Positions 1 to 41,442 of a stretch of 41,442 nucleotides of DNA are shown here, in pieces. The stretch is taken from the NCBI GenBank assembly GCA_029248455.1, contig JAQWJH010000015.1:1-41442 (forward strand), in the 5' to 3' direction. The stretch comes from Flavobacteriaceae bacterium. Its GTDB lineage: Bacteria; Bacteroidota; Bacteroidia; Flavobacteriales; Flavobacteriaceae. Position 1 is the first letter of the stretch. Each line of letters begins with the position of its first letter. Below the pieces are notes generated by a model that was not told the DNA's origin, did no database searches, and saw nothing but the letters and a program-made list of their open reading frames with translations. The position numbers were made by a program, and so were the translations under genes.

Positions 1-1446
1 TGGATTAGGTAGTTCATTACCAATAAGGGTACCATCAGGCAGGTAATAATAAGTTGTTACATTTGTTTGACTACCAACTAAAGTTGATTGAATCGCTGAG
101 GTATCAAAAGGAAACTTACCATCTTGAGGGTCTAAATCCAATACACTATCGCCATCACATTGTTTAGCAATAGTAACCGCGTTGGCAATAGGTTTTGGCT
201 CAACATAAAGTGTGGCAACTTGTTCAAACCCTAAACATTCAAAAACACTTATATCGATATTTACAATTCTAGCCCAAATTGGTTGGATAGTAGGATTAAT
301 ATTAGTAAAATCATTTTCAACATCAATTGGATTTTCTCCACTCAAAGCCTCCTCTGATTTTGTATGTAATGTTACTCTTATATTTTGAGCACTAAATTTA
401 GCATTTGATGCTATAAGTTTCTCTTTAACATCTTTTAGAATGTCACTACTAAAAGTAGCGATACCATCTTGAGTAAGAGCTGGAGAATCATCACACAGTG
501 CATAAAACGTATTATTGTCGTTCATAAAAGTTTTTGATATTTGACTTGCAGCAACAGTAATATCAATTTGAGAGGTTCTAAAACAGTTATTTGAAGTAAT
601 AATTTTAACGTAAACGGAGTCGTTAAATGGATCATTTTGAAATTTTGTTGGATCTGTAATTCGTGAATCCACATTTAAATCAGAGTCTGTATAGTATTCA
701 AAGGTTTCATTTTCATAGTCAGATGAAATAATTAGTTGAGATTCAGTTAAGTTGTGAACAGAAACGCCATCATTATCATCATCATCATCACATTGTTCAA
801 TTTTAATTAGTGGATTAATTAAAACTGGAAGTGGTGCGACTTTAATATCAAAAGAAGTTGTTGCTCTAAAACATTCAGAACTTTTATTTAAAACTCTTAC
901 ATAAATTTTTTCTTCTCCCGCTTTAATATTAGTGTAAGGAGATGATAAGCCTGTGCTCGCTGTATTATTTGCATCATCTTGACTGATGTGGTAAGTAACA
1001 GTAAAATCGTCAGGGCTTTGATCACCAAGAATAATAGCTGTTTGAGAGGACAAATCAAAAGAAGAAATAACACCATCTTTATCATCGCCAACAGAGTTAT
1101 CATCACATTTAATTATAGTGTTAACATTATTTGCAACTGGTAATGTATTAATGGTTAGATTAAAAGAGTTTTCAGTGTTAAAACATCCAGTAGTTTTATT
1201 TAATACTCGAATAAATATTTTTTCACCTCCAGCTATTGAATTGGTGTAAGGTGATACTAAACCTGTGCTAGTAGTATCATCAGCATTTGCCTGAGATAGA
1301 TGATACGAGACGGTGTAATCACTCAGTGGTTGATCATCCCCAAGAACAGTATTATTTAAAGTTTCAAAATTAACAGATTGAATAATTCCATTTGTATCAT
1401 CTCCGTCTTCATTATCATCACAATAAATTAAATCGTTGATTGCGTT
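1..1446 (-). repeat. Tandem protein modules of about 100 residues in the giant surface protein
   Basis: At least five modules run toward the left edge, at roughly 1446-1143, 1142-843, 842-540, 539-210 and 209-1 (last one cut). Each opens with a strand ending in C-D-(D/G), followed by an acidic stretch. The first two are closest: both contain a YH.SQ..A..T.STGL motif, an SPYTN motif and a final Cys before the next strand. Modules of this kind are common before type B sorting domains of flavobacterial T9SS cargo. Boundaries are approximate. Confidence 0.75.
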
Positions 1447-4400
1447 TGATTTTGGATTTGGATTTACAGTGACGGTGTATTCAGTTCGACACAATACACC
1501 ATTAATAGTTACTTCTAAGAAATATACAGTAGTTTTTATTGGAGATACAGTTATTGAACTACTAGTTTCGTCAAAAGTCTCAAATTCTGTTTTTTCATCA
1601 TTTGTATATTTACCCCAAACAACGGATGTTGTCCCATTAAATTCAAACAACGGCCATGAGTTTCCACTTGCTTGTATGTTTTGCATATCATTCCATTGTT
1701 TGGCGACCCCTCCAAAATCGAATTGACCATAATCTTCATCGCCTTCTTCAGTAAAACTTCCTTGACCATAATCATTAGGTTCTCCAGGTGCCCAATTGGC
1801 AATTTCAGCTGTTAATGGCCTACCATCAAGCCAATACCATCCTTCATCTACTTTGTTATTAGGATTAAGTTCTTCAGTATTATATTGTTTTAACCCAAGC
1901 CAGAAATGATTATTTGGATTTGTCCCTGCATTGGCCCAGCCTCTTTTACTAAGCTCGTCGTAGACAGCATCTTCTTCATCTTTTGAATTAATTTGATACA
2001 TTGAAGCACCAGCTCCATAACTTTGTATTAAATTATAAGCAGCTTCCCAGGACATAGCCTCCTCTTTTAAGAAATAATTTGAACCGCTGTAGGAAAGAAA
2101 TAATTGTAGTTCCGGATGATCATTTATAAAATCTTGAGCAGTCTGGGGAACTCCAGTTACAGAAATTGTAGTCGACTCGTTTAAGCATATTGCTTGATTA
2201 GTTGAGCTAATAATAGGATTTGATATAAAAGCTTTAGTCTCTGTTCGAGATGTGCTTTCACATCCATTGCTATTAGTTACTTGTGCGTAATATTTTTTTT
2301 CGTGTATTAAAAGTGTAGACGGATCTATAGGATCTCCTCCAGTTTCAGCATCGTACCAATTGACAGAAAGTGTCGAATCAACATCATTTAAAGTTAATTG
2401 TGATATTTTTGGTTGATTTAATTCATCAAAACAATAGATTTGGATTGGTTCAACAACTGGTTTTGAAGGAGTAGCTACAACGTTTAATGTCACTTCATCA
2501 GAGTCAATTCCACATAAAAATTCATTTGTTGAGACATTAACTCTATATTTCTCACCATTCATTTCATTGCTAACATTATTAACAGTTAAAGTTGAGCTAT
2601 CAGTACCGTTATAAGTGTTAGATTCATTTAAATTGTTCCATAAATTATCCTTAGAATTAAAAATTTGCCACTTATATGTTATTGTTGATTCAGCAGGGTT
2701 AGGATTTCCTGATGTCACTTGGAAAATTGCATTACTGCTTTCGCATTCACTGGCAGTTTGAGGTTGATTTTCTATTGTAATAGCAGTTCCAGCTTTTTGG
2801 AACAAGTATTTTTCACCAGAAATGTCTTTTAGAGGCTCAGGGTAGGTGTGACCTATAAACCTTCCTCTTTCATCAATTTTACCATTGTCAAATGTTGGAG
2901 GACCATTTCCCATTACACCATCTCCATCAAGATCATTACTTTCGAATCCAGCTTCAGTTAAATCATTGCAACCATCATCGTCACTATCTAAATCTAAGAA
3001 ATCATACAGAAAGTTACTATCTGAATCTGTATTCAAATTATAATCAATTGTTTCGATAAAACCAGAGTAGGATGAATTATTGTCTTTATTAATATTTCTG
3101 TGAATAAAGGTAATTGACTTGCATTCAGAAGCAAAAAATTCATAGGGTGTTTCTCCGTTTGGATTAGGATTCATTTTAAAATGAATTTCAGATCCAGTAA
3201 ATGATGTGACACCAGTTTCATATGCTCCATCATAGTTTGTGTCAATTAAGAGCCTGTCATCTGGATCCCAAACCGTTATATTTCTATTTTCTGGAAGTAT
3301 TCTCCAAATAAAATTTTCTCCATCAATAGGACTGTGATTGCTATTTGGATCTTTTTTAGCATGAAAAAATAATAATTCGTCTTGACCCTGTGATGCTTTA
3401 GAGGTGGTATTTATAGTATAGGTGTTAGTTCCTGACTCTGCTGCTGCAACCAATGATCGAAATGTTCCAGATTCTGCTCCAGTTAAGGAATTACTTTCTG
3501 GGTCAACTGTACTTACCTTGTTTAGTTCAGCAGAAAATGTAACAGTACTTGCTTTTCCGTTTGTTAATGAAAATGAAGGGTTAAGGGGATCAGAAATATT
3601 AATTATACCATTACCTAAAGATTCTACGGCGTTTAATATTCCATCGTTATCATTATCTAGGTCTAGATTATCTACAATTCCATCATTATCTAAATCAGTT
3701 GGACAAATACTAATGGGTATATCACTAGATTTATAAATTGAACCTGTACACGTTATTGTTCCTCTAACTGCGTAAGTTCCAATCTCGAGGGGTTTGTAAG
3801 TTGTATTAGTTTCACCTTCAATGTCCGAGTAAGTATCTGTTCCTGGAACTTTTTTTATCCACTGTAATGTATCATAACTTCCAGAATTACTCACCTCAAA
3901 TGTAACATTAGAAACTCCTTCAGATGATATACATGAACCTAAGGCAGAAGCAACTAAATTTAAAGAAACATTAGGATTTGATGGAAATCCGGCATAAAAA
4001 CTACCTGAGGTCGCAGCACCGTTTTGGTTATAATAGGCAGAATAAAGTTCATCAGAACTACTAACAGTAACATTTTCAGAAAGTCCTGTAACTTTAAATG
4101 TAACATATTCGTTTTTTCCAGTAACACTTGTTGGACCTTCTACAGTAATTTCTGCAGGCTGATTGGTAATAGCAATGTTGTTAATCAATACTTCGGCGGA
4201 AGCTTTAGTTACAATTGTCACTCCACCGTCTAATATATTATCACCAATTTCATCAATAAATGCAATGTTATTAACATCGCCTCTACTTTCACAACTTAAT
4301 GGTGGAACAAAAAACATTCCTTGATTGGCTTCGCTATTTCCTCCAACACCTTGGTAGGCAAACACATCTTCAGTGGAGGAAACATACATGTTTCCATCAG

Positions 4401-5352
4401 TAAATTTATCACCTTCAATTATATAATATTCTCCTTTATTTATAGTTGCTTCAGTCGACTCCTCATTAATTTTAATTTTAGTATTATCGTAATGAGCTAC
4501 TATTAAGACATTTTCATAAGAATTATCTCCTTCTCCTTTAACAAAAATATATTCTTTACCTACTTTATCTAGACCGACTATTTGATCAATTCCATAATCT
4601 CTGGCTCCGCCATTTCCAAAACTACCATTTGCTGATCCAGTATTAACAACTACTGGCTTGTCCGAACTAACTAAAGTTCCGATTAATCCATCTCTGTTTC
4701 CCTCAGAATCAGTCACTTTAAGTGCTACAGTATAGCTTTCACCTTTATTTAAAATTATATTGTTGATTGGAAATTGTTCGGAATAATTTTGAATGACTAG
4801 TCCAGCAATGTTATTGTTAGACATGTTAATAGTTGTTTGGTTTTCGGTAGCCATAACCGAAAAGAAATTTAAATAATTGTTTCCAGGATTTCCTTTGTTA
4901 TCGTAAGTTCCGATTCTAAAAAGTTGCCCTAATGCATTATCACCTTTACTTACTAATGCCCCAGCTTGCGCATTTCCACCAGCATTCATCCTCACTGATA
5001 CATAAATTACGTCTTGAGATTCGATTATGTATCCTTTATTATTGGTTACAACACTGGTAGTTGCTGGATCTTGAAAAAGTTGTGAGTACCCATCATTTGC
5101 AATAAGAATTTTTTTAGGATTACTATTATTTACGATGTAGGAAATTTCTTCATCCAATGTTCCTCCAACAGGTTTTATTTTGAAAGAAACGTCACCATTA
5201 ATCGGAGTTGAAATGTAAAACCATTGATCTAAGGGATCTGCGTTCGAGGGACCGCTTGTTAGTGGGGGGATGTAGTGTACTTTACTTAACTGGGCTAGCC
5301 CTTTATTTACAAATGCTAATAAAAAAAAGAAAATGAATATTTTTCTAATCAC
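1..5352 (-). CDS. Giant modular secreted surface protein with IgGFc-binding-like region, C-type lectin domain and tandem repeats (C-terminus off left edge)
   Basis: This open frame has 1784 codons in the window and no stop before the left edge. The start is GTG at 5352: an in-frame TAA lies 14 codons upstream with no ATG between, and GTG gives a clean signal peptide (MIRKIFIFFFLLAF..GLAQ). Modules by residue: about 165-350 resembles the IgGFc_binding region of flavobacterial adhesins (ends in FFVPPLSC); 550-580 and 785-815 are Asp-rich DxDxDG calcium-type repeats; about 850-1080 holds Ig-like modules; about 1081-1237 is a C-type lectin fold with EPN and WND motifs; from about 1300 on there are tandem modules of about 100 residues opening with CDD. 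The layout fits a T9SS-exported adhesin, but the expected C-terminal sorting domain lies outside the window. It starts 55 bases after the isomerase gene, so it may share its transcript. Function as an adhesin is inferred. Confidence 0.85.
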   Translation of the reverse strand, partial: MIRKIFIFFFLLAFVNKGLAQLSKVHYIPPLTSGPSNADPLDQWFYISTPINGDVSFKIKPVGGTLDEEISYIVNNSNPKKILIANDGYSQLFQDPATTSVVTNNKGYIIESQDVIYVSVRMNAGGNAQAGALVSKGDNALGQLFRIGTYDNKGNPGNNYLNFFSVMATENQTTINMSNNNIAGLVIQNYSEQFPINNIILNKGESYTVALKVTDSEGNRDGLIGTLVSSDKPVVVNTGSANGSFGNGGARDYGIDQIVGLDKVGKEYIFVKGEGDNSYENVLIVAHYDNTKIKINEESTEATINKGEYYIIEGDKFTDGNMYVSSTEDVFAYQGVGGNSEANQGMFFVPPLSCESRGDVNNIAFIDEIGDNILDGGVTIVTKASAEVLINNIAITNQPAEITVEGPTSVTGKNEYVTFKVTGLSENVTVSSSDELYSAYYNQNGAATSGSFYAGFPSNPNVSLNLVASALGSCISSEGVSNVTFEVSNSGSYDTLQWIKKVPGTDTYSDIEGETNTTYKPLEIGTYAVRGTITCTGSIYKSSDIPISICPTDLDNDGIVDNLDLDNDNDGILNAVESLGNGIINISDPLNPSFSLTNGKASTVTFSAELNKVSTVDPESNSLTGAESGTFRSLVAAAESGTNTYTINTTSKASQGQDELLFFHAKKDPNSNHSPIDGENFIWRILPENRNITVWDPDDRLLIDTNYDGAYETGVTSFTGSEIHFKMNPNPNGETPYEFFASECKSITFIHRNINKDNNSSYSGFIETIDYNLNTDSDSNFLYDFLDLDSDDDGCNDLTEAGFESNDLDGDGVMGNGPPTFDNGKIDERGRFIGHTYPEPLKDISGEKYLFQKAGTAITIENQPQTASECESSNAIFQVTSGNPNPAESTITYKWQIFNSKDNLWNNLNESNTYNGTDSSTLTVNNVSNEMNGEKYRVNVSTNEFLCGIDSDEVTLNVVATPSKPVVEPIQIYCFDELNQPKISQLTLNDVDSTLSVNWYDAETGGDPIDPSTLLIHEKKYYAQVTNSNGCESTSRTETKAFISNPIISSTNQAICLNESTTISVTGVPQTAQDFINDHPELQLFLSYSGSNYFLKEEAMSWEAAYNLIQSYGAGASMYQINSKDEEDAVYDELSKRGWANAGTNPNNHFWLGLKQYNTEELNPNNKVDEGWYWLDGRPLTAEIANWAPGEPNDYGQGSFTEEGDEDYGQFDFGGVAKQWNDMQNIQASGNSWPLFEFNGTTSVVWGKYTNDEKTEFETFDETSSSITVSPIKTTVYFLEVTINGVLCRTEYTVTVNPNPKSNAINDLIYCDDNEDGDDTNGIIQSVNFETLNNTVLGDDQPLSDYTVSYHLSQANADDTTSTGLVSPYTNSIAGGEKIFIRVLNKTTGCFNTENSFNLTINTLPVANNVNTIIKCDDNSVGDDKDGVISSFDLSSQTAIILGDQSPDDFTVTYHISQDDANNTASTGLSSPYTNIKAGEEKIYVRVLNKSSECFRATTSFDIKVAPLPVLINPLIKIEQCDDDDDNDGVSVHNLTESQLIISSDYENETFEYYTDSDLNVDSRITDPTKFQNDPFNDSVYVKIITSNNCFRTSQIDITVAASQISKTFMNDNNTFYALCDDSPALTQDGIATFSSDILKDVKEKLIASNAKFSAQNIRVTLHTKSEEALSGENPIDVENDFTNINPTIQPIWARIVNIDISVFECLGFEQVATLYVEPKPIANAVTIAKQCDGDSVLDLDPQDGKFPFDTSAIQSTLVGSQTNVTTYYYLPDGTLIGNELPNP

Positions 5353-5407
5353 GTCTATTTTTTGACTAATCTTAAAGTTAAAAGTTTAATAATTTATAAT
5401 ACAAGAA

Positions 5408-6334
5408 CTAACTATGTTTTTCAATCAATTTTTTTGTTAACTCAATTCCATCAACTTCAGACAATTTGTTTCCTTCAAATTCTATTCCCAAATATCCATA
5501 ATAATTGAATTTTTTTACAATTGACATCATATCTTCATAATTAATTGTTGTCTCATTGCCATTCTGATCAAAATCATATGATTTAGCACTTACAGCTTTA
5601 GCATAGGGCATGAGTTCTCTCATTCCTTTGTATTTGTCATATTCAATTTTACAAGGCCCACTATAAATAGAACCATTTTCTCTTTTTACACAGAAATTAC
5701 CAAAATCAGGAAGTGTTCCACAGTTAGCTAAATTTACATTTTTAATCACGTTTGCTAGTTCATTAGCAATAGAACTATTTCCACCGTGATTTTCAACAAT
5801 AATATTAACATTAAAATTTTCAGCATAATTACAAAGTAGCGTTAGCCCCTTTACAGAATTAATTTTCCATTTTTCAAGCTCATTTTCTCCTGTTAAGTTA
5901 ACTCTAATGGAGTGACACCCTAATTTATTTGCCATCTTAACCCATTTTTTGTGTTTATCAACGGCTTTATTTATTAAACTTTCATCACTTGATGCCAAAT
6001 CACCCTCATCATCCACCATAATTAAAAGATTCTTTATTTCATATTGATTGGATGAACTTTTTAAGATCTCGGTTAATTCATCTATTGAAATTTCATTAAG
6101 TATTGGTCTGTACAGCGTTGAAACATATTCAATGGCATCAAAACCAAGCTCGTTAGCTTTTTTTGCAAAATCAAGCGGGTCAAGTTTTTTTTCGTCTTTT
6201 ATCATTTTGTTAAGTGACCATTGAGCTAATGATATACCATTTTTTGAATCATTCCTTGAACAAGAAACTAAACTTGGTAAAGCTAGAACAGCAGAGCTAG
6301 AAAATAAAATTTCATTAAACTTTCTTCTTTCCAT
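5408..6334 (-). CDS. Exported sugar phosphate isomerase/epimerase-like TIM barrel lipoprotein
   Basis: 308 residues of the xylose-isomerase-like TIM barrel (AP endonuclease 2 family). Family signs are the early SLAQWSLN strand, FDAIEYVS, an IIVENHGG strand with a metal-type Glu, a PDFGNF strand and a late YLGIEFEG strand. The N-terminus carries an RRKF twin-arginine-like start, a hydrophobic run and a lipobox ending SLVSC, so the protein is probably exported and lipidated. Its ATG overlaps the stop of the permease-peptidase gene (TAATG), so translation is likely coupled. The substrate cannot be told from sequence; family members act on sugars, sugar phosphates or inositol derivatives. Confidence 0.85.
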   Translation of the reverse strand: MERRKFNEILFSSSAVLALPSLVSCSRNDSKNGISLAQWSLNKMIKDEKKLDPLDFAKKANELGFDAIEYVSTLYRPILNEISIDELTEILKSSSNQYEIKNLLIMVDDEGDLASSDESLINKAVDKHKKWVKMANKLGCHSIRVNLTGENELEKWKINSVKGLTLLCNYAENFNVNIIVENHGGNSSIANELANVIKNVNLANCGTLPDFGNFCVKRENGSIYSGPCKIEYDKYKGMRELMPYAKAVSAKSYDFDQNGNETTINYEDMMSIVKKFNYYGYLGIEFEGNKLSEVDGIELTKKLIEKHS

Positions 6335-9300
6335 TATTGAATTTTTTCAGTTGTTATTTTTTTTCTGTTGTCCTCTGAGTTTGTATCAATTAATTTATTG
6401 TACGGATCTACTCCAACTTCAATAGGTTCCTTATCAACAACAATCGATATTTTGTTGTGAATTGAATTTATTTTATGTTTTTTTAAGTATAATTCAACTT
6501 CTTCTTCATCTTCGTTTTCTCCAAAAATTCCAATATCAATATAATCAGATAAAAAGACTGAATATTCGGCTTTTCTCATTTCTTCAGTTTTATATGAAAT
6601 GGAATCTCTTTTATCATTTCCATAGAAAATTTTTCCTTTTTCATCATTTCTATATTTACTTACTTTAAACTCGATATCTACTTGATATTTTCCGTTTTCT
6701 AATTTTTTAGAATTTGTAGAAACAATTCTATTTTGATACAAAGTAATAGTTTCAAACATATCTTTTATTAAGTAATTTAAAGAATCTGGTGTTACTTCTT
6801 TAACATGATTAACTAAATCAATAGTTGTTGTGTAAGGTGGCTCTTGAAAGGCTACTTTATTTACATATTTACTAAGAGATTTATTCAGATTTTTCTCTCC
6901 AATGTAGTCACTTAAGGCATAAAAAATTAATGATCCTTTCTGATAGTGAATGTATCCCTGACCATCATTATACATTAATGCATTTTCTCTTTTACTCTCA
7001 AACGTTCTAGAAGTTAAATATGTATCCAATGATCTTTTTAAGAATTTACGCATTTTCTTTTTTCCATTAACCTGTTCAATGACTTTAAGAGAAACGTATT
7101 CAGATAAACTTTCTGAAAGCATTGTGGCACCAAGTACGTCTGCTCCAATGACCTGATGTGCCCACCATTGATGAGCCACCTCGTGAACAGAAACAAAAAA
7201 AGCATAATCATTTCCCCCTTCGTCAGAATCATCAACATCTGCAATAAAGCCTATACTTTCAGAAAATGGAATTGTATTTGGGAAAGATTGAGCAAATCCC
7301 CCACTAGTTTTTGGAAACTCAATAATTCTTAACTGCTTATGCTGATACGGACTAAAGTTTTCAGTGCAGTAATCCAAAGCTGCTTTCATTCCTTTCATCA
7401 TTCTATCCAAGTTGTATTCGTGACCCTTATGAAAATATATTTCAAGATTTACATCATTCCATTTATCTTTTTTAATTTCATACTTAGCTGAATTAAAAGC
7501 ATAAAAATTTAATATTTTACTATCCATTTTATAGTGAAAGTATCTTCTGTCACCATCAATCCATTCTTTTTGTAAATAACCCGGAGCAATTGCTATTTGA
7601 TCTTTGGATGTACTTACAGTAGCTTCAAAATCTATCCAATCCGCATCTTTAGCGATGTAAGTATTTCCTAATGCTGTTGAATCCGAAGGATGAGGCTTTA
7701 ATTTGTTTTTAGGTAATCCGTATTTTTTCCTAGTTTTATCGTCTCTTAATTCACCTAGTTGGTATCCAAGAGATGGAAAAATACTACTATTAATAAACGT
7801 TCCATTAGAAATTACACTTGAATTATTTCTAAGAATTGTATTGGGTTTGTTTTTAATACTAAATTCAAGTTTTAAACTATCTCCTGGTTTTAGAGGGGAT
7901 TTTAGTTTATAAATGTCAAGATTATAAATAGTGTCTTCTAAGACTAGCTTGTTTTCCTTGTTGAATTTAAAAGTACTAATAAGAGAATTATGATCTAAAA
8001 AAATACTATCAATAGATTCTTGGGTCTTATTAATCATCAAATATTCTCCAGAAGCGCTTAAATCTCTGGTTTTAGGAAATATTTCAACATCAACATTTAC
8101 TGAGATTATTCTAGGTTGAGCATATGCTTCGTATTTTTTATATTTCTTTTCTCCCTCAACTGTTTGTAATTCACTTTCTTTTGATGAAGTTCTTTTATTT
8201 AAAATGTTATTCGTATAATAAATATAGGTTCCTGATGATAAAAAAATGAGTGTAAAAAGTGAGATAAAAAATGGGTATTTTCCATTAAATCTACTTTTAG
8301 CAATAAGAACTCTTTCCTTAAAATTATTAGGAAGTCCTCTAAAATAAAATAAGGATGTTAAAATAAAGAATACAATTCCAAGAGAAAACCAATACATTTT
8401 ATATATAAAATATCTGTTAAGAGTATCTCCATATCCGTTCATGTCAGAATATGAAAAACCAGGTCCTTGAGTGTATTTAAAAATAGATTGCTCTATTCCT
8501 GCCAAACCTAGTAGAGGAATTCCTATTAAAAGAACTATCATGACAAATAGCCCAACGTATGGACTGCTAATTAGGGTTTGTACCAAAAAGGCCAGAAATG
8601 ACCATAAAATAAAGTAAATAAGGTTTAAAACAATTAATTCATAAAGGTAAAGTGATATCTCATAATCATAAAACCCTTTGTAGGTTTGAAAAATTAGCCC
8701 AGTAATCATTATTAATGAGGACAAGGCTATTTGCATTTTGAAAATGGCAAGAAATTTTGACCCAAACAACACCCAGTTCTTAGTTGGACTTACATCAATA
8801 AGTTGATTAATATTAGCAATTCTTGATCTATGAATTAATATACCTGCGTATAAAAATGTACAAATATTAATTGCTAATGTAAATGTTGAGCCTGCTTCAA
8901 GCATTCTCCAAGTTCTTGGGAGAGTAGAGGTTCCAAAAACATTTCCGAGCTCAGAAAGCCCAATTAAATTTATTAATAAACCTACTAAAACAATGCATAT
9001 AAAAGGCCAGCTTTTTACAATAACAAAAAAATCAACTGTTGATAATTTCCAAAGTGTTTTTAATTCATTTTTAAATGAAAAATCAAAACTTATTTTAGGT
9101 AAATTAATTTTTATAATCCCTCCAAAATTTGATTTAGTTATTCTTTTGGATTCTTTAGATTTAAACGAAAAACTAAACGCGTTTTGACTAAAACTAAAAG
9201 TTTTATAAATCGCTCCAAACAATATAATCCCTAATGCTCCCCATAATAATCTATTATATATTAAAACCTCTCTGATTGGAAGATACAATTCATTTTGTTC

Positions 9301-9990
9301 AGAAACTGTCCAATATCTGGAATAATATTGAATTGCAGAATCTCCAAATGGATCTAAAATAGCAGCAATTAATCTTTTTTCTGGATCGTCAAAAAGGCTT
9401 ACCAAAAACCCTTGTGAGATTAATAATATAAGAACCGTTATAAATCCTGCAGAAATATTTCTTGTGAAAGTGACTATTCCAAAAACAATCGCACCAATGA
9501 ACAACATGTTTGGAAGGATGTATATTAAATAGACATCCGAATAAGATTTAAAATCAAAACTTTGTACGATTTCTTGATTTGTTCCAGGGAGAACAAATCC
9601 AATTCCAATTCCTAATGCTACTATTAGTACGATAATATTAACTACAAAAATTCCACTAAAAAACTTAGCTAATAAATATTGAAGTTTTGTAAAAGGGTAG
9701 GAATAGAGTATAGTGTGCATTTCACTCTTGTAGTCTCTATAAACGGCAACACCAATGATTGAAGGGTATAGAAAAATAAGAAGTCCAGATAAGCCTCCAA
9801 ATAAACCTGCTATGCCCAGAGGAGAGTTAACTATTTTTGAAGAACCCGTTGTAACTGTTAAAAAGTCGAAAAGACCAGCTGAGGAACCTGACATCAAAAG
9901 GGCAATAAAAAGAAATATAACCGAATATATGTAGAAAGCTGGTTTTCCAAACCAATGCTTTAGTTCATTGTAAAAAATTGTAAGAAACAT
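6334..9990 (-). CDS. ABC-2 type permease fused to an M1-family metallopeptidase domain
   Basis: 1218 residues. Residues 1 to about 600 hold many hydrophobic segments in ABC-2 permease style, beginning with MFLTIFYNELKHWFGKPAFY. After a last membrane span near 580, residues from about 630 form an extracytoplasmic M1 aminopeptidase-like region. The zinc motif is HEVAH (His936, Glu937, His940), followed by QWW and a downstream SESLSEY that supplies the third ligand, Glu960. The spacer to that Glu is 19 residues rather than the usual 18. The GxMEN exopeptidase motif of classic M1 enzymes is not seen; GGFAQSFPNTIPFSES is in its place. Such permease/M1 fusions are known in Bacteroidota. The ATPase gene lies 13 bases upstream and is the obvious partner. 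Substrate unknown. Confidence 0.9.
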   Translation of the reverse strand: MFLTIFYNELKHWFGKPAFYIYSVIFLFIALLMSGSSAGLFDFLTVTTGSSKIVNSPLGIAGLFGGLSGLLIFLYPSIIGVAVYRDYKSEMHTILYSYPFTKLQYLLAKFFSGIFVVNIIVLIVALGIGIGFVLPGTNQEIVQSFDFKSYSDVYLIYILPNMLFIGAIVFGIVTFTRNISAGFITVLILLISQGFLVSLFDDPEKRLIAAILDPFGDSAIQYYSRYWTVSEQNELYLPIREVLIYNRLLWGALGIILFGAIYKTFSFSQNAFSFSFKSKESKRITKSNFGGIIKINLPKISFDFSFKNELKTLWKLSTVDFFVIVKSWPFICIVLVGLLINLIGLSELGNVFGTSTLPRTWRMLEAGSTFTLAINICTFLYAGILIHRSRIANINQLIDVSPTKNWVLFGSKFLAIFKMQIALSSLIMITGLIFQTYKGFYDYEISLYLYELIVLNLIYFILWSFLAFLVQTLISSPYVGLFVMIVLLIGIPLLGLAGIEQSIFKYTQGPGFSYSDMNGYGDTLNRYFIYKMYWFSLGIVFFILTSLFYFRGLPNNFKERVLIAKSRFNGKYPFFISLFTLIFLSSGTYIYYTNNILNKRTSSKESELQTVEGEKKYKKYEAYAQPRIISVNVDVEIFPKTRDLSASGEYLMINKTQESIDSIFLDHNSLISTFKFNKENKLVLEDTIYNLDIYKLKSPLKPGDSLKLEFSIKNKPNTILRNNSSVISNGTFINSSIFPSLGYQLGELRDDKTRKKYGLPKNKLKPHPSDSTALGNTYIAKDADWIDFEATVSTSKDQIAIAPGYLQKEWIDGDRRYFHYKMDSKILNFYAFNSAKYEIKKDKWNDVNLEIYFHKGHEYNLDRMMKGMKAALDYCTENFSPYQHKQLRIIEFPKTSGGFAQSFPNTIPFSESIGFIADVDDSDEGGNDYAFFVSVHEVAHQWWAHQVIGADVLGATMLSESLSEYVSLKVIEQVNGKKKMRKFLKRSLDTYLTSRTFESKRENALMYNDGQGYIHYQKGSLIFYALSDYIGEKNLNKSLSKYVNKVAFQEPPYTTTIDLVNHVKEVTPDSLNYLIKDMFETITLYQNRIVSTNSKKLENGKYQVDIEFKVSKYRNDEKGKIFYGNDKRDSISYKTEEMRKAEYSVFLSDYIDIGIFGENEDEEEVELYLKKHKINSIHNKISIVVDKEPIEVGVDPYNKLIDTNSEDNRKKITTEKIQ

Positions 9991-10003
9991 TGATATGAAT
10001 GGT

Positions 10004-10897
10004 TTATGAATTAATTAAATTTTCTTGATCTTCTTTTAGAGCAATAAAATAGACATCGTCCAGCTGAGGTTCAGCCTTTTTAAATTCTTTTGAAAGTTTT
10101 TCTTCAGAATAAACTCTTATTGTCAATGTATTATCAACATTGTAATTGGAAGATAAAATATTATAATCAATTTCTGCTTGCTCCAGTTCATCTCTCAAAA
10201 CTGTTTTAGTCCAAATTTTATTGTTGATTTCTTTTGTAGCTTCAATAGGCTTAACATGCTTTAAAATTTTACCACCATTTAATATGGCCATGTCATTACA
10301 CAACTCTTTAACATCATCAACAATGTGAGTTGAGAATATTACTGTACTACTTGTACCAACTTCTCTTAAAACATTTAAAAAACGTTGTCTTTCGGCAGGA
10401 TCTAAGCCAGCAGTTGGTTCGTCAACAATAATTAATTTAGGATTGTTAAGTAGCAATTGCGCTATACCAAAACGTTGTTTCATTCCACCTGAATACCCAT
10501 CAACATTTTTTTTCTTTACATCTTGTAGATTAGTAATGTCGAGTAGTTCGTTAACTAGTTTATCCCTTTCTTGATTATTAGAAATACCTTTAAGAAGAGC
10601 AAAATAATTCAATAATTCCTCAGCTGACATTTTAGGATATACTCCAAAAGATTGAGGAAGGTAGCCAAGAACTTTTCTGAGAGATAATTGATCATTAAGC
10701 ACATCAATATCATTAAAATTTATATTTCCTGAATCAGGGGATTGTAAAGTTGCTATTGTTCTCATTAATGTTGATTTTCCAGCTCCGTTAGGACCTAATA
10801 AGCCAAACATTCCCTTACCTATTTCCAAACTCACATTATCTAAAGCTTTTACTTTATTTTTATAAGTCTTGGTTAAATTATTGATTATTAATTTCAT
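10004..10897 (-). CDS. ABC transporter ATP-binding protein
   Basis: 297 residues with a full set of nucleotide-binding motifs: Walker A GPNGAGKST (about 35-43), Q-loop PQSFG (81-85), signature SGGMKQ (136-141), Walker B LIIVDEPTAGLD (about 155-166) and an H-loop His at 191 in FSTH. The final 90 or so residues are an accessory tail typical of ABC-2 exporter ATPases. It is the first gene of a minus-strand set with the permease-M1 fusion 13 bases downstream, and most likely powers that exporter. It is divergent from the FAD oxidoreductase at 11007. A TATCTTTA element about 30 bases upstream of its ATG resembles the Bacteroidota -7 box TAnnTTTG. Confidence 0.93.
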   Translation of the reverse strand: MKLIINNLTKTYKNKVKALDNVSLEIGKGMFGLLGPNGAGKSTLMRTIATLQSPDSGNINFNDIDVLNDQLSLRKVLGYLPQSFGVYPKMSAEELLNYFALLKGISNNQERDKLVNELLDITNLQDVKKKNVDGYSGGMKQRFGIAQLLLNNPKLIIVDEPTAGLDPAERQRFLNVLREVGTSSTVIFSTHIVDDVKELCNDMAILNGGKILKHVKPIEATKEINNKIWTKTVLRDELEQAEIDYNILSSNYNVDNTLTIRVYSEEKLSKEFKKAEPQLDDVYFIALKEDQENLINS

Positions 10898-11006
10898 ACT
10901 GATTATTAAAATTTATAGATGGTAAAGATATAAATTAAACTTATTTCAGAATAATTATAAACGATAATTAACTAATTATAATTATTATAAATCGTAAATT
11001 AGAAAT
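10898..11006. promoter_or_regulatory. Divergent promoter region between the ABC operon and the FAD oxidoreductase
   Basis: 109 bases, very AT-rich. On the minus side a TATCTTTA element lies about 30 bases before the ATPase ATG. On the plus side TAAATTAG (10995-11002) lies 4 bases before the oxidoreductase ATG. Two short related strings, AAACGATAA and AAATCGTAA, sit around 10960-11000. Consistent with promoters reading both ways; no regulator can be named. Confidence 0.4.
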
Positions 11007-12593
11007 ATGATAGAATCCTACAAGAGAAAAAACAATTTGGAAGATAATTATGATGTCATTGTAATTGGATCTGGGATGGGTAGTTTAACTGCAGCTGCTT
11101 TGCTTTCCAAGGAAGGTAAAAAAGTATTGGTATTGGAAAGACATTATGTTGCAGGAGGTTTTACTCACGTTTTTAAGAGAAAGGGATATGAATGGGACGT
11201 AGGTATTCACTACATTGGAGAGGTACAAAATAAAAATAGTCCTATTAGAAAAATGTTTGATTATGTTTCTCAATGTAATTTAAAATGGGAGGATATGGGA
11301 GAAGTCTACGATAGGGTAGTGATTGGAGAAAAAAAATATGATTTTGTAAAAGGTGTTGAGAATTTCAAAAATACACTTGTTTCATATTTCCCTGATGAAT
11401 CTAAAGCAATTGAAGATTATATTCAATTAGTTTTTGACTGTAATAAAACAATGAAAAAATTTTATATTGAAAAGGCACTACCAAATTATATAAGTTTTCT
11501 ATTTGCTCCTTTTTTTAGAAATAAATATTTAAAATATTCTTCAAAAACCACTTATGATACTATTTCATCTTTAACTAATAATCAAGAACTAATCAAAGTT
11601 CTTACTGCTCAATACGGAGATTATGGCCTTCCTCCTAAACAAAGTAGTTTTGCAATGCATGCTTCAGTGGTTAAGCACTACTTTAAAGGTGGAAGTTTTC
11701 CAATTGGTGGTTCCTCAGAAATTGTTAACACGATAAATCCAGTAATTGAAAAATCAAAAGGAAAAATTGTTGTAAAAGCTGAGGTCAAAGAGATTATTAT
11801 TGAAAAAAATAGAGCCAGAGGAGTGGTTATGGATGATGGTAGAAAGTTTTACTCAAATACAATAATCAGTGGTGTGGGTGTTTTTAACACATTTAATAAA
11901 TTAATTAATGAAAAGTTAAGCGTTAAACTTGGTTTTAAGAGAGATTTACTTTCTGTTAAACCTTCAGTTGCTCATGGTTGCTTATATATTGGATTAAATG
12001 GTACGGCAAAAGAATTAAAATTACCCAAACATAACATATGGATATATCCTGATAAAACAGATCATGATTCATCAGTTGCTAATTATCTAAATGATCAAAA
12101 TTCCGACTTTCCTCTTGTTTATATATCATTTCCCTCAGCTAAGGATCCGTCTTGGGAGAAGAGATATCCTGGAAAAAGTACAATTGATGTTATTACTTTA
12201 CTTCCATATGAATCATTCTCAAAATGGGAAGGAACCAAGTGGAAAAAAAGAGGGGTTGATTATGAAAAATTTAAAGAAGAAATTTCTAAAAGATTACTAA
12301 ACGAGCTCTTCAAGCAATTACCTCACTTAAGAGACTCTATCGATTGCTATGAATTATCAAGCCCATTAACAACAAAAAATTTTGTTAATTATGATAAAGG
12401 AGAATTATATGGATTGGATCATACTCCAAAAAGGTTTAATCAAAAATTTTTAAGACCCAGAACATCTGTTAAAGGACTTTATTTGACTGGTCAAGATATT
12501 GTAAGCGCAGGAGTTGGAGGGGCGCTTTTCTCTGGATTAATCACATCAACTGCCATTACTGGAATTAATTTTATGAAAAAGATTTATAAATAA
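11007..12593 (+). CDS. FAD-dependent oxidoreductase of the retinol saturase / phytoene desaturase family
   Basis: 528 residues. A Rossmann FAD-binding motif opens the protein (VIVIGSGMGSLTAAALL, then VLVLERHYVAGG), followed by the WDVGIHYIG segment characteristic of all-trans-retinol 13,14-reductase-like proteins. The C-terminal FAD contact is GLYLTGQDIVSAGVGGAL. Full-length for the family. Members reduce or isomerise polyene or carotenoid-like substrates; the actual substrate here is unknown. It is a single gene, divergent from the ABC operon, and ends in a strong hairpin terminator. No carotenoid genes are visible nearby. Confidence 0.88.
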   Translation: MIESYKRKNNLEDNYDVIVIGSGMGSLTAAALLSKEGKKVLVLERHYVAGGFTHVFKRKGYEWDVGIHYIGEVQNKNSPIRKMFDYVSQCNLKWEDMGEVYDRVVIGEKKYDFVKGVENFKNTLVSYFPDESKAIEDYIQLVFDCNKTMKKFYIEKALPNYISFLFAPFFRNKYLKYSSKTTYDTISSLTNNQELIKVLTAQYGDYGLPPKQSSFAMHASVVKHYFKGGSFPIGGSSEIVNTINPVIEKSKGKIVVKAEVKEIIIEKNRARGVVMDDGRKFYSNTIISGVGVFNTFNKLINEKLSVKLGFKRDLLSVKPSVAHGCLYIGLNGTAKELKLPKHNIWIYPDKTDHDSSVANYLNDQNSDFPLVYISFPSAKDPSWEKRYPGKSTIDVITLLPYESFSKWEGTKWKKRGVDYEKFKEEISKRLLNELFKQLPHLRDSIDCYELSSPLTTKNFVNYDKGELYGLDHTPKRFNQKFLRPRTSVKGLYLTGQDIVSAGVGGALFSGLITSTAITGINFMKKIYK

Positions 12594-12594
12594 A

Positions 12595-12620
12595 AAAAGA
12601 GGATTTTAAAACCCTCTTTT
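12595..12620. terminator. Bidirectional hairpin terminator
   Basis: An 8-bp perfect stem, AAAAGAGG (12595-12602) and CCTCTTTT (12613-12620), encloses a 10-base loop. It lies between the convergent oxidoreductase and SnoaL-like genes, with A and T runs on the outer sides, so it can serve both strands. Confidence 0.75.
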
Positions 12621-12639
12621 CTTCTTTACATAGATAAGA

Positions 12640-13161
12640 TTATTGTTGTGAAGCAGCAACTTCAGCATCCAGTAAAGTAGGATCAAAAAAGTGATAAACC
12701 GCTACAATTTTTTCATTTTCAAATCTAGCTGCATGATGCACAGGTATTTGTATTTCATTTCCAGTAATTTTTCCTGTTGCTGTCCAGTAAAACCAAGCCA
12801 AAGACCAAACTGACCCATTTTCATATGTTGCAGTCGTAACATTAGGAGGTTGAATTTTACTATTAGAAATATTATCAAACAACGAATGGTGCATAGCGCC
12901 AGCTCCAACCCATTCTTCTTTGGAAACTTTAGTTGAATTGAAATAGAAATTACCATCATCAGCCATTAAATAGGCAGAATCCTCAAACTTATTTGCGATA
13001 TAATTATCCATAAGTTCTCTAGTTAGCATGGATTCTTTATTTGAATCACTAGCAACTCCAGACCAACCACCATATTCCATATTAGGAGCAGTTTCTTTAG
13101 GACTTGGAGATTCACATGATAGTAAAAGAGCAATTAATGTTATGCTTAACAATTTTTTCAT
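12640..13161 (-). CDS. SnoaL/NTF2-like lipoprotein
   Basis: 173 residues. The lipoprotein signal MKKLLSITLIALLLSC has Cys at 16, followed by a short linker. The body, from about residue 40, has the pattern of the NTF2/SnoaL cone fold: an opening helix (MLTRELMDNYIANKF), a strand with DDGNFYFNSTKVS, a helix, then strands such as SLAWFYWTATGK, PVHHAARFENEKIVAVYHFFD. Such proteins are small ligand-binding or enzyme folds and the sequence does not say which. It appears to be transcribed on its own and shares the hairpin terminator with the gene facing it. Confidence 0.75.
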   Translation of the reverse strand: MKKLLSITLIALLLSCESPSPKETAPNMEYGGWSGVASDSNKESMLTRELMDNYIANKFEDSAYLMADDGNFYFNSTKVSKEEWVGAGAMHHSLFDNISNSKIQPPNVTTATYENGSVWSLAWFYWTATGKITGNEIQIPVHHAARFENEKIVAVYHFFDPTLLDAEVAASQQ

Positions 13162-13223
13162 TTTTTTTGGTTTTATATCAATTAAATCTCAATATAATAA
13201 AACTTTGTAATCAATTCAAAAAA

Positions 13224-14492
13224 TCATTTTGCAAGTTTTTCAAGAGTTAGTCCCTGAAATAAGATGGTAAATAAGACTACCATGTAAGTTAGAAAAAGAA
13301 TAAGATTTTTACCCTCTCCAATTTGATCGGGTAAATTTAAAGCTAAAGCAATACTTAATCCTCCTCTTAATCCTCCCCAAGTGATAATAAATGAAGTTCT
13401 TTTTTCAAACTTTTTAAAAAATGATAAAATTTTAATAGGAATTGAAACACCAATTCCTCTTGATGAAACAACTAAAATAATGGTCAAAAGAGATATTAAT
13501 AAGTATCCTGAAACAAAGTTTTGAAAAATTGGAATGATCTCAAGTCCAATCAAAATAAATAGTATTGCGTTTAAAGTTTCGTCTAGTAGATGCCAAAATT
13601 TATAAACATAATCACCCATAGCTTTTTGAACACCATCTTCAATTCTATCAGTATCTATATTTCTATTTAAAAATAGTCCCATCATCACCACACCTAATGG
13701 ACCTGAAAAATGAAATTTGTATGAAACAACAGAAACTAAAAGCACTAAAGAAAGTGTAATTAACACCTCTAGTTCTACATGTTCATTTTCAATATACCTA
13801 ACAAGCTTTAAACCAAGATAGCCCAATAAAGAACCCAGTAGAACTCCACCAATAACCTCTGTAGCAAATAACATGCTTACTCCTTCAGGAGTTACATTTT
13901 CAACCCCCATAATTTTTATTTTTAAAAGCGTAAGAAATATAACTACTCCAATACCATCATTAAAAAGTGATTCGCCTGCAATTCTAGTTTCGGTAACTGG
14001 AGATAGGTTCATTTTTTTTACAATAGAAAGAACTGCAATTGGATCGGTAGGAGCAATTAGTGCACCAAACAATAAACAGTCAACATATGTTAAACCTAGT
14101 TCGTTTAGTCCAAATATGGGTTGTTCAATTAACCAAAAAACACCAGAGCCTACAGCAAATGTTGAAAATACTACACCAAAACTTGCTAAAAATAATATGG
14201 TGACTTTATCCTTTAATAATTCATGAACATTAACACTTATTGCTCCTGCAAACAATAAAAATGGAAGCATGACATCAATTAATAGAATACTAAAATCAAA
14301 ACTTTTAGTTAGTGAAGTTACAACTGCTAAAAATTCAGGAAAAACAATACCCACTATTAAAACAATAATAGATAAACCAATTGCTAAAATCATTAAACCG
14401 ATTGTTTGCGGTAGTTTTAGCAAGCGTAAATTTATAATTGAAAAAAAAGAGGCTAAAAGAAGAAGTACAGTGGTTATTTCTAAAAAGTTCAT
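13224..14492 (-). CDS. CPA1-family cation:proton antiporter
   Basis: 422 residues, almost entirely hydrophobic, with about 12 membrane segments. The family core is visible in DCLLFGALIAPTDPIAVLSIVKK, with the conserved TDP, and in ETRIAGESLFNDGIGVVIFL, with the conserved ND pair that carries protons in NhaP-type exchangers. A late ITWGGLRGGLSIALAL motif is also typical. It probably exchanges Na+ or K+ for H+ across the inner membrane. It starts 3 bases after the lactonase stop, so it is the last gene of the OsmC / SMP-30 / antiporter operon. No C-terminal TrkA-type regulatory domain is present. Confidence 0.92.
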   Translation of the reverse strand: MNFLEITTVLLLLASFFSIINLRLLKLPQTIGLMILAIGLSIIVLIVGIVFPEFLAVVTSLTKSFDFSILLIDVMLPFLLFAGAISVNVHELLKDKVTILFLASFGVVFSTFAVGSGVFWLIEQPIFGLNELGLTYVDCLLFGALIAPTDPIAVLSIVKKMNLSPVTETRIAGESLFNDGIGVVIFLTLLKIKIMGVENVTPEGVSMLFATEVIGGVLLGSLLGYLGLKLVRYIENEHVELEVLITLSLVLLVSVVSYKFHFSGPLGVVMMGLFLNRNIDTDRIEDGVQKAMGDYVYKFWHLLDETLNAILFILIGLEIIPIFQNFVSGYLLISLLTIILVVSSRGIGVSIPIKILSFFKKFEKRTSFIITWGGLRGGLSIALALNLPDQIGEGKNLILFLTYMVVLFTILFQGLTLEKLAK

Positions 14493-14495
14493 ATG

Positions 14496-15500
14496 TTATT
14501 TTTTTAAAGCGATTCTTGCAACGAATGAAAAACCTGTAACGTACAAGTAATTTTCATCCGAATCAAATGCACAGTTGGTTAGCATATCCTTGAATTTTAT
14601 ATTAGCCAATAACCTTCCATCATTTGACAAAACTAATATTCCATTGGGGCCAGTTGTAAAGATATTTCCAGATGAGTGTATTTTAAGTCCATCAAAATTT
14701 CCTGGATTTGCTTTGGCTAATTCTGTCCCATCAAAAAATAATTCAGATTTATTATCATTTTCTAAATCATATCTTAAAATAACAGGATTTTCTGTCGTAT
14801 TAGAACTGTTTACGTATAAGTACCTTTCGTTATTTGACAAAGCGATTCCGTTTGGTAAACTGAGTTCAGATGATATTAATTCTATTCCAGACTCATCACT
14901 TAACTTATATATACCACTAAAATCCAACTCTTTTACAGATTCGTCAAAAGACCAATCACTTAAATTCATAAAACCATAAGTTGGATCTGTAAAATAGATA
15001 GCTCCGTTGGATGCTATGGCTATGTCATTAGGACTGTTAAATCGCTTACCATCATATTTATCAATTATTGTTTCAAAATCTGGATCGTCTGTAGCGGAGT
15101 TTTTTAATTTAGCTAATCTTCTATCTCCATGTTGGGCGATGATTAAATCACCATTTTTATCAAATGATAATCCATTAGCACCAGAAAGACCAATACCATC
15201 AATTACAGGAGCGTAGTTTGTAAATCCTGAAGGAGAGATGTATGTCTGGTAACCCTCAGTTTCGTTCCACTTATAAATTTTATTCATAGGAACTTGAGTA
15301 AACAACAATGAAGATGATTTGTTATCCCATAAAGGACCTTCAGCTACATTAACAGAGTCAACTATATACTCTATTTCGGCAGTCCTATCAATAATATTTA
15401 AAACAGAATCCTCAAAAATGATTATTGATTCGTTGTTTTTAACTGGGCTTGCACAAGAGATTAATTGAAAAATTATAATTGTAGTAAATATTTTTTTCAT
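14496..15500 (-). CDS. SMP-30/gluconolactonase family lipoprotein
   Basis: 334 residues. Lipoprotein signal MKKIFTTIIIFQLISC with Cys at 16. The six-bladed propeller of the SMP-30/LRE family is recognisable: VAEGPLWD (metal-type Glu), ANGLSFDKNGDLIIAQHGDRR, FNSPNDIAIASNGAIYFTDP, LPNGIALSNNERYLYV, and NFDGLKIHSSGNIFTTGPNGI (metal-type Asp). Members hydrolyse sugar lactones using one divalent metal. It has a clear paralogue in the window at 34489. Tight operon: OsmC ends 10 bases before, the antiporter begins 3 bases after. Substrate not known. Confidence 0.88.
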   Translation of the reverse strand: MKKIFTTIIIFQLISCASPVKNNESIIIFEDSVLNIIDRTAEIEYIVDSVNVAEGPLWDNKSSSLLFTQVPMNKIYKWNETEGYQTYISPSGFTNYAPVIDGIGLSGANGLSFDKNGDLIIAQHGDRRLAKLKNSATDDPDFETIIDKYDGKRFNSPNDIAIASNGAIYFTDPTYGFMNLSDWSFDESVKELDFSGIYKLSDESGIELISSELSLPNGIALSNNERYLYVNSSNTTENPVILRYDLENDNKSELFFDGTELAKANPGNFDGLKIHSSGNIFTTGPNGILVLSNDGRLLANIKFKDMLTNCAFDSDENYLYVTGFSFVARIALKK

Positions 15501-15510
15501 TGATAAATTT

Positions 15511-15930
15511 TTATTGATTTCTAATAATTTTAAAGGTATGATTTATTATTGTATCATTTCTTAATGTTGCACCAACAGAACAATATTTTTCAATAGAAAG
15601 TGAAATGAATCGTCGGGCTTCTTCCTTTGTTAAATCTGAAGAATAGATTTGATATTCAATATTTATTGACTTGAAAAATCTTGGAGGATTCTTTGCTCTA
15701 ATTCCAGTTGTTATTGCCTTTAAATCTTTAAAATCTCTTCTTCTTTTTTTTATCATTGAAACTATTTCTACAGCTGCACAAGAAGTTAAAGCAGATAATA
15801 AAAGTTCCATGGGTGAATGATTTTTTTTAAAATTTTCATCATACATATCAACAATTAATGAATTATTTGAATTGTTTTTAAATTCAAATTCTTGATCTTT
15901 TAGATAAGACATTGACACTGTTAAACTCAT
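15511..15930 (-). CDS. OsmC family peroxiredoxin-like protein
   Basis: 139 residues, cytoplasmic. The two redox cysteines of the OsmC/Ohr fold are present: Cys51 in LLSALTSCAAVEIV and Cys117 in EKYCSVGATL. The N-terminal segment HSPMELLLSAL is also typical of the family. Members reduce organic hydroperoxides with thiol cofactors, though YhfA-like branches have other or unknown roles. It is the first gene of a three-gene minus-strand operon with the lactonase and antiporter. Confidence 0.9.
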   Translation of the reverse strand: MSLTVSMSYLKDQEFEFKNNSNNSLIVDMYDENFKKNHSPMELLLSALTSCAAVEIVSMIKKRRRDFKDLKAITTGIRAKNPPRFFKSINIEYQIYSSDLTKEEARRFISLSIEKYCSVGATLRNDTIINHTFKIIRNQ

Positions 15931-16018
15931 ATAATCATTAATTTATATAAATATATAAAATTAACAACAGTCATGAGTGAATGTTTTTTTTTGTAAATTA
16001 GGGTATAACTACTTGTAC

Positions 16019-17206
16019 ATGAAATTAATTTTAACTTTTTTAAGCTGCTTTTTGTTGTTTTTTTCATATTCGCAAAACACAGCTCCTGTTGCAAAAAATC
16101 AAATAATTGCCACAGATAATTATACAACTCTTAATATTACTTTAGTGGCTACTGACGCTGACAATGATGTATTAACTTATATAGTAAAATCTCTCCCGTC
16201 CAGTGGAACCCTAAAAAACGGATCTTCAATAATTACTCAAGCTCAAATCCCACTTGTTTTACCTGCCTCAAGTTTAAGCTATGTTCCTAGTGCTAATTTT
16301 ACGGGATCTGATTCATTTACTTTTGTGGCCAGGGACCTATCAATAGCATCATTTGCTTTAGCTAATGGTTTGACAATAATTAATAATAATGGAGAACCCG
16401 TAACTTATAATAAACCCTCAGGAAAAACTTATTTTTTGATTGATTCTAACACAGGAAAGCCTGGATTTTCACCTGTTGATTGGACTGATGCAAAAGCAGC
16501 TACCGATAGTTATGATGGAGCGAAGATGTATATCATATTGAATGCTGAAATGGAAAAATTAGTTTGGGATGGTTTGGGTTCTATGGGCTTAAATGGCTCT
16601 GGAACTAGATATTGGCTAGGTCTTTATCAAGACAAAACTTCTCCGGATTATGCGGAACCTGGAAGAGAAAATCAAAATTGGGGAGGTTGGACTTGGGTCG
16701 ATGGAGTTACATTGAAAGATAGAGGATACCAAAACTGGTGGCCAAATGAGCCTAATAATGCTGGACAAGAAGATTATGGCCAAATGAATTTTGGTAATAA
16801 TGGGATTAAGTGGAATGATATGCGACCAGGTAATGGGCAATCATGGCCATTATTTGAATTTTCCATAAAGGATGATGGTAGTGAAAGCAATTTGGCTACT
16901 GTTACAATTAACGTTTCTCAAAGCACATTCAGTTTACAAGATGATAATAATAAGATTATAGTAGGTAGTTGTACATGTAATGGTAAAAATGACGGAACAT
17001 TGACGCTATCCGTTGAAGATGCTAGGTATGATTACACTATTAGTGTTAGTGGGTTGACAGAACCAGTAAAAATAAAAGGTTCTGATAAAACAGCTAGTGT
17101 TACGGGACTAGGTAAAGGAACGTACACTGTTTGTTTTAAAGTTGACGAGAACCCCGCTTACGAACAATGTTTTGAGGCTACAATAACTGAACCAAATTCA
17201 TTATAA
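16019..17206 (+). CDS. Secreted protein with cadherin-like repeat, C-type lectin domain and a duplicated C-terminal domain
   Basis: 395 residues. I chose ATG 16019 because it begins a clean signal peptide (MKLILTFLSCFLLFFSYSQ); an in-frame ATG at 15977 adds 14 unlikely residues. Residues about 20-110 match tandem-95/cadherin-like repeats (APVAKNQ, TDADNDVLTY, ANFTGSDSFTFVARD). Residues about 138-280 are a cysteine-free C-type lectin fold with WLGLYQ, the EPN sugar/Ca2+ motif (WWPNEPNN) and WND (KWNDM). Residues 302-395 form a domain nearly duplicated in the gene at 17953. EPN is associated with mannose-type specificity in animal lectins; applying that here is inference. No typical T9SS sorting domain follows. 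First gene of a three-gene cassette, 9 bases before the next. Confidence 0.85.
   Translation: MKLILTFLSCFLLFFSYSQNTAPVAKNQIIATDNYTTLNITLVATDADNDVLTYIVKSLPSSGTLKNGSSIITQAQIPLVLPASSLSYVPSANFTGSDSFTFVARDLSIASFALANGLTIINNNGEPVTYNKPSGKTYFLIDSNTGKPGFSPVDWTDAKAATDSYDGAKMYIILNAEMEKLVWDGLGSMGLNGSGTRYWLGLYQDKTSPDYAEPGRENQNWGGWTWVDGVTLKDRGYQNWWPNEPNNAGQEDYGQMNFGNNGIKWNDMRPGNGQSWPLFEFSIKDDGSESNLATVTINVSQSTFSLQDDNNKIIVGSCTCNGKNDGTLTLSVEDARYDYTISVSGLTEPVKIKGSDKTASVTGLGKGTYTVCFKVDENPAYEQCFEATITEPNSL
16922..17203 (+). repeat. Shared 94-residue C-terminal domain, copy 1
   Basis: Counted by eye, 74 of 94 residues are identical to copy 2 (18625-18906) with no gaps. Key features are LQDDNNK at the start, SCTCNG, the run GTYTVCFKVDENP, YEQCFEA, and a final EP.SL directly before the stop. 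It resembles the module that in many flavobacterial secreted proteins stands just before a sorting domain. Confidence 0.9.
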
Positions 17207-17215
17207 TTATACAAT

Positions 17216-17947
17216 ATGAAAAACTTATTTAAACTACTAACTTTTCTTTTTTTTAATTTAATTTTCATTGTAAGCTGCAGTGATAATTGTTGTGGTTACG
17301 AAGATACTTCTTCTGCAAATGGATCTTCAGGTGGAGGAGCTGAAGTTTCTGGAGCCCCAGGTGCAGCAACATTAATTTCACCACCCTCAAATAATAGTTG
17401 TGAATCTGCCACTGTTGTTGATGGATTTTACAGTAAGGTAAGTTTTAGCTGGACTAAGACCAGTGAGACAGATACCTATAACTTGACTTATACAGATTTA
17501 TCAAATAATGATACCAAGACAAAGACATCAATCTCAACTAATTCTACAGAAATTCAATTGGGAAGGGGGAAAGCATATGCTTGGAGTGTTCAATCAATAA
17601 ATTCTAATTCAAAAAGAGGACCAAAAAGTTCAACTTCTAAATTTTATCTTCAAGGAACACCAGTGTTCAATAAAGTTCCTTTAGCAGCAGTGCTTTCTAA
17701 TCCAGAAATTAATGGAAATGAAATTACCTTTAACTGGACAGGGAAAGATCTTGATGCTGGGGATACTCTAACTTATTCAATTTATATTGATAAAATTGAT
17801 GGCAAACAATCACCTGTCAAAACCTCTTTAAGTAACCCATCATTAGTCTTAAATTTAGACTCTGGATCAACTTATTATTGGAGAGTTAAGAGTACAGATC
17901 AAAATAATAATAGCAGCTTTTCATTAATATCAAAATTTACTTTATAA
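17216..17947 (+). CDS. Lipoprotein with two FN3/Ig-like domains
   Basis: 243 residues. The signal MKNLFKLLTFLF..IFIVSC places the lipidated Cys at 21, followed by SDNCC, then a Gly/Ser/Ala-rich linker to about residue 50. Acidic or Asn residues just after the Cys fit the Bacteroidota surface-lipoprotein export pattern, so outer-face display is plausible. Two beta-sandwich domains follow (about 50-145 and 146-243). Each has fibronectin-III-like signs: VSFSWTKTSETDTYNLTY / AYAWSVQSIN in the first, ITFNWTGKDLDAGDTLTYSIYID / YYWRVKSTD in the second. No catalytic motif is seen. It lies between two secreted proteins that share a C-terminal domain, with gaps of 9 and 5 bases, and may be their cell-surface anchor or partner (inference). 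Confidence 0.8.
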   Translation: MKNLFKLLTFLFFNLIFIVSCSDNCCGYEDTSSANGSSGGGAEVSGAPGAATLISPPSNNSCESATVVDGFYSKVSFSWTKTSETDTYNLTYTDLSNNDTKTKTSISTNSTEIQLGRGKAYAWSVQSINSNSKRGPKSSTSKFYLQGTPVFNKVPLAAVLSNPEINGNEITFNWTGKDLDAGDTLTYSIYIDKIDGKQSPVKTSLSNPSLVLNLDSGSTYYWRVKSTDQNNNSSFSLISKFTL

Positions 17948-17952
17948 ATGTT

Positions 17953-18909
17953 ATGAAAAAAATTTTAAAATTTTTCTTGTTGTTTTTTTCAGCTGTTTTA
18001 TTTGCTCAAGAAAAGCCGTGTTCTAATAATTCAACCCTAACTGTTTCTGGAGATTTTAATGTGATAGCAAGCGGAACATATCCAATGATTATTCCAGCAC
18101 AAAAAATTTCTGGTTCTGGCTCTGGTTCACAAGTCTTTAGAAAAAATGTTGATATAAAGTTATCACTTGGAGCTAATGATGTTTTTGAAAGTTGTGTTGT
18201 AAAGTTAGATATCCAAGATTTTGATGATGGTTTACAATTTGATATTGACGGAGTGAATCTTTTAAATTTTCAACAAAAACACTGGGATAATTCATTTGGT
18301 GCTAATACAACTGAATTTAATGGAAACGGTAGATTTGTCACCTCAGGTGGCATGTGGACACCTTGGACAGGTCAAGGAAATCCAAAACTAGAAATTTCCA
18401 CAGGAAAGGTTCAATTAATGGTAGATACTAAAAATGGAGGAAGAGAAGATGCTTTACAATTTATGGATAGTACTGTAGCTGATTGGAAATTTATTTCATC
18501 TTTTACGTACGATTGTTTAGAAGGTTTCAATTTATTAATTGGAAATCAAAATGGAGGAGGAGGACCCTCTGGTATAAATGCTGAATTAACAGTTGAGGCC
18601 TACGTTGGGCCATGTGATTCAAAAAATAATTTTACTCTCCAAGACGACAACAATAAGATTTCAGTAGGAAGTTGTACTTGTAATGGATTAAACGATGGTA
18701 CTTTAGCACTTTCAGTTGAGGATTCTAGATATAATTATACAATTAGTGTAAGTGGAGTTTCTGAACCAATAACCATCCAGGGTTCTGAAAAGACAGCTAA
18801 CGTTACAGGTCTTGCTAAAGGCACTTATACTGTTTGTTTTAAAGTAGATGAAAATCCACTTTATGAACAATGTTTTGAGGCAGTTATTAATGAACCTGAC
18901 TCACTTTAA
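17953..18909 (+). CDS. Secreted protein with unrecognised beta-rich domain and the duplicated C-terminal domain
   Basis: 318 residues. Signal peptide MKKILKFFLLFFSAVLFAQ. Residues about 25-220 form a domain I do not recognise. It appears beta-rich, contains Gly/Ser stretches (SGSGSGSQVF), aromatic clusters (GMWTPWTGQGNP) and a Gly-rich loop (NQNGGGGPSG), and could be a binding module. Residues 225-318 repeat the C-terminal domain of the lectin protein at 16019. Last gene of the cassette, 5 bases after the lipoprotein. No enzyme motif and no canonical T9SS sorting domain are seen, and the stop comes at the same place in the shared domain as in the lectin gene. Confidence 0.8.
   Translation: MKKILKFFLLFFSAVLFAQEKPCSNNSTLTVSGDFNVIASGTYPMIIPAQKISGSGSGSQVFRKNVDIKLSLGANDVFESCVVKLDIQDFDDGLQFDIDGVNLLNFQQKHWDNSFGANTTEFNGNGRFVTSGGMWTPWTGQGNPKLEISTGKVQLMVDTKNGGREDALQFMDSTVADWKFISSFTYDCLEGFNLLIGNQNGGGGPSGINAELTVEAYVGPCDSKNNFTLQDDNNKISVGSCTCNGLNDGTLALSVEDSRYNYTISVSGVSEPITIQGSEKTANVTGLAKGTYTVCFKVDENPLYEQCFEAVINEPDSL
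18625..18906 (+). repeat. Shared 94-residue C-terminal domain, copy 2
   Basis: Second copy of the domain at 16922-17203, ungapped. Four cysteines are conserved in position (SCTC, VCF, QCF). The DNA differs at many third codon positions, so this is an old duplication rather than a recent conversion. Confidence 0.9.
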
Positions 18910-18927
18910 TTTGTCTAATAAGGATTA

Positions 18928-19383
18928 TTAAATAATTTTTAAAATCTGAATTTTGGAATTATTGAATGATATTTTTTCATTTTCTTTTTTACCAATTAAT
19001 AACTTCCCAATAGGACTTTTGTCGGAAATGCAATAATAGTTACTGTTTTTAAAAGCAAATGGTTTAGCAGAAACTGCTAAGTAATAATTATTTGCTTTAG
19101 TTACTACAATAGACCCAAGACTTATTTTATTTAAAGAATTAACATTATTTATTCTTAAAAGAAATTCATAATTTTTTTCGACTTCTTTTAATTGATTTCC
19201 AGTTTTTTCTATTTCAAGCTGTATAAGTGCTCTTCCAGTTTCATGCTTATCTCCTGCACTACTTTTTGTCTCTGAATTTAAAGACTCATAAAGTAAATCT
19301 AAACTTTTATTATACCCATGCAGTTTGGATTCTAAAAAACTCTTGCAATGATCGAAAAGTAAAGTTTTAATTGTTCTGTTCAT
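18928..19383 (-). CDS. GreA/GreB-like transcription elongation factor protein
   Basis: 151 residues. The N-terminal half is helical and charged and could form the Gre coiled coil (SSAGDKHETGRALIQLEIEK). The C-terminal half matches the Gre FKBP-like domain: LGSIVVTKANNYYLAVS, then ISDKSPIGKLLIGKKENEKISF, equivalent to the SPLGKALLGK segment of GreA. Gre factors rescue backtracked RNA polymerase. This type, with a divergent N-terminus, is common in Bacteroidota, and whether it stimulates cleavage is uncertain because the acidic coiled-coil tip cannot be placed with confidence. It is convergent with the cassette, 18 bases apart. Confidence 0.7.
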   Translation of the reverse strand: MNRTIKTLLFDHCKSFLESKLHGYNKSLDLLYESLNSETKSSAGDKHETGRALIQLEIEKTGNQLKEVEKNYEFLLRINNVNSLNKISLGSIVVTKANNYYLAVSAKPFAFKNSNYYCISDKSPIGKLLIGKKENEKISFNNSKIQILKII

Positions 19384-19407
19384 ATTTTACAAAACAAGTA
19401 GACTAAT

Positions 19408-20367
19408 TTAGTTAGGTAAAATAACTTTATCAATTACATGTATTACTCCGTTATTAGCTTGAATATCTACTGCTGTAATTTTACTAACCCTATTGTTTCC
19501 ATCTGTAATTGTAGCTCCACCAGTTACATTGGCAGTTATCTTTCCGCCTAGTGTAGTGAGCTCTAAATTATCTGATAAATCAGTAGATAATGCATTGCTT
19601 TCAGCAATAACGTGATGATTTAACGTTGCTCTAAGTGTTGGCTCATCAATATTTGAAAGTCTTTGAACATTTAGTTCAGTTAACAGATTGAAAAATGCTT
19701 GGTCTGTAGGAGCAAAAACAGTAAACGGAGCAGGTGAAGATCCTGTTAGAGTGGATAGAATATTAACATAATTAACAGTTAAATCAGCTCTAGTAAGAGC
19801 TGTTCTTAAATTAGCTAAATTGTAATCTGAAGTTACGAACGTAACAACTGTCGGAATGGGTATAACTGCATTGACCGCGTGAACAATTCCATTGGTTGCC
19901 CTTACATTACCTTGTGTAATTCTAGCAGCACCATTAATAGTTACTCTCATATTTATTTGCTCTATATACATTGACAGGGGAGTGGAAGAAGAATCGCTAG
20001 TAGCTACGGTACTATAATAGCCACTTTCAATATCACGATATTCTAAGACATCGGTCATTACGTGATTGAGGAGCACCTGTTTCAGTAAATCCTCAGGGAT
20101 ATCATCAATACTTTGAAAACCATTATTCATTAAAAAATCTCTAAAAGCCATATTTGATGGAGCAAATAATGTGTATTTATCAGAACCATCCAATACTTTA
20201 CTCAAATCTGTTTTATCCAAAGCATATGCTAAAAAGGTGTAGTTAGAGCTGGTGTTAATCAAATCTGAAATAGACATCACTTCTGGCTCATATACCTCGT
20301 CATTATCTGAGCATGAAACAATAAATAATAATGTGAATACGGAAAATAATTTAATAAAATTTTTCAT
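19408..20367 (-). CDS. Fasciclin-domain lipoprotein (two FAS1 domains)
   Basis: 319 residues. Lipobox FIVSC with Cys at 19, followed by SDNDE, an acidic pattern that fits surface export in Bacteroidota. Two FAS1 domains follow (about 32-172 and 175-319), each with the family boxes: YTLFAPSNMAF and NGIVHAVNAVI in the first, FTVFAPTDQAF and NGVIHVIDKVI in the second. FAS1 domains mediate adhesion or matrix binding. It is 24 bases downstream of the Gre-like gene start on the same strand and has its own 167-base upstream region, so it may head that transcript. Confidence 0.93.
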   Translation of the reverse strand: MKNFIKLFSVFTLLFIVSCSDNDEVYEPEVMSISDLINTSSNYTFLAYALDKTDLSKVLDGSDKYTLFAPSNMAFRDFLMNNGFQSIDDIPEDLLKQVLLNHVMTDVLEYRDIESGYYSTVATSDSSSTPLSMYIEQINMRVTINGAARITQGNVRATNGIVHAVNAVIPIPTVVTFVTSDYNLANLRTALTRADLTVNYVNILSTLTGSSPAPFTVFAPTDQAFFNLLTELNVQRLSNIDEPTLRATLNHHVIAESNALSTDLSDNLELTTLGGKITANVTGGATITDGNNRVSKITAVDIQANNGVIHVIDKVILPN

Positions 20368-20534
20368 TTTAGTTTTTTTAAATCTATTTACAAATAGTAT
20401 GCCATAAATATATATATAACTTGTTTATCTATCTTAAAAAACAATGACAATATAATTTAAATTGATTTCGATTAATTTTACTAATAGATATTAACTAAAT
20501 TGTTTTAAATTTTTAACAACATTAATTTTCAAAT

Positions 20535-21071
20535 TTGAAAAAAATTATTTCATTAGGTGTTTTTGTTGAATTGTTGATTTTTTTAATTTTTTTTTTGAGT
20601 TTTGATAATATTTCAGAAACTTTTAGGTATTCAGCAAGATATTCAGGAAGGTTATCTCTAATTGTATATATATATTGTTTTTATGTATTCTCGGGGGAAT
20701 TTGAAGGAAATAAATACAATAAAACAAAAAAAGTAGTTTTATTATTTTCTATACTACATCTTATACATTTTATATATTTAGCTTTTTCAGTTTGGTTAAA
20801 TGAACTTCCAATTATTCCCTTTAAATTATTAGGAGGATTTATAGCTTATATTTTAATAATAATATATCCTTTATTAATAGATAAAATAAAAAAAACCATT
20901 TATCATATTATATATTTTTATTATGTGGGAATAGTAATGGCCGTAACTTACTTAGCCAGAATTAAAGGTGAGTTTGTTGGAGCACCAACAGAACTCTTTC
21001 ATTATTTTGGATTTTCGATAGTAATCCTAATTTTTATATTATTTGGATATAAAATGTCTAAGAAAAGTTGA
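20535..21071 (+). CDS. Small membrane protein resembling ferric-reductase-like transmembrane proteins
   Basis: 178 residues, strongly hydrophobic with about six membrane segments. The start is TTG (MKKIISLG after initiation). Motifs RYSARYSGRLSL and HLIHFIYLAF resemble the helix-plus-His pattern of a ferric-reductase-like / MsrQ-type family, in which His residues in the membrane bind haem. The match is from memory of the pattern and is moderate. It stands alone, divergent from the fasciclin gene and convergent with the small gene at 21090. No redox partner gene is adjacent. Confidence 0.6.
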   Translation: MKKIISLGVFVELLIFLIFFLSFDNISETFRYSARYSGRLSLIVYIYCFYVFSGEFEGNKYNKTKKVVLLFSILHLIHFIYLAFSVWLNELPIIPFKLLGGFIAYILIIIYPLLIDKIKKTIYHIIYFYYVGIVMAVTYLARIKGEFVGAPTELFHYFGFSIVILIFILFGYKMSKKS

Positions 21072-21089
21072 TAAAAAAGCAAGTTTTTG

Positions 21090-21377
21090 TTAGAAATTAT
21101 CTTTTTCAAACTCTTCTAAGCTCCATATAACTTCTGGTTTATCAATATAATCCTCATCTAATCCAACAGCTTTAGCATGTATGTCAATATCAGAATTATT
21201 TAATCTTACTAACCAATAATCAATTTTATTAATTCTAGTAATACCCTCAATTAATTCAGCATCTATGTTATGATTCTTTTTTAAAAAGTAACAAAAAAAA
21301 TAACAACTTTTCCAGCTTTGATTTTCTTTTGGTTTGAAATTTACAAGAAATTCATCTATAAGTTTTTGACTTTCCAT
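21090..21377 (-). CDS. Small hypothetical cytoplasmic protein
   Basis: 95 residues from ATG 21377; an in-frame TTG at 21392 would add five residues (MKKNE). No signal peptide or membrane segment. It contains an early SWKSCYFFCYFLKK segment with two Cys, a DYWLVRLNN strand, IDIHAKAVGLDED, and an acidic C-terminus ending in a WSLEEFEKD helix. The Cys, DYW and DIHAKA spacing faintly recalls small transglutaminase-like folds, but this is not strong enough for a name. I do not recognise it. Confidence 0.55.
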   Translation of the reverse strand: MESQKLIDEFLVNFKPKENQSWKSCYFFCYFLKKNHNIDAELIEGITRINKIDYWLVRLNNSDIDIHAKAVGLDEDYIDKPEVIWSLEEFEKDNF

Positions 21378-21436
21378 TTCATTTTTTTTCAAAAATACAC
21401 ATATAATTTTACTCTAATATTAATTAAAAAATATTT

Positions 21437-21979
21437 TTAAAAAACTCCTTTTACATGCATAACTTCTAAATTAAAATATCCTTTTTGTTTGTCTGAAATT
21501 AGAAAACCAATTGTTCTCATATTTTCAATTTTCAGTCGTGGTGCTCTTGATGAATAGTAGCCCATGAATGTCGGTTCTAATTCTTTAATTGGAATGATTA
21601 TTTCTTCCCAAACTCCTTTTTTTGTTTGAAAATTTGTTGAATAATTAATTGATCCATTTCTTTCACTAACTCTGAACTTATATATTTTTCCATCGCCTTT
21701 TAATTTAATCTTGAAAGATTTAATTCCATTCATTTCGCCATTTTTTGTTCCTAGCCTACAAGACGCAAATCCACCATTATTTTCCAATGATACTTCTCCT
21801 TCAAATATTAAATTACCATCACTGTTTAAGTATAAATTTGATTTCGAAATACCACCCATGACATCATCATTTACAATTCTCCAATTTTCAATACCTATCT
21901 CCTTACTTGTGTTGATTACATCAACTTCTTGTGAGAATAAAGTCAATGAAAAAAAAAATAAAGTAATATAATTTTTCAT
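21437..21979 (-). CDS. CIA30-family secreted protein
   Basis: 180 residues. It has a signal peptide (MKNYITLFFFSLTLFSQ) and then the CIA30 (NADH:ubiquinone oxidoreductase intermediate-associated 30) beta-jelly-roll: WRIVNDDVMGGISKS, LIFEGEVSLENNGGFASCR, and a late RTIGFLISDKQKGYFNLEV. In bacteria these small exported CIA30 proteins have no proven role; the fold resembles carbohydrate-binding modules. It is divergent from rarA with about 73 bases between them. Confidence 0.88.
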   Translation of the reverse strand: MKNYITLFFFSLTLFSQEVDVINTSKEIGIENWRIVNDDVMGGISKSNLYLNSDGNLIFEGEVSLENNGGFASCRLGTKNGEMNGIKSFKIKLKGDGKIYKFRVSERNGSINYSTNFQTKKGVWEEIIIPIKELEPTFMGYYSSRAPRLKIENMRTIGFLISDKQKGYFNLEVMHVKGVF

Positions 21980-22052
21980 TTATAATTTTAATTAATTCAA
22001 GTGTTTTTTTAATTAATTTAGGAAAGATAATTAAATTATTATTGTTTTTAAT

Positions 22053-23330
22053 ATGACTGAACCGTTAGCTGAAAGATTACGTCCAAAAAAATTAGAAGAT
22101 TACATTAGTCAATCTCACTTAGTTGGTAAAAAAGGCATCTTAACAAAGCACATTAAAAGAGGATTAATTCCATCAATTATTTTTTGGGGCCCCCCTGGAA
22201 CAGGAAAAACTACACTTGCTAACATTATAGCTTTAGAGTCTCAAAGACCTTTTTATACATTAAGCGCTATTAATTCTGGAGTTAAAGATATTCGTGATGT
22301 TATTAACAAGGCTAAACAGAGTGGCGGTTTATTTACTGCAAAAAATCCAATACTATTCATAGATGAAATTCATAGGTTTAGTAAATCACAACAAGATTCT
22401 TTATTACAAGCTGTTGAAAAGGGTTGGATTACATTAATAGGGGCAACTACAGAAAATCCAAGCTTTGAGGTGATTTCTGCTTTGTTGTCAAGATGTCAAG
22501 TCTACACACTTAATTCGTTTAATAAAAATGATTTAGAGTTGCTTTTAAAACGAGCAATCAGTAAAGACGATCAATTATCTAAAAAGAGAATAAAGCTCAA
22601 AGAAACAACAGCTTTATTGAGATTTTCGGGTGGAGATGCTAGAAAGCTTCTTAATATTTTTGAATTAATTGTTAATTCTTTTGATAAAGACGAGATTATA
22701 TTAACAGATGCGACTGTAACTAGCATGATTCAAAATGATAACTTAAATTATGATAAATCTGGGGATCAACACTATGATATTATTTCAGCATTTATAAAAT
22801 CAATAAGAGGAAGTGATCCAAATGCGGCTGTATATTGGCTAGCAAGAATGATTCAAGGAGGAGAAGATTTGAAGTTTATTGCAAGAAGAATGATTATTCT
22901 TGCAAGTGAAGATATAGGAAATGCAAATCCAACGGCACTAGTTCTAGCTAACAATACATTTCAAGCCGTTTCAATTATTGGTAATCCTGAGTCAAGAATC
23001 ATATTAAGTCAATGTGCTACTTATTTAGCTTGCAGTGAAAAAAGTAATTCAGCTTACAAAGCAATAAATAAGGCTCAGCAAAAAGTTGAAGAAACAGGAA
23101 ACCTATCCGTACCAATTGAGATTAGAAATGCGCCTACAAAATTAATGAAAGAATTAGGTTATGGAGAGACTTATAAATATGCTCACGACTATAAAAATAG
23201 TTTTATTAAACAAGAATTTATGCCAGAAAAAATTAAAGGTGAAAAACTTTATGAACCTGGAAAAAATATGAGAGAAAATAGTCAAAGAGATTATTTGAAA
23301 AAAAACTGGAAAGACAAGTATGATTATTGA
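22053..23330 (+). CDS. rarA: Replication-associated recombination protein A (AAA+ ATPase)
   Basis: 425 residues. N-terminal PLAERLRPKKLEDYISQSHLVG is diagnostic of RarA/MgsA (WRNIP1 family). Walker A GPPGTGKTT (46-54), Walker B with sensor LFIDEIHRFSKSQQD (about 101-115), and sensor 1 IGATTENPSFEV follow, then the RarA tetramerisation region with ISAFIKSIRGSDPNAAVYWLARM. Full-length. It acts at stalled replication forks with single-stranded DNA-binding protein. It is a housekeeping gene in its own transcript, at the boundary before the carbohydrate genes. Confidence 0.96.
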   Translation: MTEPLAERLRPKKLEDYISQSHLVGKKGILTKHIKRGLIPSIIFWGPPGTGKTTLANIIALESQRPFYTLSAINSGVKDIRDVINKAKQSGGLFTAKNPILFIDEIHRFSKSQQDSLLQAVEKGWITLIGATTENPSFEVISALLSRCQVYTLNSFNKNDLELLLKRAISKDDQLSKKRIKLKETTALLRFSGGDARKLLNIFELIVNSFDKDEIILTDATVTSMIQNDNLNYDKSGDQHYDIISAFIKSIRGSDPNAAVYWLARMIQGGEDLKFIARRMIILASEDIGNANPTALVLANNTFQAVSIIGNPESRIILSQCATYLACSEKSNSAYKAINKAQQKVEETGNLSVPIEIRNAPTKLMKELGYGETYKYAHDYKNSFIKQEFMPEKIKGEKLYEPGKNMRENSQRDYLKKNWKDKYDY

Positions 23331-23408
23331 CAATTTTATGATCTTAAATCCTAATAAAATGACTTATTTGTAATCTTTGTTTTTATTAATTTCTTATAAT
23401 TTAATTTT

Positions 23409-24566
23409 ATGAAAAATTTGATTAAAAATTATTATTTATTATTTGTATTCTTTTTGAGTTGTTCAGGTGGTTCGGACAGTCCCACAGAAGTTGTGAGTGA
23501 TATTGATCCTGAACCAGTTACAATTACGGATAGTTTTAAAAAAATCCTTTCTGACGAGTACAACACTGAAACTTTTAAATTTGGTGCCACTTTAAATTAT
23601 TATCAGTTTGATTCAAATGTTGAGGACTTATTTTTAAAAGAATTTGATTATTTAGTTGCTGAAAATTCATTTAAACAAACAATAGTTCATCCAGAACCTG
23701 ATGTGTGGAACTGGGAAAGAGCAGATGCATTCATTGATTTTGCTAATAAAAATAATCTTCAAATGCGAGTACATGGTCCAATAGGTCCTCAGTCTTCGAC
23801 TTGGGCAAAAAATGATTCCAGAACTAAAGAAGAGCTTACTAAAAATTACGAAGAATTTTTGACTGAACTTTGCAAGAAAATCAATGTTCAAAATAATATC
23901 AAATGGATGGATGTCGTAAACGAAACAATAGATATGAATGCTAATTGGACTATTGAAAAAGATGGGACTGGATATCAAAATCCTTGGACTCAAATAGGAG
24001 AAAATGCGGATGGCATCCCTTTATATATAATTAGATCTTTTGAAATTGCTAAAGAATACGCACCCAATATCAGTCTAGTTTTTAATCAACATCAAGGTAT
24101 GCAACCTGCAATGTGGGATAAAGTGAAAGAAACTATTTTATATTTAAAAAACAAAGGATTAAAAGTAGATGGACTTGGATGGCAGTCACATTTGAGAGAC
24201 AATGTAGTACTATCTTTAAACAAAGAAAAGTTGGATTATTTGATGTCATTAATTGACTGGGCACACCAAAATGATTTGGATTTTCATATTACTGAAATTG
24301 ATTATAGAATGACTGGAAATCCACCCTCTACTTCTCAGTACGATAGACAAGCTCATGGATATGCAAATATTTTAAAAGCAATAATGAGTAAGAGAAATAA
24401 TGGTGTTGTAACTTTTAATACATGGGGAGTTTATGATAAAAATGATGCCGCTTCTCATGAATATAAATATATGTATGATTCAAATCTAAACCCAAAGAAG
24501 GCTGTAGATTTATTAAAAAGCACTTTAAAGAACAAAGATTTGTCACAAAAATATTATGACAATTGA
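23409..24566 (+). CDS. GH10 endo-1,4-beta-xylanase lipoprotein
   Basis: 385 residues. Lipobox LFFLSC near residue 18, then a Ser/Glu-rich linker and a single GH10 TIM barrel. The acid/base is Glu172 in WMDVVNETID and the nucleophile Glu296 in FHITEIDYRM. Other family marks are FKQTIVHPEPDVWNWERAD, MRVHGPIGPQSSTW, FNQHQG and FNTWGVYDKNDAASH. It cleaves internal bonds in beta-1,4-xylan, probably at the cell surface or periplasm. No carbohydrate-binding module is attached. A sulfatase follows 18 bases later, which suggests one transcript. Confidence 0.93.
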   Translation: MKNLIKNYYLLFVFFLSCSGGSDSPTEVVSDIDPEPVTITDSFKKILSDEYNTETFKFGATLNYYQFDSNVEDLFLKEFDYLVAENSFKQTIVHPEPDVWNWERADAFIDFANKNNLQMRVHGPIGPQSSTWAKNDSRTKEELTKNYEEFLTELCKKINVQNNIKWMDVVNETIDMNANWTIEKDGTGYQNPWTQIGENADGIPLYIIRSFEIAKEYAPNISLVFNQHQGMQPAMWDKVKETILYLKNKGLKVDGLGWQSHLRDNVVLSLNKEKLDYLMSLIDWAHQNDLDFHITEIDYRMTGNPPSTSQYDRQAHGYANILKAIMSKRNNGVVTFNTWGVYDKNDAASHEYKYMYDSNLNPKKAVDLLKSTLKNKDLSQKYYDN

Positions 24567-24584
24567 TATAAAATATTTCATATA

Positions 24585-25997
24585 ATGAATAAATTTTATT
24601 TTCTATTAATTGCATTGTGCTTAATTTCTTGCAATGAGGAACCTTCTAAAAGTCCTAACTTTATATTTATACTGAGTGATGATCAAGGATGGAATGGAAC
24701 ATCCTATAAAATGATAGATAGTCAAGATTATTCAAAAAGTGATTATTATGAAACTCCAAATATTGAAAACTTAGCAAAATCGGGAATGACTTTTTCACGC
24801 GCCTATTCTGCAGGCCCAACCTGTTCTCCCTCGAGATATGCTATACAATTTGGACAAACTCCCGCTAGACTTAAGCATATTAGAGTCTCTATGAATGTTG
24901 ACCATATAGATCACAATGGAATGGTCTCTATACCACGTGCACTTAAAAAAGTTGACAGTAGTTATGTAGCTGGACATTTTGGAAAATTTGGGATGTATTC
25001 TGAACCCAAAAATTTTGGATATGATTTCAGTGACGGCATGACAGGAAACATTGATGGTAATATTGATGGTACTGTAAATACAAAATGGCTTCCACAACAT
25101 CACGAAGATCCCAAGCAAATTTTTGGAATAACTGGAAGGTCCATATCGTTTATGGAAAATCAAGTCAAAGAGAATAACCCATTTTATCTTCAGGTTTCTC
25201 ATTATGCTGTTCATTCAGATCTTGTTTCAAGAAAAGAAGTTTATGAAAAATATAAAGAAAAAAAAAGAGGAAAATATCATGAAAATCCCTCAATTGCAGC
25301 AATGACAGAAGACCTTGATCTGAGTGTTGGAAAAATTATTGATAAAGTTAAAGATTTAGGCATTCAGGATAACACATATATAATTTACATGTCTGATAAT
25401 GGAGCTGTTGAACAAATATTGGGAAGTAAAAAAACAAATAAAAAAAACAAAGGATATAATTACCCGTTAAGACATGGTAAGGGAACTTTATATGAGGGTG
25501 GTATTAGAGTTCCTTTTATTATTTCTGGTCCTAAAATTCCTAACGGTAGTATTTCAAACACTCCCATTTCCGGCGTAGACATACTACCAACTATACAAGC
25601 CTTAGTTTCTAACAATTTTGAACTTACAAAAATAATGGATGGCGGAAGTTTTAAAAATAATTTATTTAAAGACCAAAATTCCAAAGTTATAAGAAATAAT
25701 GATTTTCTTATTTTTCACCTTCCTTTTCGAAGAGGAAGCTTTAATCCACACTCAGCTATTATTAAGGATAATTTTAAGCTTATTAAATTTACTAATACTA
25801 ATAATTTATTGTTATTTGATTTGAACAATGATATCAATGAAAAAAATAATATTTCTAATCAACTTCAAAAAAAGACTAAGGAGCTTGATTTATTATTAGA
25901 AAAATATTTGAAAGATGTCAAGGCACCAAAATGGAAACAAGGAATTAATTGGCGACCCTCTAAAAAAACACTGAAAGAGTTCAATTCATTTTATTGA
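24585..25997 (+). CDS. S1-family sulfatase lipoprotein
   Basis: 470 residues. Lipobox CLISC with Cys at 16. The formylglycine motif is Cys80 in PTCSPSRYAI (C-x-P-x-R), so it needs conversion by a maturation enzyme not seen here. Metal ligands fit FILSDDQGWNG near the start and YIIYMSDNGAVEQ later; KHGKGTLYEGGIRVPF-like sequence (RHGKGTLYEGGIRVPF) is present as in arylsulfatase A types. The FGKFGMYSEPKNFG segment replaces the usual GKWHLG-type stretch. The substrate is unknown; the GH10 gene 18 bases upstream hints at a sulfated hemicellulose or algal glycan. Confidence 0.92.
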   Translation: MNKFYFLLIALCLISCNEEPSKSPNFIFILSDDQGWNGTSYKMIDSQDYSKSDYYETPNIENLAKSGMTFSRAYSAGPTCSPSRYAIQFGQTPARLKHIRVSMNVDHIDHNGMVSIPRALKKVDSSYVAGHFGKFGMYSEPKNFGYDFSDGMTGNIDGNIDGTVNTKWLPQHHEDPKQIFGITGRSISFMENQVKENNPFYLQVSHYAVHSDLVSRKEVYEKYKEKKRGKYHENPSIAAMTEDLDLSVGKIIDKVKDLGIQDNTYIIYMSDNGAVEQILGSKKTNKKNKGYNYPLRHGKGTLYEGGIRVPFIISGPKIPNGSISNTPISGVDILPTIQALVSNNFELTKIMDGGSFKNNLFKDQNSKVIRNNDFLIFHLPFRRGSFNPHSAIIKDNFKLIKFTNTNNLLLFDLNNDINEKNNISNQLQKKTKELDLLLEKYLKDVKAPKWKQGINWRPSKKTLKEFNSFY

Positions 25998-26093
25998 TTT
26001 TTTAATTTAAAAAATTGTATTGATGGTTCTAAAAATAAATCAATAACTTTCCAATAATATTTTTCACAATAGTTTCATAATTATTATTCTAAT

Positions 26094-27140
26094 ATGAAAG
26101 TTAGCTTACATAAGGTATTGTTACAAAAACGATTTCCTCTAAAAATTAGTAGGTTTATTTCTAATTCATGTTATAATGTATTTGTTAAAGTAGAAAAGGA
26201 TGGTATAGTTGGTTGGGGTGAATCTGTTCCTGGTGAAACGGGAGCTCAAAATGCTAATGAAATTATTAAAGAATTAGAAAAACTAATTAGTACAGGTATT
26301 GATGTAAAATCTATTTCTGAAATAGAATATTTATCTAGAAAACTAAAAATATCACCATGTTCCTATGCTGGGTTGGACATAGCCCTATGGGACTGGAAAG
26401 CAAAAAAAGCAGAAATGCCATTACATGATATTTTGGGGTTACCCTTGCCTAAGATTAAAACTTCTTTGACTTTAGGAATTATGAGTCCTCAATCTGTTAA
26501 AAAAAGAATTCCTCTTCTATTTGAAAATAATTCAGCAAAATTTCTAAAAATTAAATTAGGTTCCCCAGAGGGAATTGACAGTGATAAAATAATGTATGAG
26601 CAAGTATTGGAGAGCTCAAAACCATATAATTTGGGTCTTAGAGTTGATGCAAATGGTGGATGGTCAACTGAGGATGCTAAGCATATGATAGAATGGCTTT
26701 CCAAAAGAGAATGTGATTATGTAGAGCAGCCTATTGCCCTTGGAAAGGAAAAAGATCTTAAAACATTATATCAAAATAGACTTTTGCCCATATTTGTTGA
26801 TGAATCATGTAGAGTTTCAAAGGACATCGTTCAGTACTCACAGTGGGTAGATGGTATAAATTTAAAATTAATGAAGAGTGGAGGAATCACTGAAGGCTTG
26901 AAAGTATTGTCAACAGCAAAAGCTTACGGCTTACAGACAATGATTGGATGCATGAGTGAATCATCGGTTTCTATTTCTGCCGCTGCTTCAATTTCCGGTC
27001 ATATTGATCATATTGATCTTGACTCTCATTATAACTTAAATCCAGATCCAGGATCGGGTGCAGAAATGATCGATGGGATAACAATGCCAAGAATAGTTCC
27101 AGGCCATGGTGCTTTTTTAATTAAAGACTTTCAAAAATAA
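26094..27140 (+). CDS. dgcA: Enolase-superfamily racemase, probable N-acetyl-D-glutamate racemase DgcA
   Basis: 348 residues of the mandelate racemase/muconate lactonising group. Catalytic and metal residues: Lys152-x-Lys154 in FLKIKLG, Asp in RVDANGGW, Glu in YVEQP, Asp in FVDES, and Lys in LKLMKSGG. By itself it would be called a dipeptide (L-Ala-D/L-Glu) epimerase. The next gene, overlapping it by one base (TAATG), encodes a DUF1611/DgcN protein, and that pairing is established for the D-glutamate pathway in which DgcA turns N-acetyl-D-Glu into N-acetyl-L-Glu. Cytoplasmic. Confidence 0.85.
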   Translation: MKVSLHKVLLQKRFPLKISRFISNSCYNVFVKVEKDGIVGWGESVPGETGAQNANEIIKELEKLISTGIDVKSISEIEYLSRKLKISPCSYAGLDIALWDWKAKKAEMPLHDILGLPLPKIKTSLTLGIMSPQSVKKRIPLLFENNSAKFLKIKLGSPEGIDSDKIMYEQVLESSKPYNLGLRVDANGGWSTEDAKHMIEWLSKRECDYVEQPIALGKEKDLKTLYQNRLLPIFVDESCRVSKDIVQYSQWVDGINLKLMKSGGITEGLKVLSTAKAYGLQTMIGCMSESSVSISAAASISGHIDHIDLDSHYNLNPDPGSGAEMIDGITMPRIVPGHGAFLIKDFQK

Positions 27141-28180
27141 TGCTTAGCAAATTATCTAAAGTTGCGATATATATGGAGGGTCATTTGTTTACAGATTATG
27201 GAAAGATGGGACACGGAGTTCTTAGATATTTACCAAATCCTATTGTTGCAGTTATTGACTCTCAAAATTCTGGAAAAAATATTAATGATTGTCTTCCTAT
27301 TGAAATTGATGTCCCAGTGGTCAATCATTTAGATGTAGCAATTTCACTTGGGGCTAAAGTTTTAATCTTAGGAATAGCAAGTTCTGGAGGAAAGATACCA
27401 AAGTCATGGTTTCAAGTAATTGATAGGGCCGTAACAAAAGGTTTATCTATTATAAATGGTCTTCATGATGAATTGAAAATTAAATATAAAAACAAATTAA
27501 GCTCTAATCAGTGGATATGGGATGTTAGAATTCCTCAGTTTATTCCAAAAATAGCTGCGGCTAGAGCGTCACAATTAACAAACAAGAGGATATTGTGTAT
27601 TGGAACCGATATGGCCTGTGGAAAAATGACCACGGGTCTTGAATTATTTAAATGGGCAAAAAAAAATAAAATTAAATCAAGTTTTATAGCAACAGGTCAA
27701 ATAGGTATAACGGTTACTGGAAAGGGTATACCTTTAGATGCTTACAAAGTAGATCATGCTTGTGGAGCTGTTGAAGAAATGGTTTTAAAAGAGTCTAAAC
27801 AGGACTGGGTATTTATTGAAGGTCAAGGCTCCTTATTGCATCCTGGAAGTAGTGCTACTTTACCACTTATAAGAGGAAGTTGTGCAACTCATTTAATTTT
27901 ATGTCACCGAGCAAGCATGACACATTTGGGTTCCCCTGCTGAACATATAAAAATACCTGATTTAAAAACTGTTATTGAATTAAATGAAAATGTAGCAAAT
28001 GCTTGTGGAATTTTACCAAAGTCCAAAGTCGTTGGAATATCATTAAATACAGTAGACCTAAGTTTTAAAGAAGCTGAAAAATTAATTAATTTTTGGGAAG
28101 ATCAAACCAACCTCCCTGTAACAGATGTTATAAGATTCGGATCTGAGAAATTAATAACGGCAATAAAATATTTTAATTAG
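27140..28180 (+). CDS. dgcN: DUF1611 family protein, probable D-glutamate N-acetyltransferase DgcN
   Basis: 346 residues. N-terminal Rossmann-like part (MEGHLFTDYGKMGHGVLRY..VAVIDSQNSGK) and C-terminal P-loop part with GTDMACGKMTT (155-165), then FIATGQIGITVTGKG and FIEGQGSLLHPGSSA, all typical of the DUF1611 family. DgcN acetylates D-glutamate so that DgcA can racemise it. Its ATG overlaps the dgcA stop, so the two are translated together. Its 3' end overlaps the converging fucosidase by 8 bases. The DgcN assignment rests on family plus pairing; older annotations call it an NAD-dependent epimerase/dehydratase. Confidence 0.85.
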   Translation: MLSKLSKVAIYMEGHLFTDYGKMGHGVLRYLPNPIVAVIDSQNSGKNINDCLPIEIDVPVVNHLDVAISLGAKVLILGIASSGGKIPKSWFQVIDRAVTKGLSIINGLHDELKIKYKNKLSSNQWIWDVRIPQFIPKIAAARASQLTNKRILCIGTDMACGKMTTGLELFKWAKKNKIKSSFIATGQIGITVTGKGIPLDAYKVDHACGAVEEMVLKESKQDWVFIEGQGSLLHPGSSATLPLIRGSCATHLILCHRASMTHLGSPAEHIKIPDLKTVIELNENVANACGILPKSKVVGISLNTVDLSFKEAEKLINFWEDQTNLPVTDVIRFGSEKLITAIKYFN

Positions 28181-29594
28181 AGCTATATAATCCAAGTTCA
28201 GAAATTAATGGAACGTCTTTAGAATCTAATATTGAGATTCTTAATCCTTGAATATTGTTATTACTAAATCTTATTAACCTTTTGGATCCTATTGTAGTTC
28301 CCCTTTCAATTGTTTGCCACTTGTTGTTAACTTTTATTTCAAATTTAAACGCTTTAACTCTTTGTCCTAAGTTTATGTTTTCAGAAATTTCAAAAATGTT
28401 AGCAGGTAGTTCCTTGTTAAAAGAGATTGTGATAATATTTTTTTCTTTAGATTTTAATGCGTGAAAAGTATTAAAGTCCTTATCAGTTACATTTTTTAAT
28501 GAAACTTTACGTTTATTAATACTTATTTTAGAATTTGTAATTAAATTATTTTTAAAAGTTGACTTCAAATAATTGTTTAGATCTATCATTCTTTGAGCGT
28601 CATTTTCATGAATCAAGCCTCGAGTATCCACAGGAATGTTTAATAGTAATGAACTGTTAAGACCTACTGAATTAAAATAAATATCGATTAATTTTTCTAA
28701 TGACTTTACTTTATCATCTTGTTCGGGATGATAATACCACCCTGGTCTAATTGATACATCTGTTTCTGTTGGAATGTAATGTGTCCCATTTTCTTGACCA
28801 GATGAAAACTTACTGTAATCAACCATACCTGTATACACACTATCTCTGTAAATACTTGACCAAGTTGTTTTATTTGCATACCCCTTTTCATTACCAACCC
28901 ATCTTATATCTGGTCCAGAATCACTAAAAATAACTGCATTAGGTTGTAGCTTTCTTATTAAACTATAAGTATTTGGCCAGTCGTAATAAGTTTTTTTATC
29001 AACTTTTCTAATATCGTCCGCGCCCCCATAAAACCCACTTCCTCCGTTGGCACCGTCAAACCAAACCTCAAATATTTCTCCATAGTTGGTTAATAGTTCT
29101 GTTAATTGATTTCTGAAATATTTAATATAATTTTCAGTTCCATACTCGGATTGGTTTCTATCCCAAGGAGATAAATATATTCCAAGTTTAAGATCAAATT
29201 TTTCACATGAATTTTGCAATTCTTTTATTAAATCCCCTTTACCATTTTTCCATGGACTATTTTTAACTGAGTGTTCGGTGTAATTACTGGGCCACAATGA
29301 AAAACCATCATGATGTTTTGCTGTTATTACAATACCTTTCATTCCTGATTCCTTTATAATTCTAGCCCACTGATCCGTATCAAGTTCAGTAGGGTTAAAA
29401 GTAGATGGAGACTCATTTCCATAGCCCCATTCTAAATTTGTGAATGTGTTCATATTAAAATGAATAAAAGCGTAATACTCCATCTCTTGCCAAATTTTTT
29501 GCCTTTCACTAGGTATCGGATTTACAGGGTCAAAAGAATCATTACACGAAAAATGAATAATGACTATTAAAATTAGAATAATAAAATTTTTCAT
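28173..29594 (-). CDS. GH29 alpha-L-fucosidase lipoprotein
   Basis: 473 residues from ATG 29594; a TTG three codons upstream (29603) is possible but adds nothing to the signal. Lipobox near VIIHFSC, then a short linker. GH29 signs: MEYYAFIHFNMNTFTNLEWG, GIVITAKHHDGFSLWPS, and the nucleophile Asp180 in EVWFDGANGG. The C-terminal part (about 340-473) is a beta-sandwich/discoidin-like tail. It probably removes alpha-linked L-fucose from glycans at the surface or periplasm. It is the only minus-strand gene between dgcN and the SGNH esterase and is divergent from the latter with 96 bases between starts. Confidence 0.93.
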   Translation of the reverse strand: MKNFIILILIVIIHFSCNDSFDPVNPIPSERQKIWQEMEYYAFIHFNMNTFTNLEWGYGNESPSTFNPTELDTDQWARIIKESGMKGIVITAKHHDGFSLWPSNYTEHSVKNSPWKNGKGDLIKELQNSCEKFDLKLGIYLSPWDRNQSEYGTENYIKYFRNQLTELLTNYGEIFEVWFDGANGGSGFYGGADDIRKVDKKTYYDWPNTYSLIRKLQPNAVIFSDSGPDIRWVGNEKGYANKTTWSSIYRDSVYTGMVDYSKFSSGQENGTHYIPTETDVSIRPGWYYHPEQDDKVKSLEKLIDIYFNSVGLNSSLLLNIPVDTRGLIHENDAQRMIDLNNYLKSTFKNNLITNSKISINKRKVSLKNVTDKDFNTFHALKSKEKNIITISFNKELPANIFEISENINLGQRVKAFKFEIKVNNKWQTIERGTTIGSKRLIRFSNNNIQGLRISILDSKDVPLISELGLYSSN

Positions 29595-29655
29595 AAGTTT
29601 CAATTTAGTAAATTTTAATACAAATTTAGATTCATCATGTCACTATTTATTAAGT

Positions 29656-29686
29656 TTTGATTATGGTGGAATTTAATATAAATTAG
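29656..29686 (+). promoter_or_regulatory. Candidate Bacteroidota-type promoter before the SGNH esterase
   Basis: TTTG (29656-29659), a 19-base spacer, then TAAATTAG (29679-29686). This fits the TTTG ... TAnnTTTG promoter layout with one mismatch in the -7 box. The ATG is only 4 bases after the box, which would give a nearly leaderless transcript. The same TAAATTAG-plus-ATG arrangement occurs at 10995-11009. Confidence 0.35.
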
Positions 29687-29690
29687 AAAT

Positions 29691-31172
29691 ATGAAAAATC
29701 TTTTTTTGATCCTTTTTTTAATTCCATACATTTTCATAGGTCAAATAAATTTTGATAAGGTGCCAGAAAATTTTCAGTTATTTCCAAGAGATGAAAACAA
29801 TGATTCACATGTTGTTTTCTCAGGAAATATTTCAAATAATATTGATTTTGAAGAACTAATATTAAAAATATTTAAGGACAATGTTTTAATTGAAAAAAAA
29901 TCAATAGAAATTTTAAATAAAAAATTTAGTTCAATATCAGTTATCAAAGCAGGATTATTTCAGTATAAGTTTGAGCTTTTTAAAAAACAAGATAATAAGG
30001 AGGAATTAATTTATTTAGCCGATAATATTGTTAGTGGAGACGCATATTTAATTACTGGACAATCTAATTCACATGCTAGCCATATAAAATCTATTTACTC
30101 TAATCAATATGCAAGAAGTTTTGGAGTAAAAACAGGTTATGAAACATATTCTGAAAATGATAAAAAAATAAGATGGGGTTTGGCAACTGGTAATTGCAAA
30201 GATTGTAAGAGTGATAACTTTATTTCTGGTAATGATGGAGCTTGGTTTGTTAAAAATTCTTATGGAGTTGGTGTATGGGGAATAGAATTAGCAAAATTAT
30301 TAATTGAAAAATATAAAATTCCAGTATGTATTATAAATGGAGGGAGCGGTTCATCTACAATTGAAGAAAACATGTTATACCCTGAGCAGATTTCATTAGA
30401 AACCAGTTTTGGAAGATTGGCATATCGTACTGACCAGGCAGGGCTTAAAAATGACATAAAAGCTATTTTTTATCATCAAGGAGAGTCGGATACTTATCAA
30501 AAAAATTCACTAGCATATACTGATAATTTTGAAATATTAAAAAATGACTGGAATAGAGTTTATAAGGGAGTAAAAAAAATATATCTTTTTCAAATTCATC
30601 CTGGTTGTGGAGGTGATTATCAATCTGAAATACGTGAAATTCAGAATATGATTTATAAAAAATATAATGATGTAGAAATTATGTCAACCACAGCTATCTT
30701 GGGGCATGACGGTTGTCATTTTTCTTTTGAGGGATATAAGGAATTTGCTAAGAGAATCTTACCTCTAATTTCAAGAGATTTTTTTGATGAAAAACAATCC
30801 GCTATTATTACGCCCCCTCAGCTATTGAAAACTTATTATAGTGGAAATAAAGAAATCACCTTGTCTTTTGATCAACCAGTCAAGATTGAACAATATTATG
30901 AGTTAAATGGAATTAAATATTTAATGAATAATCAGTTTTTTTTTAGTTCAGATAATAAAACAACAACAGTCCAAGGGGTTGTAGAAAACATAAATGCTAA
31001 AAAAAACAAAATTATTATAAAACTTAAAACTGAGAAGAAATATTCATATATATCCTGGATGCCCGGTAAATTTTATGAAAACAGTAACATAATATATAAT
31101 GGTCCATGGATAAAAGGAATTGAAAGCAATATTGGGGCTTTAAGTTTTTTTAAAAGAAAGATTAATCAATGA
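29691..31172 (+). CDS. Secreted SGNH-hydrolase, sialate O-acetylesterase-like
   Basis: 493 residues with an N-terminal signal (MKNLFLILFLIPYIFIGQ). Residues about 20-115 are a beta-sandwich; about 115-365 are the SGNH domain with Ser125 in ITGQSNSH, the block NGGSGSSTIEEN, YHQGESDTYQ, and the catalytic pair Asp340-x-x-His343 in DGCHFSFEGY. The tail (about 370-493) is beta-rich. The family removes O-acetyl groups from sialic acids or other glycans. Between two fucosidase genes and near sulfatases, a de-acetylating role on a decorated algal glycan is plausible. A strong terminator follows. Confidence 0.85.
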   Translation: MKNLFLILFLIPYIFIGQINFDKVPENFQLFPRDENNDSHVVFSGNISNNIDFEELILKIFKDNVLIEKKSIEILNKKFSSISVIKAGLFQYKFELFKKQDNKEELIYLADNIVSGDAYLITGQSNSHASHIKSIYSNQYARSFGVKTGYETYSENDKKIRWGLATGNCKDCKSDNFISGNDGAWFVKNSYGVGVWGIELAKLLIEKYKIPVCIINGGSGSSTIEENMLYPEQISLETSFGRLAYRTDQAGLKNDIKAIFYHQGESDTYQKNSLAYTDNFEILKNDWNRVYKGVKKIYLFQIHPGCGGDYQSEIREIQNMIYKKYNDVEIMSTTAILGHDGCHFSFEGYKEFAKRILPLISRDFFDEKQSAIITPPQLLKTYYSGNKEITLSFDQPVKIEQYYELNGIKYLMNNQFFFSSDNKTTTVQGVVENINAKKNKIIIKLKTEKKYSYISWMPGKFYENSNIIYNGPWIKGIESNIGALSFFKRKINQ

Positions 31173-31192
31173 TTTTTTAATAGGCTTAAAAC

Positions 31193-31217
31193 AAAAAAGC
31201 CATTGAAGGGCTTTTTT
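31193..31217. terminator. Bidirectional hairpin terminator
   Basis: A 9-bp perfect stem, AAAAAAGCC (31193-31201) and GGCTTTTTT (31209-31217), with a 7-base loop, followed by more T. It lies between the convergent SGNH esterase and the secreted protein gene at 31238 and can serve both. Confidence 0.9.
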
Positions 31218-31237
31218 TTTTGTTTTTTTTTTAATGA

Positions 31238-31921
31238 TTAAAAATCCATAACTCTAACCATCATTGTGGTGTTAACCAGTTTTCTAATACCATCTACTTT
31301 AGCAGAATATTTAGCAAATAATGGATCAGAAAACATTTTTTTGGTAACAGTCAAAGCGGTTTCAACATCGGGAGCTCCTGTCCAAACAAAGTGTGAATAG
31401 TCAGCATTTTTTCCACTGATTGGAAAACCGACGCCATAAGAGCTGTTTAAACCTGATTTTTTTGCCCAGTTTTGTGAAAACTCAGCAAATTCTTTCACGT
31501 ATAATGCAGGATTTGAAACTTCCATTTGGTAAATGAAAAACACTTGATCTGGTGTCCAGTCATTTTGAAACCAAACAGGAGTATTCAAAGCTTGGTTAAC
31601 TGGCTCAATATACTTGTTTAATTTTTCGCCAAATACTTGAGCAACAAGAGAGCTGTTCCATGATGTGCTAAAACTAGCAAATGAAGCTTCATCAGGAAAA
31701 CAAAATTGAACAGAGTGAGTAGCTTCATTAGTACCGTTAAATTGATAGGCAAACAAAGATTTAGTTCCTTGAATGTTTTTTGCCCATTCAGTTTGCATCA
31801 TACCTTTTAAAGATGAAACAACCATTTCAGGTTCATCTGTCTTAAAATCAAAAAATGCACAATATTGTGAATAAGTGAATGATGAAATGAATAGGGTAAT
31901 AACTAAGATTGATTTTTTCAT
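31238..31921 (-). CDS. Secreted protein of unknown function with two ferredoxin-like halves
   Basis: 227 residues. Signal peptide MKKSILVITLFISSFTYSQ. Two halves (about 20-115 and 128-227) each show the beta-alpha-beta-beta-alpha-beta order of dimeric alpha-beta barrel folds: each starts with an aromatic strand (YCAFFDFKT, QVFFIYQME), has a long helix, a strand with SVQFCF or SHFVWTG, and a helix ending near a PLFAKYSAKV-type segment. It is therefore probably a tandem barrel, but I know no function for it. No catalytic motif is evident. Transcribed alone, sharing a terminator with the esterase. Confidence 0.7.
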   Translation of the reverse strand: MKKSILVITLFISSFTYSQYCAFFDFKTDEPEMVVSSLKGMMQTEWAKNIQGTKSLFAYQFNGTNEATHSVQFCFPDEASFASFSTSWNSSLVAQVFGEKLNKYIEPVNQALNTPVWFQNDWTPDQVFFIYQMEVSNPALYVKEFAEFSQNWAKKSGLNSSYGVGFPISGKNADYSHFVWTGAPDVETALTVTKKMFSDPLFAKYSAKVDGIRKLVNTTMMVRVMDF

Positions 31922-32077
31922 AATATATTTTTTTTAAAATTTAAATATAAAACATTCAGGATAGAACTTTAAATAAAATTTACTTTAATTTTTATAAAAT
32001 AAAAGTGGGACTTAACTCGATTGATTTTTTGAAAAATTTATGATTTAAAATAATTATATATTAGATAAAAATATATC

Positions 32078-34492
32078 ATGAAAAAAATTATTCTAATTCT
32101 ATTTTTATTTCCATTAGTTTTTTTTGGGCAGGAAAACATTAACTACCAGAAACCTTCAAAAGAAATTCTCGAGCTTTTAGAGTTCGATAGACCTCCAACT
32201 GTGTTGTATGACGATCAAAAAAAGTATATGGTTTTTTTATACAGAGACAACTATAAATCTATAAAAGATCTTTCAATAAAAGAATTGAGATTAGGTGGCT
32301 TGAGAATAGATCCAAAAACAAATATTGGGAGTAGAATAACTTACTATAATAATGTCAAAATAAAAAACATAAAAGATAGAAAATCAAAAATCAACCAAAT
32401 ATCAGGTCTTCCTGACAACGCTAAACTCAGTAATATTGTTTGGTCTCCAGATCAAAAAAAAATAGCCTTGACCAATACTACGGAAAATGGGGTGGAATTA
32501 TGGCTTATGAAATTGGAAACAGGGTCTGTTGTCAAATTAACGGAACCAAATTTAAATGCAAATGTAGGAGACGTTATTAACTGGTTTGATGATAGTGAAT
32601 CCATGCTTGTAAAAAAGATATCTAAAAACAGAGAAGAATTAATTGACACAAAAAATATTGTACCTAAGGGACCAACAATTTCATCTAATGCAGGTGAAAA
32701 AGCACAAAATAGAACCTATCAAGATTTATTAAAGAACAAATCTGATGAGCACAATTTTGAACAACTATCAACTTCAGTTATATATAAAATAACTACAAAT
32801 GGAGATCAGCAAAAATGGTTAGATGAATCAATGTACAGAAGTATTTCTGTTTCTCCCGATGGAAATTATGTTATGGTTAATGAAATAAAGAAACCTTTTT
32901 CATATTTAGTTACTTACAGTAGATTTCCTTCAAAAACAACTATTTATTCTAAAGACGGTAAATTAATATCTAATCTAATTGAAGTTCCGTTGATTGAAGA
33001 ATTACCTAAGGGTTTTATGTCGGTTAGAAAAGGGAAAAGAAATTTTAGTTGGAGACTTGACAAGCCCTCCTCGTTAACTTACGTTGAAGCATTAGATGAA
33101 GGTGACCCTTCAATTTCAGTTGAATTTAGGGACGAAGTTTTTGAAATTGACGCCCCTTTTAATGGAGATGGTAAAACAATAATTAAAACAATTAATCGTT
33201 TTTCTGGAATTGACTGGGGAACAGAAAATATAGCAATTGCCTACGATTATTGGTGGAATACTAGAAATAGAAAAGCTTATTTATTTAACCCATCTGATTT
33301 TAAAAAACAAACTAAAATAATTTATGATAGAAATTACCAAGATGTTTATAGTGATCCTGGAATTTTCATGAAGTCTAGAAATGATTTTAATAAAAACGTA
33401 TTAACAATTCATTCTGGATACACTTTTTTGAATGGGCCAGGATTTACAAAAGACGGACAATTTCCATTTATTGACAAAGTGAATTTGAGTAATTTAAGTA
33501 AGAAAAGAATATATCAGTCCACATACACAAATAAATTAGAAAGTATCCAGGATTATGACCCTGACAACAAAAAGCTAATTGTCAGAATTGAGTCGCCCAC
33601 GGAATTTCCAAACTACTTTACAAAAAAAATAAATAGTAGCAGATTAAATCAAATTACAGATTTCAAAAATCCCTTTGTCCAGTTACAAAACATTCACAAA
33701 AAGGTAATAACATATAAAAGAGATGATGGGCTAGAGCTTTCTGGGGTTCTATACCTTCCTTTAAATTATGATTTGGTAGTCAAAGAAAAAATGCCCATGA
33801 TTTTATGGGCGTATCCAAGAGAATTTAAGGATAAAAAAAGTGCCGCTCAGAGTAATAAAAACTCAAATGAGTTTACCTACCCTTACTACGGATCTATGAT
33901 TTACTGGGTGACAAAAGGGTATGTAGTTCTAGATGATGCTTCTTTCCCTATTATTGGAGAGGGTAATGATGAGCCAAATGATAGTTTTAGAAAACAATTG
34001 GTTGAGAATGCCAAAGCAGCAGTAGATGCCGTAGATAAACTTGGTTATATTGATAGAAATCGAGTCGCAGTCGGAGGTCATAGTTATGGTGCTTTCATGG
34101 TTGCTAATTTACTCTCCCACAGTAATATTTTCTCGGCAGGTATCGCTAGAAGTGGTGCCTACAACAGAACTTTAACTCCTTTCGGATTCCAAAGTGAACA
34201 AAGAAATTATTGGGAAGCTCCAGAAATATATTACTCTATGTCACCATTTATGCATGCCAATAAAATGAAGACCCCTCTTTTATTAATTCATGGGGAAGAC
34301 GACAATAATTCAGGAACATATCCTATGCAAAGTGAAAGATATTTCAATGCATTAAAGGGCTTAGGAGCAACTGTAAGATTAGTAATGTTACCAAAAGAAA
34401 GTCATGGCTACAGGTCCAAAGAAAGTATTTTTCATGTCATATGGGAGCAAGATCAATGGCTTGAAAAATATGTGAAGAATAAAAAACAATGA
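32078..34492 (+). CDS. S9-family serine peptidase (prolyl oligopeptidase / glutamyl endopeptidase-like)
   Basis: 804 residues. Signal peptide MKKIILILFLFPLVFFGQ. A long N-terminal beta-propeller region (about 40-530) is followed by the alpha/beta-hydrolase domain from about 550. Catalytic triad: Ser669 in GGHSYGAFM, Asp742 in HGEDDNNSG and His776 in KESHGY. The GTYPMQSERYFNALKGLG segment after the Asp is typical of the secreted S9 branch found in Bacteroidota. It cleaves peptides in the periplasm or outside. The next gene starts within its stop (ATGA), so the two are coupled. Confidence 0.93.
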   Translation: MKKIILILFLFPLVFFGQENINYQKPSKEILELLEFDRPPTVLYDDQKKYMVFLYRDNYKSIKDLSIKELRLGGLRIDPKTNIGSRITYYNNVKIKNIKDRKSKINQISGLPDNAKLSNIVWSPDQKKIALTNTTENGVELWLMKLETGSVVKLTEPNLNANVGDVINWFDDSESMLVKKISKNREELIDTKNIVPKGPTISSNAGEKAQNRTYQDLLKNKSDEHNFEQLSTSVIYKITTNGDQQKWLDESMYRSISVSPDGNYVMVNEIKKPFSYLVTYSRFPSKTTIYSKDGKLISNLIEVPLIEELPKGFMSVRKGKRNFSWRLDKPSSLTYVEALDEGDPSISVEFRDEVFEIDAPFNGDGKTIIKTINRFSGIDWGTENIAIAYDYWWNTRNRKAYLFNPSDFKKQTKIIYDRNYQDVYSDPGIFMKSRNDFNKNVLTIHSGYTFLNGPGFTKDGQFPFIDKVNLSNLSKKRIYQSTYTNKLESIQDYDPDNKKLIVRIESPTEFPNYFTKKINSSRLNQITDFKNPFVQLQNIHKKVITYKRDDGLELSGVLYLPLNYDLVVKEKMPMILWAYPREFKDKKSAAQSNKNSNEFTYPYYGSMIYWVTKGYVVLDDASFPIIGEGNDEPNDSFRKQLVENAKAAVDAVDKLGYIDRNRVAVGGHSYGAFMVANLLSHSNIFSAGIARSGAYNRTLTPFGFQSEQRNYWEAPEIYYSMSPFMHANKMKTPLLLIHGEDDNNSGTYPMQSERYFNALKGLGATVRLVMLPKESHGYRSKESIFHVIWEQDQWLEKYVKNKKQ

Positions 34493-35475
34493 TTGTGAAT
34501 TTTTACAAGTATTTTTTTTTAATTTTTTTCTCATTTATTTCCTTTGGTCAAAACAATTTTATTGGATCTGTTGAAAGGTTGTCAGTTGAAGTTGACAAGT
34601 TTATTGAAAAAGATTCAAAAATTGAAATTATTGCCAAAGGGTTTGGTTGGTCTGAAGGCCCTGTATGGTCAAATCAATTAAATGCTCTTCTTTTTTCAGA
34701 TGTTCCCAACAATATTATATATAAATGGAATGAAAAAAATGGATTGAGTATTTTTTTAAATAAAATTGGCTATTCTGGAATTGTACCTAATTCAAAAAAA
34801 ACTGGAACAAACGGTTTGACAATTGACCATAAGGGAAACTTAATAATTTGTATGCATGGAGATAGGAGAGTTGTAAAACTTAATGACTGGCAAAGCGATA
34901 AGGTTATTCCAATAGTAACTTCATACAATAACAAACTATTTAATAGTCCTAACGATTTAGTTTATAACAGTAAAAATGAGTTGTTTTTCACTGACCCTCC
35001 CTATGGATTAAAAAAAGGCGATCAAGATGAATTAAAAGAATTAAAGTTTAATGGGGTATTTAGACTTAGTCCAAATGGTAAATTAAAGCTTATAATTAAA
35101 AATTTATCGCGACCCAACGGTGTAGCTATTTCTAATGACGAAAAAACACTTTATGTTGCTAATTCCGATTCAAAAAATCCAGTAATAATGAAATATCAAA
35201 TTACTGAGGAAGGAGTAATTAGTCCTGAAATATTTTTTGATGGTTCCGTGTTGTCAAAAAAAGATAAAGGGGCATTTGATGGTTTGAAAGTTCATCAATC
35301 AGGTACTGTTTTTGCCACAGGTCCAGGTGGTGTTTTGCTAATTAATAGTGATGGAAATCATATTGGTACCATTCGAACAGAAGTTAGAACTGCCAATTGT
35401 ACTTTTGATTCCAACTATCAATATCTATACATGACATCAAGTAAGTTTTTAACTAGAATTAAATTAATTAATTAA
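34489..35475 (+). CDS. SMP-30/gluconolactonase family secreted protein
   Basis: 328 residues. Signal peptide ending ISFGQ, with no lipobox. Propeller motifs: WSEGPVWSNQLNALLFSD (metal-type Glu), GLTIDHKGNLIICMHGDRR, FNSPNDLVYNSKNELFFTDP, RPNGVAISNDEKTLYVANS, and FDGLKVHQSGTVFATGPGG. It is clearly paralogous to the lipoprotein at 14496, but soluble. Its ATG overlaps the peptidase stop by 4 bases (ATGA). Together with the GMC oxidoreductase downstream, it could hydrolyse a sugar lactone formed by oxidation (inference). Confidence 0.88.
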   Translation: MIVNFYKYFFLIFFSFISFGQNNFIGSVERLSVEVDKFIEKDSKIEIIAKGFGWSEGPVWSNQLNALLFSDVPNNIIYKWNEKNGLSIFLNKIGYSGIVPNSKKTGTNGLTIDHKGNLIICMHGDRRVVKLNDWQSDKVIPIVTSYNNKLFNSPNDLVYNSKNELFFTDPPYGLKKGDQDELKELKFNGVFRLSPNGKLKLIIKNLSRPNGVAISNDEKTLYVANSDSKNPVIMKYQITEEGVISPEIFFDGSVLSKKDKGAFDGLKVHQSGTVFATGPGGVLLINSDGNHIGTIRTEVRTANCTFDSNYQYLYMTSSKFLTRIKLIN

Positions 35476-35508
35476 TAAAACAACTTTCTTTTTTAATAAA
35501 TTTACAAC

Positions 35509-35790
35509 TTGAAAAAAATATTCAGGTTTATTAGTTTTTTTGAGGGAGTTTCTTATTTATTACTTCTTTTTATTGCTGTACCAATTAAATATTATTTTGG
35601 ATATGAATTATATGTAAAAATGCTTGGGATGCCCCATGGAATTTTATTTATTAGCTATGTTTTTTTTTCATTCCTTTTAAAAAAACAGATGAATTGGAGT
35701 TTTAAAACAATGGTAATTGTATTACTAGGTTCTGTAATACCTTTTGGAACTTTTTATATAGACAAAAAGTATTTCCGATCTCCTCATTAG
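35509..35790 (+). CDS. DUF3817 small membrane protein
   Basis: 93 residues with three membrane segments. The start is TTG followed by AAA AAA, giving MKKIFRFISFFEGVSYLLLLF. The FFEGVSYLLLLFIAVPIKY opening, GMPHGILFISYV and a final short loop are the marks of DUF3817. Function unknown. It lies 33 bases after the lactonase in the same direction and may be on the same transcript, although its role seems unrelated to sugar use. Confidence 0.85.
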   Translation: MKKIFRFISFFEGVSYLLLLFIAVPIKYYFGYELYVKMLGMPHGILFISYVFFSFLLKKQMNWSFKTMVIVLLGSVIPFGTFYIDKKYFRSPH

Positions 35791-35879
35791 ATTCAAGAAA
35801 CTTGGAAATCTATATTTAAGGTTTATTTTTAAAGAACAAAGAAATAATTTAAATTTAATACATTAAAAAATCTTTCCAA

Positions 35880-37466
35880 TTGTTGATAGTATTAAATAAA
35901 ATCATAAAAGTAGGTCAAAGATTTCTTTTGGTACTATTGATTTTTTGTATTTCATGTAATGAAGAATCAATATCAAAAAAAGAAAATAATGGCAAGCCAA
36001 ACATCATATATATTTTAGCTGATGATTTGGGTTATGGAGATGTGCAATGTTATAATAAAGATGGAAAGATACCTACTCCCAGTATTAATTCCATGGCAAA
36101 TAATGGAGTTGTTTTTACAGATGCACATACATCCTCTGCGGTTTGCACACCAACACGCTATGGAATCCTCACTGGACGCTATAATTGGCGAAGTTCACTT
36201 AAAAGTGGTGTTTTAAATGGATATTCTAAAGCTTTGATAAAACAGAACAGAACAACTATAGCAAGTATGTTAAAAGAAAAGGGATATAGCACAGCATTTA
36301 TTGGAAAATGGCATTTAGGCTGGGATTGGAATTTTAAAAAACAAGATAATCCCTCTAATTCAACAGAGAAACTTGTAGAAATAGATTTTAATTCCCCTAT
36401 CAACAATGGACCATCAACAAACGGATTTGATTATTCTTTTGGTTTTTCAGGATCATTAGACATGCCTCCCTATGTTTGGGTTGAAAATGACTTTCCTACT
36501 CAGATTCCTACAAAAACTACCCAGTCTGTTGATTATAAAGGATTTTGGAGAGACGGTTTGACATCAGAAGATTTTGATCATAGTAATGTACTACAAACAA
36601 TTACTGATAAGGCTGTTAGCTATATAAACAAACATAGTAAAGTACAAAAACCATTTTTTCTATATTTACCCTTGTCCGCACCACACACACCTATTTTACC
36701 AAACTCAGAGTTTTTAGGCAAAAGTAAGACTAACATATATGGAGATTTTGTTATGCAAGTGGACGATGTCTTAGATCAAATAAGAAGTACGTTGAAACAC
36801 AATGGGTTAACAAATAACACTTTACTAGTTTTTGCAAGTGATAATGGTTGTTCACCAAGAGCTGACTACAAGGAATTAGCACAAGTAAAACACAATCCTA
36901 GCCATATTTACAGAGGAGCAAAAGCAGATATCTTTGAAGGAGGTCATCGTGTGCCATTTATTATTGAATGGCCAGCCAAAGCAAAAAAAGGAACTATTTC
37001 TAATGTTATATGTTCTACAGATTTTTTTGCAACTTGTGCTGCAATAGTAAACTATGAAATCAAAGATAATGAAGGAGAAGATAGCTTTAATATGTTACCC
37101 TTAATCATTGGAGAAAGCCTTAATGATATTAGAAAATATACAGTACACCACTCTATAAATGGTTCTTTTGCCATTCGAAATGGAGATTGGAAATTAATTT
37201 TTGCTCCCGGTTCTGCTGGCTGGAGTTATCCAAGGCCAGTTGATATTCAAAAAGAAAACCTTAATTTACCAGCGATGCAGCTTTATGATTTGAAAAACGA
37301 TATATCTGAAACTAAAAACGTAATAGATATTTATCCTAAAAAAGTTAATGAATTAAAAAAAGCATTTATAAAAATAATTTTAGACGGAAGAAGTACTGTT
37401 GGCATAAGACAACACAATGAAGGAATGGATAATTGGAAAGAAATTGAAAACATCTTAAATATATGA
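35880..37466 (+). CDS. S1-family arylsulfatase lipoprotein
   Basis: 528 residues from a TTG start (no ATG gives the full signal); lipobox LIFCISC with Cys at 26. Formylglycine site Cys89 in SAVCTPTRYGILTGRY. Other marks: IIYILADDLGYGD with the metal-binding Asp pair, AFIGKWHLGWDW, YLPLSAPHTPILP, FASDNGCSPRADY and FEGGHRVPFI. This is a standard arylsulfatase A-type length. It probably removes sulfate esters from a glycan in the periplasm or at the surface. The fucosidase gene overlaps its stop by 4 bases (ATGA), so the pair likely acts on one sulfated fucose-containing substrate. Confidence 0.93.
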   Translation: MLIVLNKIIKVGQRFLLVLLIFCISCNEESISKKENNGKPNIIYILADDLGYGDVQCYNKDGKIPTPSINSMANNGVVFTDAHTSSAVCTPTRYGILTGRYNWRSSLKSGVLNGYSKALIKQNRTTIASMLKEKGYSTAFIGKWHLGWDWNFKKQDNPSNSTEKLVEIDFNSPINNGPSTNGFDYSFGFSGSLDMPPYVWVENDFPTQIPTKTTQSVDYKGFWRDGLTSEDFDHSNVLQTITDKAVSYINKHSKVQKPFFLYLPLSAPHTPILPNSEFLGKSKTNIYGDFVMQVDDVLDQIRSTLKHNGLTNNTLLVFASDNGCSPRADYKELAQVKHNPSHIYRGAKADIFEGGHRVPFIIEWPAKAKKGTISNVICSTDFFATCAAIVNYEIKDNEGEDSFNMLPLIIGESLNDIRKYTVHHSINGSFAIRNGDWKLIFAPGSAGWSYPRPVDIQKENLNLPAMQLYDLKNDISETKNVIDIYPKKVNELKKAFIKIILDGRSTVGIRQHNEGMDNWKEIENILNI

Positions 37467-38578
37467 AACTGTTAAAATTTTTAATAATCGGAATATTGGT
37501 ATTTGGTTGTGATGACATGAATCAATCAAAAACACCAAGTTATCTAAGTGATTACAATGATCAATATAAAAGTAATCCCAGAGAAGCTAATCTAGAATGG
37601 TTTAAAAAATCAAAAATAGGGTTGTTTATTCATTATGGTTTGTACTCTCAACTTGGAAGGGGCGAGTGGGTTCAGTTAAGAGATACTATTCCAGTTTCTG
37701 AATATGCTAAACTTAAAGAAACATTTAATCCAAGTAATTTTGATGCTGATAAAATTACTGACTTGGCAATTTCAGCAGGCATGAAATATATCACCATAAC
37801 ATCAAAACATCATGATGGTTTTTCTTTGTTCGATACCAAGCAAAATGACTTTAATTCTATTAAATCTCCTGCAGGAAGAGATTTAATAGGTGAACTCTAT
37901 AAATCGTGCAAAGAAAAAAAAATAGGTCTTTTCTTATACTATTCTTATGCAGCAGATTGGAGTCATCCATATTTCTATTCAAGATTAGATGGATGGAGTA
38001 ATGCAAGACCTGCATATAAAGAACTACAAAAGGAATATAAATATAAAAATAAAGAAGATTTTAGTAATTATATCAAATTTGCCCATAATCAGTTAAAAGA
38101 ATTATTGACTCAATATCCTGAAATAGCTGGAATATGGTTAGATCCTATTATGGGGTATTATGCCAATCATGAAATGTTTCCAATAGAAGAGACTTACAGT
38201 TTAATAAGATCAATTAGTAAACATGCATTAATTTCATTTAAACAAGGAGCTAATGGAGATGAAGATTTTTCAGCTCCAGAACATAATTTTAGTAAAAGAG
38301 TTGGTAACCAATATGATGTTGCAAGAATAGCATATGAAATGAATAAGTTTAAGCCGAAAGAAGTTTGTACTACTTTACAGTCAAGGTATTGGGGCTATGA
38401 TAAAAATGCTAAACATAAAAATTTTGATGATATTTATAGTTATTATTTAGATGCTATTGAAAATGATACAAATCTATTACTAAATGTTGGCCCTCTTCCT
38501 GACGGTTCAATCCATTATGAAGATGTAATATCATTAACTAAGTTAGGAGAAAAAATAAAAAGCCCTAAAAACAAGTAA
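37463..38578 (+). CDS. GH29 alpha-L-fucosidase lipoprotein
   Basis: 371 residues. Lipobox ILVFGC with Cys at 16 and acidic DD after it, a possible surface-export signal. GH29 features: WFKKSKIGLFIHYGLYSQLG, GMKYITITSKHHDGFSLFD, and the nucleophile Asp227 in IAGIWLDPIMG. It lacks the C-terminal beta-sandwich tail of the first GH29 protein and is about 100 residues shorter. The two fucosidases are distant, so they probably differ in linkage or substrate. Its start overlaps the sulfatase stop (ATGA); the GMC oxidoreductase follows 12 bases later. Confidence 0.92.
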   Translation: MKLLKFLIIGILVFGCDDMNQSKTPSYLSDYNDQYKSNPREANLEWFKKSKIGLFIHYGLYSQLGRGEWVQLRDTIPVSEYAKLKETFNPSNFDADKITDLAISAGMKYITITSKHHDGFSLFDTKQNDFNSIKSPAGRDLIGELYKSCKEKKIGLFLYYSYAADWSHPYFYSRLDGWSNARPAYKELQKEYKYKNKEDFSNYIKFAHNQLKELLTQYPEIAGIWLDPIMGYYANHEMFPIEETYSLIRSISKHALISFKQGANGDEDFSAPEHNFSKRVGNQYDVARIAYEMNKFKPKEVCTTLQSRYWGYDKNAKHKNFDDIYSYYLDAIENDTNLLLNVGPLPDGSIHYEDVISLTKLGEKIKSPKNK

Positions 38579-38590
38579 AAGCAGAGATTT

Positions 38591-40207
38591 ATGAGTCAAT
38601 CTTACGATTACATTATAATTGGTGCAGGTTCTGCTGGTTGTTTACTTGCTAATCGATTGTCTAAAAACCCAAGAAATTCAGTGTTATTACTGGAAGCAGG
38701 TGGACCTGATTCAAACATGAATATTCATATTCCTGGAGCTTATTTAAAAATTCATAAAAGTAAACAAGACTGGGGTTTTTGGACTGAAAAGCAGAAAAAT
38801 GTTCTTAACCGAAAAATATATTTACCCAGAGGAAAAACATTGGGAGGAAGTAGCTCCACAAATGCTATGGCTTATGTAAGAGGGAATGCCGAGGATTATA
38901 ATACTTGGGCAGAACTCGGTAATTATGGTTGGGGGTATAAAGATGTATTACCTTTTTTTAAGAAATCTGAAAATCACGCTCAAATTGATAAAGTTGATTC
39001 GGATTATCATGGTAGTTCTGGAGAATTGTCAGTTTCATTACCTACTAAATTTAAAACACCTTATGTTGATGGATTTATAAAGGCTTGTAAAAAACATGGA
39101 ATCCCTGAAAATGATGATTATAATGGAGTCACTCAAAATGGGGTAGGTGTAGCTCAAAGCACTATTAAAGACGGAAAGCGCCATAGTTCAGCAAGTGCAT
39201 TTTTAAAACCTGTTTTAAATAGACCTAATTTAAAAGCTATTACTCATGCTAAAGTTTGTAAAATAATTTTAAAAGGTAAAGAAGCTACTGGTTTAGAATA
39301 CTTAAAGGGATCAAATAAATTTCAAGTAAATGTAGAAAAGGAGATAATAGTTTCTGCAGGAGCTTTTCAATCTCCTCAAATATTAATGTTATCTGGAATA
39401 GGAGATTTTTCAGAATTAAAAAAACACGGAATTGATTGTTTACACGAACTAAAAGGCGTTGGTAAGAATTTACAAGACCATTTATTTTATCCAATATGCG
39501 CTAAATCAAAAACGCAAAAGGGAATCAATCATTACATATCTCCTTTAAACCAACTTAAAGCTGCCTGGAATTATTTTGTCAACAAAAAAGGTGTTTTTTG
39601 TGTTGGTCCACTTGAGGGTATGGCTTTTTTTGACCTCACTCAAAGTGGTGAAAAAGTAAATTTTCAACTACACTTTTCGCCAATATGTATTGATGATAAG
39701 TATGGATATGATGCTTATGATTTATATGATTTTCCAAAAAAAGATGGTTTTACTATACTACCTACTTTATTACATCCTAAAAGTAGGGGAACGGTTAGTC
39801 TTGCATCATCAAACCCTAAGGATGCTCCAATAATTCAACCTAATTTTTTACAGGATAAAGATGATCTCGATCAACTTGTCAGCGGGGGGAAATTAGTTTT
39901 TAAGCTAATGAATGATGAAGCTTTGAAAAAGCATAAACTAAGAGATGGTCTTCCAATTAATCGCGATTCTGAAGATTTTCTTATTGACCATATTAAGAAA
40001 ACACTTGAAACTGTTTATCATCCAGTTGGTACTTGTAAGATGGGAATTGATAATATGGCTGTGGTTGATCCATTGCTGAAAGTTCATGGAATTTCTAAAC
40101 TTAGAGTAGTTGATGCCTCAATTATGCCTAAAATTGTTTCTGGCAATACAAATGCACCTGTTTATATGATTGCCGAAAAGGCAGCGGAAATGATTTTGAA
40201 TAATTAG
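38591..40207 (+). CDS. GMC-family FAD oxidoreductase (choline dehydrogenase-like)
   Basis: 538 residues. No signal peptide; cytoplasmic. FAD-binding motif YIIIGAGSAGCLLANRL at the N-terminus, then LPRGKTLGGSSSTNAMAYVRG, a second GMC signature near SAGAFQSPQILMLSGIG, and the active-site His477 in YHPVGTCKMG with a later SGNTNAPVYMIAEKAAEMI. Closest to choline/alcohol dehydrogenases of the GMC family. No betaine genes are near; the fucosidase just upstream suggests oxidation of a released sugar or alcohol (inference). Confidence 0.92.
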   Translation: MSQSYDYIIIGAGSAGCLLANRLSKNPRNSVLLLEAGGPDSNMNIHIPGAYLKIHKSKQDWGFWTEKQKNVLNRKIYLPRGKTLGGSSSTNAMAYVRGNAEDYNTWAELGNYGWGYKDVLPFFKKSENHAQIDKVDSDYHGSSGELSVSLPTKFKTPYVDGFIKACKKHGIPENDDYNGVTQNGVGVAQSTIKDGKRHSSASAFLKPVLNRPNLKAITHAKVCKIILKGKEATGLEYLKGSNKFQVNVEKEIIVSAGAFQSPQILMLSGIGDFSELKKHGIDCLHELKGVGKNLQDHLFYPICAKSKTQKGINHYISPLNQLKAAWNYFVNKKGVFCVGPLEGMAFFDLTQSGEKVNFQLHFSPICIDDKYGYDAYDLYDFPKKDGFTILPTLLHPKSRGTVSLASSNPKDAPIIQPNFLQDKDDLDQLVSGGKLVFKLMNDEALKKHKLRDGLPINRDSEDFLIDHIKKTLETVYHPVGTCKMGIDNMAVVDPLLKVHGISKLRVVDASIMPKIVSGNTNAPVYMIAEKAAEMILNN

Positions 40208-40245
40208 TTAAGTCTCTCAATATTGAAAACTTCAAATTATAAAAA

Positions 40246-40964
40246 ATGAAAAAAATCAATTTATTTTTATTAATGTTTTCTTTCTTATTGATTTCAAATC
40301 AATGTGTTGCGCAAAAGCCTAGTATTGATAACAAATATAAATTTCAAAAAGGAGATTATAATGGTATTGGAAAATGGTATATGGGAAGAGAAATTGCTCA
40401 TGTTATGGGATATCAAGGAATTGGCTGGTTAGAAAGGTCTGAAAGAGAAAAAGAAGAAAATGTTTCTAATTTGATTCAAAACATGAAAATTAAACAAAGT
40501 GATACTATCGCAGATATTGGTGCCGGTTCAGGTTATCACGTTTTTAGAATGGCCCCCTTAGCAAATAAAGGATTGGTTTATGCCGTAGATATTCAACTTG
40601 AAATGTTAATGGAAATTGAAAACACTAAACAAATTAATAATGTGACCAATGTTAAAACCATTTTAGGAAGTGAAAAAAGTGTTCAATTGCCTAAAAACTC
40701 TATTGATAAATTTTAATGGTTGATGTGTATCATGAGTTTAACTTTCCAATTGAAATGATAACTTCAATAAAAAATGCATTGAAGCCACAGGGTGAGTTGT
40801 TTTTAATTGAATACAGGGGAGAAGATCCAAAAGTTCCAATTAAAAAAATACATAAAATGACTGAAAAACAAGCTGTTAAAGAAATGGAAGCAGCTGGCTT
40901 TAAACTTAAATCAAATATCAAAAACCTACCATGGCAACACTGTATGGTTTTTGTTTTAGATTAA
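40246..40964 (+). pseudogene. Signal-peptide-bearing SAM-dependent methyltransferase, split by a one-base frameshift
   Basis: Frame 1 runs 40246-40716 (156 residues) with a signal-like N-terminus (MKKINLFLLMFSFLLIS) and SAM motif I (IADIGAGSGYH), then stops at TAA 40714-40716. The rest of the fold (MVDVYHEF, LKPQGELFLIEY, tail PWQHCMVFVLD) is in the -1 frame, 40716-40964. The shifted frame has its own stop at 40707-40709, so the change must lie within 40710-40713, in an AAATTTT run. One extra base there restores DKILMVDVYHEF, the usual family reading. It is either a real lesion or an indel error. The second part also has an ATG overlapping the stop (TAATG), so separate synthesis is possible. 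Confidence 0.8.
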
Positions 40965-40995
40965 AAAAATTAACTAATTGTGGATGTTTAAAAAA

Positions 40996-41442
40996 ATGAA
41001 AAAACTATTTATACTTATACCAATTGTTACAATAATACTATTAAGTTGTAATTCAACTAAAACAGATTACCCTCCCAATATATTGTTTGTCATTACAGAT
41101 GATCAGTCTTATCCACATACAAGTATTTATGGGACTAAATGGATAAATACGCCAGGTTTTGACCGCGTTGCTCAACAAGGCTTATTGTTTAACCATGCTT
41201 ATACCACTAATGCTAAATGTTCCCCCTCCAGAGCTACAATTCTCACTGGTCGTGACAGTTGGCTTTTAGAAGAAGCAACAAACCACGTTCCTTTTTTCCC
41301 AGAGAAATTTTCAACTTTTCCTGAAGTTTTAAAGAGTAATGGCTATAAAACAGGAAAAACTGGAAAAGGTTGGGCACCTGGTGTGGCATTAAAAAATGGA
41401 GAAAAAAGAAATTTAATAGGAAAAGATTTTAGTTTAATTAAA
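40996..41442 (+). CDS. S1-family sulfatase lipoprotein (3' end off right edge)
   Basis: 149 codons in the window from ATG 40996; an in-frame ATG at 40984 is possible and adds MFKK. Lipobox TIILLSC, then [16 protein letters not shown] with metal-type Asp residues, and the formylglycine site Cys75 in [15 protein letters not shown]. The [20 protein letters not shown] block and the [10 protein letters not shown] stretch recall heparan N-sulfatase-like subfamilies rather than classic arylsulfatase A. It is the third sulfatase in the window and in the same direction as the fucosidase-sulfatase group. Confidence 0.92.

Follow-up and report, generated by a model that had tools for sequence, protein, structure and literature searches.

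The question raised by this locus is why two predicted secreted proteins, encoded on either side of a lipoprotein gene, should end in much the same domain. The three genes lie on the + strand of contig JAQWJH010000015.1 from a Flavobacteriaceae bacterium, within a stretch of 41,442 nucleotides referred to here as the window. Gene A (16019..17206) encodes a 395-aa protein comprising a Sec signal peptide (cleavage, as read by eye, is likely before Gln19), a Big_9 Ig-like domain, a C-type-lectin-like domain and the shared C-terminal domain, designated DOM (first copy, 16925..17203, + strand). This copy is beta-rich, contains the CxC motif SCTCNG and holds all four cysteines of mature A. In Pfam profile scans of A, the Big_9 match was above the cut-off (42 bits) and that to the C-type lectin family PF00059 just below it (21.9 bits against 22.6). 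Gene B (17216..17947, + strand) encodes the lipoprotein, and gene C (17953..18909, + strand) a 318-aa protein with a Sec signal peptide, a front of approximately 205 aa and the second copy of DOM (18631..18906, + strand). No family match to the front of C was found in the profile scan, and a structure model of C, built on a four-row alignment, had a mean pLDDT of 52 and no usable fold.

The relationship between the two C-termini was examined by recount and by BLASTP, and both agree with the initial annotation, which had described an ungapped 94-residue end with 74 identities and the same stop. The last 282 coding bases are identical at 207 positions. BLASTP of A against C gave a single strong match, ungapped, with 75 of 96 residues identical (E 7e-51), which reaches the final residue of both proteins; the remaining matches were at chance level, the best (E 0.057) being between the signal peptides. 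DOM is, as had been claimed, the true C-terminus in the window: neither a type A (PF18962/TIGR04183) nor a type B (TIGR04131) sorting domain was detected in A or C at E <= 1. The gap between A and B is just 9 bases and an opposite-strand gene begins 18 bases past C, so that no tail can be hidden downstream.

The fronts of A and C had been regarded as unrelated to each other. That description must be amended, because both consist of modules of the same giant adhesins. All 17 fronts of short proteins that were tested match such modules (best E <= 1.2e-50), and the type B C-terminal domain TIGR04131 is present in both of the two giant adhesins with these modules that were scanned. A and C look like pieces of one large type of bacterial adhesin.

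DOM itself has no close solved relative that could be seen in a PDB sequence search with the DOM profile (best E 0.002, to a KIAA0319-like protein). A similar search with the C-terminal 250 residues of one GH5 cargo returned sorting tails only (best E 0.001), and no relative of A was found in the viral contigs searched. The SprB repeat, PF13573, matched A at 15.5 bits, below its cut-off of 28, and did not match C; the DOM profile in turn recovers SprB-type repeats at low scores.

The intervening protein, B (243 aa), has a signal peptide with the lipobox IVSC, in which C21 is the lipid-bearing cysteine (read in the sequence of B and by pattern in its relatives), followed by a Gly/Ser-rich stretch and two FN3 domains. 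PF00041 matched two stretches of B, at 30.8 bits against a cut-off of 25, and AlphaFold2 predicted two confident FN3 folds (pLDDT blocks of 83-98). When this model was re-examined against PDB structures, single FN3 domains superposed with rmsd values near 2 across some 90 residues (Z about 11), and the match lists from Foldseek and VIA were filled by FN3 proteins. In a PDB sequence search, the lipoprotein profile matched nothing beyond a neogenin FN3 chain (E 4e-4), and no relative of B was found in the plasmids searched. By these measures B is an FN3 domain protein and a bacterial lipoprotein, as the initial annotation had it, separated from its neighbours by the 9 and 5 bases reported there. 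It is not a beta-barrel and falls outside the PorP/SprF family. In F. johnsoniae, the available text of PMC5080379 describes an acidic surface lipoprotein export signal, SDDFE, behind the lipid cysteine. The residues past the lipid cysteine in B (CSDNCCGYED) resemble such published signals, and at least two acidic residues occur at +2 to +9 in 63 of 80 relatives, a count made without a control set.

It was of interest to determine whether the association of DOM with this lipoprotein extends beyond the window. Among 78 named loci, DOM was found in the gene directly upstream for 71 of 82 lipoproteins: 62 with long cargo and 9 with short cargo (one broken). The other 11 comprise five at contig ends, three behind broken cargo, two with no cargo (L173 and L178) and one (L164) whose upstream frame has a tail-like end and no DOM match. 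In a sample drawn at the levels of genus, family and order (72 of 96 rows of one search and 75 of 113 of another, after fragments and internal repeats were dropped), DOM lay upstream on the same strand at 47 of 72 lipoprotein places. The distance from DOM to the lipoprotein fell into two discrete classes, 13-50 bases (short) and 450-767 bases (long), and in 43 of the 62 long pairs the two genes overlap by 4 bases.

Profile searches of ten genomes, which hold 348 type A tails, gave a similar result in both directions. DOM was upstream of 34 of 39 lipoprotein hits (from 60 rows), and the lipoprotein was downstream of 34 of 45 strong DOMs (from 46 rows, E <= 6.3e-11). The 11 strong DOMs scored as lacking an adjoining lipoprotein fall to about nine on correction, one being at a contig end and another (G038) having a multi-FN3 lipoprotein downstream that was missed by the script. 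One complete lipoprotein (G023:C1:171116) has no upstream DOM. Two of the ten genomes have 37 and 72 type A tails, yet neither has the lipoprotein or a strong DOM. The pair is found mostly in Flavobacteriaceae, with one record from Sphingobacteriaceae; species with long-class pairs include Flavobacterium daejeonense and members of Maribacter and Psychroflexus. These results show that DOM-bearing secreted proteins and the FN3 lipoprotein are encoded by a conserved, usually overlapping gene pair. No description of this pair was found among the literature matches listed (titles and abstract openings, exclusive of subscription papers and preprints).

The usual DOM protein differs from those of the window in what follows DOM. 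In 62 of the 71 upstream cargos, DOM is followed by about 150 residues, comprising a second domain (CQG) and a T9SS type A sorting tail; in the short class only two or three residues follow. The long-class tails match PF18962/TIGR04183, with PF18962 present in all seven long cargos scanned. These seven comprise metalloproteases, glycosidases, one lyase and one CBM protein. A DOM protein is thus typically a T9SS type A cargo. Because only CQG and the tail come after DOM, it lies close to the C-terminus of the protein once matured and exported. DOM was set aside as a sorting signal in its own right, since an ordinary sorting tail comes after it in long cargo. The initial annotation had suggested a docking or sorting role for the shared end; of these, docking linked with the lipoprotein agrees with the adjacency seen across genomes and sorting is unlikely. 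It had also counted against its own reading a DOM occurring mostly inside longer proteins with no link to the lipoprotein. Most DOMs do lie within longer proteins, but in the majority of such cases the lipoprotein gene again comes next.

The window belongs to a single derived clade, known from one genus, in which the tail has been lost and DOM has become the true C-terminus; the short class has a single origin, with tree support of 100/99. A cassette of the window type was found in 10 of the 22 species of this genus that were sampled. The three genes are not a fixed cassette, as had been supposed, given that A-B, A-C-B, A-A-B and repeated pairs are found in addition to A-B-C.

The cysteines of both partners distinguish this clade. 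C0, the cysteine that makes up the CxC pair of DOM, is present in all nine short cargos and in none of 61 long ones. In long cargo, C1 (61/61) and C4 (62/62) are invariant, and C2 and C3 are both present in 50 and both absent in 12, never occurring singly, which leaves two invariant cysteines outside the C2/C3 pair. The short clade lost one of these two along with the tail and acquired another, two residues from the one that remained, to form the CxC. This gain coincides with that of twin cysteines right behind the lipid cysteine of the lipoprotein (CSDNCC in B), which occur in all nine short-class rows. A lone cysteine in the first FN3 domain is found in every complete lipoprotein of the set (a pattern search recovered it in 80 of 82, missing one truncated frame and one with a cysteine at +39) and has no partner within the lipoprotein itself. 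The CxC of DOM may do no more than provide an internal partner in place of the CQG cysteine that was lost, in which case the twin cysteines of the lipoprotein would be unexplained.

Correlated divergence of the two partners was also assessed. In a mirror-tree comparison of 59 of the 62 long pairs, the lipoprotein-DOM rank correlation was 0.48, or 0.43 after removal of the tail of the same cargo, and none of 500 permutations was as high. The correlation with CQG was at least equal (0.51, or 0.47 with the tail removed), so that the contact in long cargo could lie in CQG; for the tail, 0.28 was left with DOM removed. As neighbouring genes share history and CQG scores as high as DOM, this analysis is taken as support only. 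Judged by sequence, DOM similarity tracks the clade and not the protein that carries it. The fronts of C from G000 and G008 are 88% identical and their DOMs 71%, while DOMs on different proteins within one cassette are 81, 87, 82 and 93% identical. The DOM of the window's C shares 81% with the A-DOM of its own cassette, less than it shares with the A-DOMs of G017 (91%) and G012 (87%). Strict concerted evolution within each cassette was ruled out, as the pattern holds by clade only. Conversion between neighbouring genes requires no contact of their products.

Taken together, the data suggest an undescribed clip-and-socket that holds secreted proteins on the cell. DOM probably serves as a docking module, with the FN3 lipoprotein as its dedicated outer-membrane socket, which in the window's genus presents adhesin modules as separate polypeptides. 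The DOM of a cargo would bind the lipoprotein, which would retain the cargo on the cell, and in this genus the same clip would display single adhesin modules as separate subunits. More tentatively, the joint might be sealed by a disulfide. No confident interface emerged from structure prediction: the linked DOM-lipoprotein model had confident domains, a pTM of 0.50 and no readable interface, its alignment carrying about seven misplaced residues per lipoprotein row in a trial with the same rows. Two other joint alignments, in which signal peptides or FN3 domains were misplaced onto DOM, were not used for folding.

Other readings must be weighed against this one. The lipoprotein could be a helper in secretion or folding and not an anchor, meeting DOM in the periplasm, keeping the cargo competent and passing it to the T9SS, much as SprB secretion requires SprF. 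Gene pairing and 4-base overlaps would suit a co-made helper and client, and the accessible portion of PMC10202324 reports that type B cargo rely on a clustered PorP/SprF gene for their secretion. However, the short class keeps both DOM and the lipoprotein without a tail, so the pair has a role that does not require one, and the genomes with 37 and 72 type A tails manage without this lipoprotein; a helper is unlikely. An inherited operon whose products never touch, DOM being a mere spacer ahead of the tail, is very unlikely. Neighbouring genes do duplicate and move together, DOM resembles the common SprB repeat (albeit below the cut-off), and the tail too correlates with the lipoprotein. Against this, the lipoprotein comes after DOM behind many unrelated enzyme fronts, tail-rich genomes that lack DOM also lack the lipoprotein, cysteines were gained by both partners in the same clade, and DOM is retained where there is no tail to space.

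A surface location for A and C is itself unsupported, because the sorting tail is missing, and they might instead be periplasmic, held beneath the outer membrane by B, perhaps as the remnant of a surface adhesin. The lack of either type of sorting domain and one broken copy of the cassette (G011:C7) favour this possibility. It is nevertheless considered rather unlikely, as the fronts of C from three species share 87-88% identity and the cassette persists in 10 of 22, which argues against decay of the cassette as a whole, and as lectin and adhesin modules would be expected to be used outside the cell. On the docking reading, tail-less proteins would cross the outer membrane, if at all, most likely by travelling with the lipoprotein or by using the signal of a partner. 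A stronger, covalent version of docking is improbable: an intermolecular DOM-lipoprotein disulfide, arising through exchange with a disulfide of the cargo (C1-C4 where a tail is present, CxC in the window clade), would be a general second means of fixing T9SS type A enzymes to the flavobacterial cell. In the window's genus that clip would no longer depend on the T9SS tail, and a giant adhesin would have been re-issued as separate lipoprotein-mounted modules that surface with the lipoprotein.

If the docking proposal is true, a dedicated lipoprotein socket encoded next to glycosidase, lyase and protease genes would constitute a second retention route for type A proteins, and would supply a short list of testable partners in polysaccharide-degrading flavobacteria. 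The tail-less clade would be a natural deletion separating docking from secretion, and it raises the question of how, or whether, adhesin modules without a sorting signal exit the cell.

Several known systems invite comparison. According to PMC9143113, T9SS type A proteins are retained on the cell through attachment to A-LPS. The long-class relatives are alike in their PF18962/TIGR04183 tails but add DOM and an adjacent lipoprotein, and A and C of the window have no tail. SprB repeats share with DOM a C-x-G...DG stretch near the opening and a late cysteine, whereas DOM scores below the Pfam cut-off, has further conserved cysteines and is fixed near the protein end. TANFOR toxins, according to the text available of PMC7073777, are encoded directly after a T9SS substrate that carries SprB repeats and a CTD, in neighbourhoods with many SprB, Fn3 and CTD domains; here the partner is an FN3 lipoprotein, and the profile scans revealed no TANFOR, toxin or immunity domain. 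For SprF and PorG, the portion of PMC12635249 at hand reports that twin cysteines one residue apart form disulfides with GldK; the counterpart here would be the CxC in the DOM of 9 of 9 short rows together with the twin cysteines of B. In arrangement the pair is also like type B cargo (SprB-SprF, PG1035-PorP), in which, as outlined in the accessible parts of PMC9143113 and PMC10202324, the gene of an adhesin-type or exported protein adjoins that of a dedicated outer-membrane partner, which is proposed to hold the protein. The DOM pair would work in a like manner, yet it belongs to another family: the partner is an FN3 lipoprotein and not a beta-barrel, the contact module would be DOM, and the cargo is either type A (long class) or one in which no sorting domain was found (the window).

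The three genes were arranged as described in the initial annotation: A (16019-17206), B (17216-17947) and C (17953-18909) are all on the + strand, with 9 bases between A and B and 5 between B and C. A and C share an ungapped common end (75/96 residues, E 7e-51); the 94-residue common end reported earlier was also recovered, with 74 of the last 94 residues identical. Outside this domain, referred to here as DOM, no relatedness between A and C was found. The lipobox cysteine of B is residue 21, followed by two FN3 domains, and both A and C start with a signal peptide, with a Gln after the likely cut site as judged by eye. No T9SS sorting domain was detected in A or C at E <= 1. The assembly (1.5 Mb, 73% complete) contains the window as its contig C72. 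As that genome encodes an intact SprA translocon and type A tails, it is apparent that the organism has a T9SS.

Two neighbouring regions were also recorded. Beside the cassette, at 18928-19383 on the - strand, is a gene for a 151-aa product whose C-terminal match to GreA/GreB falls narrowly below the cut-off; G017, G012 and G015 have it there too. Positions 1-5352, also on the - strand, hold a frame for a secreted protein, at least 1784 aa long and truncated at the end of the window. It contains another C-type-lectin-like module (1636-2091), which shares 45% identity with that of A, and in several relatives frames of this kind occur close to the cassette.

In a search covering 60 genomes, that of the window among them, a lipoprotein match was obtained in 32, of which at least four (G029, G044, G048 and G057) were weak matches in longer frames, and a DOM match in 30, some represented only by weak matches within giant proteins. 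With fragments, repeats and long proteins left out, 96 rows yielded 72 lipoprotein places; DOM was located upstream on the same strand in 47, at distances of 13-50 or 450-767 bases. Some of the remaining 25 are contig ends; for example, on C36 of the window's own genome, the lipoprotein at C36:354 is preceded by a sorting tail (C36:43-264). Named genomes were also scanned, and the best 78 of at least 443 loci encoding relatives contained 82 lipoproteins. Directly upstream of 62 of these was DOM with a tail of approximately 150 residues (long class; a 4-base gene overlap in 43), and upstream of nine DOM formed the very end of the cargo (short class; one cargo, at L121, broken). The other 11 comprised five contig ends, three broken cargos, two lipoproteins without cargo and one whose cargo end resembles a sorting tail, with DOM not detected.

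Type A tails served as a control in ten genomes, where they gave 348 matches. After small repeats were left out of 60 rows, 39 lipoprotein matches remained, and the profile search placed DOM upstream of 34. The five others were three fragments, a complete lipoprotein (G023:C1:171116) and, in G038, an internal repeat of a multi-FN3 lipoprotein whose upstream neighbour is a DOM cargo. Conversely, the lipoprotein was downstream of 34 of 45 strong DOMs, the 11 misses including one at a contig end (G016) and the G038 cargo of the multi-FN3 lipoprotein. Neither a lipoprotein nor a strong DOM was found in G034 and G040 (37 and 72 tails, respectively); three DOM matches near E 1e-3 in G040 all fall in one other protein. 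These counts indicate that the lipoprotein accompanies DOM, and not T9SS cargo generally. That DOM and the lipoprotein constitute a functional unit is well supported.

Several loci departed from the usual form. Family lipoproteins without any upstream DOM cargo occur in Wenyingzhuangia (L173) and Flavicella (L178); in L126, L154, L139 and L077:5136-6308 the cargo is apparently frameshifted and the downstream lipoprotein intact. L079:5133-6968, from another family of the order, encodes a cysteine-rich 611-aa lipoprotein comprising several FN3 units, downstream of a DOM cargo.

Seven of the 62 long-class proteins were selected for a domain scan: a GH5 cellulase with CBMs, a CBM35/CBM6 protein, a family 11 rhamnogalacturonan lyase, three reprolysin-like metalloproteases and an alpha-amylase family protein. 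Each has PF18962, the type A sorting tail, at its C-terminus. In long cargo, a small domain whose CQG cysteine is invariant lies between DOM and the tail. As the T9SS tail is described as being removed once exported (PMC10202324), DOM and the CQG domain would end the mature enzyme. At L078 (G015:C3), three adjacent long cargos (1061-5287, 6130-10374 and 10448-14803) have the same final 60 residues, and cargos on C43 and C36 of the window's genome have largely common C-terminal modules; these modules seem to have been homogenised between copies.

In 10 of 22 sampled species of the window's genus, the cargo has lost its CQG domain and tail, and only 2-3 residues follow DOM. The short-class lipoproteins form one clade (support 100/99; 11 rows, the window counted twice), nested in a larger clade (99/91) of long-class sequences, some from the same genus. 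Gene order is A-B-C in the window's genome and G012, A-B in G017, G007 and G018, A-C-B in G008 and (split over contigs) G016, and A-A-B in G003; G015 and G011 have repeated pairs, one copy in G011 being broken. The same OsmC-like and antiporter genes adjoin the cassette in 8 of the 10 genomes; in G011 the flanking genes differ, and the contig of G008 ends too soon to judge.

Eight of the 60 genomes contain the C front: in four cases it belongs to the cassette, and in four it lies within a long frame, in the order Big_9-lectin units, C front, further module. The two long proteins that were scanned have a type B sorting domain at the C-terminus. All 17 short-class fronts from ten loci, a few fragmentary, match long adhesins (best E <= 1.2e-50), and seven of ten cassette genomes have a lectin copy of approximately 60% identity or more in a long frame; G000 (the window's genome), G012 and G018, all incomplete assemblies, yielded none. 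Because the short-class fronts match modules of long adhesins, the cassette resembles an adhesin split into separate pieces, each ending in DOM. In L096, L098, L099 and L100, genes that by eye are PorP/SprF-like adjoin giant SprB-repeat proteins; their products end in PIPCGCK, a CxC tail resembling the published SprF motif.

Among the best 78 of at least 443 loci, lipoprotein and DOM distances were correlated (0.48; 59 of 62 long pairs), and 0.43 remained after removal of the tail of the same cargo, a value reached in 0 of 500 permutations. With DOM removed, the correlation of the tail with the lipoprotein was 0.28. The CQG domain performed as well as DOM (0.51; 0.47 with the tail removed), so contact in long cargo could involve that domain; the short class has DOM only. 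Comparison of the C orthologues from G000 and G008 gives 88% identity for the fronts and 71% for the DOMs, while DOMs of different proteins in one cassette are 81% (G000), 87% (G012), 82% (G008) and 93% (G003) identical. DOM thus varies separately from the protein carrying it, as would be expected of a module fitted to a common partner; gene conversion between neighbouring genes is the likely route. Proximity by itself could likewise produce this resemblance. DOM sequences group by clade, not strictly by cassette: the DOM of the window's C is 91% identical to that of A in G017, 87% to that of A in G012 and 81% to that of its own A.

Cysteine patterns were compared in the same best 78 of at least 443 loci. 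Every complete lipoprotein row has one cysteine beyond the lipid one (a pattern search found it in 80 of 82; of the other two, one frame is truncated and one has the cysteine at +39), and most long-class rows have no further cysteine. Rows with a second cysteine early in the sequence, e.g. L191 (CWSC), have an uncertain lipobox assignment. In long-class cargo, C1 was present in 61/61 rows and the CQG cysteine, C4, in 62/62, whereas C2 and C3 occurred together in 50 and were jointly missing from the other 12, the pattern that a bonded pair should give. The nine short rows have lost C4 and gained C0, two residues before C1, and their lipoproteins have twin cysteines beside the lipid cysteine. 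Mature A has no cysteines except the four of DOM. It is possible, then, that a disulfide seals the joint between DOM and B.

The structure of DOM and B was predicted as a single chain, with the stop codon of A read as glycine. DOM was modelled fairly confidently as a beta domain (pLDDT blocks 81-89, residues 31-100) and B as two confident FN3 domains; the joined model (pTM 0.50) does not predict their relative placement. Taken together, the data make docking of DOM on the lipoprotein, and retention on the cell, likely. Surface display of A and C, on the other hand, would have to occur without a sorting signal. A literature search found no earlier description of the pair in the titles and starts of abstracts that it listed. 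CxC motifs of SprF and PorG are described as forming intermolecular disulfides with GldK in Bacteroidota (PMC12635249). Functionally, the DOM-lipoprotein pair resembles the type B/SprF pairing, but it does not pass the tests that define that pairing and is therefore classed as a variant apart from it.
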